In this document: in pieces, positions 1 to 54,979 of the stretch
Position numbering within the stretch: position 1 is the stretch's first letter
Layout of the letters: the number at the start of each line of letters is the position of its first letter
From: Desulfobacterales bacterium
Lineage (GTDB): Bacteria > Desulfobacterota > Desulfobacteria > Desulfobacterales > SpSt-501
DNA length: 54,979 nucleotides
Assembly: GCA_025454255.1 (NCBI GenBank)
Contig: JALOOU010000011.1
Location: 1-54,979 of the forward strand
Direction of reading: 5' to 3'
Notes under the pieces: generated by a model
What the model was told of the DNA's origin: nothing
Database searches by the model: none
The model's input: only the letters and a program-made list of their open reading frames with translations
Translations under genes and position numbers: made by a program

Positions 1-665
1 TGCATGGGCGGTGAGCTTTCGACTTTGCCCTCGACCCCCTTGAACCCCTGGCGCAGCAGGTCCATCAGGTCCCAGCCCACACAGTAGACCGAAAGCAGAT
101 TGAGGTCGTGGATATGGATGTCGCCCTCCGCGTGGGCGGCGCGCACCTCCGGCGGATAGATCGAATTCAGCCAGTACTCGGAGGTCACCTCGGAGGAGAT
201 GTAGTTGTTGAGCCCCTGCAGCGAGTAGCTCATGTTGCTGTTTTCGCGGATCTTCCAGTCGAGCTTCTCGATGTAGTGGTTGACCAGGTCGACATTGGCG
301 CGGGTGGTGATCTTGCGGATCTGGGCGTGCTGCTCGCGGTAGAGGATGTATGCTTTGGCGGTCTTGTAGAAGGGGGAGTCCAGTAGGACGCGTTCGACGA
401 TGTCCTGGATCTCCTCCACCTTGGGGACGGGCCCCAGCCGAAGCTCATGTGCGAGGGTCAGCACCCGCAGCGTCAGCTTTTTCGCCTCGCGTTCGGTGAA
501 CTCACCCGTGGCGCCGCCGGCCTTGGCGATGGCGGCGGTGATTTTGGATGAATCGAACTCGACGACCCGTTTGTCCCGCTTCTCAATGGATTCGAACACG
601 CGGCCTTCTCCTGGGGTGAAGATGCGATCAACGTTTTCCCGCTCAACTACGCCTGCAGCCGACAT
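1..665 (-). CDS. nrdD: Anaerobic (class III) ribonucleoside-triphosphate reductase, N-terminal part; gene runs off the left edge
   Basis: Reduces ribonucleoside triphosphates to deoxy forms without oxygen, using a glycyl radical in the (unseen) C-terminus. The first 221 residues are present. An ATP-cone allosteric domain spans about residues 30-115 (EKRDKRVVEFDSSKI onward), followed by the start of the catalytic barrel with NSNMSYSLQGLNNY, DIHIHDL (182-188) and YCVGWDL (194-200), which are typical of NrdD. Start chosen at ATG 665. It has no obvious Shine-Dalgarno, and an in-frame TTG about 27 nt upstream, preceded by AAAGGA, is a credible alternative. A good promoter lies upstream at 766-794. 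The radical SAM activase NrdG would be expected outside the window. Family assignment is secure. Confidence 0.93.
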   Translation of the reverse strand, partial: MSAAGVVERENVDRIFTPGEGRVFESIEKRDKRVVEFDSSKITAAIAKAGGATGEFTEREAKKLTLRVLTLAHELRLGPVPKVEEIQDIVERVLLDSPFYKTAKAYILYREQHAQIRKITTRANVDLVNHYIEKLDWKIRENSNMSYSLQGLNNYISSEVTSEYWLNSIYPPEVRAAHAEGDIHIHDLNLLSVYCVGWDLMDLLRQGFKGVEGKVESSPPM

Positions 666-765
666 CACAAAGGCGGTGCGGCATGGCAAGGCATCCTTTC
701 ATTTTGCTGCGGTCTTATTCGTGGCGAGGGTGAATCATTGTGGGCCGTTTCGATGTTATGGGCTC

Positions 766-794
766 ATTTTATACAACATCTGGGAGGGAGTCAA
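766..794 (-). promoter_or_regulatory. Sigma-70-type promoter for nrdD
   Basis: On the minus strand TTGACT (794-789) and TAAAAT (771-766) are separated by exactly 17 nt. The predicted start is near 759, giving a leader of about 95 nt before the nrdD ATG. No clear NrdR box was recognised. The intergenic stretch 666-910 otherwise holds nothing I can name. Confidence 0.55.
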
Positions 795-910
795 GAAAAA
801 CCTTCAACATGTAGTATTTCTTCGAAAAAAGCGGGTTTGAAACGGGAGCCCCGAAGCTGCGGCCAAAAGGGCGAACGGCAGACGCCGCCGCCTCGGCATG
901 GCGCGCCACG

Positions 911-1813
911 TTATTCGGTCAGCCAGATGTAATCGGCGATGGCAGGGTCGACGGGGGCGCCGGCCGATAGCGGGTAGATGGTGCGGTAGGGCAGGCCGTT
1001 GCGGCGGTGGAGCCGCTCAGGAATGCCGTACTTATACTGGATGTGGCCGTTTCCCGCCAAAACGACCAGCAGGCCGCTCGGCATAGCAGCGGCGGCGGCA
1101 TCCGCCATGGCCTCGTCCCACGCGCACTGGGCCATGTAGAAATCCTCGAAGCGGGTGTTTTTGAACCCGTGCTGGGCGAAGATCTTCTCTGCGAAATCCC
1201 GGTGGGGGGCGACGCCGGTGTCGATTTCGAGCGGGAGAAACGCCTTCTCGTAATCCGAAAGGGTATCGATCCCGCCCACGCGGATCTTGGGCGGAATGTT
1301 GAACGGCAGGTTCAGGGCCGTCACCTGGATCCGCTCGCGGCGGGCGAAGGCGAGGATCTCGCGGTAGAGCGCGTAGTCGAAACGCCAGTTGGCGTACCAG
1401 TGGGTGCGGCGCAGGAAGGCCTCCTCGTCTAGTCCGCCCTGCGACCAGAGGTCCAGCACCGGCTGGTAGGTGCGGTCGAACATCTCCATGCCGATCGCGA
1501 TGGAGGCCCCGTCGCGGCGAAGCGCCTCGATCACCTTCAGCTGAACGGCATGGTGGGCGGCGGAGGTGTGCTGCTCGCCGATGAAAAGGACGCGGGCGGT
1601 CAGCGCATCGCGCAGCATCGTCTCGAAGCCGACCGCCGCCCCCGTGCGGCCGTCGATGATGGTTCCGGGAGGAGGGCCTTCGGGCGGCGCGTCGCTGCGG
1701 ATGGGCATGGCGCAGCCTCCTGCCGCCCCGGCGGCCGCGATCAGCAGGGCCGCCAGAATGATGGTTCGGCCGCGAGGGCGCTGCGCGGCGCTGCGGGCGT
1801 CGGTCGCTTGCAT
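911..1813 (-). CDS. ChaN-like lipoprotein (heme/iron-regulated lipoprotein family)
   Basis: A 300-residue predicted lipoprotein. The N-terminus has basic residues, a hydrophobic stretch (about 17-31) and an AGGC lipobox with Cys34, so it should be lipid-anchored. The body matches the ChaN/DUF399 family (haem-binding lipoproteins related to the EreA/TIKI fold): VLFIGEQHTSAAHH near the start of the domain, GMEMFDR in the middle, and LAGNGHIQYKYGIPERL near the C-terminus. Start ATG 1813 was chosen because it places the signal sequence correctly; the open frame extends upstream to 2149, but that extension is low-complexity and lies opposite another gene. Function in this organism is inferred only from the family: haem or metal handling at the envelope. 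Confidence 0.82.
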   Translation of the reverse strand: MQATDARSAAQRPRGRTIILAALLIAAAGAAGGCAMPIRSDAPPEGPPPGTIIDGRTGAAVGFETMLRDALTARVLFIGEQHTSAAHHAVQLKVIEALRRDGASIAIGMEMFDRTYQPVLDLWSQGGLDEEAFLRRTHWYANWRFDYALYREILAFARRERIQVTALNLPFNIPPKIRVGGIDTLSDYEKAFLPLEIDTGVAPHRDFAEKIFAQHGFKNTRFEDFYMAQCAWDEAMADAAAAAMPSGLLVVLAGNGHIQYKYGIPERLHRRNGLPYRTIYPLSAGAPVDPAIADYIWLTE

Positions 1814-1849
1814 TTGGGCTTCCGCCACGATAGACTTGCGGCCAAAACG

Positions 1850-2140
1850 ATGCCGCTCCCCCCCAGCCAGCTGAAGCCTCCGCGCAAGTCCCTGATATTC
1901 CGCCTGCACCCGGCGGTCGGGGTTAACCTGGCGCTTTTCGCCTTGGGCGCGTCGCTGGCCTTCGGCCTGATCGGCCTCTCGGTCGCCCGCGGGCAGGAGG
2001 CCTTTCACGGCTACGCCTGGGTCCCCCGCCTGCTGGTGATCGCCAGCGGTGGTCTCATATTGACCACCGCGGCCCGCATCCTGCGCCGGCGCATTTCCCG
2101 TAAGCTGCGCCGACCGTTGCTCTCGCCGCCCGGCGTGTAG
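1850..2140 (+). CDS. Small two-helix membrane protein, unknown function
   Basis: A 96-residue protein with two hydrophobic segments (around NLALFALGASLAFGLIGL and LLVIASGGLILTTAA) and an Arg/Lys-rich C-terminus, which suggests a two-helix inner-membrane protein with a cytoplasmic tail. It is divergent from the ChaN-like gene, with only 36 nt between start codons, and ends 5 nt from the convergent thioredoxin-like gene. I do not recognise a family. The alternative is that this strand is non-coding opposite an N-terminal extension of the ChaN-like frame. The membrane-protein-like composition on this strand, compared with the low-complexity opposite frame, favours a real gene. Confidence 0.5.
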   Translation: MPLPPSQLKPPRKSLIFRLHPAVGVNLALFALGASLAFGLIGLSVARGQEAFHGYAWVPRLLVIASGGLILTTAARILRRRISRKLRRPLLSPPGV

Positions 2141-2145
2141 CTTTC

Positions 2146-2571
2146 TCATTTTCCGCTCGAGCCGGCCATGATCGTTTTCAAGATGGCCAGCAACTGCTCC
2201 GGCGGGATGAACCCCGGGCGATGGCCGATCGGGGCGCCGGCCTCGTCGATGAACCAGGAGTCCGGAAGCCCCTGGACCCGGAAGAGGGCGGCGATTTCCT
2301 TGTTGCGGTCGGCATCGACGCGAATCGGTATGAAGTTGCGGTTGAGGGCCGCAATCACGGCGGGGTCTTTAAAGGTCTTGCGCTCCATCTCGACGCAGAA
2401 GCTGCACCAGTCGGCGTAGAAGTGCAGAAAGACCTTCTTCGTCTCCGCCTTGCTGCGTGCCATGCCGGACTCATAGGCATGCCATTCGATCCGGTCGGCT
2501 GCTGCAAGACCCACGCCGGCCGCACCGGGCGTCAGAGCCAGCACCAGCACCGCGATGATCCATCTGTTCAT
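2146..2571 (-). CDS. Exported thioredoxin-fold protein (thioredoxin_7-like)
   Basis: A 141-residue protein with an N-terminal signal peptide (MNRWIIAVLVLALTPGAAGV, cleavage probably near GLAAA) and a thioredoxin-like domain. The active-site region is FYADWCSFCVEMERKTF, a CSFC redox motif in the form typical of small periplasmic thioredoxin_7/DUF255-like proteins, followed by RVQGLPDSWFID, which contains the cis-proline loop. It probably reduces or transfers disulfides in the periplasm. Start ATG 2571 was preferred over an in-frame TTG two codons upstream. The upstream region 2572-2866 contains one inverted repeat (2600-2615). Confidence 0.83.
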   Translation of the reverse strand: MNRWIIAVLVLALTPGAAGVGLAAADRIEWHAYESGMARSKAETKKVFLHFYADWCSFCVEMERKTFKDPAVIAALNRNFIPIRVDADRNKEIAALFRVQGLPDSWFIDEAGAPIGHRPGFIPPEQLLAILKTIMAGSSGK

Positions 2572-2599
2572 AGGCAAACAGCGCTCCGCTCCAGAAGTA

Positions 2600-2615
2600 A
2601 AACTGCCTGCAGTTT
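2600..2615. promoter_or_regulatory. 7-bp inverted repeat upstream of the thioredoxin-like gene
   Basis: AAACTGC-CT-GCAGTTT is a perfect 7-bp dyad with a 2-nt centre, 29 nt upstream of the start at 2571. It could be an operator; no regulator is identified. The rest of 2572-2866 (between this gene and proC) shows no gene or RNA I can support. Confidence 0.25.
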
Positions 2616-2866
2616 AGCACCGCGGTGGGGATGTGGCAAACGGCCGGCAGCTCCGAGGCGCTGGCGCGGCGCTTCAGCGTCGAGGCCGGCGGGGCGCATC
2701 GGCGTTGCTTTCGGTTTCGAGGCAGGCGGACAACAGGTTTGCGCCCGGCGACCACTCATGCTCAACGGGGCGACCCCTCCATCCCGGCCGCGCCCGGTGC
2801 GCAGGAGGCCTCCCTGTGCGGCCGCGGGTGGACGCGGGTTGCGAGTGCCGCGGGGGTGCCGGGGGG

Positions 2867-3724
2867 TCAGTGGTTGTTCGACTCGGCGAAGTACTTGATC
2901 ATCATTTCACCCAGCTCCTTGGAGCGCTGGGTGGCCGCCTCCACCGCGTTGATCAGGGTGGTCCGTAGCCCGCCCTTTTCCAGCGTGTGGATGCCGGCGA
3001 TGGCTGTCCCGCCGGGCGAGGTGACGCGGTCCTTCAGCTGGCCGGGGTGCTCGCCGGTTTCCATCAGCATCTTGGCCGCCCCCAGCACCGTCTGGGCCGC
3101 CAGGAACTGGGCGTCCTTGCGGGAGAGCCCCATCTTGACCCCGGCGTCCGCCAGCGCGTCGACGATGATGAAGAGGTAGGCCGGGCCGCTGCCGCTCAAG
3201 CCCGTGATGGCATCCATCAGGTAGTTCTCGCGCAGGAAGACGGCCTTGCCCACCGAGTTGAAGATGGCCATCGCCAGTTCGATGTCCTCCTTCTTGGCAT
3301 GTTTGCCGGCCGAGATCGCCGTCGCGGACTCCTTGACCGAGGCGGCGATGTTGGGCATCACCCGGATCAGGCGCAGCTGCTTCTGCAGCAGGGACTCGAT
3401 CGCGCGCAAGGGGACGCCGGCGGCGATGGAGATGACGAGCTTGGACATGTCGAGCTCGCCGGAGGTCTCCTTGAGCACCTCGGCCATGAGCTGCGGCTTC
3501 ACCGCGTAGACGACGATCTCCGAATGCGCGGCGGCCTGCGTGTTGCTCGGAGTGGTGCGCACTCCATAGCGGGCGCGCAGCTCCTCGAGCCGCTCTTCGC
3601 GGACGTCGGTGCAGGTAATATTCTCCGGCCGCGCCGAACCGGATTGCACCAGGCCGCTCACCAGGGCCTCGCCCATGTTGCCGCAGCCCAGAAAACAGAT
3701 CCGCTTGTCGATCAGCTGTTCCAC
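2867..3724 (-). CDS. proC: Pyrroline-5-carboxylate reductase
   Basis: Catalyses the last step of proline synthesis, NAD(P)H-dependent reduction of 1-pyrroline-5-carboxylate to L-proline. The 285-residue length is normal. The N-terminal Rossmann motif is FLGCGNMGEALVSGL (about residues 10-24). The middle has YAVKPQLM and SIAAGVPL, and the C-terminal helical domain has the family signature region GLSGSGPAYLFIIVDALADA followed by TSPGGTAIAGI. Start is GTG 3724, preceded by a strong AAGGAGG at 5-nt spacing. It is divergent from the GntR regulator at 3897 and has its own promoter (3765-3793). Its position beside an amino-acid dehydrogenase operon may be functional (see findings). Confidence 0.96.
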   Translation of the reverse strand: MEQLIDKRICFLGCGNMGEALVSGLVQSGSARPENITCTDVREERLEELRARYGVRTTPSNTQAAAHSEIVVYAVKPQLMAEVLKETSGELDMSKLVISIAAGVPLRAIESLLQKQLRLIRVMPNIAASVKESATAISAGKHAKKEDIELAMAIFNSVGKAVFLRENYLMDAITGLSGSGPAYLFIIVDALADAGVKMGLSRKDAQFLAAQTVLGAAKMLMETGEHPGQLKDRVTSPGGTAIAGIHTLEKGGLRTTLINAVEAATQRSKELGEMMIKYFAESNNH

Positions 3725-3764
3725 CGCCGCCTCCTTGATCGAGAATGAGTGTCAACGCACCTGT

Positions 3765-3793
3765 CTCATATGGACTCACCCCCCGATAGTCAA
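3765..3793 (-). promoter_or_regulatory. Sigma-70-type promoter for proC
   Basis: Minus-strand TTGACT (3793-3788), 17-nt spacer, TATGAG (3770-3765). The predicted start is near 3758, about 34 nt before the GTG. Confidence 0.55.
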
Positions 3794-3825
3794 GCACGAA
3801 CACCGTGGGGGGGCGGCGTTTGGGC

Positions 3826-3855
3826 TTGACAGGCGGGGCGGTGGAAGGGTACAAA
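3826..3855 (+). promoter_or_regulatory. Promoter of the GntR-regulated operon
   Basis: TTGACA (3826-3831), then TACAAA (3850-3855) at 18-nt spacing (GTACAA at 17). It reads toward the FadR-type regulator at 3897. The downstream palindrome at 3854-3868 overlaps the -10 edge and the start site, consistent with autorepression. Confidence 0.5.
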
Positions 3856-3868
3856 TGGTCTAACCATT
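3854..3868. promoter_or_regulatory. FadR/PdhR-type operator palindrome
   Basis: AATGGT-CTA-ACCATT is a perfect 6-bp dyad with a 3-nt centre. Its core TGGTnnnACCA matches the known operator core of FadR-subfamily GntR regulators (FadR, PdhR). It sits 28 nt before the FadR-family gene at 3897 and overlaps its predicted promoter, so autoregulation is the natural reading. Confidence 0.65.
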
Positions 3869-3896
3869 ATAAAATTATAGCAGCGACTGCGAGGCC

Positions 3897-4685
3897 ATGT
3901 TTCAGACCGCTAAACCCACCCGGGTCTTCCAGGAGGTCGTGGGCCAGATAGAAGAGGCCATCCTCACCGGCCGCATCGAAGCCGGCCAGACCCTGCCCTC
4001 CGAGCGCGACTTGAAGCAGATGTTCCACATCAGCCGCGGGACCCTGCGGGAAGCGCTGCGGGTGCTGGAGCACAAGGGGCTGATCGAAATCCGCATGGGG
4101 GTCGGCGGCGGCTCGGTGGTCAGGGCCATGGACGCCGGGGGGGTCACGGAGAGCCTGGGGCTGCTGATCCGCTCGCAGGCCGTCTCGCTGCAGCACCTGG
4201 CCGAGTTCCGCCAGGGGGTGGAGGGCAGCATCGCGGCGCAGGCCGCCGAGCGGCGCACGCCCGCCGACGTTTGCAAGCTGAGGGAGCTTCTGGCGGCGGC
4301 CCGGGCCTGCGTCGCGGGCGGCGACCGGCGCCGCGATGAGTTTTTGGAAAAAGACAAGCAGATCCACACGGCCATCGCCGCCACCACCCAAAACCCGATC
4401 TACCAGAGCGTGCTCGCCTCCATCCACGAAAACATCCACCGCTACTACGACCGCTTCCTGTCGATGGACGAGCGGGAGCTCGAGGAAAACTACCGGGACC
4501 TCTGCGGGCTGGTCGAGGCGATCGCCGCAGGCTCCGCCGTGGAGGCCCGGCGGCTGGCGCGCGCGCACGTGCGCCGATTCAACGCCCACATGCAACGCCG
4601 CGCACGGCAGGAAACCTCCGGAGCACCGGCCGCCGCCCGCCGCAGGGGCACTGCGGCGGGCGCTGCGAGCCAACGGAGACGATGA
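3897..4685 (+). CDS. FadR-subfamily GntR transcriptional regulator
   Basis: A 262-residue DNA-binding regulator. The N-terminal winged helix-turn-helix (about residues 10-75) contains LPSERDLKQMFHISRGTLREAL, the classic GntR recognition region. The C-terminal FCD all-helical effector domain (about 95-235) usually binds a metal and a small carboxylic acid. A basic, Ala/Arg-rich tail of about 25 residues follows and may be disordered. The gene overlaps the next one by 4 nt (ATGA), so it is the first gene of an operon with the flavoprotein dehydrogenase. It probably senses the substrate or product acid of that pathway. A palindromic operator lies at 3854-3868. Confidence 0.92.
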   Translation: MFQTAKPTRVFQEVVGQIEEAILTGRIEAGQTLPSERDLKQMFHISRGTLREALRVLEHKGLIEIRMGVGGGSVVRAMDAGGVTESLGLLIRSQAVSLQHLAEFRQGVEGSIAAQAAERRTPADVCKLRELLAAARACVAGGDRRRDEFLEKDKQIHTAIAATTQNPIYQSVLASIHENIHRYYDRFLSMDERELEENYRDLCGLVEAIAAGSAVEARRLARAHVRRFNAHMQRRARQETSGAPAAARRRGTAAGAASQRRR

Positions 4686-6766
4686 GGGACATGCGAATCC
4701 GTCAACACCCCATTTTAACGATACCGGAAACGAAGACGGCTGACTTCAGCTGGAACGATCGGCCCCTCTCCGGGCGCGAGGGGGAGATGATCTCCTCGGC
4801 TCTGATCGCCGCCGGCGTGCACATCTTCGGCCACCACGCGAAGGACGGCAGCCCCCAGGGGATCTTTTGCGCGAACGGCCAGTGCTCTCAGTGCCTGGTG
4901 CTGGCAGACGGGCGGCCCGCGAAGGCCTGCATGACGCCCTTGACGGCCGGGATGAAGGTCCAATCGGTGGAGGGCCTGCCCCGGCTGCCCGCGCAGGATG
5001 CGCCGCTCGCGCCCGCGCCGGTGGCCTCGGTGGTCACGGATGTGCTTATCATCGGCGGTGGGCCGGCCGGCCTGTCGGCGGCGGTCGAACTGGGCAGGCT
5101 CGGGGTGCGCACCCTTCTGATCGACGACAAGGACCGCCTGGGCGGCAAGCTCGTGCTTCAGACCCACAAGTTCTTCGGCTCGGTCGAGGATTCCCACGCC
5201 GGCACCCGCGGCTATGAGATCGGCGAGATCCTCGCCGCCGAGATCGCCGGCTTCCCCGCGGTGGAGGTCTGGCTCAACACCACCGCCGTGGCCGTCTTTG
5301 CCGACGGGATCGTCGGTTGTGTGCGCGACGGCCGCTACGTCGTTATCCGGCCGGCGAGGCTCATGGTGGCCAGCGGTGCGCGCGAGAAAATGCTCTCCTT
5401 CCCGGGCAACACGCTTCCCGGCGTCTACGGGGCAGGGGCCTTTCAGACCTTGGTCAACCGCGACCTCGTGAAATCATCGCAGCGGGTGCTCATCGTCGGC
5501 GGCGGCAACGTCGGGCTGATCGCCGGCTACCACGCGATTCAGGCCGGCATCGAGGTGGCGGCCCTGATCGAAGCCCTGCCCCAGGTCGGCGGCTACAAGG
5601 TCCACGCCGACAAGCTCGCGCGCCTGGGGGTGCCGATCTTCACCCGCCACACCATCCTCTGCGCCGCGGGCGGCGAGCGCGTGGAATCGGCCACCATCGC
5701 CGCGCTCGACGCGAAATGGAACGTCGTGCCCGGCACCGAAAAGCGCTTCGCCGTGGACACGGTGCTGATCGCCGTGGGCCTGACCGAGGTCAACGAATTC
5801 TACCTGAAGGCCAAGCAGTTCGGGATGGAGGTCTTCCATGCCGGCGACGCCCAGGAGATCGCCGAGGCCTCGGCGGCAATGTTCGCGGGCAAGATCGAAG
5901 GCTTGAAAATCGCCAAATCCCTGGGCGCCTTCGCCGGCGAGATCCCATCGGAGTGGGACGAAAAGGCGACCGTGCTCAAGTCGAAGCCCGGCCCGGTCGT
6001 GCGCCGTGAGCCGCCCGCGGGCGAAGAGGGGGTGTTCCCGGTTTTCCACTGCACCCAGGAGGTGCCCTGCAACCCCTGCACCTCGGTCTGCCCGCAGCAG
6101 GCCATCCGCACCGAAAACGACACGATCACGGGCTTGCCCTACTTCAAAGATGAAGTGGAATGCACCGGCTGCGCGAGCTGCGTGGCGGTCTGCCCGGGGC
6201 TGGCCGTCACGCTCGTCGACTACCGCAAGGATCCCGAGCACCCCGTGGTCGTTTTACCCTATGAGGTCTGGCGCGAGAAGGTGGAGCTCGGGCGCAAGGT
6301 GCCGGTCACGGATGTCGAGGGTGCCATCCTGGGCTACTACGCGGTGGAAAAGGTCAAGGCCCGCAAACGCCACCCCGGCACCCTGCTGGTTCACCTCCGC
6401 GTCGACCGGCCGGTGGCCAAGCGCGCCGTCGGCATCTGGGTGCAGGAGCGTGCGATCGACCCCTTGACCGTCTACGAAAAAGCCCCGCCGCCGGACGAGG
6501 CCATCGTCTGCCGCTGCGAGCGCGTCGCCGCGGGCGAGATCCGGGCCGCCATCCGCGCAGGCGTCCGGGACCTGAACCAGCTCAAGGCCCTGACGCGCGC
6601 GGGCATGGGGGCCTGCGGCTCCAAGACCTGCCGTCCCATGATCTGGCGCATGTTCAAAGAGGAGGGGGTCGATCTGGGCACGGTCACCGACCGGGTGGAC
6701 CGCCCGCTTTTCGTGGAGGTTCCCATCGGCGTTTTCGCAGGCATCGCGGAGGGGCCGCATGACTAA
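4682..6766 (+). CDS. Amino-acid dehydrogenase/oxidase alpha subunit: fused 2Fe-2S, FAD/NAD-fold, two 4Fe-4S and BFD-like domains
   Basis: A 694-residue multidomain flavoprotein of the HcnA-HcnB / opine-oxidase / D-hydroxyproline-dehydrogenase alpha type. Domains in order: N-terminal 2Fe-2S ferredoxin with Cys63, 68, 71 and 83 (CANGQCSQC...C); an FAD-binding two-dinucleotide domain (VLIIGGGPAGLSAAVEL at about 121-137 and VLIVGGGNVGLIAG near 271); two 4Fe-4S sites near 450-500 (CNPCTSVCP and CTGCASCVAVCP); and a BFD-like domain near 605-650 (CRCERVAAGEI ... ACGSKTC). It should receive electrons from the beta subunit encoded next and pass them to a ferredoxin or quinone carrier. The extra bacterial-ferredoxin insert fits an anaerobic, ferredoxin-linked version. 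It overlaps both flanking genes (4 and 8 nt). The exact substrate is not deducible from sequence. Confidence 0.88.
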   Translation: MRDMRIRQHPILTIPETKTADFSWNDRPLSGREGEMISSALIAAGVHIFGHHAKDGSPQGIFCANGQCSQCLVLADGRPAKACMTPLTAGMKVQSVEGLPRLPAQDAPLAPAPVASVVTDVLIIGGGPAGLSAAVELGRLGVRTLLIDDKDRLGGKLVLQTHKFFGSVEDSHAGTRGYEIGEILAAEIAGFPAVEVWLNTTAVAVFADGIVGCVRDGRYVVIRPARLMVASGAREKMLSFPGNTLPGVYGAGAFQTLVNRDLVKSSQRVLIVGGGNVGLIAGYHAIQAGIEVAALIEALPQVGGYKVHADKLARLGVPIFTRHTILCAAGGERVESATIAALDAKWNVVPGTEKRFAVDTVLIAVGLTEVNEFYLKAKQFGMEVFHAGDAQEIAEASAAMFAGKIEGLKIAKSLGAFAGEIPSEWDEKATVLKSKPGPVVRREPPAGEEGVFPVFHCTQEVPCNPCTSVCPQQAIRTENDTITGLPYFKDEVECTGCASCVAVCPGLAVTLVDYRKDPEHPVVVLPYEVWREKVELGRKVPVTDVEGAILGYYAVEKVKARKRHPGTLLVHLRVDRPVAKRAVGIWVQERAIDPLTVYEKAPPPDEAIVCRCERVAAGEIRAAIRAGVRDLNQLKALTRAGMGACGSKTCRPMIWRMFKEEGVDLGTVTDRVDRPLFVEVPIGVFAGIAEGPHD

Positions 6767-7913
6767 GAGCTATGACGCCATCGTCGTCGGCGCCGGCTCG
6801 GTCGGGATGCCGACCGCCATGGCCCTGGGCGAAAAAGGATTGCGCACCCTCGTCGTCGACATGCACCCCTCGCCCGGACAGGGCGAAAACAAACACGCCA
6901 TCGGCGGCGTGCGGGCCACGCACTCGGCCCCCGGCAAGATTCTCGTCTGCCTGCGCTCGCTTGAAATCTTCTCCGCCTGGAAGCAGCGGCACGGAGACGA
7001 CATCGAATGGCTGCAGGGCGGATACCTCTACCCGGTCTACCGCGAGGCCGATGCGCAGATGCTGAAGGGGCTGCTGCCCCTGCAGAAATCCTACGGGCTC
7101 ACGATCGACTTCCTGGGGCCGGAGGAGATCCGCGGGATCCTGCCCGGAATCGCCTCCGCCGGGTTGATCGGCGGCACCTTCGCCCCCAAGGACGGGTCTA
7201 TGTCGCCGCTGCTGGTCGCCAACGCCTACTATCGGCGGGCGCTCCGCCTGGGCGTCGAGTTCCGGTTCAAGGAGCGGATCGGGCGGCTGCTGACGGCGCA
7301 GGGCCGCATCCAGGGGGTGGCCACCGACCGCGGCCGCTACGAGGCGCCGATCGTCGTGGATGCGGCCGGGCCGCTGTCGGCGCCCTTGTGCAAAACCGCC
7401 GGGCTGCACCTGCCGGTCGTTCCCGACTGCCACGAGGCCGCCATCACCGAGCCGGTGCAGCCCTTCTTCCATTGCATGGTGGTCGACATCCGGCCGGCGC
7501 CGGGATCCAAGAACTTCTATTTCTACCAGAACCGGCACGGGCAGGTGGTGTTCTGCATCACCCCGGACCCGCCGATCGTCGGCACCGACAAGCGCGAGAC
7601 CTCGGTGTTCCTGCCCCAGGTCTGCACGCGGCTGGTGGGGCTTCTGCCGCGGCTCAGACACTTGAGGGTGCGCCGCACCTGGCGGGGCCTCTACCCCATG
7701 ACGCCGGACGGCTCGCCGATCGTGGGCTGGAACCGGGAGCTCGAAGGCCTCGTGCACGCCACCGGCATGTGCGGGCAGGGGCTCATGCTCGGCACCGGCG
7801 TGGGCGAGCTGGTGGCGCGGCTGGTGGCGCAGAGCCTGACGGCCGCGGATGCGATCATTCTGGAGGAGTTTTCGCCGTATCGGGAGTTCAAGGCGGCGGA
7901 AAAGCTCAAATGA
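6759..7913 (+). CDS. D-amino-acid-oxidase-family FAD dehydrogenase (beta subunit)
   Basis: A 384-residue DAO-superfamily flavoenzyme (SoxB/HcnC/LhpB/OoxB-like). It oxidises a C-N bond of an amino acid such as proline, hydroxyproline, sarcosine, glycine or an opine. The FAD dinucleotide motif AIVVGAGSVGMPTAMAL is at residues 7-24. The C-terminal FAD contact region is the typical DAO-family YPMTPDGSPIVG, followed by HATGMCGQGLMLGTGVGELVA. The start overlaps the alpha-subunit stop by 8 nt, so the two are translationally coupled and almost certainly form a complex. Adjacent proC makes a proline-type substrate attractive, but that is inference. Confidence 0.88.
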   Translation: MTKSYDAIVVGAGSVGMPTAMALGEKGLRTLVVDMHPSPGQGENKHAIGGVRATHSAPGKILVCLRSLEIFSAWKQRHGDDIEWLQGGYLYPVYREADAQMLKGLLPLQKSYGLTIDFLGPEEIRGILPGIASAGLIGGTFAPKDGSMSPLLVANAYYRRALRLGVEFRFKERIGRLLTAQGRIQGVATDRGRYEAPIVVDAAGPLSAPLCKTAGLHLPVVPDCHEAAITEPVQPFFHCMVVDIRPAPGSKNFYFYQNRHGQVVFCITPDPPIVGTDKRETSVFLPQVCTRLVGLLPRLRHLRVRRTWRGLYPMTPDGSPIVGWNRELEGLVHATGMCGQGLMLGTGVGELVARLVAQSLTAADAIILEEFSPYREFKAAEKLK

Positions 7914-7986
7914 GAGGAAAAGCGCGGGGTGTTTGGTAAAAAAATTGGGCGATCCACTCGCACTCATCGTCATGCACGCATCCGAC

Positions 7987-8021
7987 ACCAAACACTAACC
8001 ACCAAGCACCAACCACCACAA
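7987..8021. repeat. Degenerate 7-bp tandem repeat (five units, consensus ACCAACC)
   Basis: The units are ACCAAAC, ACTAACC, ACCAAGC, ACCAACC and ACCACAA, directly abutting. The stretch is strongly C/A-biased. It lies in the 142-nt gap before the aldehyde ferredoxin oxidoreductase gene, where a GAGGAG ribosome-binding site precedes the ATG at 8056. Confidence 0.55.
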
Positions 8022-8055
8022 CCCATCGCGCACCGCGCGACCCGAGGAGATCCCC

Positions 8056-10200
8056 ATGACCGACGTTACGCTCACCCTCAAGAAGAGCCTCCGCTACGAG
8101 CGGCCCGCGATCGACAAGGGCTACGCCAACCAGACCCTGCACCTCGACCTCGCCGGTCTGGAGCTGGCCGTTGCGCCCGTGACGGCGCAGATGAAGGATC
8201 TTTTCATCGGCGGCAAGGGGTTCGACTTGTGGCTGCTGTGGAACGCCGTGGCGCCGACGACGCGCTGGGACGACCCCGAGAACGCCCTGTGCATCGCCTG
8301 CGGGCCGCTGGGCGGCACGCCGGCCTACCCCGGTTCGGGCAAGAGCATCGCCGCGACCCTTTCGCCGCTCACCGGAGCCCCGATCGACTCCAACGTCGGG
8401 GGCTATTTCGGCCCCTACCTCAAGTTTGCGGGCTTCGATGCGCTCGCAATCCAGGGGGCCTCCTCCGAGCCCCTGGTCGTCGTCGTCGACGGGATCGACC
8501 AGAAGGTAGAGGTGTTCGCGGCCGCGGGCCTGCCCGCGGATGCCTACGCGCTCTCCGATGTGCTGACCGCCCGCTTCGCACAGGGCAAACCGCGCGACGT
8601 CTCGGTCGTTTCGGCCGGCCCCGGCGCCCGTCACACCTTCTTCGGCTGCCTCAACTTCAGCTGGTACGACCCCAAGCGCAGGCGCGCACGCTACAAGCAG
8701 GCGGGCCGCGGCGGAGTGGGGACCGTCTTTGCCCACAAGGGGCTCGCGGCGCTCGTCGCCCGCTGGGACGCCGGCATCTCCATCGACACCAACCGGCCGG
8801 CCGACCGGGAGCGGCTGAGGAAGGTCGCCAAGCAGCACGCGAAGGAGATCGTCGAACTCGACCCCAAGCAGAACGAGATGGCGGTGATCGGCACGACCCA
8901 CCTCGTCACCATCATGGACGACCATGACCTGCTGCCGACCCACAACTTTCGCTTCGGCAGCCACCGCGAGGCGCCCAACCTGGGGCAGGCCGTCTTCCGG
9001 CGCCTTTTCGACCCCGGTTACGACGGCTGCTGGATGGGGTGCACCGTCGCCTGCTCCCACGGCGTGCGCGACTTCGTTCCGGTGAGCGGGCCCTACGCGG
9101 GGCGCAAGGTCTTCGTCGACGGGCCGGAGTACGAAACCATCGCCGGCTGCGGCTCGAATCTGGGCATTTTCGATCCGCACACGGTCATCGAGCTGAACTT
9201 CTACTGCGACGCCTACGGGTTGGACACCATTTCGGTCGGGACCGCACTGGCCTTCGCCATGGAGTGCTTCGAGCTCGGCCTGATCACCTTGGAGTATACC
9301 GGCGGGTTGGCGCTTTACTTCGGAAATCGAGCCGCCGCCCTCGAGATCGTCCACCAGATGGGCCGCGGCGAGGGGTTCGGGAAGATCGTCGGGCAGGGGG
9401 TCCGGCGCATGAAGGCCCTGTTTGCCGCGGAGCAAGGGGCCGACCCGAAGCTCATGGGCGACATCGGCATGGAAGCCAAGGGGCTGGAGTTCTCCGAATA
9501 CATGACCAAGGAGTCGCTCGCCCAGCAGGGCGGCTACGGCCTGGCGTTGAAGGGCCCCCAGCACGACGAGGCCTGGCTGATTTTCCTCGACATGGTGCAC
9601 AACTTCATGCCGACCTTCGAGCAGAAGGCCGAAGCCCTGCATTGGTTTCCGATGTTCCGCACCTGGTTTTCGCTCTGCGGGCTTTGCAAGCTGCCCTGGA
9701 ACGACATCATCCCCGAGGACAACAAGCAGACCCCGGAGCCCGCCAAGGTGATGAAGCACGTCGCCTGGTACGCGGAGTATTTCAGCTCCGTCACGGGCCG
9801 GGAGTCGGCGCCGGAGGAGCTCATCCGCATGAGCGAGGCCGTCTACAATTTCCAGCGCGTGTTCAATCTGCGGATGGGCTTCGGCCGGCGGGAGCACGAC
9901 AGCCTTCCCTACCGGGCCATCGGGCCGGTGACCGAGCTTGAGTACGAGTCCCGCGCCGGGCGCTACGACCAGCAGCTGGCGGCGCTCTGCAAGCTCGACG
10001 TCGCCGGCAAGAGCACGGCGGAGAAGCTCGCGCTGCTGCGCCGGTTTCGCGAACAGCAGTACGAAACGCTCAAGGACGCGGTCTACCAGCGCCGCGGCTG
10101 GACCCCCGATGGCGTCCCGACGCTCGCCACCGTCAAACGCCTCGGCATCGATTTTCCGGAGGTGGTGGCCCTGCTCGCGGCCCACGGGGTGCGGGCGTGA
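8056..10200 (+). CDS. Tungsten-type aldehyde:ferredoxin oxidoreductase family protein
   Basis: A 714-residue member of the AOR family, which oxidises aldehydes to carboxylates (or runs in reverse) using a bis-pterin tungsten or molybdenum centre and one 4Fe-4S cluster, with ferredoxin as partner. The N-terminal domain has LFIGGKGFDLWLLW and the pterin-binding regions AGFDALAIQGAS and CLNFSWYDPKRRRARYKQAG with GRGGVGTVFAHKGLAA. Cluster cysteines are Cys325, 329 and 333 (CWMGCTVAC) plus Cys541/544 (SLCGLCKLPW). The first pair is spaced CxxxC rather than the usual CxxC. The gene is followed by a coupled MoaD-like carrier, a common AOR arrangement. Operon membership with the dehydrogenase upstream is probable but there is a 142-nt gap. 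The physiological aldehyde is unknown. Confidence 0.92.
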   Translation: MTDVTLTLKKSLRYERPAIDKGYANQTLHLDLAGLELAVAPVTAQMKDLFIGGKGFDLWLLWNAVAPTTRWDDPENALCIACGPLGGTPAYPGSGKSIAATLSPLTGAPIDSNVGGYFGPYLKFAGFDALAIQGASSEPLVVVVDGIDQKVEVFAAAGLPADAYALSDVLTARFAQGKPRDVSVVSAGPGARHTFFGCLNFSWYDPKRRRARYKQAGRGGVGTVFAHKGLAALVARWDAGISIDTNRPADRERLRKVAKQHAKEIVELDPKQNEMAVIGTTHLVTIMDDHDLLPTHNFRFGSHREAPNLGQAVFRRLFDPGYDGCWMGCTVACSHGVRDFVPVSGPYAGRKVFVDGPEYETIAGCGSNLGIFDPHTVIELNFYCDAYGLDTISVGTALAFAMECFELGLITLEYTGGLALYFGNRAAALEIVHQMGRGEGFGKIVGQGVRRMKALFAAEQGADPKLMGDIGMEAKGLEFSEYMTKESLAQQGGYGLALKGPQHDEAWLIFLDMVHNFMPTFEQKAEALHWFPMFRTWFSLCGLCKLPWNDIIPEDNKQTPEPAKVMKHVAWYAEYFSSVTGRESAPEELIRMSEAVYNFQRVFNLRMGFGRREHDSLPYRAIGPVTELEYESRAGRYDQQLAALCKLDVAGKSTAEKLALLRRFREQQYETLKDAVYQRRGWTPDGVPTLATVKRLGIDFPEVVALLAAHGVRA

Positions 10201-10394
10201 TCCGGGTGGGCGGAAAAGAACGTCCCTGGCGCCCGGGCATGAGCGTCGCGGATCTGCTGGAGGAATACGGCGATTCCCACGGCACCCCCGTGGTTCGCAT
10301 CAACGACCAGTATGTCAGCCGCCCGAACTTCGCCGACACGATCATCCCGGACGAGGCCGAGCTCTTCCTGATCCCGATGATTGCCGGCGGCTGA
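10197..10394 (+). CDS. MoaD/ThiS-like sulfur carrier protein
   Basis: A 65-residue ubiquitin-like small protein ending in Gly-Gly (MIAGG), the residue pair adenylated and thiocarboxylated in MoaD/ThiS proteins. It starts with GTG at 10197 and overlaps the aldehyde oxidoreductase stop by 4 nt (GTGA), so translation is coupled. MoaD homologues beside AOR genes are thought to serve tungstopterin assembly for that enzyme. A ThiS role is less likely here because no thiamine genes are nearby. Confidence 0.82.
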   Translation: MIRVGGKERPWRPGMSVADLLEEYGDSHGTPVVRINDQYVSRPNFADTIIPDEAELFLIPMIAGG

Positions 10395-10413
10395 CCCACT
10401 CCAACCGCGCACG

Positions 10414-10434
10414 GGGCAAAGGGCATCGGGCAAT
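10414..10434. repeat. Degenerate 7-bp tandem repeat (three units, consensus GGGCAAA)
   Basis: The units are GGGCAAA, GGGCATC and GGGCAAT, directly abutting. A partial inverted copy (ACCCTATGCCC) follows about 20 nt later. The repeat lies just after the MoaD-like gene in the 383-nt gap 10395-10777, which also holds the promoter and hairpin at 10613-10683. No gene is visible in the gap. Confidence 0.4.
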
Positions 10435-10612
10435 GAGCGTAAGAACCCATTGTTTGACCCTATGCCCCCGCCGTCGTCCGCAGTCTGTGCGCTGCGTTTC
10501 GCTTCCGGCCCAAGGTTCCCGCCTTGTCCCTCCATGTGCCACATCGGCTGATTTTCACCGCTCAGGCGTCCGTGACGGCTTGATTTCTTGAGATTTTTGC
10601 GCATGCGGACGT

Positions 10613-10641
10613 TTGCCAACCCTGCGCGAGTGTGGTAATCT
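10613..10641 (+). promoter_or_regulatory. Promoter of the yggT-divIVA-pilT operon
   Basis: TTGCCA (10613-10618), 17-nt spacer, TAATCT (10636-10641) with an extended -10 TG (TGGTAATCT). The predicted start is near 10647-10648, which coincides with the first base of the hairpin at 10647-10683. The leader to the yggT ATG is about 130 nt. Confidence 0.5.
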
Positions 10642-10646
10642 ACTAG

Positions 10647-10683
10647 TCTATCCGGATGGTTCTCCGACCATCGACCGGATAGA
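10647..10683 (+). promoter_or_regulatory. Strong 5'-end stem-loop of the yggT operon leader
   Basis: The outer stem TCTATCCGG (10647-10655) pairs with CCGGATAGA (10675-10683), 9 bp. The inner stem ATGGT (10656-10660) pairs with ACCAT (10667-10671) around a 6-nt loop, leaving a 3-nt bulge. There is no U-tract, so it is not a standard terminator. At the extreme 5' end of a transcript it could protect against RNase E, or it could be an operator dyad in DNA. Confidence 0.55.
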
Positions 10684-10777
10684 TTCTTCAATCCAAGCTC
10701 AAGTTCCGCCGCCGCCCAACCGATACTCCTGGTAGCCGGCAGGCGCTGCCCCGGAGCTTGCGGGAGGTGGGCCGACC

Positions 10778-11077
10778 ATGTTCGTCATGGGAAATCTGCT
10801 GGTGGCGCTGGCCAAGGTGCTGGGCCTCGTGCTCAACATCTTCATGTGGATCATCATCGCCCGCGCGGTGCTTTCATGGGTGAGCCCGGACCCCTACAAC
10901 CCGATCGTGCGCTTCATCCACGGGGTGACGGAGCCGGTGCTCTCGCAGTTCCGCAGGCGCCTGCCGTTGGTCTTCGGTGGCATCGATCTGGCCCCTCTGG
11001 TCGTCTTGCTGCTGATCATCTTTCTGGAGACCTTCGTGGTCGGCAGCCTGCTCCAAATGGCTGCCGGGTTGCACTGA
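10778..11077 (+). CDS. YggT family inner-membrane protein
   Basis: A 99-residue protein of the YggT family, with two hydrophobic regions (residues 5-31 and 68-95) and the family-typical segment RAVLSWVSPDPYNPIVRFI. YggT proteins are implicated in membrane/division-site organisation and osmotic resistance; the molecular role is unclear. A GGAGGT site sits 9 nt before the ATG. In many bacteria yggT neighbours divIVA/sepF-type genes, and here a DivIVA-domain gene follows 21 nt later. Confidence 0.88.
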   Translation: MFVMGNLLVALAKVLGLVLNIFMWIIIARAVLSWVSPDPYNPIVRFIHGVTEPVLSQFRRRLPLVFGGIDLAPLVVLLLIIFLETFVVGSLLQMAAGLH

Positions 11078-11098
11078 ACCGGTTCGCAAGGAGACATC

Positions 11099-11602
11099 AT
11101 GGCGCTGACCCCGCTTGACATCCAGCAGCATCGTTTCCGCCGGCGCCTGCAAGGCTACGACCCCCGAGAGGTGGAGGACTTCTTGGAGCAGGCCGCCGCC
11201 GCGCTCGAAAACCAGCAGCGGGAGAACTTCCACCTGGCCGAGGAGATCCACGCGCTTCAGGCGGACATCGCGCAGTACCAGCGGCGCGAGGGGACCTTCA
11301 AGAGCGTTCTGCTGCACTCCCAGAAGGTCCTCGACCAGATGAAGGCCAACGCCGAAAAGCAGGCCGGACTGATCGTGGCCGATGCGGAGGGCAAGGCGGC
11401 CAAGCTGCTGCTGCAGGCCCAACACCGTCTGGTCCAGCTCCAGGAGCACATCGGGCAGTTGAAGCGCCAACGAGTTCAGATCGAGGTGGAGATCGGCGCG
11501 ATTATCGAGTCGCACCGCCGCCTCTTGAACCTGGGCCAGGAGCAGATCAGCGCCAACGACGGCGAGGATGACAAGATCAAGGTCCTGAAACAGGGACTGT
11601 AG
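11099..11602 (+). CDS. DivIVA domain-containing protein
   Basis: A 167-residue protein. The N-terminal DivIVA signature region (LTPLDIQQHRFRRRLQGYDP REVEDFLEQ, residues 3-30) is followed by a long coiled coil rich in Glu, Gln and Lys (about 30-150). DivIVA proteins recognise negatively curved membrane at poles and septa and recruit partners. A clear AAGGAG is 5 nt upstream of the ATG. It sits between yggT and two pilT genes, so it may mark the pole for type IV pili or twitching machinery; that is inference from context. Confidence 0.87.
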   Translation: MALTPLDIQQHRFRRRLQGYDPREVEDFLEQAAAALENQQRENFHLAEEIHALQADIAQYQRREGTFKSVLLHSQKVLDQMKANAEKQAGLIVADAEGKAAKLLLQAQHRLVQLQEHIGQLKRQRVQIEVEIGAIIESHRRLLNLGQEQISANDGEDDKIKVLKQGL

Positions 11603-11643
11603 ACCGAGCCGCCCCGGCGGGGGCGCGGAATTCAGAGGGTTTC

Positions 11644-12726
11644 ATGGCGAAGATCGATGCCTTTTTCAAGCTCATGCACGAGCAGGGCGCCTCCGACCTG
11701 CACTTGGTCGCCGGTCAACCCCCGGCGCTGCGCATCCGCGGCGAAGTCGAGCGCATCAAGTTCAAGGTGCTGACCAGCGACGACCTTCGCTCGATGCTCT
11801 ATGAAATCACCCCGGAAAATAAAATCAAGGTCTTCGAGGAGACCGGCGATGTGGATTTCGGCTACGAAATCCCGGGGCTGGCCCGCTATCGCGCCAACTT
11901 CTTCATGCAGAAAAACGGGGTGGGCGCCGTTTTTCGGGAGATCCCCAACACCATCATGACGGCCGAGCAGCTGGGGCTGCCCCCGGTGGTGTCCAAGCTT
12001 GCGATGCTGCCGCGCGGGCTGGTCCTGGTGACCGGGCCTACCGGCAGCGGCAAGTCCACGACGCTCGCCTCGGTCATCGACGTGGCCAACCGCAACCGCA
12101 AAGACCACATCATCGCGGTCGAGGACCCGATCGAGTTCGTGCACCAGAGCCAGGGCTGCATCATCAACCAGCGCGAGGTCGGCATCCACACCAAGTCCTT
12201 CTCCTCGGCGCTGCGCGGGGCGCTGCGCGAGGATCCGGACATCATCCTGGTCGGCGAAATGCGCGACCTCGAGACGATCTCGCTGGCGGTCGAAGCCGCG
12301 ACCACCGGGCACCTGGTGTTTTCGACGCTGCACACCTCGGGGGCCGCAAAAACCGTCGACCGGGTCATCGAAGTGTTCCCTTCCCAGGAGCAGGCCTTGA
12401 TCCGCTCGACCCTGGCCGAAGGGTTGCGGGCGGTCATTTCGCAGGTGCTTTTCAAGCGCATCGACAAGATCGGCCGGATCGTGGCCCTTGAGATCATGAT
12501 CGCCACCCCTGCCGTGCGCAACCTGATCCGGGAGGCCAAGGTCCACCAGATCCCGTCGATGATCCAGACCGGCAAGAAGTACGGAATGACGCTGCTGGAC
12601 GACTCCATCATGGAGCTCTTCAAGCGCGGCATCATCAGCGCCGATGACGCCTACGCCAAGTCCAACGACAAGGCGCGCTTCCGTCCGCTGCTGAAGGGCG
12701 CACCGATGGATTTCACGGAGGCATGA
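11644..12726 (+). CDS. pilT: Type IV pilus retraction ATPase PilT
   Basis: A 360-residue hexameric secretion ATPase that powers pilus retraction and twitching motility. The N-terminal PAS-like domain begins DAFFKLMHEQGASDLHL. Walker A is GPTGSGKST (about 134-142), the Asp-box region is IIAVEDPIEF, Walker B/His boxes include DPDIILVGEMRDLETI and GHLVFSTLHTSGAAKTVDR, and the C-terminus has the PilT-like KYGMTLLDDSIMELFKRGII. Length and motifs match canonical PilT. The stop codon forms the first bases of an 11-bp hairpin (12724-12757). Confidence 0.95.
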   Translation: MAKIDAFFKLMHEQGASDLHLVAGQPPALRIRGEVERIKFKVLTSDDLRSMLYEITPENKIKVFEETGDVDFGYEIPGLARYRANFFMQKNGVGAVFREIPNTIMTAEQLGLPPVVSKLAMLPRGLVLVTGPTGSGKSTTLASVIDVANRNRKDHIIAVEDPIEFVHQSQGCIINQREVGIHTKSFSSALRGALREDPDIILVGEMRDLETISLAVEAATTGHLVFSTLHTSGAAKTVDRVIEVFPSQEQALIRSTLAEGLRAVISQVLFKRIDKIGRIVALEIMIATPAVRNLIREAKVHQIPSMIQTGKKYGMTLLDDSIMELFKRGIISADDAYAKSNDKARFRPLLKGAPMDFTEA

Positions 12727-12757
12727 TGCCGCGGTGTGCGCGCATCCCGCGGCATCA
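12724..12757 (+). other. Intercistronic stem-loop starting at the pilT stop codon
   Basis: TGATGCCGCGG (12724-12734) pairs perfectly with CCGCGGCATCA (12747-12757) around a 12-nt loop; the first three bases are the pilT stop. There is no following U-tract, so it is more likely a processing or stability element, or a partial terminator, between the two pilT genes. Confidence 0.55.
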
Positions 12758-12853
12758 CACGTGAAAGGCCGAAACCCCGGCCGGCCGCCATAGCGTTCAA
12801 CACGGGCTGTGACCGCCAGGCCCGGACGACGGCCTTGCACGAAGAGGGCTCAG

Positions 12854-14020
12854 GTGAAAAAGCAGGAAATCGACCACATTCTGGTCAAAATGCTAGATGC
12901 GCACCGCGAGGTGTCGGACCTCAACTTTACCGTCGGCAAGCCCATGCAGGTGGAAAGCTCGGGGGAGCTGGTCTCCGTGGAGGTCCGCGGTCACATCAAG
13001 CCGCTGACCCCCTTCCAGACGGAGGTGATCGCCCTCAACCTCGTCAACCAGGACCACCGGCTGACCGAGGCCCTCTTGACGACCGGCTCCTGCGACCTCT
13101 CCTATTCCCTGCCGGGAAAAGCCCGTTTCCGGGTCAACATCTTCTCCCAAGGGTCCAACTACTCCATCGTCTGCCGCAAGTTGGAGTCGAAGATCCCAAC
13201 GATCGACGAGCGGGGGCTGCCCAAGACCCTGCACCAGATCGCCAAGGAAAAAAACGGGATCGTTTTCGTGACGGGCGCCACGGGCTCCGGCAAGACCACC
13301 AGCCTGGCCGCCGTCCTCGACGAGATCAACGAAACCCGCTCGGTCCACGTCGTCACCCTCGAAGACCCGGTCGAATACCTGCACCCGCACAAGAAAGCCA
13401 CGTTCAACCAGCGGGAGCTCGGACAGGATTTCGACTCGTACGCCAGCGGGCTGCGGGCCGCTCTGCGCCAGGCGCCCAAGGTGATTCTGGTGGGGGAAAT
13501 GCGGGACCGGGAGACGGTCGAGATCGGTTTGACCGCGGCCGAAACCGGCCACCTCGTGCTGACCACCCTGCACACGATCGATGCCGGCTCGACCGTCAAC
13601 CGCATCCTGGGCATGTTCAACCGCGAGGACGAGCAGCAGATCCGCATCCGGCTGGCGGACTGCCTGCGCTGGATTGTCTGCCAGCGGCTGCTGCCCAAGG
13701 TGGGCGGGAGCCGCGTGGCCACCTTCGAAATCCTCGGCACCAGCCTGCGGGTCAAGGACGTTATCCTCAACGGCGAGTCCGAGGGGCGGACCTACCACGA
13801 CATCATGGAGGCCGGCAACGCCTTCGGGATGGTCACCTTCGACCAGAACCTGGTCAGCCTCTACGAGCAGGGGCTGATTACCCAGGAGACCGCCATGGCC
13901 TATGCGTCCCACCGCGGCAACGTCGGCCGGGGCATCGACATGATCAAAAGCGCCCGCGGCGAGGCGACCACCGACATCGGCAAGCTGGAGATCGACCGCG
14001 CCTACAACAAGATGATCTGA
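12854..14020 (+). CDS. Second PilT/PilU-like twitching ATPase
   Basis: A 388-residue PilT paralogue, clearly diverged from the first. Walker A is GATGSGKTT, followed by VVTLEDPVEYLHPHKKATFNQ, VILVGEMRDRETVEIGLTAA and TGHLVLTTLHTIDAGSTVNR. Start GTG 12854 (VKKQEIDHIL) is preferred over an ATG at 12809, because an AGAGGG site precedes it and the N-terminal extension is not PilT-like. Tandem PilT-type ATPases resemble the pilT-pilU arrangement, in which the second is an accessory retraction motor. It is in an operon with pilT and the zinc-finger/receiver gene. Confidence 0.9.
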   Translation: MKKQEIDHILVKMLDAHREVSDLNFTVGKPMQVESSGELVSVEVRGHIKPLTPFQTEVIALNLVNQDHRLTEALLTTGSCDLSYSLPGKARFRVNIFSQGSNYSIVCRKLESKIPTIDERGLPKTLHQIAKEKNGIVFVTGATGSGKTTSLAAVLDEINETRSVHVVTLEDPVEYLHPHKKATFNQRELGQDFDSYASGLRAALRQAPKVILVGEMRDRETVEIGLTAAETGHLVLTTLHTIDAGSTVNRILGMFNREDEQQIRIRLADCLRWIVCQRLLPKVGGSRVATFEILGTSLRVKDVILNGESEGRTYHDIMEAGNAFGMVTFDQNLVSLYEQGLITQETAMAYASHRGNVGRGIDMIKSARGEATTDIGKLEIDRAYNKMI

Positions 14021-14033
14021 AGGGAATCCTCCG

Positions 14034-14678
14034 ATGGACGTCACCTGCGCCACCTGCGAGGGCAAGTTCAAGATCGCCGACGACAAGATCCCCTCCGGGC
14101 GATCCGCGTGGTTCGCCTGCCCCAACTGCCGGAGCCGGATCGCGGTGAAGGCCGAACCGGCGCCGGCCCGCGAGCGGGTGCCGCTCAACGAAGTCGACAC
14201 CGCCGCCTATAATCCCGCCGACCGCCCCTTTGATTTCATCGAAGAGGAGGGCAAAACCGCGTTGGTCTGCGAGCACCAGCCGCAGCTTCAAAAATCCATC
14301 ATCGACACCCTCGATCAAATGGAGTACCAGATCACCGTGGCGGAGAACGCGCGGGATGCGCTCAAGCGCATGCGCTATCATGTCTACGACATCGTCATCG
14401 TGGACGAGGAGTTCGACACCGTCACGCCCGAGGCCAACGGCGTTTTGATCTACCTCGAACGCATGACGATGAACACCCGCCGCAGCATGTTTGTGACCCT
14501 CGTCTCCAGCCGCCACCGGACCATGGACAACATGTCGGCGTTGATCAAGAGCGTCAACCTGATCGTCAACACCAAGAACATCAGTGACCTCGGGAAGATC
14601 CTGGGCCGCGGGCTGACCGAGCATCTCGCCTTCTACCGGGTCTACCGCGAGAAGTTGAAGGAGACCGGCCGCGCCTGA
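14034..14678 (+). CDS. MJ0042-type zinc-finger protein with a response-regulator-like domain
   Basis: A 214-residue protein. The N-terminal zinc ribbon is CATCEGKFKIADDKIP followed by FACPNC (MJ0042 family finger, residues 5-36). A linker leads to a receiver-like domain (about residues 75-200) with TALVCEHQPQLQKSIIDTL and IVIVDEEFD, resembling the acidic pocket and phosphoacceptor strand of CheY-like receivers. The expected acidic pair at the first strand is not evident (CEHQ), so it may be a non-phosphorylated pseudo-receiver. It lies 13 nt after the second pilT gene. A role in controlling the pilus motors is inferred from position only. Confidence 0.75.
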   Translation: MDVTCATCEGKFKIADDKIPSGRSAWFACPNCRSRIAVKAEPAPARERVPLNEVDTAAYNPADRPFDFIEEEGKTALVCEHQPQLQKSIIDTLDQMEYQITVAENARDALKRMRYHVYDIVIVDEEFDTVTPEANGVLIYLERMTMNTRRSMFVTLVSSRHRTMDNMSALIKSVNLIVNTKNISDLGKILGRGLTEHLAFYRVYREKLKETGRA

Positions 14679-14697
14679 AGCGGCCCGGGGGAGCCGC

Positions 14698-15639
14698 ATG
14701 TCAGGTAGCATCGATGCCTTCGACGATGGGCTTGCGCTGATCCATCTGACGCCGCCGCTGGAGGGTTTCGAGCAGTTCATCGGGGCGTGGTTTGTGCCCG
14801 GCCCCCCCGCGTTCCTGGTCGATGTCGGCCCCGCGTCCACGGCCGGGCAGCTGCTCAAGGCCCTGGATGCACTCGGTGTGACCCGGCTCGACTACATCCT
14901 GCTGTCCCACCTGCATCTCGACCATGCCGGAGCCGTCGGCCGCATTTCGGAGCGGTTTCCCCGGGCGCGGGTCGTCTGCCACGAAACCGGGATTGCGCAC
15001 CTGGTGGACCCCGCCCGCCTGTTTGCCGGGGCCCGGTCGGTTCTCGGCCGAGTCGCGGACGGCTACGGGCCGATCGATCCCGTTGCACCGGAGCGCTTGA
15101 TCGCGGCCCAGGGATTCGAGGCGCAGGGCATCCGCGCGCTGATCACCCCCGGGCATGCCCCGCACCACGTCAGTTTTGCAACGCCGGCCGGTTTGTTTGC
15201 GGGGGAGGCGTGCGGGGTGTGGTACCGGTTTGCCGAGGGCGTGGACTACATGCGGCCGGCGACACCGCCGCGATTTTTTCTGGACACCGCCCTGAGGAGC
15301 ATCGACGCCCTCATCGCCTGCGCTCCCGTGCGCATGGCCATGGGGCACCTGGGCCTGGTCGCAGACGGGTTGGGCCTGCTGCAGCGCCACCGCGACCAGC
15401 TGCTGTTTTGGGAAAAATTTTTGGCGCGCTGCGTTCAGGCGTCTGCCGGCGCGGACATCCTCGAGCGCGCCAGGGCCGGCCTGCTGCGCGAGGACCCGCG
15501 GATGGCCGCCTTCGGACGGTTCCCGCCGCCGGCGCAGGCGCGCGAAAACTATTTTCTGGGAAACAGCATCAGCGGGTTTCTGGGGTGGATCTCCTCCGGC
15601 CGCGGGGCGCCCCCGGACGAAACGCCCGCTGCGAGCTGA
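14698..15639 (+). CDS. Metallo-beta-lactamase-fold hydrolase
   Basis: A 313-residue MBL-superfamily enzyme. The metal-binding signature is LLSHLHLDHAGAVGRI (HxHxDH), with further ligands expected in PGHAPHHVSF and LFAGEACG and in MGHLGL. It resembles glyoxalase-II-like or general MBL hydrolases. It is the last gene of the yggT-pilT cluster, 19 nt after the receiver-like gene, and is convergent with folP with 18 nt between stops. The substrate is unknown. Confidence 0.85.
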   Translation: MSGSIDAFDDGLALIHLTPPLEGFEQFIGAWFVPGPPAFLVDVGPASTAGQLLKALDALGVTRLDYILLSHLHLDHAGAVGRISERFPRARVVCHETGIAHLVDPARLFAGARSVLGRVADGYGPIDPVAPERLIAAQGFEAQGIRALITPGHAPHHVSFATPAGLFAGEACGVWYRFAEGVDYMRPATPPRFFLDTALRSIDALIACAPVRMAMGHLGLVADGLGLLQRHRDQLLFWEKFLARCVQASAGADILERARAGLLREDPRMAAFGRFPPPAQARENYFLGNSISGFLGWISSGRGAPPDETPAAS

Positions 15640-15657
15640 TGCCGGCCGGGGCGGGGC

Positions 15658-16533
15658 TCACGCATTGCGGATGGCGTCCACGATCTGCAGAGTGGCCCAC
15701 GTGCGCGCCACATCGTGCACCCGCACGATGTGGGCGCCGTTCATGACGGCCGCCGCAACGGCGGCTTGGGTGCCGGTCTCCACGACCGGCCGGTCCGCAG
15801 AGGGGTCTTCCTCTCCCGTGCGCCGGACCAGCCGGCGGATGAAGGATTTGCGCGAGGGGCCCACCAGCAGCGGCAGCTCCAGGGACGCCAGGTCGGCGAT
15901 CCGCTGCAGCAGCTGCAGATTGTGCCCGGGCGTTTTCCCGAAGCCGATTCCCGGGTCGGCGATCAACATGTCGCGGGCAACTCCCGCGCGCTCTGCGGCA
16001 GCGGCGGCGGCCTGCAGCTCGGCGCGGATGTCGCCGATCAGGTCGTGGTAGCGCGGCGCCACCTGCATCGTGCGCGGGTCGCCCTGCATGTGCATCAGGA
16101 TCAAGGGCACTGCGAATTCGGATGCGACCTTCGCGATGGCCGGGTCGAACTTCAGGCCGGAGATGTCGTTCAGCAGCGAGGCCCCCGCCTCCAGCGCCCG
16201 CCGGGCGACGCGGCTCTTGGTCGTGTCGATGCTGATAGGCAGCTCGATCCTCTCCGCCAGGGCGGAGATCACCGGCACCACGCGCCGGATCTCCTCATCG
16301 GCCGTCACCGGCTCGGAAAAGGGCCGCGTGGACTCTCCGCCGACGTCGATGATGTGCGCACCGTCGCGGGCCATCTGCACCCCTTGCGCCACCGCGGCAG
16401 CGGGGTCCACGAAACGCCCCCCGTCGGAGAAGGAGTCCGGGGTCACGTTGAGAATGCCCATGATGCAGGTGCGCCGCCCCAGGTCCAGCACGTGGCGGCC
16501 CCAGGCGATGCGGTAGGCTTTGCGGGCGGGCAT
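15658..16533 (-). CDS. folP: Dihydropteroate synthase
   Basis: Condenses p-aminobenzoate with dihydropterin pyrophosphate in folate biosynthesis; target of sulfonamides. The 291-residue length is normal. Signatures include IMGILNVTPDSFSDGG (about 24-39), IIDVGGESTRP, PISIDTTKS, LLNDISG, LILMHMQGDP, DPGIGFGKT, LVGPSRKSFI and VRVHDV. It begins 2 nt after the ftsH stop, in the common ftsH-folP order, and is probably co-transcribed with ftsH. Confidence 0.96.
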   Translation of the reverse strand: MPARKAYRIAWGRHVLDLGRRTCIMGILNVTPDSFSDGGRFVDPAAAVAQGVQMARDGAHIIDVGGESTRPFSEPVTADEEIRRVVPVISALAERIELPISIDTTKSRVARRALEAGASLLNDISGLKFDPAIAKVASEFAVPLILMHMQGDPRTMQVAPRYHDLIGDIRAELQAAAAAAERAGVARDMLIADPGIGFGKTPGHNLQLLQRIADLASLELPLLVGPSRKSFIRRLVRRTGEEDPSADRPVVETGTQAAVAAAVMNGAHIVRVHDVARTWATLQIVDAIRNA

Positions 16534-16535
16534 CG

Positions 16536-18425
16536 CTAGGCCATGGCCGGCTTGGGGTCCTCGGCCGGCAGCGGCTGCTCCTGGGGCGGGTGGGGCTCTT
16601 CGTCGCTTTCGATCCGTTTGGAGGGCAGCTGTATGCCGGGGCGCATGGAGAGGATGATCTCATCCAGCTCTTTGCCCATGACGGTCTCTTTTTCGAGCAG
16701 GACCTCCGCGAGTTTTTTGAGGATGTCCATGTTTTCCAACAGGATCGCGCGGGCGCGCTCGTAGCAGGCCTTGATCAGCTGGTTGATCTCCTGGTCGATC
16801 TTCTGGGCGGTGGCATCCGAGTAGTCCCGGTGCTGCACGATCTCGCGCCCCAGGAAGACATGCTCCTCGCCCTTGGCGTAGTTCAACGGCCCCAGGGCGT
16901 CGCTCATGCCCCAGCTGCGAATCATCTTCTCGGCCAGGGCGGTGGCCTGCTTGATGTCGTTGGCGGCGCCGGTGCTGATCCGGTTGAACACGATCTCCTC
17001 GGCCACCCGGCCGCCATAGGCCACCGACAGTTCGCTCTCCAGCTGGTCTCGGAATTTGAAGTCTCTCTCCTCGGGCAGAAACCAGGTCACACCGGCCGCA
17101 CGGCCGCGGGGGATGATGGTCACCTTGTTGACGGCGTCGGTTTCGGGCAGAAAACGGGCGACCAGCGCATGGCCGCCTTCATGGTAGGCTGTGACCTTGC
17201 GGTCATCCTCCTTGATGACCTTCGACTTGCGCTCCAAACCCATGTAGACCTTGTCCTTGGAGTCCTCGAAGTCGCGCATGTCGACGCGATCTTTGCCGCG
17301 CTTGGCGGCGAGAAGCGCCGCCTCGTTCACGAGGTTTTCCAGGTCGGCGCCTGAAAACCCGGGGGTGCCCTTGGCGAGGATGCGGGAGCTCACATCGGCG
17401 GCCACGGGGGTCTTGCGCATGTGGACCTGCAGGATTTTTTCGCGTCCCTTGATATCCGGCAGCGACACCACCACCTGGCGGTCGAACCGCCCCGGCCGCA
17501 GCAGGGCCGGGTCGAGGACATCCGGCCGGTTGGTGGCCGAAATCAGGATGACGCCCTCGTTGGACTCGAACCCGTCCATCTCCACCAGCAGTTGGTTCAG
17601 CGTCTGCTCCCGCTCGTCGTGCCCGCCGCCCAGGCCGGCACCCCGGTGACGGCCGACGGCGTCGATCTCGTCGATGAAAATGATGCAGGGGGCGTTCTTT
17701 TTGCCCTGCACAAAGAGATCCCTCACCCGCGACGCCCCCACGCCGACGAACATCTCGACGAAGTCGGAGCCGCTGATGCTGAAAAAGGGCACGCCCGCCT
17801 CGCCGGCGATCGCCCGGGCCAGCAGGGTTTTCCCCGACCCCGGGGGGCCCATCAGCAGGACTCCTTTGGGGATCCGGCCGCCCAGCCGGGTGAATTTCTT
17901 GGGGTCTTTCAGGAAGTCGACGATTTCCTGAAGCTCCTCCTTGGCCTCGTCGATGCCCGCTACGTCGGCAAAGGTCACCTTTTCGGAGGTGTCCGACATG
18001 AGGCGGGCACGGCTCTTGCCGAACGAAAGGGCTTTGCCGCCGCCGGATTGCATCTGCCGCATGAAAAAGATCCAGACGCCGATCAACACCAGCATCGGAA
18101 ACCAGGACATCAGCAGCGACATGTACCAGGGAGAGTCGGACTCGGGCTTGGCGCTGATAACGACTCGTTTCTGCCGCAGCAACGGCATGAGCTCAGGGTC
18201 CGAGGGGGCGTAGACCTTGTAGCGGGCGCGGTTGACGTCCGTCACGTATAGCTCCCGGCCTTGGATCACGACCTCGGCCACGCGGTCTTCGTTGACCAAG
18301 GTCAGAAACTGGGAGTAGTTCAGGTTGGATTCGTTGAGATGCTGTTGGCTGAACAGGTTGTAGAGCATGATCATCATGAGCGTGATGACCAGCCACAAGG
18401 CCAGGTTTTTGTAGAACGGGTTCAA
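16536..18425 (-). CDS. ftsH: ATP-dependent zinc metalloprotease FtsH
   Basis: Membrane-anchored AAA+ protease (about 629 aa) that degrades misfolded membrane proteins and short-lived regulators. Two N-terminal transmembrane helices ([17 protein letters not shown] and [15 protein letters not shown]) flank a periplasmic loop. The AAA domain has Walker A GPPGSGKT, Walker [13 protein letters not shown] and the SRH region [19 protein letters not shown]. The protease active site is HEGGH. Start: TTG 18425 (LNPFYKNL...), chosen because a perfect AGGAGG lies 9 nt upstream; an in-frame ATG at 18518 would add an unusual 31-residue N-terminus. The tail is Pro/Glu-rich. Confidence 0.95.
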
Positions 18426-18462
18426 AAGGTCAGACCTCCTGGGGCAGGTGGACTTGGCAGTG

Positions 18463-18477
18463 CCAGCCGTCGGCTGG
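18463..18477. promoter_or_regulatory. 15-bp palindrome at the ftsH start site
   Basis: CCAGCCG-T-CGGCTGG is a perfect 7-bp dyad overlapping the predicted ftsH transcription start (about 18473). It is a possible operator, or a 5'-end hairpin (5-bp stem with a 5-nt loop) in the leader. Confidence 0.4.
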
Positions 18478-18479
18478 GA

Positions 18480-18508
18480 ATTATTTCGTATCTCGCTCGA
18501 AAACTCAA
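18480..18508 (-). promoter_or_regulatory. Promoter for ftsH-folP
   Basis: Minus-strand TTGAGT (18508-18503), 17-nt spacer, AATAAT (18485-18480). The predicted start is near 18473, with a leader of about 48 nt to the TTG at 18425. A start here would exclude the ATG at 18518, supporting the TTG choice. Confidence 0.5.
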
Positions 18509-18621
18509 GGGATTTCACAACCGCAGGCGCCGCAGGGTCGGCGCCGCGTATCGCCTAAGGCGTCTCCCTCGGCAAGGGCCGGTAAACGCCACCGACGCGC
18601 CATCACTATTTTAACCACCGG

Positions 18622-20070
18622 CTATGGTTTCGCAAGCCGCCGTTCCACCCTGAGGACTCGGCGGGTCGACGCCGTGACGGCGCCGCTGCCATCCAGGCGG
18701 TGGCCGGCGACCCACAGGATTCGCCCCTCGCTGAGCAGAATCGGGCATCGCCGCCGCTCGATGCGGTCGATCTTGTGGTCGCTGAAATATTTTTTGAGTT
18801 TCTGTGTTCCCGCCGCGCCCCGGGGGGCGAACCGGTCCCCGGGCCTGAAGTTGCGGACGGTCAGCGGAAACCGGACGGACTCTAGGTCCAGAAAGGCCAG
18901 CTGCGGGCTGGCGGAAAGCGGGGAGGCAAGCGCATCGGCCGACATGACGGCCACCTCCAGCCATTCGCCGGTTTCCCGGATGTGCAGCGCTCCGCAACCG
19001 AAGATGGTGTAGGCGTAATCGGCCGGCGGGGGCGTCCGCCGGCTTGGCGGGCGGCCCTCGCCGGCCGCAATTTCGATCCAAGCCCCCCGGCGCCAGACGC
19101 GCAGGCGGTCGGGAAGATACAAGGGGCCGGCGTCGCCGTGATGCTGCGTCAGGGCCGCGACGCGCTCGATGTGGTCGAATTCGAGGCGGCGCAAATTCCC
19201 CTTGACCTGGCGGATCGCCCGGCGCAGCACCCGGCGCGCGGCGGCCACATGCATCCGATTCAGGGCCGCAGCGTCCAGGGCGACCCACCCGTCGTCGGCC
19301 TCCGCCAGCGCCTCCTCGAACAGCGGAAGGGTCAGCGACTCCAGCCACTCCTCCTCGTCCCGCAGAATCAAGCCGGTGCGGCCGAGGAGGCTGCCGACCT
19401 GCGGATGGTAGTCGCGCTCCAGGGTCGGGATCAACCGATGGCGAATCCGGTTGCGCCGAAAGCTCTCCTCGGCGTTGGTGGCGTCGGCGACGGTTTTGAT
19501 CCCCCGCGCCTCGATGTAGGCCTCGATGTCGGCCCGGCGGGCCATGATCAAAGGCCGAATGAGCTTTCCGTCGCGGACCGGGGGAATGCCGGCGAGCCCC
19601 AGTCGCCCGCTGCCCCGCAGAAGATTGAGCAGCAGGGTCTCGGCCTGGTCGTCGGCATGGTGGCCCAGCGCAATTTTCGCGAACCCGTGACGGGCGGAGA
19701 CCTCCTCCAGAAAGTCGTAGCGCACCCGGCGCGCGGCCTCTTCGAGCGACAGCCGGTGGAGCCGTTGCCGGCTGCGGACATCCGCGCGGCGGCAAAAAAA
19801 CGGAAGACCGCGGTCGAACGCCATGCGGCAGACGAATGCCTCGTCGGCATCGGCCTCCGGGCGAAGGCCGTGGTGGAGATGGGCGATGCCCAAACGCAGG
19901 CCCAGTCCGGGCGCACGGTCCGCCAGCAGGTGCGCAAGGGCGACCGAGTCAGGGCCGCCGGAGACCCCGACCAGGACCGCTTCGCCCTCGGCCAGCAGGC
20001 GGTAGCGCTCAAGCGTCTGGTCGACGAGCCGCTCCAGCCGGCCGACAGGAGCCGTTGCGCACCCCTTCAT
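18622..20070 (-). CDS. tilS: tRNA(Ile)-lysidine synthase
   Basis: Attaches lysine to C34 of the CAU-anticodon isoleucine tRNA, changing its decoding from AUG to AUA. The 482-residue length fits the long form with substrate-binding and C-terminal domains. The PP-loop ATP motif is LVGVSGGPDSVALAHLL (SGGPDS at 37-42), followed by IAHLHHGLR and LGHHADDQAETLLLNLLRG. The C-terminal TilS domain contains RNFRPGDRFAPRG and KKYFSDHKID. It is upstream of ftsH on the same strand with about 200 nt between, the widely conserved tilS-ftsH order; ftsH has its own promoter. Confidence 0.95.
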   Translation of the reverse strand: MKGCATAPVGRLERLVDQTLERYRLLAEGEAVLVGVSGGPDSVALAHLLADRAPGLGLRLGIAHLHHGLRPEADADEAFVCRMAFDRGLPFFCRRADVRSRQRLHRLSLEEAARRVRYDFLEEVSARHGFAKIALGHHADDQAETLLLNLLRGSGRLGLAGIPPVRDGKLIRPLIMARRADIEAYIEARGIKTVADATNAEESFRRNRIRHRLIPTLERDYHPQVGSLLGRTGLILRDEEEWLESLTLPLFEEALAEADDGWVALDAAALNRMHVAAARRVLRRAIRQVKGNLRRLEFDHIERVAALTQHHGDAGPLYLPDRLRVWRRGAWIEIAAGEGRPPSRRTPPPADYAYTIFGCGALHIRETGEWLEVAVMSADALASPLSASPQLAFLDLESVRFPLTVRNFRPGDRFAPRGAAGTQKLKKYFSDHKIDRIERRRCPILLSEGRILWVAGHRLDGSGAVTASTRRVLRVERRLAKP

Positions 20071-20281
20071 GGTGGATTACGCCTCTGAACATCGCTCTGC
20101 AGCGAGTTGCATCCCTCTGCGGCCCCGCGACCGGCTGCGGCGGCGCCCTTTTGAGGATTTTCGCGGATCGGTGGATGCGTCGTTGTCTGCGGCGTGGGCA
20201 AAGACCGGCAGCGGTCGCCGCCGGAGGCTGCCGCTGCGGATCGGATGCGTTGACCGCGCCGTCCCTGCCGGCCTAACAGCC

Positions 20282-20310
20282 TTTTATCACTTTCTCGGCG
20301 GGGTGTTCAA
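20282..20310 (-). promoter_or_regulatory. Possible tilS promoter
   Basis: Minus-strand TTGAAC (20310-20305), 17-nt spacer, ATAAAA (20287-20282). It would give a leader of about 200 nt. The match is moderate. The remainder of 20071-20280 shows no gene or RNA that I can support. Confidence 0.3.
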
Positions 20311-20359
20311 GTCAACCCCAGCCGATCCGCGCGTGCGGGCGGCCTCCCCTTTTTTGAAC

Positions 20360-20387
20360 TTGAAAAATCAAAAGAAACGGGTATGCT
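20360..20387 (+). promoter_or_regulatory. Possible plus-strand promoter upstream of the SRP RNA region
   Basis: TTGAAA (20360-20365), 16-nt spacer, TATGCT (20382-20387) in an A/T-rich patch. If used, transcription would run through the structured stretch 20428-20560 into the SRP RNA, which would then need 5' processing. Confidence 0.3.
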
Positions 20388-20427
20388 CACCCTTGTCCCC
20401 GCCGACGGCGGCAAGAGTCTTTAAAGC

Positions 20428-20560
20428 GGTTTGACAACCTCGGATCACGGTTGCGGGCAAGGCGCAGGCCGAGCCGAGAGGGCTGCAACGCAGTCCCCGG
20501 CCGTTGGACGGGGTTATATAACCACTTTTTATTGATGACCCGAACCGCCGTTTTCGGGTG
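20428..20560. repeat. Structured intergenic element (possible dispersed repeat)
   Basis: A non-coding stretch with several dyads: a perfect 12-bp palindrome GGTTATATAACC (20512-20523); CCCCG...CGGGG just before it; and a 7-bp hairpin ACCCGAA/TTCGGGT (20535-20559 region) ending a few bases before the SRP RNA. The layout (GC-rich arm, TATA palindrome, T-run, short hairpin) looks like a repetitive extragenic element, but no second copy was found in this window, so the repeat status is a guess. Confidence 0.3.
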
Positions 20561-20565
20561 CCAGC

Positions 20566-20704
20566 GGGGGTCCCCGGAGTTCGGAAGCCGGTCGCCACGC
20601 AACAGGCGGTCACGAACCTCGTCAGGTCCGGAAGGAAGCAGCGATAAGCGACGCAGCCTGTGTCGTGGTCCGCTGCCGGTAGACGACGCTCCGGGGGCCC
20701 TTTC
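20566..20704 (+). ncRNA. ffs: Bacterial signal recognition particle RNA (4.5S RNA)
   Basis: RNA scaffold of the SRP, which binds Ffh and targets nascent membrane proteins. The near-invariant apical domain is present: GTCAGGTCCGGAAGGAAGCA at 20621-20640, continuing GCG. The terminal arms pair over 12 bp: GGGTCCCCGGAG (20568-20579) with CTCCGGGGGCCC (20689-20700). At about 135-139 nt it is somewhat longer than the E. coli RNA (114 nt), with a longer middle stem. The 3' end is followed by a short TTT. Exact ends are estimated from the pairing. Protein frames drawn across this stretch are rejected. Confidence 0.93.
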
Positions 20705-20830
20705 TGGCATTTGCCTGCCGCGGCTGCAACCCCTCTTCTCGCCGCCACCGGGCGTGACTCGCCTCCCGTCCTTCGCAGGGGGCGGCCCGTGGTGGACTCC
20801 GGGCAATAACTCTCTATTTTTTCGACCAAA

Positions 20831-20860
20831 ATGCAGTCAGGGGCTTCTTGACATGCAGTC
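20831..20860 (+). promoter_or_regulatory. Direct repeat ATGCAGTC x2 at the grpE promoter
   Basis: ATGCAGTC occurs at 20831-20838 and again at 20853-20860, 22 bp apart (two helical turns) on either side of the -35 hexamer. Both copies continue with a similar G-rich stretch ending GCT. It is a candidate activator or repressor site for the grpE-dnaK operon. No CIRCE element was seen. Confidence 0.35.
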
Positions 20861-20875
20861 GGGCTGCCTTATTCT
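20848..20875 (+). promoter_or_regulatory. Promoter for grpE-dnaK
   Basis: TTGACA (20848-20853), 16-nt spacer, TATTCT (20870-20875). The same region can be read as a weaker heat-shock-type promoter (CTTGAC ... CCTTATTC, 14-nt spacer). The start would be near 20882, about 35 nt before the grpE ATG. Confidence 0.45.
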
Positions 20876-20916
20876 GATACCCGATGCGGCACTGCGCAAC
20901 CGGAGACGTCAAAGGC

Positions 20917-21516
20917 ATGAGTGAAAAACATCAGCGAAACGGCGAGACCGAGATCGATGACGCGGATCGGAACGAGGACGCCCTGGAGAAACCGACCGGC
21001 AACGATGCGGTCTCCGCTTCATTGGAGGAACAGGTCTGCGCACTGGAAGCAAAGCTGGCGGGAAAAGAAAAGGAGTGCCGCGAAACTCTCGACAAGCTGC
21101 TGCGCGTCTCAGCGGAATTCGAAAACTATAAAAAGCGTGCAGCGCGCGAGGCGGATGAGTTTCGCAAATACGCCAACCAGTCGCTGCTCAAGGAGATGCT
21201 CTCCGCTATAGACCACATCGAGCTGGCCATTCAAGCGGCCGCGGCCAACGGTGTGCCCGGGGCGAACATCGGGGAGGGCCTCCATCTGACGCTAAAAGAG
21301 CTCGTGCGCATCTTCGAGAAGTTCGACGTCAGGCCGATCGCAGCCGCGGGCCAGCCGTTCAACCCCGAGTACCACGAAGCCATGCTGCGCGAAGAGACCG
21401 AAACAGCACCTGAAAACACGGTCGTGCGCGAGCTGCAAAAGGGCTACATGATCGGAAAGCGGCTGCTGCGGCCCGCGCTGGTGGTTGTCTCCGCTGCACC
21501 GGCGTCAGCGCAATGA
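20917..21516 (+). CDS. grpE: GrpE nucleotide exchange factor for DnaK
   Basis: A 199-residue cochaperone that releases ADP from DnaK. The acidic, disordered N-terminus is followed by a long coiled coil (ASLEEQVCALEAKLAGKEKE...) and the core with SAEFENYKKRAAREADEF. The C-terminal beta domain has FDVRPIAAAGQPFNPEYHEA and the typical ending EELQKGY-like VVRELQKGYMIGKRLLRPA with VVVSA. Start ATG 20917 (MSEKHQ) fits the family better than the ATG at 20884. It is followed by dnaK after 86 nt. Confidence 0.95.
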   Translation: MSEKHQRNGETEIDDADRNEDALEKPTGNDAVSASLEEQVCALEAKLAGKEKECRETLDKLLRVSAEFENYKKRAAREADEFRKYANQSLLKEMLSAIDHIELAIQAAAANGVPGANIGEGLHLTLKELVRIFEKFDVRPIAAAGQPFNPEYHEAMLREETETAPENTVVRELQKGYMIGKRLLRPALVVVSAAPASAQ

Positions 21517-21602
21517 CCGGGAGGAGGGGACGCTCCGGCGTTGCGGCGCAAAACTTATTGCTCACTAATCTATAAAGCGAAAATCAAGGAGGACTAACAC
21601 AC

Positions 21603-23528
<1,926 letters not shown>

Positions 23529-23556
23529 CGGCAGGAGCCCCGCGTCCGTCAGAACC

Positions 23557-23591
23557 GGCCCCGCGCGGCACCCGCCCCGCGGGGTCGTTTT
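23557..23591 (+). terminator. Possible Rho-independent terminator after dnaK
   Basis: GGCCCCGCG (23557-23565) pairs with CGCGGGGTC (23578-23586), 9 bp with one G-U pair and a 12-nt loop, followed by GTTTT. The U-tract is short and the next gene starts 13 nt later, so it may be only partly efficient. Confidence 0.4.
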
Positions 23592-23604
23592 AGGAGGTGA
23601 GACG

Positions 23605-24054
23605 ATGGAAGTGAAGAAAATCCTGTGGCCGACGGACTTTTCCCGTATCGCCGAGAAGGCCCTGGCCCACGTTAAATCGCTGACCGAGAAGTACGGGGCG
23701 GAGATCCACGTGCTCTATGTGATCGAGGACGTGGCCCACCATGACGGGTGGTACGGGGCGTTCGAGGAGAAACGGGTGAAGGAGCTCATGGAGCATGCCA
23801 ACAAAACAGCCTCCAAGCGCCTGGCCCAGCTGTGTGAAAAGTACATGGACGGCTGCCCGCTCTACGTCAAGCACGTGGCCGCGGGCGACCCGGCCCGGGA
23901 AATCCTCAAGCTGGTCGAGAAGGAGAAGGTGGACCTCGTGGTGATGGCCAGCCATGGCGCGAAGGGCAATTTCCGCTTCGGCAGCGTGGCGGAAAAGGTT
24001 ATGAAGAACTCGCCGGCGCCGGTGACCATCATCCCGGTGGAGCCGGCGCGCTGA
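23605..24054 (+). CDS. Universal stress protein (UspA family)
   Basis: A 149-residue UspA-fold protein. It starts KKILWPTDFSRIAEKALAHV (first strand plus Asp of the ATP site) and carries the ATP-binding-type signature GAKGNFRFGSVAEKVMKNSPAPV, a G-2x-G-9x-G(S/T)-like pattern, near the C-terminus, so it probably binds ATP. A strong AGGAGGTGAG precedes ATG 23605. It may be partly co-transcribed with dnaK by read-through of the weak terminator. The intergenic stretch 24055-24193 holds nothing I recognise. Confidence 0.93.
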   Translation: MEVKKILWPTDFSRIAEKALAHVKSLTEKYGAEIHVLYVIEDVAHHDGWYGAFEEKRVKELMEHANKTASKRLAQLCEKYMDGCPLYVKHVAAGDPAREILKLVEKEKVDLVVMASHGAKGNFRFGSVAEKVMKNSPAPVTIIPVEPAR

Positions 24055-24193
24055 GATCCGGTCGCCGGCGCGGCGGCCGGGGCGTTTCCGGCGGCTACCC
24101 GCCGACCCGCATCCACCGTTTCGCGGGAGCGCTGCAGGGGGCAAAAGCGTTTTACAAGGAGCCGCTGCCGGGTCGACCGCTGCGAGCGGGGCA

Positions 24194-24658
24194 TCACCCC
24201 CCGGATGTTTGCGCAAAGGCGGTGTTGGAATAAAGATACTCCAGCTTCTCCTTGTGCTTTAGCTCTTCGTTTGCCATGCGCAGGAGCATCTCCTTCACGC
24301 TGCCCGCCGGATGCTCTTGGGCAAGCTCCCGGTAAAATGCGTGCGAGCGGGCCTCCCGGTGGGCGCCGACCAAAAACACCTCCGCAGGGCTCAAGGCGCC
24401 TGAAGGGTCCGGCTCCTGCTGGTGCTCGGCGATGCGGTAGAAGACCACCGCGCTCATCCGCAGCGGCGTGGGCCCGAATCCCCCCTCACGGTATTTGACC
24501 AAAAATGCCTTGTGGTTCTGCTCCTCGGAGGCAATCCACTGCAGGGCTTCCGTGACGGCGGGGTCCTGGGTGCGGCCCTGGATCTCCGTGTAAAAGCGGT
24601 AGGCCTCTTCCTCGCGTTTGATTGCCGTGTCGATCAGCGTCGACAGGTTCGTGTCCAT
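24194..24658 (-). CDS. Ferritin-like (rubrerythrin-type) diiron protein
   Basis: A 154-residue four-helix bundle protein. The diiron ligands follow the ferritin-like/rubrerythrin pattern: KREEEAYRFY in helix 1, ASEEQNHKAF (ExxH) in helix 2, GAHREARSHAFYREL in helix 3 and ANEELKHKEKLEYL (ExxxH-like) in helix 4. It lacks the C-terminal rubredoxin domain of classical rubrerythrin. It is probably involved in peroxide detoxification or iron handling in an anaerobe. It lies downstream of the glpAB-linked membrane protein on the same strand, 34 nt away. Confidence 0.85.
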   Translation of the reverse strand: MDTNLSTLIDTAIKREEEAYRFYTEIQGRTQDPAVTEALQWIASEEQNHKAFLVKYREGGFGPTPLRMSAVVFYRIAEHQQEPDPSGALSPAEVFLVGAHREARSHAFYRELAQEHPAGSVKEMLLRMANEELKHKEKLEYLYSNTAFAQTSGG

Positions 24659-24692
24659 GCGGGCTCCTTCCCACCCTTGGTGTTAGGTTTTT

Positions 24693-25514
24693 TTAAGCCC
24701 CCCTGCGGCGGCTGTTCGCTTTTGCCTGACGGTGGCGAGCATGCTGCAGTGTGGCCCCATAGACCAGCAGGTAGATGGTCGCAGCGCCGAAGGACCCCAC
24801 CGTCCCCCACCCCACCCCCACCCGCGGATAAAGCTGCGCGACCGAGACCGTGTAGGCGATCAGCGCTCCCAGCCCCAGGGGGAAGTTTTTGATGATGGTA
24901 TGCACATGCCGTTTATCATAAGTGATGTGCACGATCAACATCAGCGGAAACAAGGCGATGGGGAACGCGGCAAACAGCCCCGCCCAGGCCGGTCCCACCG
25001 CCCGGGCCGCTCCCGTGACGATTACGATCATGAGCGCCGCGAGCCCCGCGCGCAGACTCAATACGGCCCAGGTCAGGCGCACGCTGCGGGCGATGGGAAT
25101 GTTCTCGATCCGGCGCAAGAGAAACACGAAGACGGCGATGGCGGCGAGCGGAAACAGGAATGCGCTGGCCGGCGAGAACGGAATGGCCTGCAGCAGAAAG
25201 CCGGCGGCGAAATAGGCGCTGAACGCCGCTGCCGAAGAGAGCAGGACGCCGCGCTGCGCAAGCGCGGAGGAGACGCGAAAGTACACGTACACGAAGACCA
25301 GCAGTGCCACCAGGCCGATCTGGGTGTACACCGCGCCCTGGGCGGCAAAATCAGGGCCGATCTCAACCCCCATGAAGAACAGCGCGATGGCCGCCCCCAG
25401 GGGGTAGCCCGACAGGACCCCGGCCACCCGCGGGCTCACGCGCTCTGCCACCGCCGATAGGGCCAGCACCGCACCGATGGTTACGACCAGCTTGCTGAGC
25501 AGAAGCAGATTCAC
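24693..25514 (-). CDS. Polytopic membrane protein coupled to glpB, unknown function
   Basis: About 273 residues with roughly eight to nine hydrophobic helices, starting NLLLLSKLVVTIGAVLALSA and including GVLSGYPLGAAIALFFMGVE, LVFVYVYFRVSSAL, FLFPLAAIAVFVFLL and LFAAFPIALFPLMLIVH. Start GTG 25514 was chosen because it overlaps the glpB stop by 4 nt (GTGA); upstream extension would run into glpB. Lys/Arg-rich C-terminus. I do not recognise a family. It occupies the position where glpC usually stands after glpAB, but it has no iron-sulfur Cys motifs and so cannot replace GlpC chemically. It might be a transporter or a membrane docking subunit. Confidence 0.78.
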   Translation of the reverse strand: MNLLLLSKLVVTIGAVLALSAVAERVSPRVAGVLSGYPLGAAIALFFMGVEIGPDFAAQGAVYTQIGLVALLVFVYVYFRVSSALAQRGVLLSSAAAFSAYFAAGFLLQAIPFSPASAFLFPLAAIAVFVFLLRRIENIPIARSVRLTWAVLSLRAGLAALMIVIVTGAARAVGPAWAGLFAAFPIALFPLMLIVHITYDKRHVHTIIKNFPLGLGALIAYTVSVAQLYPRVGVGWGTVGSFGAATIYLLVYGATLQHARHRQAKANSRRRGA

Positions 25515-26818
25515 GACGAAGGCGGCTTCCTTCGGCCGAGTCGACCCACCGCCTGACCCACCGCAGCCCAGGCGGATGCGATCGCCAAACCCGACCCGCA
25601 TTTCATGCGCATCCAGTCCTGATGCGCCAGAATCGAGCCGGCGGCGAACAGGCGCGCATGCACCGGCCGGCCTGCGGCGTCCAGCGGCCGGAACGATGCG
25701 TCGATGCAGACGCCGGCGCGGTTCACGGGATGGCCGCGGGGGTCGAGGAACTCCTCGCGATGCCAGTGCGCCCGTCCTGCGGGTTGATGGACCGGGAGAT
25801 CGAAGAGGGTTTCGCGCACCACCTGCCGGTCCGCCTTGAGCCCGCCCCCCATGAAGCGGCCGGTCGCGAGGATCACCATCGGCGCCCGGATCGTGAGTTC
25901 AGGCTCGATCCGTCCGACTTCCAAAACGAAATCACCGCTCGAAGGCATGGAGGCGGCAAGGACGCGGTTTTCGAGAAACAGGGTCACCCCCTTTGCTCCG
26001 AGCCCCCGCTCGAAGGTCTCCTTCAGCCGCAGCCCGGTCGTGCCGGGCGGCATGGTGGGGATTTCGAACAGCGGCATTCCCAGGCGCTGTTCGACATCCC
26101 GCAGCACCGCCACGGACCGGGAAATTCCGAGGATGGCGGGAAGCCCGACGGCTTCCACCCCCGCTAGGTGCGGGGCGAGAGCCTCGGCCAGCAACCGGCG
26201 ATGGGTGTCGAGCTCCAAGGCGCGCGCCAGGCGCTCGGCAAACACCTCCCCGCTGCCCGCCACGCGCGGCAGGACCAGCCGGGTGGTCCGCAGCCCCGGC
26301 CAGGAGGTTGACGCCGCTGAGGCGATCTGCCGGGCGCTGAAGCCCTTCAACCCCTGCACGTCGGCCAGCAGGCAGGGCCGCTTGCGTTCCCTTGCCTCCA
26401 CACCGGCCCAGAAGGTCAAGGGGACCCGGTAGGTGGTTTTGGCGGTGCCGAGCGCGGTCAGAACGGCCACGTTGCGATCCGGGTGGCCTCTGAACGGCAT
26501 CTCGTTCGCCTCTAAAAAATCGAGGAGCTCATCGATGGCGCTGCGGATGGCCTCGCTGGGAAGCAGCGCATAGGGATGCCGCGGCTGGTCCCGCACCAGT
26601 GCGGCGATGGCCGCCCATGGGTCGGCCCAGACCGTGCCGCTCTCGACCGGGTGCACCCCCATCAGGTCGATGAGGCTCGTGGCGAAGATGATCTCCCCGG
26701 TGCGTCCGACCAGGGCGGTCCGCAGCCCCCGGTTGGCTGCGAACAGTGCGGCGGACATGCCGGCCATGCCGGTGCCCACGATGCACAGGTCGCAGTGAAT
26801 GGGTTCGCGAGCGGTCAT
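25511..26818 (-). CDS. glpB: Anaerobic glycerol-3-phosphate dehydrogenase subunit B
   Basis: A 435-residue FAD/FMN flavoprotein partner of GlpA. The dinucleotide-binding motif is CDLCIVGTGMAGMSAALFAANRGL (split: residues 9-32). Further family regions are PTMPPGTTGLRLKETFERGL, APMVILATGRFMGGGL and LFAAGSILAHQDWMRMKCGSGLAIASAWAA. Start ATG 26818 overlaps the glpA stop by 4 nt (ATGA). The open frame extends far upstream to 28057 inside glpA, but that is a shadow. Together with GlpA it oxidises glycerol-3-phosphate to dihydroxyacetone phosphate and feeds electrons to the membrane pool. Confidence 0.9.
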   Translation of the reverse strand: MTAREPIHCDLCIVGTGMAGMSAALFAANRGLRTALVGRTGEIIFATSLIDLMGVHPVESGTVWADPWAAIAALVRDQPRHPYALLPSEAIRSAIDELLDFLEANEMPFRGHPDRNVAVLTALGTAKTTYRVPLTFWAGVEARERKRPCLLADVQGLKGFSARQIASAASTSWPGLRTTRLVLPRVAGSGEVFAERLARALELDTHRRLLAEALAPHLAGVEAVGLPAILGISRSVAVLRDVEQRLGMPLFEIPTMPPGTTGLRLKETFERGLGAKGVTLFLENRVLAASMPSSGDFVLEVGRIEPELTIRAPMVILATGRFMGGGLKADRQVVRETLFDLPVHQPAGRAHWHREEFLDPRGHPVNRAGVCIDASFRPLDAAGRPVHARLFAAGSILAHQDWMRMKCGSGLAIASAWAAVGQAVGRLGRRKPPSS

Positions 26819-28368
26819 AATTGACGGTCCGACAACTCCAGCCCGAAGTACCCGCAGTGCAGCGCCTCCTGGAGCTCCTCCTGGAGCAGGGCCGTGTCCC
26901 AGAGGATGGGCCGCATGCCGCGCCAGCGGGCGGTCAAGAACGAACGCAGGTCCTCCAGCCCCTGGCGGCCGGTGCGTTCGCCGCGGTCGCAGAGGTAGGC
27001 GCACAGGCGCACGCCGCAAAAAGCCCCCTGGCAGGAGCCTTTGCCGATGCGACTGCGGCGGCCGATGGAGTTGAGGCCCACGCTGCCCCCCTGCTGGCGG
27101 ATCCCCGCGATGACCGCCTCCACCGCGCTGGCCGGGACCATCTCGCATTCGCACAGCAACAGGTCTTCCGGGTCGCCGGCCTGCATCCAGCGCCGCGGGG
27201 AGAGGCCCGCCTGGGTCCATTGGTTGGCCGCAAACGACGAAAGCGGCTTCGTGCGGGTGAGCCCGGGGGCCTCCACGCCCAGCCGGTGGCAGACGAGGTC
27301 GGCGGCTTTTTCGGCCATGAGGCGGTAGGTTGTGAGCTTCCCACCCACGATCGACAGGAAGTTGTCTATCCCGTCGGCCGAGTGGTCGATCAGCGCGAAG
27401 CCGCGGCTCAGGGACCGGCCGTCCCCGGGGGAGGAGGCGACCAGGGGGCGAACGCCGGCATAGGAGCGGATGTAGCGGGTGGTGGCGAGGGCTGGCACCA
27501 TGACAGCGGCGGCTTGCAGGATGGCTTCGCTCTCCTCGATGGTGGGAACGATGCGATCCAGCCGGTCGAGCTGAATCGAGGTGGTGCCCACGATCGACAC
27601 CGTTCCGCCGGGGACCAGGATGTCCGCGTCCGAGGCGGGCCGCAGCCGGTTTATGACCCGACGGGCGAGGCGCTGGTCGGTGATGAGCAGGCTGCCCTTG
27701 GAGTAGGACATCTCCAAACGGATGCGGGCCAGGGCGGCCACCTCGCGGGCCCAGGCGCCGGCGGCGTTCACCACCTGCGCGGCCGCCACTGCGGTTTCCT
27801 CGCCGGTCAGCTCGTTGCGCAGACGCACCCGGTGGATGTGCCTGCCATCGCAGTCGAACCCGGTCACCCGGGTGTGGAGCATAGCGTTTGCGCCCAGCTG
27901 CAGCGCCTCGGACAAGTTGTCGAAGGCCAGATGAAAGGGGTCGACCGCCGCATCCGGCACCTGAAAGGCCGCAATCAGCCGCTCCGAGAGCACGGGTTCC
28001 AGGCTGCGCGCATCGGCCACGCTGATCTCGCGGGCCTCTATCCCGCAGCGGGCGCACAGGCCAGGGAAATCGGCGATGTGGCTCTCATCGTCGCCCTCCA
28101 CCGCGACGAAGAGTCCGCCCGTGTCCTCGACGCAGTGGGAGGCCAGGGTTTTGATCAGGGCCCCCTCGTCCCGGCACTCGACCGCCGCCGCCGGGTCGCT
28201 GCGAACATAGCGGGCGCCGCTGTGCAACAGGCCGTGGTTGGCCCCGGAGGCGCCGGCGCAGAGGTCCTTCGCCTCCACCAGAAGGGAAGAAACCCCGCGC
28301 AGGGCCAGGTCCCGGGCCAACCCGACACCCGTTATCCCCCCGCCGATGATCACTACCTGCGTTTCCAC
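26815..28368 (-). CDS. glpA: Anaerobic glycerol-3-phosphate dehydrogenase subunit A
   Basis: A 517-residue flavoprotein that oxidises sn-glycerol-3-phosphate. The FAD motif is VVIIGGGITGVGLARDLALRG at the N-terminus, followed by DLCAGASGANHGLLHSGARY and NAAGAWAREVA, typical of GlpA/GlpD. The C-terminal BFD-like 2Fe-2S domain has LLCECEMV (CxC) and GKGSCQGAFCG, which separates GlpA from aerobic GlpD. Start GTG 28368 is set by a GGAG site about 9 nt upstream and the immediate Rossmann strand; the extra N-terminal frame up to 28479 is not family-like. The order glpA-glpB-membrane protein lacks glpC. Confidence 0.92.
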   Translation of the reverse strand: METQVVIIGGGITGVGLARDLALRGVSSLLVEAKDLCAGASGANHGLLHSGARYVRSDPAAAVECRDEGALIKTLASHCVEDTGGLFVAVEGDDESHIADFPGLCARCGIEAREISVADARSLEPVLSERLIAAFQVPDAAVDPFHLAFDNLSEALQLGANAMLHTRVTGFDCDGRHIHRVRLRNELTGEETAVAAAQVVNAAGAWAREVAALARIRLEMSYSKGSLLITDQRLARRVINRLRPASDADILVPGGTVSIVGTTSIQLDRLDRIVPTIEESEAILQAAAVMVPALATTRYIRSYAGVRPLVASSPGDGRSLSRGFALIDHSADGIDNFLSIVGGKLTTYRLMAEKAADLVCHRLGVEAPGLTRTKPLSSFAANQWTQAGLSPRRWMQAGDPEDLLLCECEMVPASAVEAVIAGIRQQGGSVGLNSIGRRSRIGKGSCQGAFCGVRLCAYLCDRGERTGRQGLEDLRSFLTARWRGMRPILWDTALLQEELQEALHCGYFGLELSDRQL

Positions 28369-28529
28369 CGCGGTTGCTCCTTTCCGAGCCCGGCCTTTTG
28401 TACCATCATTTCTCCGGCAAATAAACCTGTTGCACCTCTTTGCGGTGGGGTCGCGCGGGGAAGGGGGGTACGGCCGCAACCGGCCGCAGCCAGTCTCCCC
28501 GGGTCTTCGCCGGCGGCCGCCTGAATCCC

Positions 28530-28562
28530 TTTACATGTGCTCCGAAAGAATTATTTATTCTT
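28530..28562 (+). promoter_or_regulatory. Possible promoter and dyad for the zinc-ribbon thioredoxin gene
   Basis: TTTACA (28530-28535), 16-nt spacer, TATTTA (28552-28557). The -10 is covered by a perfect dyad AAGAAT-N5-ATTCTT (28546-28562). The combination suggests a regulated promoter in the divergent glpA/thioredoxin gap (28369-28578). Confidence 0.3.
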
Positions 28563-28578
28563 ACGGACAAAGACGACC

Positions 28579-29169
28579 ATGGACGCTGCTCCCGCTCAAA
28601 TCGTGCGCTGCCCCGAATGCAAGGCCGGCAACCGGCTGACGCTCGACCGTTTCGGCTCCAGTGCCGCTAAATGCGGCAAGTGCAAAGCGCCCCTGTTCCC
28701 GCAATCACGCGCCGGGGCGGCCGGCGAGATGTTTAAACTGCGCTGCGCGCAGTGCGGTGCGCGCAATCGTGTTCCGGGGGCGAAACTCGGCGCCGCCCCC
28801 AAGTGCGGCAAGTGCGGCGCTCTGTTGAAGACCGATGAGGTGTTCGCCCCCCAGCCCGTCACGGTGACGGATGCAAACTTCGAGGCCCGTGTGCTCCAAT
28901 CCCCGCTGCCGGTGCTGCTGTTCGCCTGGGCCCCCTGGTGCCCGACCTGCCTTTCCGCGGCACCCATGATCGATCAGTTCGCAACGGAGGTTAAGGGCAG
29001 GGTCAGGGTCGGAAAGCTCAACGTCGATGTCAACCCGAACCTGGCCGGCCGTTTCAACATCATGAGCGTTCCCTTCCTGTTTATTTTCGACAACGGCCAG
29101 ATGAAAGCGAGCATGCCGGGCGTGCTGCAGAAGCACGAGCTGATGCTCAAGCTGGCGCCCTATGTCTGA
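28579..29169 (+). CDS. Thioredoxin with two N-terminal zinc ribbons (TrxC-like)
   Basis: A 196-residue protein: zinc ribbon 1 (CPECKAGNRL ... CGKCK, about residues 10-37), zinc ribbon 2 (CAQCGARNRVPG ... CGKCG, about 52-80) and a thioredoxin domain with FAWAPWCPTCLSAAPMIDQF and FNIMSVPFLFIFDNGQ (cis-proline). The active site is CPTC rather than CGPC. TrxC (thioredoxin 2) has one N-terminal zinc-binding region; two ribbons are unusual. Start ATG 28579 begins right before the first ribbon. It overlaps the next gene by 8 nt, so the two probably work together. Cytoplasmic: no signal peptide. Confidence 0.85.
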   Translation: MDAAPAQIVRCPECKAGNRLTLDRFGSSAAKCGKCKAPLFPQSRAGAAGEMFKLRCAQCGARNRVPGAKLGAAPKCGKCGALLKTDEVFAPQPVTVTDANFEARVLQSPLPVLLFAWAPWCPTCLSAAPMIDQFATEVKGRVRVGKLNVDVNPNLAGRFNIMSVPFLFIFDNGQMKASMPGVLQKHELMLKLAPYV

Positions 29170-30037
29170 CGGCGTCGGCCCCGCGGAGCTGGAACGCCTC
29201 GCGGCACGGATCCGCGCGATCCTGGCGCGGGGCGTGACGGCCAGCCCGCAGGTCATGGGCTTTATCGAGTCCACCCTGCCGCTCGGTGGCCCGCCAAAGA
29301 TCGCCTCCGCTCTCGCAGATGCGTGCGCGGGGGAGGCCGAGCCGGTCCTGGCGCTGCTTTTCTTCCCGGAGGAGAGCCTCCAGGCAGAGATAGAGGAGCT
29401 CCTTGCGGGTCGTGCCCTGACGGCAGCAGACGAGCAGCGCCTGGCCGCAAGGCTGGCCGAACCGCCGCTGCGGGTCGCGTTCGAATTTCCCGGAGCAGAG
29501 CGCCTCGAGCTTGAGATGACGCCGGATCGGGCCCGGGGCTTCATTGACCATCTGCGGCTGACCCGCGCGGTCCCGAAAGCGCTGGATGCGGCGGCCGCTG
29601 CCGCCCTGGCGCCTGCGGAGCGCAACCGGTTCCGGGTCCTGTGGCGCAACGCCCGCTGCGCGGCCTCCGGCGAATCCGTCCGGTTTCTCGGCGGGCTGCT
29701 GCGCCGCGGAGATCTGCGCGAGCCGAGCGCATGGGCCTGCCTGGGCTACCTGCTGGAATTTCTGGCCGAGGCCGATGCGCCGGCGGACATCTACCGGCGG
29801 CTGGCGGCGCGCAAAGCGCTGCTGGTGGATGCGGTGCACCGCAACCGCAGGCAGCGGGCCGAGCTGGCCCGCAGCAACCTGGAGACCATGCTCAGCAGGG
29901 GCGCGCGGCTGGTATCCATCGACGAGCAGGAGGTCCGCCGGCAGGTGGCCTGCATCGATCAGGCGTGCCTCAGCGTCTACGGGCGAATCGCGGCGATTGA
30001 CATCGGCACGGTTAGCCTCTATGACACCGACACATGA
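29162..30037 (+). CDS. Unknown protein coupled to the zinc-ribbon thioredoxin
   Basis: A 291-residue soluble, mostly helical, Arg/Ala/Leu-rich protein. The N-terminal half reads ELERLAARIRAILARGVTA and LALLFFPEESLQAEIEELLA; the C-terminal half is strongly basic (RKALLVDAVHRNRRQRAELA). There is no signal peptide, membrane helix or recognisable catalytic motif. The reading frame is supported by its 8-nt overlap with the preceding thioredoxin gene and by uninterrupted, protein-like composition. lolA starts 105 nt later on the same strand. No function is offered. Confidence 0.72.
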   Translation: MSDGVGPAELERLAARIRAILARGVTASPQVMGFIESTLPLGGPPKIASALADACAGEAEPVLALLFFPEESLQAEIEELLAGRALTAADEQRLAARLAEPPLRVAFEFPGAERLELEMTPDRARGFIDHLRLTRAVPKALDAAAAAALAPAERNRFRVLWRNARCAASGESVRFLGGLLRRGDLREPSAWACLGYLLEFLAEADAPADIYRRLAARKALLVDAVHRNRRQRAELARSNLETMLSRGARLVSIDEQEVRRQVACIDQACLSVYGRIAAIDIGTVSLYDTDT

Positions 30038-30142
30038 GTCTTCTCGGAGGGCCAGCCGCCCGTTCCGGCGACGCCACCGGCGGGGCGGCCGCGGCCGTTT
30101 TCTGCTGCTCGAACCGTAACCGTTGTAACGAAGGATGGGGAT

Positions 30143-30805
30143 ATGAATGGTTTCACGCTGCGGGTGCTGATGGGCATGCTGGCGGTGCTGGGAGTGGCTC
30201 CGGCGCTGCTGGCGCAATCCATGCCGTCGCTGGACACCGTTCTGCGGGAGGTCGAGAAACGCTATACGGCGGCTCAATTTTCCGCCGAGTTTCTGCAGGA
30301 ATCCACCATCCGGGCCATGGAGATCACCGATTTCGCCTCGGGCCGGATCTACGTGCGCTATCCGGGCATGATGCGCTGGGAGTACGAAAAACCGGAGCCC
30401 CAGGCCATCATCACCGACGGCACGAAGCTGTGGGTCTACCGGCCTCAGGACAACCAGGTGCTGACCGGCAGCGCCCCGGTCTTTTTCCGGGACGGCAAGG
30501 GGGCGAGCTTTCTGTCGGACATCCGCCTGGTGCGCCAGAAATTCACCATCACGCTGCACCCGCCGGAGGGCGAGAATTTGTACGAGTTGAGACTGGTGCC
30601 GCGCGAAAGCACACTGAACATCTCCCAGGTGCGCCTGCTGATCACCCCGCGCACCTACACGATTGCCCGCATCGTGACCCTGAACGATTACGGCGACGAC
30701 ACGCGCATCGACATCATCAACACCCAGTTCAGCGTCGAATTGAATCCCGCGCTGTTTTCCTTCGAGATCCCCCCCGGCGCCGATGTGCAGCGCATCGAGG
30801 AGTGA
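30143..30805 (+). CDS. lolA: Outer-membrane lipoprotein carrier protein LolA
   Basis: A 220-residue periplasmic chaperone that ferries lipoproteins from the LolCDE exporter to the outer membrane, which shows the cell is diderm. Signal peptide: MNGFTLRVLMGMLAVLGVAP with probable cleavage after ALLA. The mature domain has the LolA pattern: LREVEKRYTAAQFSAEFLQE, ASGRIYVRYPGMMRWEYEKP, ITDGTKLWVYRPQDNQV and the C-terminal FSFEIPPGADVQ. No lolB is visible nearby. Confidence 0.93.
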   Translation: MNGFTLRVLMGMLAVLGVAPALLAQSMPSLDTVLREVEKRYTAAQFSAEFLQESTIRAMEITDFASGRIYVRYPGMMRWEYEKPEPQAIITDGTKLWVYRPQDNQVLTGSAPVFFRDGKGASFLSDIRLVRQKFTITLHPPEGENLYELRLVPRESTLNISQVRLLITPRTYTIARIVTLNDYGDDTRIDIINTQFSVELNPALFSFEIPPGADVQRIEE

Positions 30806-30925
30806 TTCGGCCGCTCTCGGCGGCGAGGGTGTCACGCGAGGACCCGACCGGCTCCGCTCGCCCCTCGCCACGCCCCCGGGCCGCTGCCGCCTGCGCGCGT
30901 GGGCGGTTCCGCGCCGATTTCGTGC

Positions 30926-30955
30926 TTGCCCATCTTCCGAAGAAAATAGTATAGT
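30926..30955 (+). promoter_or_regulatory. Promoter for the ABC-exporter / partner-switch operon
   Basis: TTGCCC (30926-30931), 18-nt spacer, TATAGT (30950-30955). The predicted start is near 30962, about 80 nt before the ATG at 31044. The rest of 30806-31043 shows no gene. Confidence 0.45.
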
Positions 30956-31043
30956 TAGGAAACGCAGCAGCCCGGTTCAGGCATCCGGAGGCAGCGCCGA
31001 CAGCCGATGACTGGGTGCCGCGCGTTGGCGCGAGGATACGGCC

Positions 31044-33548
31044 ATGGAGAAGGCCAAACAGCCCATCGTCCGCAGATCCCTATTTTCCTGGGTGTTGGAC
31101 GGCAACCTCGGATGGCAGCTCTCGCTGCTGGCGGTGATCGCCGTGGTCGTGTTCGCCCGGGTGCTGCCGCTGGAGATGCAAAAGCGCATCGTGAACCAGG
31201 CCATCACTCTGCGCGACCTTGACCTGCTTCTGCTCTACTGCGGGTTTTACCTCGCCGCGGTGCTGCTCGCCAACGCTTGCAAATACGCCATCAACATCCT
31301 CGAAACCCTCATCGCCCAACGGGTGCTCAAGCGGATGCGATCGGCGCTTTACGACCACATCCTTTCGCTGCCGCTGAGCTTTTTTCGAAATACCCAGCCG
31401 GGCACCGTCGTCAATTCCATCGCCATTGAGCTGGTGGCCCCCTCCAACTTCGCCGGGAGCGCGGTTTCAACACCGGTGGCGAACATTCTCACCCTGCTGG
31501 CGTTTGCCGGATACCTGTTTTGGTTGAACCCTCTGCTGGCGGCGGTCTCGCTCAGCATCTATCCGGTCGCGATGATCGCCATTCCCTTGCTGCAGCGGCG
31601 CGCCAACATCGCCAACCAGAAGCGCGTCGACCTCTCGCGGACCTTTGCCGGCCGGATTGCCGAGTCGATCGGCGGGATGCATGAAATCCATGGGCACGCG
31701 GCCCACCGGATCGAAAGGCGCAAATTCGACCGGCTGGCCGAGGAACTCAAAAAAATACGGATCGTCTGGAGCCTCTACCGGTTTGCGGTGAAAACGACCA
31801 ACAACCTGTTCACGGGCCTGGGGCCGTTTCTGGTCTTTCTCATGGGCGGCTACCTGACCATCCGGGGAGAGCTGGAGCTGGGGGCGCTGGTGGCCTTTCT
31901 ATCGGCGCAGGAAAAGCTCTACGACCCCTGGAAGGAGCTCATCGAGTTCTATCAGGTGTACCAGGACGGCGCCGTCACCTATCGGCGCACGATGGAGTTC
32001 TTCGATGTCGAACCCGAGCACGAGCGGGAGCCCGGCGACCGCGCGCCGCTGGCGCTTGACGCCCACCTGGAGGTCAAGCACCTGTCGATTGCCACCGGCA
32101 GCGGGATCCGGTTGTTGGACGACGTCAACCTGGAGCTGAAGCCCGGCGAGCACCTGGCCCTGGTTGGCTTCTCCGGCAGCGGCAAGAGCACGCTGGCGCT
32201 GTGCATCGGCCAGCTCGCCAGCTACGGCGAGGGGCAGGTGATGATCGGCTCCCAGGAAGTGGCCCGGCTGACCAAGCAGGACATCGCCGCCAACGTCGGG
32301 ATCGTCTTCCAGAGCCCGTTCATCTTCGAGGGCTCCATTGCCGAAAACCTCCTCTATGCCTGCGACGCCCTGGCGGATGAAAGGGCGCCGACCGCCCGTC
32401 CGAGCCTGGACGACATCATCGCCGTGCTGCACCAGACGGGCCTCTTTGCGGACGTCCTGAAGTTCGGCTTGAACACGGTCTTGCGGGCGGGCACCCATCC
32501 GGAGCTGGCCCGCGCGATCATCCGGGTGCGACACAAGTTCCAGGAGCGCTACGGCGGAAAGTTCCGCGATGCCGTCGAATTCTTCGAGGAGAGCAGCTAT
32601 CTCGTCTATTCCAGCGTCGCCGACAACCTGATCTTCGGCGCCGCGAACCGGGAGGAGTTCACCCCGGCCCGGATCTCGCGCAACGACTATTTCATCGCGT
32701 TTTTGAACAAAGAGGGGCTGCACCAGACCCTGCTCGACATCGGGGCGAATCTCGCGCGCCAGACGGTCGACATCCTGGGCAACCTGCCGCCGGACGCCGT
32801 CTTCTTCGAACAGAGCCCGATAGCGGCCGAGGATCTGCCGCGCTACAAGTCCGTGCTGGAGCAGCTGCGGCGCCGGAAGGGCGGGGAGCTTTCACCGCAG
32901 GCGTCCAGCAGCCTGTTGGACCTCGCCCTGCGGTTTACGCCCGGGGTTCACAAGATGGCGGCGATGGAGCCGGAGGTTCAGCGCATCCTGCTCGAAAAAC
33001 GGATCCGCTTCCGCGCCGAGGTTTCCGAGGATATTCCGGGGGCGTTCACCTTCTACAACGCCCAGGAGTACATCCATTCCCAGACCATTTTAAACAACAT
33101 CGTTTTCGGCAACCTCACGACGGCCAGCACCCAGGCCCAGGACCTCATCACCCAGAACATCATCCAGCTCCTGATCGAACGGGACCTGCTGGAGACCGTC
33201 ATCGACATCGGCATGAACTACAATGTCGGCCCGCAGGGGGAGAAGCTCTCCGGCGGGCAGCGCCAGAAGCTGGTCATCGCCCGCGCCTTCCTGAAATCGC
33301 CGCGCATGCTGATCATGGACGAGGCCACATCGGCCTTGGACAACCGCTCGCAGGCCCGCATCCAGAACCTGCTCGAAACCCGCTGGAAGCGCAGGAGCAC
33401 CCTGGTGGCGGTGGTGCACCGCCTGGACATCATCCGAAACTTCGACAAGATCGCCGTCATGAAGGCGGGCAAAATCATCGAGTCGGGCCCCTACGCCGAA
33501 CTGATCGACCGGAAAGGAGCGTTGTATGAGCTCGTTGGGAAAAAATAG
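31044..33548 (+). CDS. ABC exporter (fused TMD-NBD) with a large repeat-like insertion in the ATPase domain
   Basis: An 834-residue half-transporter of the exporter type: transmembrane domain about residues 20-310, NBD about 340-834. The NBD has Walker A GFSGSGKST (375-383), Q-loop Gln423 (VFQSPFIFEGS), signature LSGGQ (735-739), Walker B LIMDEATSALD (756-766) and the His switch VVHRLD. Between Q-loop and signature there are about 310 residues, where about 60 is usual. The insert appears to consist of further copies of the helical-subdomain segment: SIAENLLYA/SVADNLIFG/TILNNIVFG, each followed by a GL/DL...(D)IG-N pattern (455-481, 547-573, 702-730). Only the last copy carries LSGGQ. It overlaps the next gene (a cyclic-nucleotide-domain protein) by 23 nt. 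The substrate is unknown. Confidence 0.88.
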   Translation: MEKAKQPIVRRSLFSWVLDGNLGWQLSLLAVIAVVVFARVLPLEMQKRIVNQAITLRDLDLLLLYCGFYLAAVLLANACKYAINILETLIAQRVLKRMRSALYDHILSLPLSFFRNTQPGTVVNSIAIELVAPSNFAGSAVSTPVANILTLLAFAGYLFWLNPLLAAVSLSIYPVAMIAIPLLQRRANIANQKRVDLSRTFAGRIAESIGGMHEIHGHAAHRIERRKFDRLAEELKKIRIVWSLYRFAVKTTNNLFTGLGPFLVFLMGGYLTIRGELELGALVAFLSAQEKLYDPWKELIEFYQVYQDGAVTYRRTMEFFDVEPEHEREPGDRAPLALDAHLEVKHLSIATGSGIRLLDDVNLELKPGEHLALVGFSGSGKSTLALCIGQLASYGEGQVMIGSQEVARLTKQDIAANVGIVFQSPFIFEGSIAENLLYACDALADERAPTARPSLDDIIAVLHQTGLFADVLKFGLNTVLRAGTHPELARAIIRVRHKFQERYGGKFRDAVEFFEESSYLVYSSVADNLIFGAANREEFTPARISRNDYFIAFLNKEGLHQTLLDIGANLARQTVDILGNLPPDAVFFEQSPIAAEDLPRYKSVLEQLRRRKGGELSPQASSSLLDLALRFTPGVHKMAAMEPEVQRILLEKRIRFRAEVSEDIPGAFTFYNAQEYIHSQTILNNIVFGNLTTASTQAQDLITQNIIQLLIERDLLETVIDIGMNYNVGPQGEKLSGGQRQKLVIARAFLKSPRMLIMDEATSALDNRSQARIQNLLETRWKRRSTLVAVVHRLDIIRNFDKIAVMKAGKIIESGPYAELIDRKGALYELVGKK

Positions 33549-34050
33549 TCCGGAGGTTCCCTGCGAATTCAAAGAGAACCTGGACCTGCTCCGGCAGACC
33601 TACTTGTTTTCAGGGTTCCCCCTTGAATCGCTCAAGGTTTTCGCCTATCTTGGCACGCGTGAAAAGCTCCATGACGGGGACTACCTTTTCCGGCAGGGGG
33701 AGGACGACGATCAGGCGTATTGCATCGTCTCCGGCAAGGCGCGCCTCGAGCTCGGCGACAATGGCCCGGTGCGCCTCATCCGCGAGGTGGGGCCGGGCGA
33801 TTTCATCGGCGGCCTGGCGTTGCTTGGAGACGCGCGCCGGCTCTACTCCCTCAGGGCCATCGGCGAGATGGTGTGCATCGTCCTCAAACGGGAGAAGTTT
33901 TCCAAGGCGGTCCAGCAGTTTCCGGACCAGATGCCTCGTATCTTCAGGGCGGTCGTGGAGGCAGTAATCGATTGGGAGGGCCGCTTTCTGGTGGCGCTCG
34001 GGGCCGACTGCGGCGGGTGCCTTCCGCGCTTGGGGGTCAGCCTGCTGTAA
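33526..34050 (+). CDS. Cyclic-nucleotide-binding-domain protein without DNA-binding domain
   Basis: A 174-residue protein, essentially one CNB (cAMP/cGMP-binding-like) beta-roll: LREKLHDGDY-type entry EKLHDGDYLFRQGEDDDQAY, CIVSGKARLEL and GPGDFIGGLALLGDARR. The phosphate-binding cassette normally reads G-E-(L/I)-A-L...P-R-A; here the Glu is Gly (GGLALLGDARR), so classic cyclic-nucleotide binding is doubtful. There is no helix-turn-helix. The start overlaps the exporter gene by 23 nt, so translation is coupled and a regulatory role on the transporter or the RsbW/RsbV pair is likely by context. Confidence 0.82.
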   Translation: MSSLGKNSPEVPCEFKENLDLLRQTYLFSGFPLESLKVFAYLGTREKLHDGDYLFRQGEDDDQAYCIVSGKARLELGDNGPVRLIREVGPGDFIGGLALLGDARRLYSLRAIGEMVCIVLKREKFSKAVQQFPDQMPRIFRAVVEAVIDWEGRFLVALGADCGGCLPRLGVSLL

Positions 34051-34092
34051 GCGGCCGCCGGGCGGACCGCTCGCACGCAGGCGACGAGGGGT

Positions 34093-34551
34093 ATGGGCCA
34101 AGAACCGCTCACATACGCGTTTTCGCTGCGCAGCGATATATCCGAGCTCCAGACGCTGGGCCGGCGGCTGGAATCGATCGGCGTTGACCTCAAGCTCTCC
34201 AAGCGCTGCCTCTTCGAGCTCAATCTCGCACTGGACGAGCTGTTCACCAACATCATCTCCTACGGGTACGGCGACGGCCATGAGCACCGGATCGAGGTGA
34301 CCCTCCAGGCCGATGAACGAATGCTGAATGTGACCATCGAGGACGACGGCGTCGCCTTCAACCCGGTCGAGCGCCAAGCCCCCTGTCTGCCGCATTCGGT
34401 GGACGACTGCCGGGTGGGCGGGTTGGGGATCCACCTCATCCGGAATCTGATGGATGAGGTCTGCTACCGGCGTGAAGGGCAGAAAAATATCCTGACATTG
34501 AAGAAAAAAATAGAGACGATTTCGTCCCATCCCTACGAAACCGGCGCATGA
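34093..34551 (+). CDS. RsbW-like anti-sigma/serine-kinase (HATPase_c) protein
   Basis: A 152-residue GHKL-fold ATPase of the anti-sigma-factor kinase type. The N-box is LALDELFTNIISYGY, G1 is IEDDGVAFNP and G2 is GGLGIHLIRNLMDEV, all in order and at expected spacing. RsbW/SpoIIAB proteins bind a sigma factor or other target and phosphorylate their STAS antagonist. Here the STAS gene follows directly, with the two frames overlapping or abutting. No sigma factor is encoded nearby, so the output may be non-transcriptional. Confidence 0.9.
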   Translation: MGQEPLTYAFSLRSDISELQTLGRRLESIGVDLKLSKRCLFELNLALDELFTNIISYGYGDGHEHRIEVTLQADERMLNVTIEDDGVAFNPVERQAPCLPHSVDDCRVGGLGIHLIRNLMDEVCYRREGQKNILTLKKKIETISSHPYETGA

Positions 34552-34562
34552 GGAGAATCGGC

Positions 34563-34895
34563 ATGGATATCGCAGAAGAGAAGCAGGCGGGGGTACATGC
34601 GTTCAAGCTCAAAGGCCGTTTGGATTCGAACACCTCCCTGGCCTTCGAGCAACGCCTTTTCGAGTCGATCACCAACGGCACCAAAAACGTCATCATCGAT
34701 TTCAAGGAGCTGGATTACATCTCCAGCGCCGGCTTGAGGGTGATCCTGAAGGCGACCAAGGCCCTCAAGCGGGAAAACGGTAAAATCATGCTCTGCGCCA
34801 TGCAGGATTACGTCAAGGAGGTCTTCGAGATCGCCGGCTTCGATGCGTTTCTGCCGATCGTGCCCACCTTGGATGACGCGCGCCGGGCGCTGTGA
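34563..34895 (+). CDS. STAS-domain anti-sigma factor antagonist (RsbV/SpoIIAA-like)
   Basis: A 110-residue single STAS domain: AFKLKGRLDSNTSLAFEQ, NVIIDFKELDYISSAGLRVILKATK and MQDYVKEVFEIAGFDAFLPI. The phosphoacceptor Ser of the family lies in DYISSAGLRV. Start ATG 34563 is preferred because AGGAG lies 7 nt upstream; an ATG at 34548 overlapping the kinase stop is the alternative. It would be phosphorylated by the adjacent RsbW-like kinase and release its target when dephosphorylated. It is last gene of the exporter operon and convergent with the PqqD-like gene (25 nt between). Confidence 0.9.
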   Translation: MDIAEEKQAGVHAFKLKGRLDSNTSLAFEQRLFESITNGTKNVIIDFKELDYISSAGLRVILKATKALKRENGKIMLCAMQDYVKEVFEIAGFDAFLPIVPTLDDARRAL

Positions 34896-34920
34896 GCGGG
34901 TGGCCGCCCTGCGTCGCGCA

Positions 34921-35268
34921 TCACCGCAGGCCGATGAGCCCGCGCCGGCCGAGCTCGCGTGCAAACTGGGAGACGGCCACCTGCGCCTCTTTCGGCTCGA
35001 GTTGATGGGTTGCGGCAAACGCCGCGGCAATCTCCCGCAGCGAGCGCCGGCCGTCGATCATGTCCCACACCGCCGTGCCCAAAACGTCCAGCTGCAGCTT
35101 GCCGATCCGAGGCGGACCGGGGGGCTGGCCGAACCAGCGGGCGACCCGCGCCACCCAGGGCGGCGGCGAAACCGGGTAGTGGAGCACCACCTCGCCGCCG
35201 ACCCGCCGGGAGGCGCTCACATGACGGTTTTTCACCGGCGTGCAGCCGAGCGCCTCCTCGCGGCTCAT
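34921..35268 (-). CDS. PqqD-family protein (RiPP-recognition-element-like fold)
   Basis: A 115-residue protein. The core LDVLGTAVWDMIDGRRSLREIAAAF and ELGRRGLIGL match PqqD (winged-helix RRE fold, which presents precursor peptides to radical SAM or other modifying enzymes). The N-terminal part (about residues 1-45) is an extra strand-rich piece. Start ATG 35268 (MSREEAL) follows the upstream stop; an alternative ATG at 35304 would overlap the upstream gene. It is the last gene of the long minus-strand operon starting at 46653. No radical SAM enzyme or precursor peptide is visible in the window. Confidence 0.8.
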   Translation of the reverse strand: MSREEALGCTPVKNRHVSASRRVGGEVVLHYPVSPPPWVARVARWFGQPPGPPRIGKLQLDVLGTAVWDMIDGRRSLREIAAAFAATHQLEPKEAQVAVSQFARELGRRGLIGLR

Positions 35269-35284
35269 GCGCGGCGGCCCCGCC

Positions 35285-36199
35285 TTAGACGTCGACCAGC
35301 CCATAGGTTCGATTCACCATCCTCCACAGACCCGGCTCAATGACGGCCCGGGCCTGCATGCGCAGGCCCAGTATCCGGTTTCTTTCCGGCAGGTGCCACA
35401 GCCGCGCCCGGCAGACCGAATGGAGCCCGAGGCGCCGGGCGAGGCGGCCACCGATGCCGGCGGCGGCGGGGCGGTGGCCCTCGACGGCCGCCATCCCGGG
35501 CTCCTCGGTCGCTTCAAACCGCAACGGCGCCAGTTCCCCCACGGAGTGCGCAAATCGGGTGAGGTCGCTGTCTTTAAGCAGGACGGCGGCCGGGGCCCAG
35601 CGGTACAGATCCAATCGGCAGCGGTCGGCGGCGAAGCTCAAGACGAACCGACCGGGTTCGAACCGATGGCGGACAAGGGCGAAGCGTTCCGGGAGCTGGG
35701 CACGAATGTCGAATACCGCCCATCTAACCACACCGGCGTCGCCCTGGAAACGCAGGCTTTGCAAAACGGCGCCCGCCGGGTGGAGAAAGCCCCGGTCGCC
35801 GGCCGCATGGAAAAACTGAACCAACCCGCCGGTGCGGCTGCGGGGGCAGAAGAGGATCGCGCCGGTGGCGGCGGCGCCGCCGGCGCTCCAGCAGAAACCG
35901 GACGGATCGAACTGCGCCAGCGCCGGCTTCCATTCTGCCGGCAGCCGGCACTCCCGGGCGTTCGCCCCGCGGGCGCCGGTGAGCTTTCGCAGACGTTTCA
36001 AATGGGTGCGGTGCAAAAATCGCCCGCGCACCCGGCCCCATTTTATCTCCATGGCGGGCCCGGCTTCGGATTCGACGATGAGGTGGCGCGGGCCGATCCT
36101 GCCGGGCTCCCAGCCGGGCGGGATGGCGACACAGACGCCGTTCCAGGCCAGCTCTTTCCAGCCGGGGGGGGGCTCGTGTTTGGCTTGCTGATCCATCAA
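35285..36199 (-). CDS. Unknown soluble protein of the export operon
   Basis: A 304-residue protein without signal peptide or clear membrane helix. It opens with PPGWKELAWNGVCVAIPPGWEPGRIG and contains repeated beta-rich pieces (HLIVESEAGPAMEIKWGRVRG, RFEPGRFVLSFAADRCRLDLY). It is rich in Trp, Arg and Gly; five scattered Cys, no paired metal motif. It lies between the second polytopic protein (31 nt gap) and the PqqD-like gene (16 nt gap), so it is almost certainly co-transcribed with them. The composition suggests a beta-sandwich; I do not recognise a family. Confidence 0.75.
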   Translation of the reverse strand: MMDQQAKHEPPPGWKELAWNGVCVAIPPGWEPGRIGPRHLIVESEAGPAMEIKWGRVRGRFLHRTHLKRLRKLTGARGANARECRLPAEWKPALAQFDPSGFCWSAGGAAATGAILFCPRSRTGGLVQFFHAAGDRGFLHPAGAVLQSLRFQGDAGVVRWAVFDIRAQLPERFALVRHRFEPGRFVLSFAADRCRLDLYRWAPAAVLLKDSDLTRFAHSVGELAPLRFEATEEPGMAAVEGHRPAAAGIGGRLARRLGLHSVCRARLWHLPERNRILGLRMQARAVIEPGLWRMVNRTYGLVDV

Positions 36200-36230
36200 C
36201 GCCCGCTCATCGCGTGCAACGCGGCGCGCT

Positions 36231-38192
36231 TCAATACGGCAGCCGCGAGAGGGACTTGAGAATGAGGGTCACGCCCATGGCGAACATGCCGGTCAGCCCC
36301 ATGCCGCAGGAGAAGCCCGCCAGCAGGACCGGTGCATACTGCCGCCACATGGCCCCGTAGCGCTTGAGGAAGAAAAAGCGGCCCAGCAGCGCCCCGACCA
36401 CCTCGAGAATGAGGCCGTGGGGGGTGCTCTGGCCCAGCCCCCGCACCATGCCGTAGACCAGCATGATCGGCAGGCCGCAGAGGCTCAGCAGCAGGTAGGT
36501 GAGGACGCCCAAAAGCGTGCCGGCGCCGACATAGGTCCAGCTGAGGGCCTGAAAAAAGAGGGAATTGCCCTCGAGGGTGGAGGTCTGCATCAGCAGCGTG
36601 TTCAGGGCCTGCAGGTGCCAGAGCTCCTGGGCGAACGGGTAGGCGTTGGAGGGGATGGGGGCCAGGCGCCAGATGAACTGCGAAAACAGCAGACTGGCGA
36701 TCATCACCACCGGGAAGACGACGATTTCGGACTTGATGATGCCGCGGATGCTGGTGCCGGTCAGCTCGATTTCGCGAAAGCCCACCGTGGCGCTGCCGTA
36801 GTTGTGGATGGGGATGGGTGCGTACCAGATCTCGATGCCCTGGTAGCCGAAATACTTGGCGCCGGCGATGAAGCTCGCCTCGCGCACCAGCGGCAGGCTG
36901 ACGAACTGGCCGGCGATGCCCTCCATCCGGGCCGTGATGTAGGAGATCATCGGGGTGTAAATGAACCCGTAGAGCAGAAAGAAGACCACTGGAAAATTCG
37001 GTACCAGCCAGACGCACAGCAGCACATAGGAGAGCGTGGAGAATACATAGATTCCGATCGAGATCCAGAAGTTGAAATCTCCCCGGCCCGGCGGCGGGCG
37101 GAACAGATCGCGCCAGCTGCCGCGGGTGCCCGCGGCGCTGCGGTGGAAGGAGCGCGCCACATGCCAGATGCCGACCACGGCGATGGCCACCCCCAGGCCG
37201 ATGCCGAAGCTCAGATAGAAATCGAAGTTGTTCGCGAACACGGTCTCCACCGTGCGCATGCCCGGGTGCCACCGGTGCAGTATCCCGGCCTGATACAGGA
37301 ACGGGTTGGCCACGATGGTGATGATCAGCCCGCCCAGGCCGCCGATCACGGCCCAGAACGGCAGAACCATGCCGACGAACACCAGCCCTAAATCGAACTG
37401 GATGCCGGTGGCCACGGCGGGCAGCCACTCCTCGGTGTGAAGGGTCAGATCGATCCAGGGGATCGGGATCAGCCGGATCGGCTCCATGAGGAACAGGGCG
37501 GAGACGGCCGGCAGCAGAACATACACCGCGCCGAAGGCGAGTCCGATGACCGCTCCGATGGAAAACACCCGCCACTTCCACCCGCTTTCGCGTTCCTCGG
37601 TCGACTCGGCCAGCGCCATCGTCCCCAGCGCCGCCACGGGCGCCATGGGAAAGGGCAGCCGCTCCACGTCGGAGGTGATGCGGTAGAGCGCATACCCTAG
37701 CCCGAATTGGTCGATGCGGGTGATGATCTGGGTTCCGATCAGCAGCAGGATCGGGATGAGCCAGTCCGAGTGGAAAAACGTGCGCTCCAGCAAGGCGGCG
37801 GATTCCGCCGGCGGCGCCACCCACAGGGGGATATAGTCGGTCAGGCCCAGCATGCGCGCGGCGTCGGACTGCACTAGGTATTGGCTCCACAGCAACCCCT
37901 GGAACGGGGTGTGCAGCGCGGCGCCGGCCATGTAGTAGAGCAGGAAGATCTCCTGCTGCTTCAGGTCGCTGTAGGAGCGTTTGGCCAGCTCGGCAAACAG
38001 GATGATGGTCACCCAGCGCGCGGCCGGGCCGATGCCGGTGCCGATGACCAGCTGCAGGTACATGCTGCCGGGCATCATCAGAAAGCCGATGAAGATCGCC
38101 CCGACGATGGTCTTCCAGTCGAAGCCCTCCTCGAAGCGCGTGGGCGTCTTCAGCAGGTCCCGGTATTCCTGGAGTTCTTTGTCCTCGTGCAT
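36231..38192 (-). CDS. Large polytopic membrane protein (DUF6784/6785-like, OPT-like), second of a pair
   Basis: A 653-residue protein with about 12-14 hydrophobic helices (for example IVGAIFIGFLMMPGSMYLQL, AVIGGLGGLIITIVANPFLY, GIGLGVAIAVVGIWHVA and VPNFPVVFFLLYGFIYTPMI). The soluble N-terminus starts MHEDKELQEYRDLLKTP. It resembles, from memory, large uncharacterised transporter-like families annotated DUF6784/DUF6785 that recall oligopeptide transporters; this was not checked. It begins 4 nt after the stop of its longer partner (38197-40257). The two may form a heteromeric channel or transporter working with the FtsX/ATPase genes upstream. Confidence 0.75.
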   Translation of the reverse strand: MHEDKELQEYRDLLKTPTRFEEGFDWKTIVGAIFIGFLMMPGSMYLQLVIGTGIGPAARWVTIILFAELAKRSYSDLKQQEIFLLYYMAGAALHTPFQGLLWSQYLVQSDAARMLGLTDYIPLWVAPPAESAALLERTFFHSDWLIPILLLIGTQIITRIDQFGLGYALYRITSDVERLPFPMAPVAALGTMALAESTEERESGWKWRVFSIGAVIGLAFGAVYVLLPAVSALFLMEPIRLIPIPWIDLTLHTEEWLPAVATGIQFDLGLVFVGMVLPFWAVIGGLGGLIITIVANPFLYQAGILHRWHPGMRTVETVFANNFDFYLSFGIGLGVAIAVVGIWHVARSFHRSAAGTRGSWRDLFRPPPGRGDFNFWISIGIYVFSTLSYVLLCVWLVPNFPVVFFLLYGFIYTPMISYITARMEGIAGQFVSLPLVREASFIAGAKYFGYQGIEIWYAPIPIHNYGSATVGFREIELTGTSIRGIIKSEIVVFPVVMIASLLFSQFIWRLAPIPSNAYPFAQELWHLQALNTLLMQTSTLEGNSLFFQALSWTYVGAGTLLGVLTYLLLSLCGLPIMLVYGMVRGLGQSTPHGLILEVVGALLGRFFFLKRYGAMWRQYAPVLLAGFSCGMGLTGMFAMGVTLILKSLSRLPY

Positions 38193-38196
38193 GGCG

Positions 38197-40257
38197 TCAG
38201 TCCGGCAGAACGAGGTAGCTGGCGTAGCTGAACAGCCCGTAAATCGCCCAGGAGCCGGCCATGAAAAAGTCGCCGATGATCAGACCGACGAAAAAATAGC
38301 GCAGCTTCCGGTACAGGGCGATCCCGCCGTAGCGCAGGCAGAGCGAGTTGAACGCCCACCCGACGAAAAAGCTGAACCAGAGGATCCACATGGCGGAGCT
38401 GTAGGCGGCCAGATAGCCGATGGGGTGGATCGGCCACCAGAAGAACCGCTGGTAGCAGACGACCAGGGCCAGCATCACCGCCGCGCCTGCGGATGCAAAG
38501 ATGAGCACCCACTTGCTCAGCGCGGCCGGGGACTCGACGAGCTGAAAGGCCCCTTCGTAGACCGCCAGCGTCGTTCGCGTCGCCCATTCCGTGTGGAGCT
38601 CGCGTGCACCGAACTTGTAGCAGACGGCCAGCATGGCGATAAACGATACCGCCACCCCGGCGGCCAGGGCGATAGCGATGCCAACCGACATCCAGCGGTT
38701 GTTGCGGACGCCCTCGGTGATTTTGCGTGCATGCAGCAGCGAGGGCATCAGCGCCTCGCGCAGGTCGACAAACAGCATTTTCTGGATGACCGCGGCCATC
38801 ACCACCCCGGTCTGGGCCAGAAACTTCGATCCGAAGAGGGTGATGACCCCGTCGAGGGGCGCGGCCGTGAGCGTGAAGTAGGTGATTCCGCCCTGGCAGA
38901 TGACCCGGGTGGCGACCAGCAAGAAGAGGAAAAAGAAGGCCACCACGATCAGCGCTGCCGCCAGAGGGATCCCGAAGGCGGCGCACCAGGCCACGATGCC
39001 GAGGCTGCCCGCGACAAACCCCCAGAAGGCCGCGGGGGTCGAAAGCCATTCGCTGCCCGGGTCCTCGTCTCTGCGGGCGCCGACGGCTTTCAGTATCGTG
39101 TCCAAAAAGTGGAAGCGGGCCAGCCAGGCGAGAAAGAGGAAAAAGACGATGTAGGCCCCGATCATTTGGGTCTCCTCGGGGCGGGAGAGGGTGGGGCCGA
39201 AGGTCACCCCCAGTGCGGCGGCGGGGATGTTGACCCCCAGCACGCTGAGCAGGCCGACCAGCAGCGCGCCGGCGATGAAGAAAAACCAGAAGGAGAAGGA
39301 GACCTGCTGGGAGGTCAAAAAGGCGAACCCGATGAAGGCCGGATAGATGTAGATCTTGAGCTTGGTGAACCCCGAGAACAGGCCGACCTTGGGAAAGTAG
39401 CCGCCTGCCAGCACCATGGTCGGAATCGAGGGCACGGAGGGGTTGTAGAAGCTCAGCCCGTTGATCAGGTGCAGCAGGACCGGGATCAGGACGCCGGCCA
39501 GCAGGTAGGGGTGGGTGAAAAACGATGCGGGCCGGTCGCTGTCGAGGCTCTCCTGCATCATGATCGGCACGCGCAGCAGCGGGAAATTCATCCGTTCGTT
39601 GTACAGGGGCTGGCGGCTGAGCAGACTCACGATGCAGAGCATCACCAGGTAGCACAACAGGATAAACCCGGTCCAGCCGAGCAGCGGCCCTGCCCAGGCG
39701 TCCCAGGGAATGCGCTGCAGAACTTCGGGCCACTCCATCTGGCGGCCGCCGGAGAGCCCGTTGTAGAAACCTTCGACGGCCTCCATGCTCTGGGGGTACC
39801 ACGCCGCGGGCAGCAGCGGGTGGAGCACCTCGCTCCAGCGGTTCTCCACGGTGGCGAAGTAGTAGGGGGCGGTCAGGTTGAAGAAGAACGTGCGGGCCAG
39901 CCCCGTCCAGGCGATTCCGGACAGAAGCACCATCAGGGCCCAGGCCACGAGCATCTCGCGGCCGGTGATCAGCCGGTGCCGCTTGAAAACCGCCCTGACC
40001 GCCGCGGTCGCGGCCATCATCCATACCAGGATGTAGAACGGGGCCAGGGGAAAATAACCGCCGCCCAACGGGGTGCCCTGGCGGTAGGCATTGTTGAAGG
40101 GGGTGATCAGGCAGATCGTCAGCCCCAAGAGGATGCCCAGGGCGACGGCGCGCAGACGAACCCGCTGCCCGTCGGCGCGCCGGGTTTCGGCAGGCGGCTG
40201 CCCCGGTCCGCTCGCTGCGGCCGCCTCGTCTGCCCGTCGGCGGTGCCCGGGTGTCAT
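38197..40257 (-). CDS. Large polytopic membrane protein (DUF6784/6785-like, OPT-like), first of a pair
   Basis: A 686-residue protein with about 14-16 hydrophobic helices after a hydrophilic, Arg/Ala-rich N-terminus of about 35 residues. Notable segments: LGILLGLTICLITPFNNAYR, GYFPLAPFYILVWMMAATAA, FIGFAFLTSQQVSFSFWFFF, ARKITEGVRNNRWMSVGIAI and a Trp/Phe-rich end. The pattern with alternating long helices and Tyr/Phe-rich loops resembles the same poorly described family as its neighbour. Start ATG 40257 overlaps the stop of the giant permease gene by 4 nt (ATGA). Function unknown; a transporter is the default reading. Confidence 0.75.
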   Translation of the reverse strand: MTPGHRRRADEAAAASGPGQPPAETRRADGQRVRLRAVALGILLGLTICLITPFNNAYRQGTPLGGGYFPLAPFYILVWMMAATAAVRAVFKRHRLITGREMLVAWALMVLLSGIAWTGLARTFFFNLTAPYYFATVENRWSEVLHPLLPAAWYPQSMEAVEGFYNGLSGGRQMEWPEVLQRIPWDAWAGPLLGWTGFILLCYLVMLCIVSLLSRQPLYNERMNFPLLRVPIMMQESLDSDRPASFFTHPYLLAGVLIPVLLHLINGLSFYNPSVPSIPTMVLAGGYFPKVGLFSGFTKLKIYIYPAFIGFAFLTSQQVSFSFWFFFIAGALLVGLLSVLGVNIPAAALGVTFGPTLSRPEETQMIGAYIVFFLFLAWLARFHFLDTILKAVGARRDEDPGSEWLSTPAAFWGFVAGSLGIVAWCAAFGIPLAAALIVVAFFFLFLLVATRVICQGGITYFTLTAAPLDGVITLFGSKFLAQTGVVMAAVIQKMLFVDLREALMPSLLHARKITEGVRNNRWMSVGIAIALAAGVAVSFIAMLAVCYKFGARELHTEWATRTTLAVYEGAFQLVESPAALSKWVLIFASAGAAVMLALVVCYQRFFWWPIHPIGYLAAYSSAMWILWFSFFVGWAFNSLCLRYGGIALYRKLRYFFVGLIIGDFFMAGSWAIYGLFSYASYLVLPD

Positions 40258-43200
40258 GGCGCCTCCCCGCCGGCGGCGGTGGCCGGCGCGTGCGGCTGGC
40301 GAAATTCATCCAGCCGGGCTTCGTAGAGGGTTTTGGCGTCGTCATCCAGCGACCGCCATATCAGCAGCTGGCGGCGGACGTCGTGCAGGAAGCCCTTGTT
40401 GATGCGATGCCAGATATTGGACTCGCCCGATTCCCGGATCAAGTGGACATGGATTTCAAGAAACCCGGGTTGGTCGGGCGACGGCCTGAACCTGAACTCG
40501 GCGCGCTGCATGATCCCGAAATCGAACGGGGCGAGCCATACCTGGGTGGTCAGGTGCAGGCAGTCGGGCAGCTCGCAGGCGCCCTCCGGGCAGTCTGCGG
40601 CCGTATCGCTCAGGCGGGGCGCCGTTTCGCACGCGAAGTCCAGCGCAAGGTTCGAGGTGGAAAATCGGCCGTGGGAGACGTCTCTGTGCCCGTCGAAGTA
40701 GTGGACCAGGTAGCCGCCCACGCTCATGTGCTCCCGGTAGGTCATCAGGAAGGGCAGTCGCACGTGGATCGTGTTGGCCCGTGCCGGCGGCAGCGTCCAG
40801 GAGCGGTTGACGTCCGGGATGGCGATCTCGGCGGCCACCCGGGAGGGGTAGATCACCGAGACGAGCACCACCGCGATGACGAGCAGCATGGCCGCCACAC
40901 CGGCGAGCGAGGAGTAGTTCACCGTGATTCCGCTCCAAAGCATCGTGCCGGCAAAGAGCTTGGCGGTGGTTTGAGCCACCAGGTAGCCGAAGACCACGCT
41001 CAGCACGGCAAAGGCCAGGGCTTCGGCGATGAACAGGAAGGAGACGTGCGAGGGCGCCAGCCCCACGGAGGTGTAGACCGCGATCTCCCGCTTGCGCTCA
41101 TAGACGCTGCCGATCATGGTGTTGAGCACGATAAAAACCGAAATGGCCAGGGGGATGATGATGTTCGGGACCCCGCTGAAGCTCATGGCGTCGCTGGCGT
41201 GGTAGAGGAAGGTCCCCTCGGGTTCGCCGCTGAAGAGGGATAAACCGAATCGATCCACCAGCTGCTGGGCCATGCCCGCAACGTTTTGCGACGGTTCGAT
41301 GCCCACCGCGACGGCTTTCAGCCGGCCGCCGGCGGCCATCAGCGTCGGGTAGGGGACGATTACGGTCACGTCGGCCGCCGTGTGCTGATACCGGCTTTGG
41401 AACTCGCGCAAGTCCTCGCCGGACTCCAGGGACTCCACCATCTCCTCCGTCATTTCGGAGGAGCTCTCCCGGGGGAAGGTGACCGGTGTGAGCGGCTCGC
41501 CGTCCAAATCCAAATGCTCCTGAAATTTACGGGACGAGAAGACCCCGACCACGTTGAAGGGCATGCCCCACAGCGAGATGTCGCTGCCTGCCGGCTGCTG
41601 GGGATCGATTCCCAGCGCGGCGGCCATGCGGTCGGGCAGAAGCACGGCGCGGCGTTCGTCAGCGGTGAACCAGCGGCCGCCGGTCAGAAGCGATTCGATG
41701 TCCCACAGGCGCGGCTCGTCCGCGCAGAGGCCCATCACGCCCTGCGCTTCGGCGGTCCGGCCGTTGGCGCGCAGCGGGCTGATGACGGGGCGAGTGGGGT
41801 CCGCCCCCTCCAGCCAGGCGCGCGGCACGGCGGTGCCCGTATCGCTGAAGCGGGCGCGGATCACCCCCAGGGCCTCGGCGGGCAGGTCGGCCCAGTTCAC
41901 GTTTTTGAGCAGAACCCCCTGGAAGGACGCCTGCGGCACAAAGAGAATGCGCGCCTGCCGCCGCAGCGACTTGACCGAGGTGAAGCTCATGATGGTGAAG
42001 GTCAGGATGATCAGCGTGATGCAGGTCAGCGCCGTGCGCAGGCGTCGCCGCCGCAGGTTGCTGACGCCGAGCAGAAACGCCGCCGCGAACGCCTTCCAGC
42101 GCCCGATGTCTCCGGACTGAATGGTGCGCGCGCGGGCTTGCACCCCGGCGATCTCCTGCTCGAACCGGAAGAAAATGATGAGCGTGACCACCAGCGACAG
42201 CCCCATGATCAGGAAGGCCAGAATCACGACAAGCGGGCTGTAGGCCAGTTGAAAGGCCGGGTGCACGTTGTAGATCAACGCAATCAGCGCCGCCAGGATC
42301 AGGCCGAAGGCGATGATGCGCTTGTATATGTTGGCATAGGCAAACAGCAGCCGCTCCAGACAGAACGCAAACGGGACGAACAGCGCGATGTAGAAGAGCA
42401 CCCCGTACAAAACGTCCTTCTGGGTTTTTTCGACCTCGTCGTACACCCGCGAGGCCAGCGCCCAGGAGCTGGAGCTCGCTTCGATGAAGCGATCGTAGCG
42501 GCGGGCATCCCAGGCCTGCCCGGCGGCGTTCAAGTCGGCCAACCCCTGCTGCTGGAGGCTGCGGATCTGCTCGTTGAAGATGCCGCGCGTCTCGAGGTTG
42601 GCGATGCGCGGCCCCAGCAGGGTCCACATGTCCGCGGCGACCCGGTGCTCGGTGCGATGGAGCTGGGGAAAATTCTCGATCTCGAAGCCGCTGCCCGTCG
42701 GATCGGCCGGCGAAGCGTTGAGGAGGATCAGCTTGCGTCGCAGCACCGTGTCCGTCATGGTCATTTTGAACGGGATGCCGGGCTCCAGAAACACGGTGCT
42801 GAGCATCGAGGACCAGGTGTCGAGCCGGCTCATGAACCAGCGCGACGGATCGGCCTCGCGGCGGCCGTCGATGACGTCCGCCTTGGTCAGGAAGCGGAAG
42901 GTCCGCGGTTCGAGCAGGTTGAAGAGGGTGGTGCCGGAGCCGGCAAACATGACCAGGTCGGTTTCCATAAACCGGCGGTTCATCTTCACACGGTAGGCGT
43001 CCTTGCCGGTCAGCTTTTTGTCGATGACCCAGAGGGCCTCGCCCGTTTCGGGGTCGAAGCGGTAGGCTTCCAGAACGACCTTGTGAAAACTGTGGGTGCG
43101 GTCGGCCACCCCCTTGAGGGAGAACCGGCCCCGCTGGTCGACCATGACATGGAACCGGGACGGGCCCTGATAGCACAGCAGAACGCTGCCGGGGGCGGGT

Positions 43201-45185
43201 TTGTCGGCAAAGAGCTCCCCGTGCCGCAGGAACTTGGCCCGCCCGTTGATGGTTGAAAACCCATTGCGCGGGGCTTCCCCCTCGCGCAGCTGCGGGGCGC
43301 GGCCGAGGTGGCCGATGAGCCCGCTGATGACCGCGGACTGGCGCTGGGCGAAGCCGAGGTCGACCCGGTCGACCCGGTCGTACGGGGTGCCCCAGGCCGC
43401 GCGGGCATCTCCGGTGGTCGCCAGGGTGATGCCGTGGATGCCGGCCAAGGCGGTCACTTCCCCCCCCAGCGCCGGCCGGTCGAGAAAATAGCTTTGCCAG
43501 GAGCGCACCCGGCTGGGCCGCAGGGTGTCCTGGAGCAGGCCCTCGGTTCCCAGCCGGTATTCGATTTCGGCCGCGCCGCTTTTCAGGGCTTCGTCGAGCC
43601 GGCTGTAGGCCGGCGTGCGGTTGATGCGCGGCCGGAACGGGTAGAGCCATCCGTAGTTGAAGGCGCCGAACCCGCTGCCGTGGCTGGAGAGATGCAACGA
43701 GACCGCGGCGACGATCTCGAACTGCTGAACGGCGCTGCGCAGCGCCGTGGCGCTCTCCACCAGCCTGAGCTGCACGCGGGCGTCCGCGAGCATCGCCTCC
43801 TGGTCGGCGCGGGCCCGCGCGGCCACCGCCAGCAGCGCCCGGCGTTCTTCCGCGGTCACCTGCTGGAAGTCGCTGCGCCACATCAGCCGACGCAGCAGCT
43901 GGCGTTCTGCGCTGAGCCGCCGGATGAGCTGCGGGTCGCCGCCGGCATCCTCCAGGCGCAGACGCATCAGCCGGCGGGAGACGATGTCGGCGTCGGTCTT
44001 GAGGCGTTCCTCGAGCGCCGCCTTGAGCAAGGACTCCGGATTCGGCGTCGCACCCTCCTCCTCCTCGGGTGCGGCGGCGGGCGTCGGAGCGGCCGACGTT
44101 TCGAAGGTGGCGTTTTTCAGGGCCCGCAGGGTTTGGCGCGCCTGCGTTACAAACCGCCGCAGATCGTTGCGGGCGTCGCGCAGGTCGCGCGAGCGAGCGG
44201 TGAAGCTCCAGACCATCTCGCGCAGGCCCGCCAGGGTCTGCGCGTGGCCGGAGGTGGCCACCAGCATCACCGTGCGCGCCGGTGGGTTTTCCTTCAGGTG
44301 CTGCGCCGCCTGGAGCAGGGTGGCGGCACCGACGGCCTCGTCGGCGCCGGGGGAGAGGCCGGCGACGTGGGCGGAGCTGTCGTAAAACGCCTCCACCACC
44401 AGCAGTTCAGCGCGCAGCTGCTCCGAGGTGCCGGGGACGATGCAATAGATGTTCTCTGCGGCGACGTTTTCCCAGCGGGCCTCCGCCCGCAGTCGCACCT
44501 CATCGGCCACGCGCCCCTCCGGCGCCGCCTCGAATTCGCCGAAGGCTGCTGCAAGGGCTGCAGCGGGCATCCAGAAGCGGGGGAACTGGATGGGCGAAAG
44601 CTCGAACTTTTCTTCAAAATCCATCCCCGTGGAATCTCCGCGGTCCACGTAGATCAACGCCTTGGCCCCGAGGTTGGCCGCCCGCAGCCAGTTTCTGCCG
44701 GAGTGAAGCTCCATCAGCAGGACCGCCCCCTCGATGACCTTGCCGTTCAATTGCTCCAGCTCCCCGTCGCCCACGTAAACCAGCGGGCCGGTGAGCCCCG
44801 GGGGGGGGACGGCCTGCGGGGTGACGGCGTTGCCGGCCAGGGGGTGGAGCGCCAGCCTCACCCCCCGTTCCGGTGCCTCGAGCGTGCTCGATCCCCAACG
44901 GATGACGGGCACCGCAAAGGCATGCGTTGCGACGGCCCCGATACCGAGCTGTTCCAGCTCCGCTTTGATGAAGGCGGCCGCCTCCGCGTTGCCCGCGGAT
45001 CCGGTGCTGCGGTCGTTCAGATCGGCGAAGGTGTTCAGCCGCCGTTGAAAATCGGCTGCGGCCGCGGTCGCCGCCTCGGCCCCCAAGGGTCCGCCGCACA
45101 GAAGAGAGGCCAGCAACGCCATGCGGAGCAGGACCTGGCGCCCGGCCGCAGCCGGGCGGGGCATATGGGCTGCTGCCGGCCGCAT
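40254..45185 (-). CDS. Giant fusion: PA/M28-peptidase-like ectodomain + FtsX/MacB-type ABC permease
   Basis: About 1,643 residues. Signal peptide or first helix VLLRMALLASLLCGGPLGA; PA-like domain about 128-185 (LVYVGDGELEQLNGKVIEGA); M28-like peptidase core about 240-330 (ENIYCIVPGTSEQLRAELLV, PGADEAVGAATLLQAAQHL). Metal ligands look lost: the expected HxD reads AFYDS, GADDNGSG reads GADEAVGA, and the GEE region reads SGHAQ. Then come a helical stretch, a second M28-like piece (GDARAAWGTPYDRVDRVDLG), a carboxypeptidase-regulatory-like beta domain, several helices (around 980-1080), and an FtsX permease with SNLRRRRLRTALTCITLIIL and NTMIGSVYERKREIAVYTSV; a C-terminal soluble domain of about 200 residues follows. 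Start ATG 45185 follows the ATPase stop. Confidence 0.82.
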   Translation of the reverse strand: MRPAAAHMPRPAAAGRQVLLRMALLASLLCGGPLGAEAATAAAADFQRRLNTFADLNDRSTGSAGNAEAAAFIKAELEQLGIGAVATHAFAVPVIRWGSSTLEAPERGVRLALHPLAGNAVTPQAVPPPGLTGPLVYVGDGELEQLNGKVIEGAVLLMELHSGRNWLRAANLGAKALIYVDRGDSTGMDFEEKFELSPIQFPRFWMPAAALAAAFGEFEAAPEGRVADEVRLRAEARWENVAAENIYCIVPGTSEQLRAELLVVEAFYDSSAHVAGLSPGADEAVGAATLLQAAQHLKENPPARTVMLVATSGHAQTLAGLREMVWSFTARSRDLRDARNDLRRFVTQARQTLRALKNATFETSAAPTPAAAPEEEEGATPNPESLLKAALEERLKTDADIVSRRLMRLRLEDAGGDPQLIRRLSAERQLLRRLMWRSDFQQVTAEERRALLAVAARARADQEAMLADARVQLRLVESATALRSAVQQFEIVAAVSLHLSSHGSGFGAFNYGWLYPFRPRINRTPAYSRLDEALKSGAAEIEYRLGTEGLLQDTLRPSRVRSWQSYFLDRPALGGEVTALAGIHGITLATTGDARAAWGTPYDRVDRVDLGFAQRQSAVISGLIGHLGRAPQLREGEAPRNGFSTINGRAKFLRHGELFADKPAPGSVLLCYQGPSRFHVMVDQRGRFSLKGVADRTHSFHKVVLEAYRFDPETGEALWVIDKKLTGKDAYRVKMNRRFMETDLVMFAGSGTTLFNLLEPRTFRFLTKADVIDGRREADPSRWFMSRLDTWSSMLSTVFLEPGIPFKMTMTDTVLRRKLILLNASPADPTGSGFEIENFPQLHRTEHRVAADMWTLLGPRIANLETRGIFNEQIRSLQQQGLADLNAAGQAWDARRYDRFIEASSSSWALASRVYDEVEKTQKDVLYGVLFYIALFVPFAFCLERLLFAYANIYKRIIAFGLILAALIALIYNVHPAFQLAYSPLVVILAFLIMGLSLVVTLIIFFRFEQEIAGVQARARTIQSGDIGRWKAFAAAFLLGVSNLRRRRLRTALTCITLIILTFTIMSFTSVKSLRRQARILFVPQASFQGVLLKNVNWADLPAEALGVIRARFSDTGTAVPRAWLEGADPTRPVISPLRANGRTAEAQGVMGLCADEPRLWDIESLLTGGRWFTADERRAVLLPDRMAAALGIDPQQPAGSDISLWGMPFNVVGVFSSRKFQEHLDLDGEPLTPVTFPRESSSEMTEEMVESLESGEDLREFQSRYQHTAADVTVIVPYPTLMAAGGRLKAVAVGIEPSQNVAGMAQQLVDRFGLSLFSGEPEGTFLYHASDAMSFSGVPNIIIPLAISVFIVLNTMIGSVYERKREIAVYTSVGLAPSHVSFLFIAEALAFAVLSVVFGYLVAQTTAKLFAGTMLWSGITVNYSSLAGVAAMLLVIAVVLVSVIYPSRVAAEIAIPDVNRSWTLPPARANTIHVRLPFLMTYREHMSVGGYLVHYFDGHRDVSHGRFSTSNLALDFACETAPRLSDTAADCPEGACELPDCLHLTTQVWLAPFDFGIMQRAEFRFRPSPDQPGFLEIHVHLIRESGESNIWHRINKGFLHDVRRQLLIWRSLDDDAKTLYEARLDEFRQPHAPATAAGGEAP

Positions 45186-45195
45186 GTCGTCCGGG

Positions 45196-45933
45196 TCAGT
45201 CCCGCACGCGGATCTTGCCGATGGAGATGGATAGCTCTTCACGGTTTTCAATCTTGTCGATCCGGCCGTCCCGGATCCAGACGACGCGGTCGGAGACGTT
45301 GAGCATCTTGATGTCGTGGGTTGCGGAGATGACCGTGACCCGATGCTCTTGGCTCAAGCGCTTCAACAGCGAAATGATCTCCTCCCCGGTGGTCAGGTCC
45401 AGGTTGCCCGTCGGCTCGTCCGCCAGGATGATGGCCGGGTCGTTGGCCAGCGCCCGGGCAATGGCCACCCGCTGCTGCTGACCGCCGGAGAGCTCGAAGG
45501 GCTTGTGGCTGTGGCGGTCGGCCAACCCGACCTGCTCCAGCAGCCGCAGGCCCTTCTTCACGGTGGCGTCGCTGTTCATGCCGGCGAACACCATGGGCAG
45601 GGTGACGTTTTCAAGAGCGGTCATGACCTGGATGATGTTGAAGGTCTGGAAGATGTAGCCGATCTTGCGGCAGCGCAGCCAGGCGAGCTCGTAGGCATCG
45701 AGCTGGGCGATGTCCACCTCGTCGATGAACACTTTCCCGGAGCTGGGCTTGTCCAGGCCGCCGATCATGTTGAAGAGCGTGCTTTTGCCCGAGCCCGAAG
45801 GCCCCATGATCGAAAGGTATTCCCCTCGGGCGATCTCCAGGTCCACGCCCTTCAACGCCTGGACCTCGATCTTGCCGAGCGTGAAGCTCTTGGTGACGCC
45901 GGACACCCGCACGACGTTGCTGGTTTCAGGCAT
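45196..45933 (-). CDS. LolD/MacB-type ABC transporter ATPase
   Basis: A 245-residue ATPase of the FtsE/LolD/MacB class, which drives FtsX-fold permeases that extrude or mechanically move substrates at the periplasmic side. Walker A SIMGPSGSGKST, Q-loop GYIFQTFNIIQVMTALENV, signature PFELSGGQQQRVAIARALAN, Walker B IILADEPTGNLD, then SATHD. It sits between the small FtsX permease (21 nt) and the giant permease (10 nt), so the three should form one ABC complex with two different permease subunits. Confidence 0.94.
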   Translation of the reverse strand: MPETSNVVRVSGVTKSFTLGKIEVQALKGVDLEIARGEYLSIMGPSGSGKSTLFNMIGGLDKPSSGKVFIDEVDIAQLDAYELAWLRCRKIGYIFQTFNIIQVMTALENVTLPMVFAGMNSDATVKKGLRLLEQVGLADRHSHKPFELSGGQQQRVAIARALANDPAIILADEPTGNLDLTTGEEIISLLKRLSQEHRVTVISATHDIKMLNVSDRVVWIRDGRIDKIENREELSISIGKIRVRD

Positions 45934-45954
45934 GTGCCATATTCCTCGCAGAAG

Positions 45955-46653
45955 TCATTGCTCCACCCGCATGGCTTCGACCGGTTGCATGCGGGCGGCC
46001 ACCCAGGCCGGGTAGAGCACCCCCAACAGACTGAGGACGACCCCGGTTGCGGTGGCCCATGCAAACGAAACCGCCAGATCGGTCAGGCCGACCTGCTGGA
46101 CGGCCTCGGCGCCGAAGCGCGCCAGGGCCCCCGCCAGGGCGAAGAGGGTGCCGGCGATCGCCCCGCAGGCGGCCCCGACCATCCCCTGCATGCCGGCTTC
46201 CAGCAAAAACAGTCTCAGCACAAAGCGGTCCAGCGCGCCCAGGCACTTCATCGTACCGATCTCCCGAAACCGTTCGGTCACGGCCATGAGCTGGGCGTTC
46301 ACGATTCCGACGACGCAGACCAGCAGCGACAAAATGATGATCCAACGCTGTTTGGGGGTGCTGGCCACGTTGACATCCTGCGGGCCGAGGTCGTATCCGG
46401 CGCGGACCAGGCTCTGGCGCAGGTCGGGGTCGCCGGATGCCAGCATGCCGTTGGCGATGTCGTTGCTGACATCGACGAAACTCAGAAAGGATACGGCCAG
46501 AACCAGGCTCAGGGTGGTGATCAGGACCCGGAAAAAACGGACCTTGATGCTCTTGAAGGCGATCTCGAGCGACGTGCCGAAGGGCAGCACGACCAGCCGG
46601 TTGCCGCGAGCGGTCTTTTGGGGATAGTCGGAAAATATGCGCTCCTGCGCCAT
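45955..46653 (-). CDS. Small FtsX-like ABC permease
   Basis: A 232-residue membrane protein with the FtsX/MacB fold: the N-terminal helix around FFRVLITTLSLVLAVSFLSFVDV, then a short periplasmic part and three helices (WIIILSLLVCVVGIVNAQLM, AGMQGMVGAACGAIAGTLFALAG, WATATGVVLSLLGVLYPAWVA). The cytoplasmic coupling motif is TERFREIGTMKCLGAL and the end AARMQPVEAMRVEQ is typical. The periplasmic domain is much smaller than in MacB/LolC. Start ATG 46653 (MAQERIF) is chosen; the longer frame to 46788 is non-coding-like. It is the first gene of the 46.7-34.9 kb operon; no clear promoter was recognised upstream. Confidence 0.85.
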   Translation of the reverse strand: MAQERIFSDYPQKTARGNRLVVLPFGTSLEIAFKSIKVRFFRVLITTLSLVLAVSFLSFVDVSNDIANGMLASGDPDLRQSLVRAGYDLGPQDVNVASTPKQRWIIILSLLVCVVGIVNAQLMAVTERFREIGTMKCLGALDRFVLRLFLLEAGMQGMVGAACGAIAGTLFALAGALARFGAEAVQQVGLTDLAVSFAWATATGVVLSLLGVLYPAWVAARMQPVEAMRVEQ

Positions 46654-46795
46654 GTCAAACTCGCCGAGGCCCTCGCCGGGTGTGGGGTATGGCCGGAATG
46701 TACCCTTCAACCTGCAAGCGATAACATAGTGAAGGGCGGCAGTAAACAGGAATGATTCTCGGTTGGGGGAGCGGATTCGCCGGCGCAACCGGAAC

Positions 46796-46813
46796 GCCCG
46801 GCGCCGGCCGGGC
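46796..46813. other. GC-rich hairpin in the gap before the export operon
   Basis: GCCCGGC (46796-46802) pairs with GCCGGGC (46807-46813) around a 4-nt loop. It lies in the 261-nt gap 46654-46914 between the glycosyltransferase end and the export operon start. There is no U-tract on either strand, so it is at best a Rho-independent-like pause. No gene is seen in the gap. Confidence 0.35.
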
Positions 46814-46914
46814 GCGCGAGCCGCTGCAGTGGGGTAACCTGCACCCCCGCAGCGTTTCGCGGGTGATCGCGCGAGGCCTTGGGCGCGCCCCTGCCGCGCC
46901 GGCCGCCGGCCGCA

Positions 46915-48072
46915 TCAACCTGCCGCACACCACGTGTCGATCCAGCGGGCCGTGTTCACCGCGCCGTTCAGATCGATGTCGACCGCGGGCCTGCTTCGGA
47001 GCGCGAGCATCCGCTCCATCGCCGCCGCCAGCCGCGGCGGTGGCAGATCGGCGTCTTCGATGACCTGCAGGGCGCCGCGTGCGGCCAGGCGTTCGGCGCG
47101 CAGCCGCTGCTCGCGGTTTTGGGCGAACGGCCATACCAGCGCCGGCACGCGCGCCGCCAGGAGGTTCATGCTGGTGTTGTATCCCCCCATGCTCACCGAC
47201 AGGTCGGCTGCGGCCAGCTCCGCGAGGAACTCCGTCGAGAAGCGGCGGAGCTCGAGGGGGCCGCCGGCGAGGCCGCGCAGGCGGACGGCCTCCTCCGCGG
47301 GCATGAAGGGGCCGGTATACACGACCATCCGGGCCGACCGGCCCCGAGGCAGCAGGGCGAAGGCGCGCATGCTGGCCTCCAGCAGCGGGAACCCCACGCT
47401 GCCGCCGCCGGCGCTGACCACGATCAGCGCATCGGACTCTGGCAGGCCCATCCGGGCGCGGACCCGGCGGCGAGCGTCGGGTGGGGGGCGGGGGGAGACG
47501 AACCCGGTGGTGACAACGGGGATGCGAATGTCCGCGCACCGCCCAAAGGTCTCCTCTAACGCCACCAGCGCGGGGTCGGTGTGGACCAGCACGGCTCCGA
47601 AGTGCCGGTTGAGCACCTCCACCGTCCAGGCTTCACGCTCGGCCGGCCGGTCTTTTTCCACCAGAATGTCGCGGAGGCTGCAGACGACGCGGCAGGCGGG
47701 GAGATCGCCGGCGCCGATGGCCTCCAGCACCGGGTCGATTTCAAACCGGAAAGCCCGTCGCCCGAACGGGTAGAGTTCGATCAGGAAAAGATCGGGGCGC
47801 CGCTGTTTGAAAAGGCGCAGCAGGGACTGGCTTCGCGCGCGCTTCACCTGCTCGATGCTGCGGCCTGCGGGGGCCTTGAGCTTTCGAAAGCCGGCATCCA
47901 TGCGCAGCTCCGGGAGACGGACGTGGGCAACGTGCGCGGGCACCTCGGCCGCAACCGCCGGCCCGCCCGTTACCAGCACGACCTCGTGGGCGCAGAGCGC
48001 ACGGCAGATTTCAAGGCTGCGGAAAAAGTGGCCGACGCCGAGAACGTGCTGGCAATAGTAAACGATTTTCAT
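46915..48072 (-). CDS. GT-B-type glycosyltransferase (COG4671/MurG-like)
   Basis: A 385-residue protein of the predicted GT-B glycosyltransferase group. The N-terminal Gly-rich start KIVYYCQHVLGVGHFFRSLE resembles MurG-like enzymes (GhG motif with His). The C-terminal donor-binding half has LIVVSAGGGSVGFPLLEAS, LVVYTGPFMPAEE, ADLSVSMGGYNTSMNLLAAR (donor-site Gly/Asn loop) and PALVWPFAQNREQRLRAERL. Start ATG 48072 was chosen; the open frame further upstream overlaps the deacetylase gene and is a shadow. It probably builds an extracellular or envelope polysaccharide with the adjacent deacetylase. Confidence 0.87.
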   Translation of the reverse strand: MKIVYYCQHVLGVGHFFRSLEICRALCAHEVVLVTGGPAVAAEVPAHVAHVRLPELRMDAGFRKLKAPAGRSIEQVKRARSQSLLRLFKQRRPDLFLIELYPFGRRAFRFEIDPVLEAIGAGDLPACRVVCSLRDILVEKDRPAEREAWTVEVLNRHFGAVLVHTDPALVALEETFGRCADIRIPVVTTGFVSPRPPPDARRRVRARMGLPESDALIVVSAGGGSVGFPLLEASMRAFALLPRGRSARMVVYTGPFMPAEEAVRLRGLAGGPLELRRFSTEFLAELAAADLSVSMGGYNTSMNLLAARVPALVWPFAQNREQRLRAERLAARGALQVIEDADLPPPRLAAAMERMLALRSRPAVDIDLNGAVNTARWIDTWCAAG

Positions 48073-48121
48073 GTCTGCCTTTCCGCCGGCCGCGGCCCGA
48101 CGTCGGCCGCCGAAGGGGGCC

Positions 48122-48961
48122 TCACTCCCGCCGGGCAACGCCGGCTGAAACGTCTCTGGGGCCATTGGTTGGTTGGCGGAGCAAAGACTCGATTTCGGTG
48201 CGGCGGATGAGACTCGGGTCCTTGGGGGCCGAGCCGGCATAGAATTCCCGAAACCCGTAGGAGCGCAGGATGGCGAGCAGCGGGGCGGAGTACTCGTTGA
48301 ATGGAAAGCAATAGGCGTCCGGCGTGCGGCCGAGATGCCGCTGAAACCAATCCACGCAGCGCTCGGTGTCGTGCCGGATAAAGCCCTCCCACTCGCCCGC
48401 GGAGCGTTCGACGAGCCGCTGGTTGCGAAATTCATGTCCGGGGAAGGCCAACCGCGAGCGGATCCACAGCCCCCGGCGCAGGGCTGCGGGCACATGGGCG
48501 AAGCGCTGGAGTTTCCAGGCGCTGACGGGCCGTGGGTTCCGGGGATGGGAGCTCGTCAGGGTGATGTCGTGGAAGTGGCTGTGGGCGCCGATGCGCACGT
48601 TCGGCTGCCCGGCAAGAAAAAGGACCTCCGCGGTGGTCATGAAGTCGTCTCGGCGCCCCTCGATGAAGGCCCGCTGGGAATAATCGGCGGCCGCTTGCGG
48701 CGGGAGATAGCGGCCGTCGAAGCGGCCGCGCGCCGGCGCCTCGCGGATCAGCGAGGTGGTGATGAAAAAGGTGAGCGGCTGCGGGTGGTGTTGCAGCAGG
48801 GGGAAATAATAATACTGGGAATACAGACCGTCGTCGAAGGTCAACCGGTAGCGGTCGAGGGGCAGGTCGAAAAACGCCGGCTGCAGGTCGTGGATCATCA
48901 GCGTGCGCCAGCCGGCGGCCTGCGCCACAGCTCTATCGGGCGGGGGGTCAGAGTTGCTCAA
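48122..48961 (-). CDS. Polysaccharide deacetylase (carbohydrate esterase 4-like)
   Basis: A 279-residue NodB-fold protein. The metal/catalytic motifs are RLTFDDGLYSQYYYF (TFDD) and IGAHSHFHDITL (HSHxH-type zinc site); a late FPFNEYSAPLLAILRSYGF corresponds to the motif-4/5 region. Without a signal peptide it may act on an intracellular lipid-linked glycan rather than secreted polymer. The start overlaps the phosphatase gene by 14 nt, and the glycosyltransferase follows after 49 nt. The three are probably one small glycan pathway operon. Confidence 0.88.
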   Translation of the reverse strand: MSNSDPPPDRAVAQAAGWRTLMIHDLQPAFFDLPLDRYRLTFDDGLYSQYYYFPLLQHHPQPLTFFITTSLIREAPARGRFDGRYLPPQAAADYSQRAFIEGRRDDFMTTAEVLFLAGQPNVRIGAHSHFHDITLTSSHPRNPRPVSAWKLQRFAHVPAALRRGLWIRSRLAFPGHEFRNQRLVERSAGEWEGFIRHDTERCVDWFQRHLGRTPDAYCFPFNEYSAPLLAILRSYGFREFYAGSAPKDPSLIRRTEIESLLRQPTNGPRDVSAGVARRE

Positions 48962-49568
48962 GAGCGTCGGCTCCGTCCAGCCGCAGAGACCCCTCTGCGG
49001 TGCAAACCCAGTTCAGCCGGTAGGGCTGTCTGCCGACCCCGGCCGTCCAGGCGATGGGATGCTCCTGCAGGCCGTGCACCAGGCTGCGGATGACCCCGCC
49101 GTGGGCGACCACCAGGATGGTTGCACCCGGCCAGGCGGCGGCGGCGTCCAGAAGCGCCCGCCGGCACCGCCGGAGCTGGCTGCGGCGCGACTCCCCCCCC
49201 GGCGGCTGAAAGTCCCACCCGGCCCGCTCCTGCGCCGCGACGAGGTCCGCCTCCTCGGCCCGCAGCTGGGCGATGGTTTTGGCCGTCCAGCGGCCCCAGT
49301 CCAGCTCTCGCAGCCGGGGCTCCAGCGTCAGGGGAAGTCGCAGATGGGCGTTGATTCGCTGGGCCGTGGCCACGGCCCGGCCGGAGTCGCTCGACAGGAT
49401 TCGGTTCCAGGGGAAGGCCTGCAGGGCGGTGCCCCAGCGCTTCGCCTGCAGCTCGCCGCGCGAGGTGAGCGGCGAGTCCTGCTGCCCCTGAATGCGCTTT
49501 TCGCTGTTCCATACGGTTTCGGCGTGCCGAATCACGCCGAAACGGCACCGCGGGTGTTGCCGGCTCAT
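48948..49568 (-). CDS. Histidine phosphatase superfamily protein
   Basis: A 206-residue phosphoglycerate-mutase-like phosphatase (CobC/GpmB group). The catalytic motif FGVIRHAETVWNSEKRIQGQ (RHAE) is at residues 10-29, with SSDSGRAVATAQ, LRELDWGRWTAK and VVAHGGVIRSLV (second catalytic His). It may remove a phosphate from a sugar or cofactor precursor. It overlaps the deacetylase by 14 nt and lies 19 nt after RNase D, so it is in the same transcript. The substrate is not deducible. Confidence 0.9.
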   Translation of the reverse strand: MSRQHPRCRFGVIRHAETVWNSEKRIQGQQDSPLTSRGELQAKRWGTALQAFPWNRILSSDSGRAVATAQRINAHLRLPLTLEPRLRELDWGRWTAKTIAQLRAEEADLVAAQERAGWDFQPPGGESRRSQLRRCRRALLDAAAAWPGATILVVAHGGVIRSLVHGLQEHPIAWTAGVGRQPYRLNWVCTAEGSLRLDGADALEQL

Positions 49569-49587
49569 GTCTGCGCGACCTTTGGGT

Positions 49588-50730
49588 TCAGCGCCGCAGG
49601 GCGGCGAGGATCTCTTTGGCGAACATCTTGCGCTGCCAGTTCCTCAGCTCGGCGACCTCGGCGAGCTCTTCGGGTTGGGTCGGTTTGCGCAACGCAAGGG
49701 CCACCAGGGCCGCTCGACTGCAGACCAGCGCTGGCTCGATTTTAAGGCGGCGGGCCGCGGCGTCGCGCCAGCGCCGCAGCGATTGGATGCGCTCCGCGGC
49801 GGCGGCGGGTATCGCCTGCGATGTCTTGCGCGGATAGCGAGGCAGCTGGGCGGCGGGCAGGCGCAGCGCCGTTGCAATCGCGGCCAAAATCGCCTCCCCA
49901 TAGCGTTCGATTTGGGAGGGGCTCAAGGCCCCCGATTTTTCTAGCTCGGCGGTCGTGGCGGGTCGGGCCTCGGCCAGGGCCAGCAGGGACTCGGAGTTGA
50001 AGACCTTGAACATCGGCCGGTCTTTCTCGCGCGCCACCCGCCGGCGGAAGGTCAACAGCTCCTCGAGCACGGCCAAGCTTCTCGGATCCAGCCGCCCGGC
50101 ACCTTTGCAGCTGACGAACAGCGGGGTTCCATCGCTGGTGCCCGGCCGGACCTTGCTCAGGATCCGGCACTCCTCTTCGACCCACGCGAGCCGGCCCTTC
50201 GCCTGGAGTTCCACCGTCAAGCGCTCCGCCAGTGCGGGCAGATACCGGGCGTCGGAGACGGCGTAGTCCAGCATCTGGCGCGGCAGCGGCCGGCGGGACC
50301 AGTCCTTGCGCTGGTATTTCTTGTCCAGAGCGACGGCGAAAAACTCTTTGAGCACGGCCTCCAGGCCGGTTTCACGGTATCCGAGGAAACGGCAGGCGAG
50401 CTGGGTGTCGAAGAGGTTGGCGATGCGGATGTCAAAGTCCCGAAACAGGGAGCGGACGTCATAGTCGGCCCCGTGGAAGATTTTTCGCGTTCGCGTATCG
50501 CGGAACAGCGGCTTGAGAGGGGCGAGATCCGTGAGCGCCAGGGTGTCGAGAATGGCATGGCGCCCGGGGGCGGCCAGCTGAACCAGGCACACCCGTTCCT
50601 TGAAGTGGAACATCGAATCGGCTTCAAGATCGAAGCCGACGACGGCCTCCTTCTCGAGCGCTGCGGCCAGGTCGACCAGCTGCTCCGGGGTGGTGATGAT
50701 CTGGTAGCCCTGAGATTTTTCGGGTTGCAT
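49588..50730 (-). CDS. rnd: Ribonuclease D (3'-5' exoribonuclease)
   Basis: A 380-residue exonuclease that trims tRNA and other stable RNA 3' ends. DEDDy catalytic residues are visible: VGFDLEADSMFHF (Asp, Glu), FHGADYDVRSLFRDF (Asp) and MLDYAVSDARYLPAL (Tyr, Asp). One HRDC domain is recognisable in the C-terminal half (LAVLEELLTFRRRVAREKDRP onward) with further HRDC-like helices. It is divergent from thrS (170-nt gap) and first of the rnd-phosphatase-deacetylase-glycosyltransferase run. Confidence 0.92.
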   Translation of the reverse strand: MQPEKSQGYQIITTPEQLVDLAAALEKEAVVGFDLEADSMFHFKERVCLVQLAAPGRHAILDTLALTDLAPLKPLFRDTRTRKIFHGADYDVRSLFRDFDIRIANLFDTQLACRFLGYRETGLEAVLKEFFAVALDKKYQRKDWSRRPLPRQMLDYAVSDARYLPALAERLTVELQAKGRLAWVEEECRILSKVRPGTSDGTPLFVSCKGAGRLDPRSLAVLEELLTFRRRVAREKDRPMFKVFNSESLLALAEARPATTAELEKSGALSPSQIERYGEAILAAIATALRLPAAQLPRYPRKTSQAIPAAAAERIQSLRRWRDAAARRLKIEPALVCSRAALVALALRKPTQPEELAEVAELRNWQRKMFAKEILAALRR

Positions 50731-50836
50731 CGCTTTTTGCTTGACGTCCGACTCTATTTTTTTGAAAATTGCGACTTTGCCGTGTCGCTGCGGGCGCCGC
50801 TCCTGCGCGCGCGACCGGCCGGGCTCGCGGGGGCAT

Positions 50837-50865
50837 TTGCCGAATCGAGCGAATCGTTGTAAACT
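50837..50865 (+). promoter_or_regulatory. Promoter for thrS
   Basis: TTGCCG (50837-50842), 17-nt spacer, TAAACT (50860-50865). The predicted start is near 50872, leaving a leader of about 30 nt, too short for a T-box riboswitch; none was found in 50731-50900. Confidence 0.45.
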
Positions 50866-50900
50866 ACTTGCTAACCCCAGACAGAAAGCGCAACTTTTAA

Positions 50901-52820
50901 ATGATCACTATAACACTTCCCGACGGCAACATAAAGCGTTTTGATCGCCCCGTGACGGGCCTGGAGCTGGCCCAAGGCATTTCCGAGGGGCTGGCCCGCA
51001 ACTGCGTCGCCATGGAGCTGGACCACCGGTTGGTGGACCTGCACGCGCCCATCGACTGCGATGCCGCGGTGCGGCTCATCACCACCCGCGACCCCGAAGC
51101 GCTCACGATCATGCGGCACAGCGCGGCGCACGTCATGGCCCAGGCCATCCTGCGCCTCTTTCCGCAGGCCAAGCTCACCATCGGTCCGGTGGTCGATGAG
51201 GGCTTCTACTACGACATCGATATGCCGCCGGTCTCCGAGGAGGACTTTCCGCGCATCGAGGCGGAGATCCGCAAGATCATCCAGGCCAAGCTGCCCATCC
51301 AGCGGCGCGAGGTGACCCGGAGCGAAGCGTTGGAGCTATATCAAGGGGAGCCCTACAAGCTGGAAATGATCCGCGAGCTGGCAGAGGGCACCATTTCCGT
51401 TTACGCGCAGGGCGAGTTCGCCGACCTCTGCCGCGGTCCCCACGTGCCGCACACCGGCATGGTGAAAGCCATCAAGCTGTTGAAGGTCTCCGGGGCTTAC
51501 TGGCGCGCCGACCCGGCCCGGGCGCAGCTCCAGCGCATCTACGGCACGGCCTTTTTCGACAAGAAGGAGCTCGACGCCTATCTGCATTTCCTGGAGGAGG
51601 CCAAGCGCCGCAACCACCGCAAGCTCGGCCAGGCGCTGGACCTGTTCAGCTTCCGCGACGAGGCGCCCGGCATGGCGTTTTTCCACCCCAAGGGGATGGT
51701 GGTCTGGAACGCCCTGCTCGACTACTGGCGCGGGGAGCACCGGGCCGCGGGCTACGTGGAGACGAAGACGCCGATCCTGCTCCACCGCTCGCTGTGGGAG
51801 CGCTCCGGGCATTGGGAGAACTACCGCGAGAACATGTACACCGCCACCGTCGACGAGGTGGAATACGCTATCAAGCCGATGAACTGCCCGGGCGGGATGC
51901 TGCTCTACAGCCGCAAGCCCCACTCCTACCGCGACCTGCCGCTGCGCGCGGCGGAGATCGGCCTGGTGCACCGCCATGAGCTCTCCGGGGTGCTCTCCGG
52001 GTTGTTCCGCGTGCGGGCCTTTCACCAGGACGATGCCCACATCTTCATGACCCCCGATCAGATCGAAGCGGAGATCCTGGGGGTCTTGCGCCTCGTCGAG
52101 CGGATCTACGGCACCTTCGGGCTGGGGTTCCACCTCGAGCTGTCGACCCGCCCGCAGAAATCCATCGGCACCGACGAGCAGTGGGCGCTGGCCACCGACG
52201 GCCTGAGATCGGCCCTTTCCGCCTACGGGCGGGACTACAAGCTGAACGAGGGCGACGGGGCCTTTTACGGGCCCAAGATCGACATCCACATCAAGGATGC
52301 CCTCGGCCGCACCTGGCAGTGCGGAACCATCCAGCTCGACATGTCGCTGCCCGAGCGCTTCAATCTGCATTACGTGGCCAAAGACAACGAGCGCCGGCGG
52401 CCGATCATGATCCACCGGGTGATCTACGGGTCGATCGAGCGCTTCCTGGGGATCCTGGTCGAGCATTTTGCCGGCCGGTTCCCGCTGTGGATGAGCCCGC
52501 TGCAGGCCGTCATCCTGCCCATGAACGACGAGCTGACCCCCTATGCGCTGGAGGTCCGGCAGCGCTTCGATGCCGCGGGGCTTCGCGCGGAGGTGGACAG
52601 CCGCACCGAGAGCCTGAACAAAAAGGTCCGGGAGGCCCAACTCGCCCTCACCCCGCTCATCCTGACGATCGGCGCCAAGGAAAAGCAGGCCGGCACCCTG
52701 GCGGTCAGAACGTTGGACGGCAAGGTCACCCACGGCGTCGCGCACGAGCGGTTCGTCGCAGCGGTCCTCCAGAACGTGCAGCAGCGTGCGATCGGCTTCG
52801 AGGGGGGCTTTGCCGGATGA
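50901..52820 (+). CDS. thrS: Threonyl-tRNA synthetase
   Basis: A 639-residue class II synthetase. N-terminal TGS domain (MITITLPDGNIKRFDRPVTG), editing domain with MRHSAAHVMAQAILRLFPQ and LCRGPHVPHTG, catalytic core with MNCPGGMLLYSRKPHSYRDL, VHRHELSGVLSGLFRVRAFHQDDA (motif 2 region) and HRVIYGSIERFLGILVEH (motif 3), then the anticodon-binding domain. The zinc ligands Cys (NCPG), His (HRHE region) and His (IHRV) are present. The stop overlaps the start of the small Cys-rich gene by 4 nt (ATGA). Confidence 0.97.
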   Translation: MITITLPDGNIKRFDRPVTGLELAQGISEGLARNCVAMELDHRLVDLHAPIDCDAAVRLITTRDPEALTIMRHSAAHVMAQAILRLFPQAKLTIGPVVDEGFYYDIDMPPVSEEDFPRIEAEIRKIIQAKLPIQRREVTRSEALELYQGEPYKLEMIRELAEGTISVYAQGEFADLCRGPHVPHTGMVKAIKLLKVSGAYWRADPARAQLQRIYGTAFFDKKELDAYLHFLEEAKRRNHRKLGQALDLFSFRDEAPGMAFFHPKGMVVWNALLDYWRGEHRAAGYVETKTPILLHRSLWERSGHWENYRENMYTATVDEVEYAIKPMNCPGGMLLYSRKPHSYRDLPLRAAEIGLVHRHELSGVLSGLFRVRAFHQDDAHIFMTPDQIEAEILGVLRLVERIYGTFGLGFHLELSTRPQKSIGTDEQWALATDGLRSALSAYGRDYKLNEGDGAFYGPKIDIHIKDALGRTWQCGTIQLDMSLPERFNLHYVAKDNERRRPIMIHRVIYGSIERFLGILVEHFAGRFPLWMSPLQAVILPMNDELTPYALEVRQRFDAAGLRAEVDSRTESLNKKVREAQLALTPLILTIGAKEKQAGTLAVRTLDGKVTHGVAHERFVAAVLQNVQQRAIGFEGGFAG

Positions 52821-53065
52821 CACGCGCGCCGGGCAAGCCCCCTGCCGCGCCGCCGCGCCGCGCGGCCAACGCGGGGGTCACCACGAGCCGCATCCGCTTC
52901 TGCGACCTGCGCTGCGAGCAGGCCGAGTTCGCCAGGGAAACCGCTCTGGACGGAAGCTGCCGCACCTTCCAGTCGCTGTGGTGCGCGAAGCTCGGCCGGC
53001 ACGTCACCAAGAACGCCCCCTGCGAAGAGCGCTTCGGCCGTCGCCGGCCGACCACCGGTCTCTGA
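52817..53065 (+). CDS. Small Cys-rich protein coupled to thrS, unknown function
   Basis: An 82-residue protein with a disordered Pro/Ala-rich N-terminus and a compact Cys core: CDLRCEQAEFA, then GSCRTFQSLWCAKLGRHVTKNAPCEERF. There are five Cys in a CxxxC...C...C...C arrangement, which may bind zinc or an iron-sulfur cluster. The ATG (52817) overlaps the thrS stop, and vanZ-like follows after 34 nt. The frame is short, but composition and coupling support it. No family recognised. Confidence 0.68.
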   Translation: MTRAPGKPPAAPPRRAANAGVTTSRIRFCDLRCEQAEFARETALDGSCRTFQSLWCAKLGRHVTKNAPCEERFGRRRPTTGL

Positions 53066-53099
53066 GCGCCATGCGCCAGGCCAGAACCGGAGAGGACCG

Positions 53100-53513
53100 A
53101 TGCTGCCGCGTCTGATGCGCACGCTGCCGGATCTGGCGCCCCTCCTCGCCTACTGCACCTTCATCGTCATCCAATCGCACCTGCCCTCTCCGGTCGAGCT
53201 GCCGGAGGTGTCGCATCTCGACAAGCTGCTTCATTTCGGCGCCTATGCGGTCATGGCCGTGCTGTTCTACCGGACCTACCTCGCCGGTTGGCCCCGGGCG
53301 CGGAAGCGGACCCTTCTGTGGGTCAGCGCCGCGTCGGCGGCGTTGTTCGGTTTGAGTGACGAGATCCACCAGTTCTTCGTTCCGCATCGCACGGCCGACG
53401 CTCTCGATTTTCTGGCCGACACCGGCGGCGCCTTTTTGGGGGCGGCCCTCTATCAGCGCCTGTTCGACCCCGACCGGCGCGCGCGAGGATCCGCCCCTCC
53501 GCCGCCCCGCTGA
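53100..53513 (+). CDS. VanZ-like family membrane protein
   Basis: A 137-residue inner-membrane protein of the VanZ-like family (named after a teicoplanin-resistance accessory gene; most members have unknown roles). Signature pieces: SHLDKLLHFGAYAVMAVLFYRT, LSDEIHQFFVPHRTADALDFL and ADTGGAFLGAALYQ, with about four hydrophobic segments. Start ATG 53100. The stop codon touches the -35 box of the formate dehydrogenase promoter (TTGACA at 53514). Confidence 0.88.
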   Translation: MLPRLMRTLPDLAPLLAYCTFIVIQSHLPSPVELPEVSHLDKLLHFGAYAVMAVLFYRTYLAGWPRARKRTLLWVSAASAALFGLSDEIHQFFVPHRTADALDFLADTGGAFLGAALYQRLFDPDRRARGSAPPPPR

Positions 53514-53542
53514 TTGACAACGGGACCAGGGTTGGCTATGAA
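53514..53542 (+). promoter_or_regulatory. Promoter for the formate dehydrogenase gene
   Basis: TTGACA (53514-53519), 17-nt spacer, TATGAA (53537-53542). The predicted start is near 53549, with a leader of about 48 nt and a GAAGGA ribosome-binding site just before ATG 53597. Confidence 0.6.
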
Positions 53543-53596
53543 TTGACAGTTTTGACCCCTCCAGCGACTCAACATTCCAAACAGGGTGAAGGATCC

Positions 53597-54979
53597 ATGG
53601 CCGACACAACCCACGTGATCACGATCAACGGCAACGACTGCCCATTTGAGCCCGGTGAGACCATCCTCGCGGCGGCCCGCCGCAGCGGGGTTGAGATTCC
53701 GAGCCTCTGCCATCTCAAGGCCGCGGCGCCGACCGGCGCCTGCCGGGTGTGCCTGGTGGAGGTGCAGGGGGCGCGTTCGCTGGTGGCCTCCTGCGCCATG
53801 CCCGCCGCCCCACGGATGGTGGTGCAGACCGAATCCCCCAAGGTGGTTGCCGCCCGGAGGCTCGTTCTCCAGCTCCTGCTCGCCTCCGGCAACCACAACT
53901 GCCTGACGAAAGGCTCCGAAGGCCGCAGTTTCGAGGAGTATGCCGCCCGTTTGGAGCGGGCCGGCGGCGGAATCGAGCCCTGCCCGGCCTGGGGCGACTG
54001 CCGGCTGCAGGAGTTGGCCTGGCGCTACGGGGTGACCGGCGGCCGCTTCAGCCCGACCCCCCCGCGCTACCCGATCGAGGACGTCAACCCCTTCATCGTC
54101 CGCGATTTCTCCCGCTGCATCCTCTGCGGCCGCTGCGTCCAGGCCTGCAACGAGGTCCAGGTCAACCAGGCCATCCATTTCGGTTTTCGCGGTGCCAAGA
54201 GCAAGATCATCGCCGCCGGCGACCGGCCCTATCGGGAGTCCGACTGCGTCTTTTGCGGCGAGTGCGTCCAGGCCTGCCCGACGGGCGCCCTGGTCGAGAA
54301 GGATGTTCGCAGCAAGGTCTGGGCGCGGAACGTGGAGAAAAAAGTCCGCACCACCTGCACCTACTGCGGGGTCGGCTGCCAGACCGAGCTGCACGTCACG
54401 GGCAACCGCGTGGTCAAGGTCACGGGCGCCACGGAGGCGGCGCCCAACTACGGCAGCCTGTGCGTCAAGGGCCGCTTCGGATTCGACTTCATCGGCTCCT
54501 CCGAGCGCTTGACGGTGCCCCTGGTCAGGGACGACGGTCGGCTGCGGGAGGCGACATGGGAGGAGGCGCTCGAGCGGGTCTCCCGGCGCCTGAGCGAGAT
54601 CAAGGCCGCCTCCGGACCCGACAGCATCGGCGTGCTGACCTCCGCGCGCATCACCAACGAGGAGAACTACATCGCCCAGAAATTCACCCGCGCGGTGCTC
54701 CAAACCAACAACATCGACCATTGCGCCCGTCTCTGACACTCCTCCACTGTGGCCGGTCTGGCCGCAGCGTTCGGCAGCGGGGCGATGACCAACACCATCG
54801 GCGACATCGAGCAGGCGCAGCTCATCCTGATCACCGGCTCCAACACCTCCGAGAACCACCCGGTCATTTCCAGCGCCGTGAAGCGCGCCGTGCACCTGAA
54901 GGGCAAGCAGCTCATCGTGGTCGACCCGCGGCGCATCACCATGGCGCGCTACGCCCGCAAATGGCTGCGGCCCCATCTC
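53597..54979 (+). CDS. fdhA: Selenocysteine-containing formate dehydrogenase catalytic subunit, N-terminal 461 codons; runs off the right edge
   Basis: Oxidises formate (or reduces CO2) at a molybdenum/tungsten bis-pterin site with selenocysteine. Domains: NuoG-like 2Fe-2S ([19 protein letters not shown]), a His/Cys cluster region (GNHNC ... [10 protein letters not shown]), two 4Fe-4S sites ([29 protein letters not shown]), then the catalytic domain beginning with its own 4Fe-4S ([12 protein letters not shown] ... SLCVKGRFG). The frame meets TGA at 54734-54736 in the context [16 protein letters not shown], the classic formate-dehydrogenase selenocysteine position, and remains open with formate-dehydrogenase-like sequence ([33 protein letters not shown]) to the window end. 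A SECIS hairpin follows at 54748-54766. Start ATG 53597 (MADTTHV). The long form with NuoG-type domains suggests an NAD/ferredoxin-linked complex. Confidence 0.95.
54734..54766 (+). promoter_or_regulatory. Selenocysteine UGA codon and bacterial SECIS element
   Basis: UGA at 54734-54736, 11-nt gap, then a 7-bp hairpin: TGTGGCC (54748-54754), loop GGTCT (54755-54759), GGCCGCA (54760-54766). The 11-nt spacing and GGUCU apical loop match the E. coli fdhF SECIS that binds SelB. This explains why simple translation stops at 54736. Confidence 0.92.

Follow-up and report, generated by a model that had tools for sequence, protein, structure and literature searches.

A family of MsbA-like ABC half-transporters with an apparent serial triplication inside the ATPase domain and a nearly constant cNMP-fold partner

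Large insertions between the Q-loop and the signature of an ABC ATPase, likewise located in the helical lobe, are known from UvrA and from Rad50/SMC, where they are zinc/UvrB-binding domains or coiled coils and are not known to be repeats of the segment itself. CFTR and SUR are eukaryotic analogies for an ABC scaffold that a ligand-sensing subunit might gate without hydrolysis.

The ABC exporter HetC has an N-terminal cNMP domain that it requires in vivo, and this domain binds ppGpp in vitro (PMC10986499). The STAS protein MlaB binds the helical subdomain of the MlaF NBD (PMC7367683). Here, we describe an exporter from a Desulfobacterales genome, an ABC half-transporter of type IV (MsbA-like) that belongs to a distinct and conserved family. 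A preliminary description of its gene knew of no ABC transporter with this architecture, and we did not find it in the open-access literature, which was covered mainly through titles and the beginnings of abstracts and leaves most subscription papers outside.

Exporter architecture and family sampling

The window, that is, the whole 54,979-nucleotide stretch of DNA analysed, encoded the exporter on the forward strand (31044..33548, an ORF of 834 aa), and all the other features given below were on the same strand. Pfam placed the transmembrane domain PF00664 at 31182..31907 (residues 47-288) with 95.9 bits against a cut-off of 28. All five catalytic patterns were present, namely Walker A (GFSGSGKS, 32166..32189, residues 375-382), the Q-loop Gln (Q423), the signature (LSGGQ, 33246..33260, residues 735-739), the Walker B Glu (LIMDEA, 33309..33326, residues 756-761) and the H-loop His (His792, 33417..33419). 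The preliminary description had located SIAENLLYA at residue 431, SVADNLIFG at 524, TILNNIVFG at 681 and LSGGQ at 735, all of which were exact, and the unusually long gap that it reported between the Q-loop and the signature was borne out: Q423 and L735 were 312 positions apart, compared to 56 positions in ordinary ABC domains. The latter value came from 30 domains taken from related genomes and was the same in 28 of the 28 that could be measured, since two did not fit the search pattern. The distance from Walker A to the signature was 360 positions in the window exporter versus 104 (29/30) or 108 (1/30) in ordinary domains. In this set, 27 of the 30 domains belonged to the exporter actually matched by the search; in the other three control loci (L153, L158 and L164) an adjoining ABC frame, truncated at the edge of the locus, was used because the matched exporter lacked the strict signature. 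In Pfam, the PF00005 (ABC_tran) match fell into two parts with the break at profile positions 80 and 97, and the NBD was not contiguous at its usual length.

A whole-protein search of other genomes, in which some of the peptide patterns used fell within the insert, yielded 44 loci. The insert was complete in 40 of them, partial in three (L040, L049 and L051) and missing from L052, where the match spanned residues 3-331 only. Using a profile of the insert, we then counted 92 distinct members (115 before identical stretches were collapsed; frames shorter than 780 aa were omitted), of which 80 formed a delta group and 12 were alphaproteobacterial. The delta group comprised Desulfobacterota genomes assigned by kinship together with MAGs titled Desulfobacterales, Deltaproteobacteria or similar. 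Two of its rows, L022 and L029, were labelled Myxococcota in the tree. The family occupied one side of a branch with 100/100 support, opposite eight ordinary exporters; 46 rows of family members and 8 of the outgroup entered this tree, as the filter kept 47 of the 92 members and two L094 rows had one name. Outside these two groups, no members were found among 194 genomes from the phylum of one Akkermansiaceae genome, a search that had no positive control within that phylum and shows little. Relatives without any NBD also exist.

Serial copies between the Q-loop and the signature

The region was divided into copy 1 (32274..32489, residues 411-482), with the true Q-loop (Q423) and SIAENLLYA, copy 2 (32493..32843, residues 484-600), with SVADNLIFG and no Gln at the Q-loop place, a helical linker (32844..32963, residues 601-640), and copy 3 (32964..33245, residues 641-734), with TILNNIVFG and running into the signature. 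When single sequences were aligned, copies 1 and 2 scored 63, a score reached by none of 1000 shuffles (shuffled mean 23.5), copies 2 and 3 scored 58 (reached by 1/1000), and copies 1 and 3 scored 33 (reached by 18/1000). Profile comparison based on the 92-row alignment gave P=1.8e-7 for copies 1 and 2, P=1.6e-9 for copies 1 and 3, and P=4.1e-16 over 84 columns for copies 2 and 3. Twelve control comparisons, each between a copy and a segment without common residues, gave P-values of 0.11 or worse; two strong control matches (copy 2 with a linker window, and the ordinary profile with a Walker-A window) were both due to common residues. With 36 rows, an earlier test had given weaker values (P 3.4e-4, 6.3e-4 and 7.9e-6; HHalign probabilities of 38, 28 and 84%). 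The rows of that alignment, which also served for two structure runs, came from the window and 35 of the 44 loci; nine loci were left out as cut, frameshifted or N-containing (L020, L040, L041, L042, L046, L048, L049, L051 and L052).

Moreover, a profile of ordinary ABC domains matched all three copies, and four non-overlapping controls gave P-values of 0.06 or worse. The match of copy 2 extended over 50 columns only (HHalign probability 76%, P 2.3e-5), and in the profile comparison the linker control window (residues 581-640) resembled neither copy 3 nor ordinary NBDs. One Asn in each copy (N435, N528 and N685) was invariant in 92/92 members, as were R496 of copy 2 and R653 of copy 3. In the predicted model of the full-length protein, the secondary structure elements followed the same order in all three copies. 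Copy 2 and the linker, modelled alone (residues 478-668), reached a mean pLDDT of 87.3. This model had no match among PDB structures at E <= 0.001 (best E 2.0); the best Pfam match of the same segment (E 0.0011, to YfhO, in 5/36 members) and its best match among PDB sequences (E 0.13) were not ABC proteins either.

Thus, the triplication proposed in the preliminary description stood as a serial repeat that begins at the Q-loop strand and takes in the early part of the helical subdomain, on the grounds of the profiles and the order of secondary structure. Its wording as three helical subdomains is unproven as a three-dimensional statement: copy 2 was a 50-column match, and the missing structural match of its lone model counts against such a strong claim. 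At the level of sequence, we consider it shown that serial duplication gave rise to three copies of the part of the NBD between the Q-loop strand and the signature. The order of duplication can only be inferred, with copies 2 and 3 appearing closest. None of the 92 members had one or two copies, partly by construction, as they were collected by a profile of the whole insert.

Three other origins of the insert were considered. An assembly or frameshift artefact was ruled out by the same open frame in many independent genomes. That two or three whole NBDs had fused was ruled out by the single ABC_tran domain, split in two by the insert, and by the absence of any Walker A or Walker B motif within copies 2 and 3. 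A mobile insertion was not favoured, as copy 2 and the linker gave weak, unrelated PHROG/Pfam matches and aligned to the host NBD.

Partner genes and catalytic motifs in the two groups

The partner genes were not mentioned in the preliminary description. Directly downstream of the exporter in the window was a gene for a cNMP-binding-fold protein of 174 aa (33526..34050; Pfam), whose frame, taken from the first ATG, overlapped the exporter 3' end by 23 bases. Its PF00027 match reached 67.2 bits against a cut-off of 27.5, and Pfam detected no DNA-binding domain; the cNMP domain stood alone in both separate partners scanned (window and L061). Of the 92 members, 87 had such a protein encoded directly downstream or fused to the exporter, namely 75/80 of the delta group, as a downstream frame, and 12/12 of the alphaproteobacterial members, as seven separate genes and five C-terminal fusions. 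Single tblastn pieces of the fused Azospirillum protein covered both separate rhizobial genes (e.g., at H85 and H107). Among 30 control exporter loci, none had a cNMP frame within the stretch examined, which in 28 of them extended some 590 bases or more past the exporter. Of the five delta-group members without a detected cNMP frame, L045 and L122 ended at or near a contig end, and L044, L046 and L118 had 1.2 to 6 kb of room. The nearly constant partner indirectly favoured the regulatory arm that the preliminary description had offered as one role of the insert, the other being a possible enlargement of the TMD-coupling face.

The canonical cNMP phosphate-binding cassette carries Glu and Arg. 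The alphaproteobacterial partners had Glu (8/12) or Asp (4/12) and always Arg (12/12), and in the delta group Gly occupied the place of Glu in 45/75 and Arg was present in 59/75. Since the Glu is mostly absent there, the delta-group protein may bind a ligand other than a cyclic nucleotide.

Further downstream, the window encoded a RsbW-like HATPase_c_2 protein (34093..34551, 152 aa) and a STAS anti-sigma-antagonist-like protein with an SSAGLR motif (34548..34895, 115 aa), identified with Pfam/NCBIfam. Both domains were above the Pfam cut-offs, and by family the two proteins are predicted components of a partner switch. Both genes were present in 33 of the 44 loci. With loose patterns, an SSAG-type motif was seen in 48/49 STAS matches across all loci collected and an N-box-like pattern in 48/54 distinct RsbW-like matches. 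The pair was not found in the nine alphaproteobacterial loci searched for it (L055-L063) or in the four divergent loci L095-L098, where the cNMP partner stayed. No sigma factor was found among the subset of neighbours scanned with Pfam. Additionally, of nine annotated alphaproteobacterial loci examined, six had glycosyltransferase genes next to the member (three more loci had no annotation). Because of these neighbours, our best guess for the substrate is envelope glycans or glycolipids. Several of these loci were in tractable rhizobia, and the proteins were annotated simply as ABC transporters.

The five catalytic patterns were all present in 80/80 delta-group members, and each of them was found in 0/12 alphaproteobacterial members. 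The three copies were nevertheless kept in these relatives from rhizobia and marine bacteria despite their degenerate ATPase motifs. Single catalytic residues survived in some of them: L132 kept the Walker A Lys and the Walker B Glu, L056 kept LTGGQ at the signature, and L057 and L062 kept the Walker B Asp, so that a complete loss of ATP binding or hydrolysis in the 12 members is unproven. All 12 came from plasmid records, and chromosomal members with intact motifs are possible. In the alphaproteobacterial pairs checked, dN/dS of both the degenerate NBD and the insert was well below 1, indicating purifying selection, with values of 0.05-0.16 for the insert. In both delta-group pairs, the insert had the highest dN/dS of the four segments (0.30 and 0.15). 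The catalytically degenerate relatives had been invisible to the preliminary description.

Mechanistic readings and known systems

In the reading that we prefer, with a probability of roughly 0.45, the cNMP-fold subunit would use the extra copies as its platform for docking and gating. This platform would sit on an ATP-driven pump in delta-group members and on a probable pseudo-ATPase in Alphaproteobacteria. Judged by motif position, the working Q-loop lies in copy 1, and the stretch before LSGGQ comes from copy 3. The working helical subdomain is therefore a composite into which copy 2 and the linker are spliced, in a geometry that we infer. Gene order and fusions suggest that the added copies may form the NBD platform on which the cNMP-fold regulatory subunit docks, and that the docked subunit may gate the transport cycle. 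The binding of MlaB to the MlaF NBD (PMC7367683) and the cNMP domain of HetC (PMC10986499) are precedents. In the delta group, where the ATPase appears intact, the RsbW-like/STAS pair may add a second input. In Alphaproteobacteria, the copies and the cNMP partner stayed although the ATPase motifs were degenerate, which suggests that the scaffold is probably a ligand-sensing, non-hydrolysing device. A bolder form of this proposal, possible but doubtful, is that the triplicated segment and its partner replaced ATP hydrolysis as the control. The alphaproteobacterial proteins would then be cyclic-nucleotide-gated, hydrolysis-independent devices (a channel, scramblase or sensor), and the delta branch would keep the ATP-driven form with the same partner.

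It is highly improbable that the insert was an unrelated helical regulatory domain that resembled the post-Q-loop motif by convergence, without any triplication. Convergence would agree with the lone model of copy 2 and the linker matching no solved fold, NBD or other, with the best Pfam (E 0.0011, YfhO) and PDB-sequence (E 0.13) matches lying outside ABC proteins, and with the weak single-sequence likeness of copies 1 and 3 (18/1000 shuffles). However, it is opposed by the profile P-values (1.8e-7, 1.6e-9 and 4.1e-16), by the ordinary-domain profile that matched all copies and not its controls, by the paired invariants R496/R653 and N435/N528/N685, and by the common order of secondary structure in the full-length model.

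The protein could also be an ordinary ATP-driven exporter with a neutrally elaborated insert, in which case the cNMP, RsbW-like and STAS genes would be no more than neighbours in the operon. The five catalytic patterns in the window and in 80/80 delta-group members fit this view, and so does the insert having the highest dN/dS in both delta-group pairs (0.30 and 0.15). We regard it as unlikely: the insert was full-span in 40/44 loci and partial or cut in the other four, the cNMP gene was adjacent or fused in 87/92 members across two groups versus 0/30 control loci, and the insert dN/dS was 0.05-0.16 where the ATPase motifs were degenerate. Distinctly unlikely is a membrane sensor that the cNMP, RsbW-like and STAS proteins use to pass its transport state on to a sigma-factor partner switch, with information flowing from the pump to the regulators. 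Such a role would suit the family assignment of the RsbW-like and STAS proteins, the SSAG-type motif kept in 48/49 STAS matches and a loss of ATPase in Alphaproteobacteria, but the pair was not found at L055-L063 and L095-L098, whereas the cNMP partner stayed, and no sigma factor was among the Pfam-scanned neighbours.

As a means of building a regulated motor, serial triplication within the ATPase domain of an ABC protein would be unusual. The two groups share the repeats and the cNMP-fold partner and differ in their ATPase motifs, which the delta group has kept and which are degenerate in Alphaproteobacteria. This is a natural experiment that makes the gating of an ABC exporter scaffold by a ligand-sensing subunit without hydrolysis directly testable.

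Among known systems, MsbA (TIGR02203) was the best NCBIfam match of the exporter (E 1.3e-89) and shared with it the TMD-NBD half-transporter layout and all catalytic motifs. However, the window exporter reached 301.2 bits against an equivalog cut-off of 602, and its Q-loop and signature were 312 rather than 56 positions apart. The best Foldseek matches of the exporter model included the type IV exporters TM287/288, TmrAB and PCAT1. The HetC/NHLM exporters (TIGR03796, TIGR03797 and TIGR03896) similarly combine an ABC exporter with a cNMP-fold domain. In HetC, this domain is N-terminal and accompanied by a C39 peptidase (PMC10986499), whereas here it was downstream or C-terminal, and Pfam detected no peptidase domain in the window exporter. 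Additionally, the exporter and its cNMP partner were both far below the cut-offs of these families, the exporter with 231 and 247 bits against 853 and 709 for TIGR03796 and TIGR03797. MlaFEDB also combines a STAS protein with an ABC ATPase, a relation seen in the window system as gene proximity, and the window STAS protein matched MlaB weakly (E 1.3e-4, 22 bits against a cut-off of 90). The Mla system has another type of TMD and no known triplication, and compared to it the window system adds the cNMP-fold partner and the RsbW-like protein.

A triplicated segment in the ATPase domain

The gene at 31044-33548 (+) was a single open frame encoding an 834-aa ABC half-transporter, and every motif position given for it in the preliminary description was correct. 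The distance from the Q-loop to LSGGQ, which had been put at about 310 residues against the usual 60 or so, was also reproduced. Namely, Q423 lay 312 positions from the signature (735-739), versus 56 in 28 measurable domains out of a set of 30 ordinary ABC domains from related genomes, three of which (L153, L158 and L164) were adjoining frames cut by the locus edge and not the search-matched exporter. Walker A and the signature were 360 positions apart, versus 104 in 29 of these 30 domains and 108 in one. At L153, L158 and L164 the exporter was of ordinary length (668-675 aa), lacked a strict SGG signature and adjoined a frame with LSGGQ, a pairing like that of heterodimeric exporters.

The ATPase domain (NBD) contained copy 1 (residues 411-482), copy 2 (484-600), a linker (601-640) and copy 3 (641-734). 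In single-sequence alignments, copies 1-2 and 2-3 scored well above shuffled sequences (score reached by 0 and 1 of 1000 shuffles, respectively), and copies 1-3 were weakly similar (18 of 1000). These figures were somewhat flattering because the units were picked when the motifs were already known; the controls and the ordinary-domain profile were safer evidence of the repeat. For a first profile comparison of 36 rows, P was 3.4e-4, 6.3e-4 and 7.9e-6 (HHalign probability 38, 28 and 84%, respectively). With wider units and 92 rows, P was 1.8e-7 for copies 1-2 (probability 94%), 1.6e-9 for copies 1-3 (96%) and 4.1e-16 for copies 2-3 (99%, 84 columns, approximately residues 486-570 versus 643-726). 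A profile of the 30 ordinary domains, which began at Walker A plus 15 and reached up to the signature, matched copy 1 (P 7.8e-16), copy 3 (P 1.1e-7) and copy 2 (P 2.3e-5, 50 columns, probability 76%) and did not match four residue-disjoint controls (P 0.06, 0.12, 0.3 and 0.43). The copy profiles did not match 12 residue-disjoint controls (P 0.11 or worse), and two strong control matches were explained by residues common to both of the windows compared. Presence of the insert in the 92 distinct members was by construction, since they were collected with an insert profile, but single-residue invariance was not: N435, N528 and N685, as well as R496 and R653 at matching places in copies 2 and 3, were invariant in 92/92. 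Thus, the internal triplication proposed earlier was borne out at the level of sequence by the 92-row profiles, the controls and the ordinary-domain profile. We confirmed a conserved architectural novelty inside a known superfamily.

Structure models agreed only in part with the proposal that the triplicated unit would be the NBD helical subdomain. In the full-length model (mean pLDDT 82.6), 26 of the 30 ten-residue blocks spanning 431-730 had pLDDT 84 or more, and parts 151-176 and 280-296 of the transmembrane domain (TMD) were below 50. All copies had the same predicted order of elements, in which a short strand and a gap preceded a short helix over the N-containing motif, and another short element (strand or helix) and two helices came next (copy 1: E418-421, H432-436, H438-443, H455-465, H468-476; copy 2: E511-513, H525-530, E532-534, H548-556, H560-578; copy 3: E668-670, H682-687, E689-691, H696-712, H716-724). 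However, copy 2 with the linker modelled alone (residues 478-668, pLDDT 87.3) had no match among solved structures; the short strand was missing from this model. Foldseek with the full model returned type IV exporters in alignments of ~834 columns to targets of ~570, which suggests that the insert would be a gap against solved exporters.

Distribution and the catalytically degenerate branch

The first locus set had a member in 44 of 46 loci, the genomes bearing titles such as Desulfobacterales, Desulfobacula and Deltaproteobacteria; L053 and L054 matched the ordinary ABC region only. Matches occurred in 34 of 96 related genomes and in 20 of 297 genomes of the window's phylum. Tblastn of the whole protein against plasmids gave 240 records, 127 of them with query coverage of 80% or more and all below 60% identity; ten genera were named among them, all alphaproteobacterial, and two records were in unnamed groups. 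In a tree built without the insert, with a small outgroup from Desulfobacterota genomes only, a branch supported at 100/100 set the family apart. The alphaproteobacterial members formed one group (100/100) on a long stem (2.04), with L112 weakly placed next to it (88/50) as a possible link. L112, whose distant source genome (G121) belongs to the window's phylum, had intact ATPase motifs; its insert matched the longer, alphaproteobacterial-like start, and its cNMP partner had both Glu and Arg at the phosphate-binding motif. At another locus, L094 (G060:C62:12000-25000), an orthologue pointed towards a divergent paralogue on the same contig, across PqqD-like and 304-aa genes.

Walker A, Q423, [LM]SGGQ, DE759-760 and H792 were all present in 80/80 delta-group members (Desulfobacterota and similar), and 0/12 alphaproteobacterial members matched any of these five patterns. 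Among the latter, L132 kept the Walker A Lys and Walker B Glu, L057 and L062 kept the Walker B Asp, and the signature place read LTGGQ in L056 and LTSGQ in L060. This catalytically degenerate branch was the unexpected part of the family, and its proteins presumably do not hydrolyse ATP. Nei-Gojobori dN/dS was measured in four segments of four alphaproteobacterial and two delta-group pairs. The alphaproteobacterial values were 0.05-0.16 for the insert and 0.04-0.18, where computable, for the NBD core, the L057/L062 pair being near saturation (dS ~1.5-1.9) with one segment not computable. These low ratios argue that the alphaproteobacterial genes, in the pairs compared, are not decaying pseudogenes. 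In the delta-group pairs the insert had the highest dN/dS of the four segments (0.30 and 0.15).

Alphaproteobacterial plasmids also carried short TMD relatives of 419-497 aa (L129:4773-6266, L130:4770-6029, L131:4773-6077 and L135:4773-6077). These proteins matched the TMD of a fused Azospirillum member at 36-41% identity and were too short to hold an NBD; Pfam found only the TMD in those of L130 (below cut-off) and L131. Their genes adjoined copper oxidase, plastocyanin-like or copper-resistance genes.

Partner genes and neighbourhood

A cNMP-fold frame lay directly downstream of the exporter in 75/80 delta-group and 7/12 alphaproteobacterial members and was fused to the exporter C-terminus in the other five alphaproteobacterial members (L057, L058, L059, L062 and L132). 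The two open frames overlapped in 74 of the 75 delta-group cases; in the window (cNMP gene 33526-34050, +) the overlap was 23 bases, counted from the first ATG (33526-33548). No cNMP frame was detected in five delta-group members, of which L045 and L122 stopped at or near a contig end and L044, L046 and L118 did not. The cNMP profile found none in 30 control exporter loci, with about 590 or more bases of room after the exporter in 28 and under 30 in two. The Glu/Arg motif of these partners, which we take to be the phosphate-binding cassette, had Glu in eight, Asp in four and Arg in all 12 alphaproteobacterial proteins; in the delta group Gly stood at the Glu place in 45/75, and Arg was kept in 59/75.

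RsbW-like and STAS genes (34093-34551 and 34548-34895 in the window, both +) were both present in 33/44 loci. The other 11 loci had under 1000 bases of room (L013, L019, L022, L040, L042, L045, L052) or ~6000 bases (L020, L023, L046, L048). Neither gene was found in nine alphaproteobacterial loci (L055-L063) or four divergent ones (L095-L098).

Glycosyltransferase genes adjoined the member in L055, L056, L058, L061, L133 and L134 and were absent beside it in L057, L059 and L062, the records of L060, L063 and L132 being without annotation and outside this count. Because of these neighbours and a GT28-type gene in the window (46915-48495, ~13 kb from the exporter), an envelope glycan or glycolipid is weakly favoured as the substrate. 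L061 was from pRL11 of Rhizobium johnstonii 3841. According to a rhizosphere transposon-sequencing study, pRL110056, an "O-antigen biosynthesis enzyme", was among the genes important for root colonisation (PMC11103875); this gene might lie at the L061 locus.

A convergent block beside the operon (34921-40257, -) recurred in related loci, many of them cut: PqqD-like and uncharacterised 304-aa proteins in at least 27/44, an uncharacterised 653-aa protein in at least 20/44 and a DUF6785/DUF6784 protein in at least 11/44. At 40254-46788 (-), M28-peptidase-like and MacB/FtsX-like regions were joined in a 1665-aa ORF, after which came genes for an ABC ATPase and another FtsX-type protein. A thioredoxin gene (28537-29169, +), whose product matched a zinc ribbon at its N-terminus in two stretches, was seen in only one of the 44 related loci, many of them cut.

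A possible mechanism and its precedents

We infer that the added copies may dock the cNMP subunit, which would gate the pump, and that the RsbW-like/STAS pair might supply an input. There are precedents for a regulator on the NBD helical subdomain and for a cNMP domain on an exporter. In MlaB on MlaF, the regulator is seated on that subdomain (PMC7367683). HetC combines an exporter with a cNMP domain, which bound ppGpp in vitro and was not significantly protected by cAMP or 2-oxoglutarate (PMC10986499).
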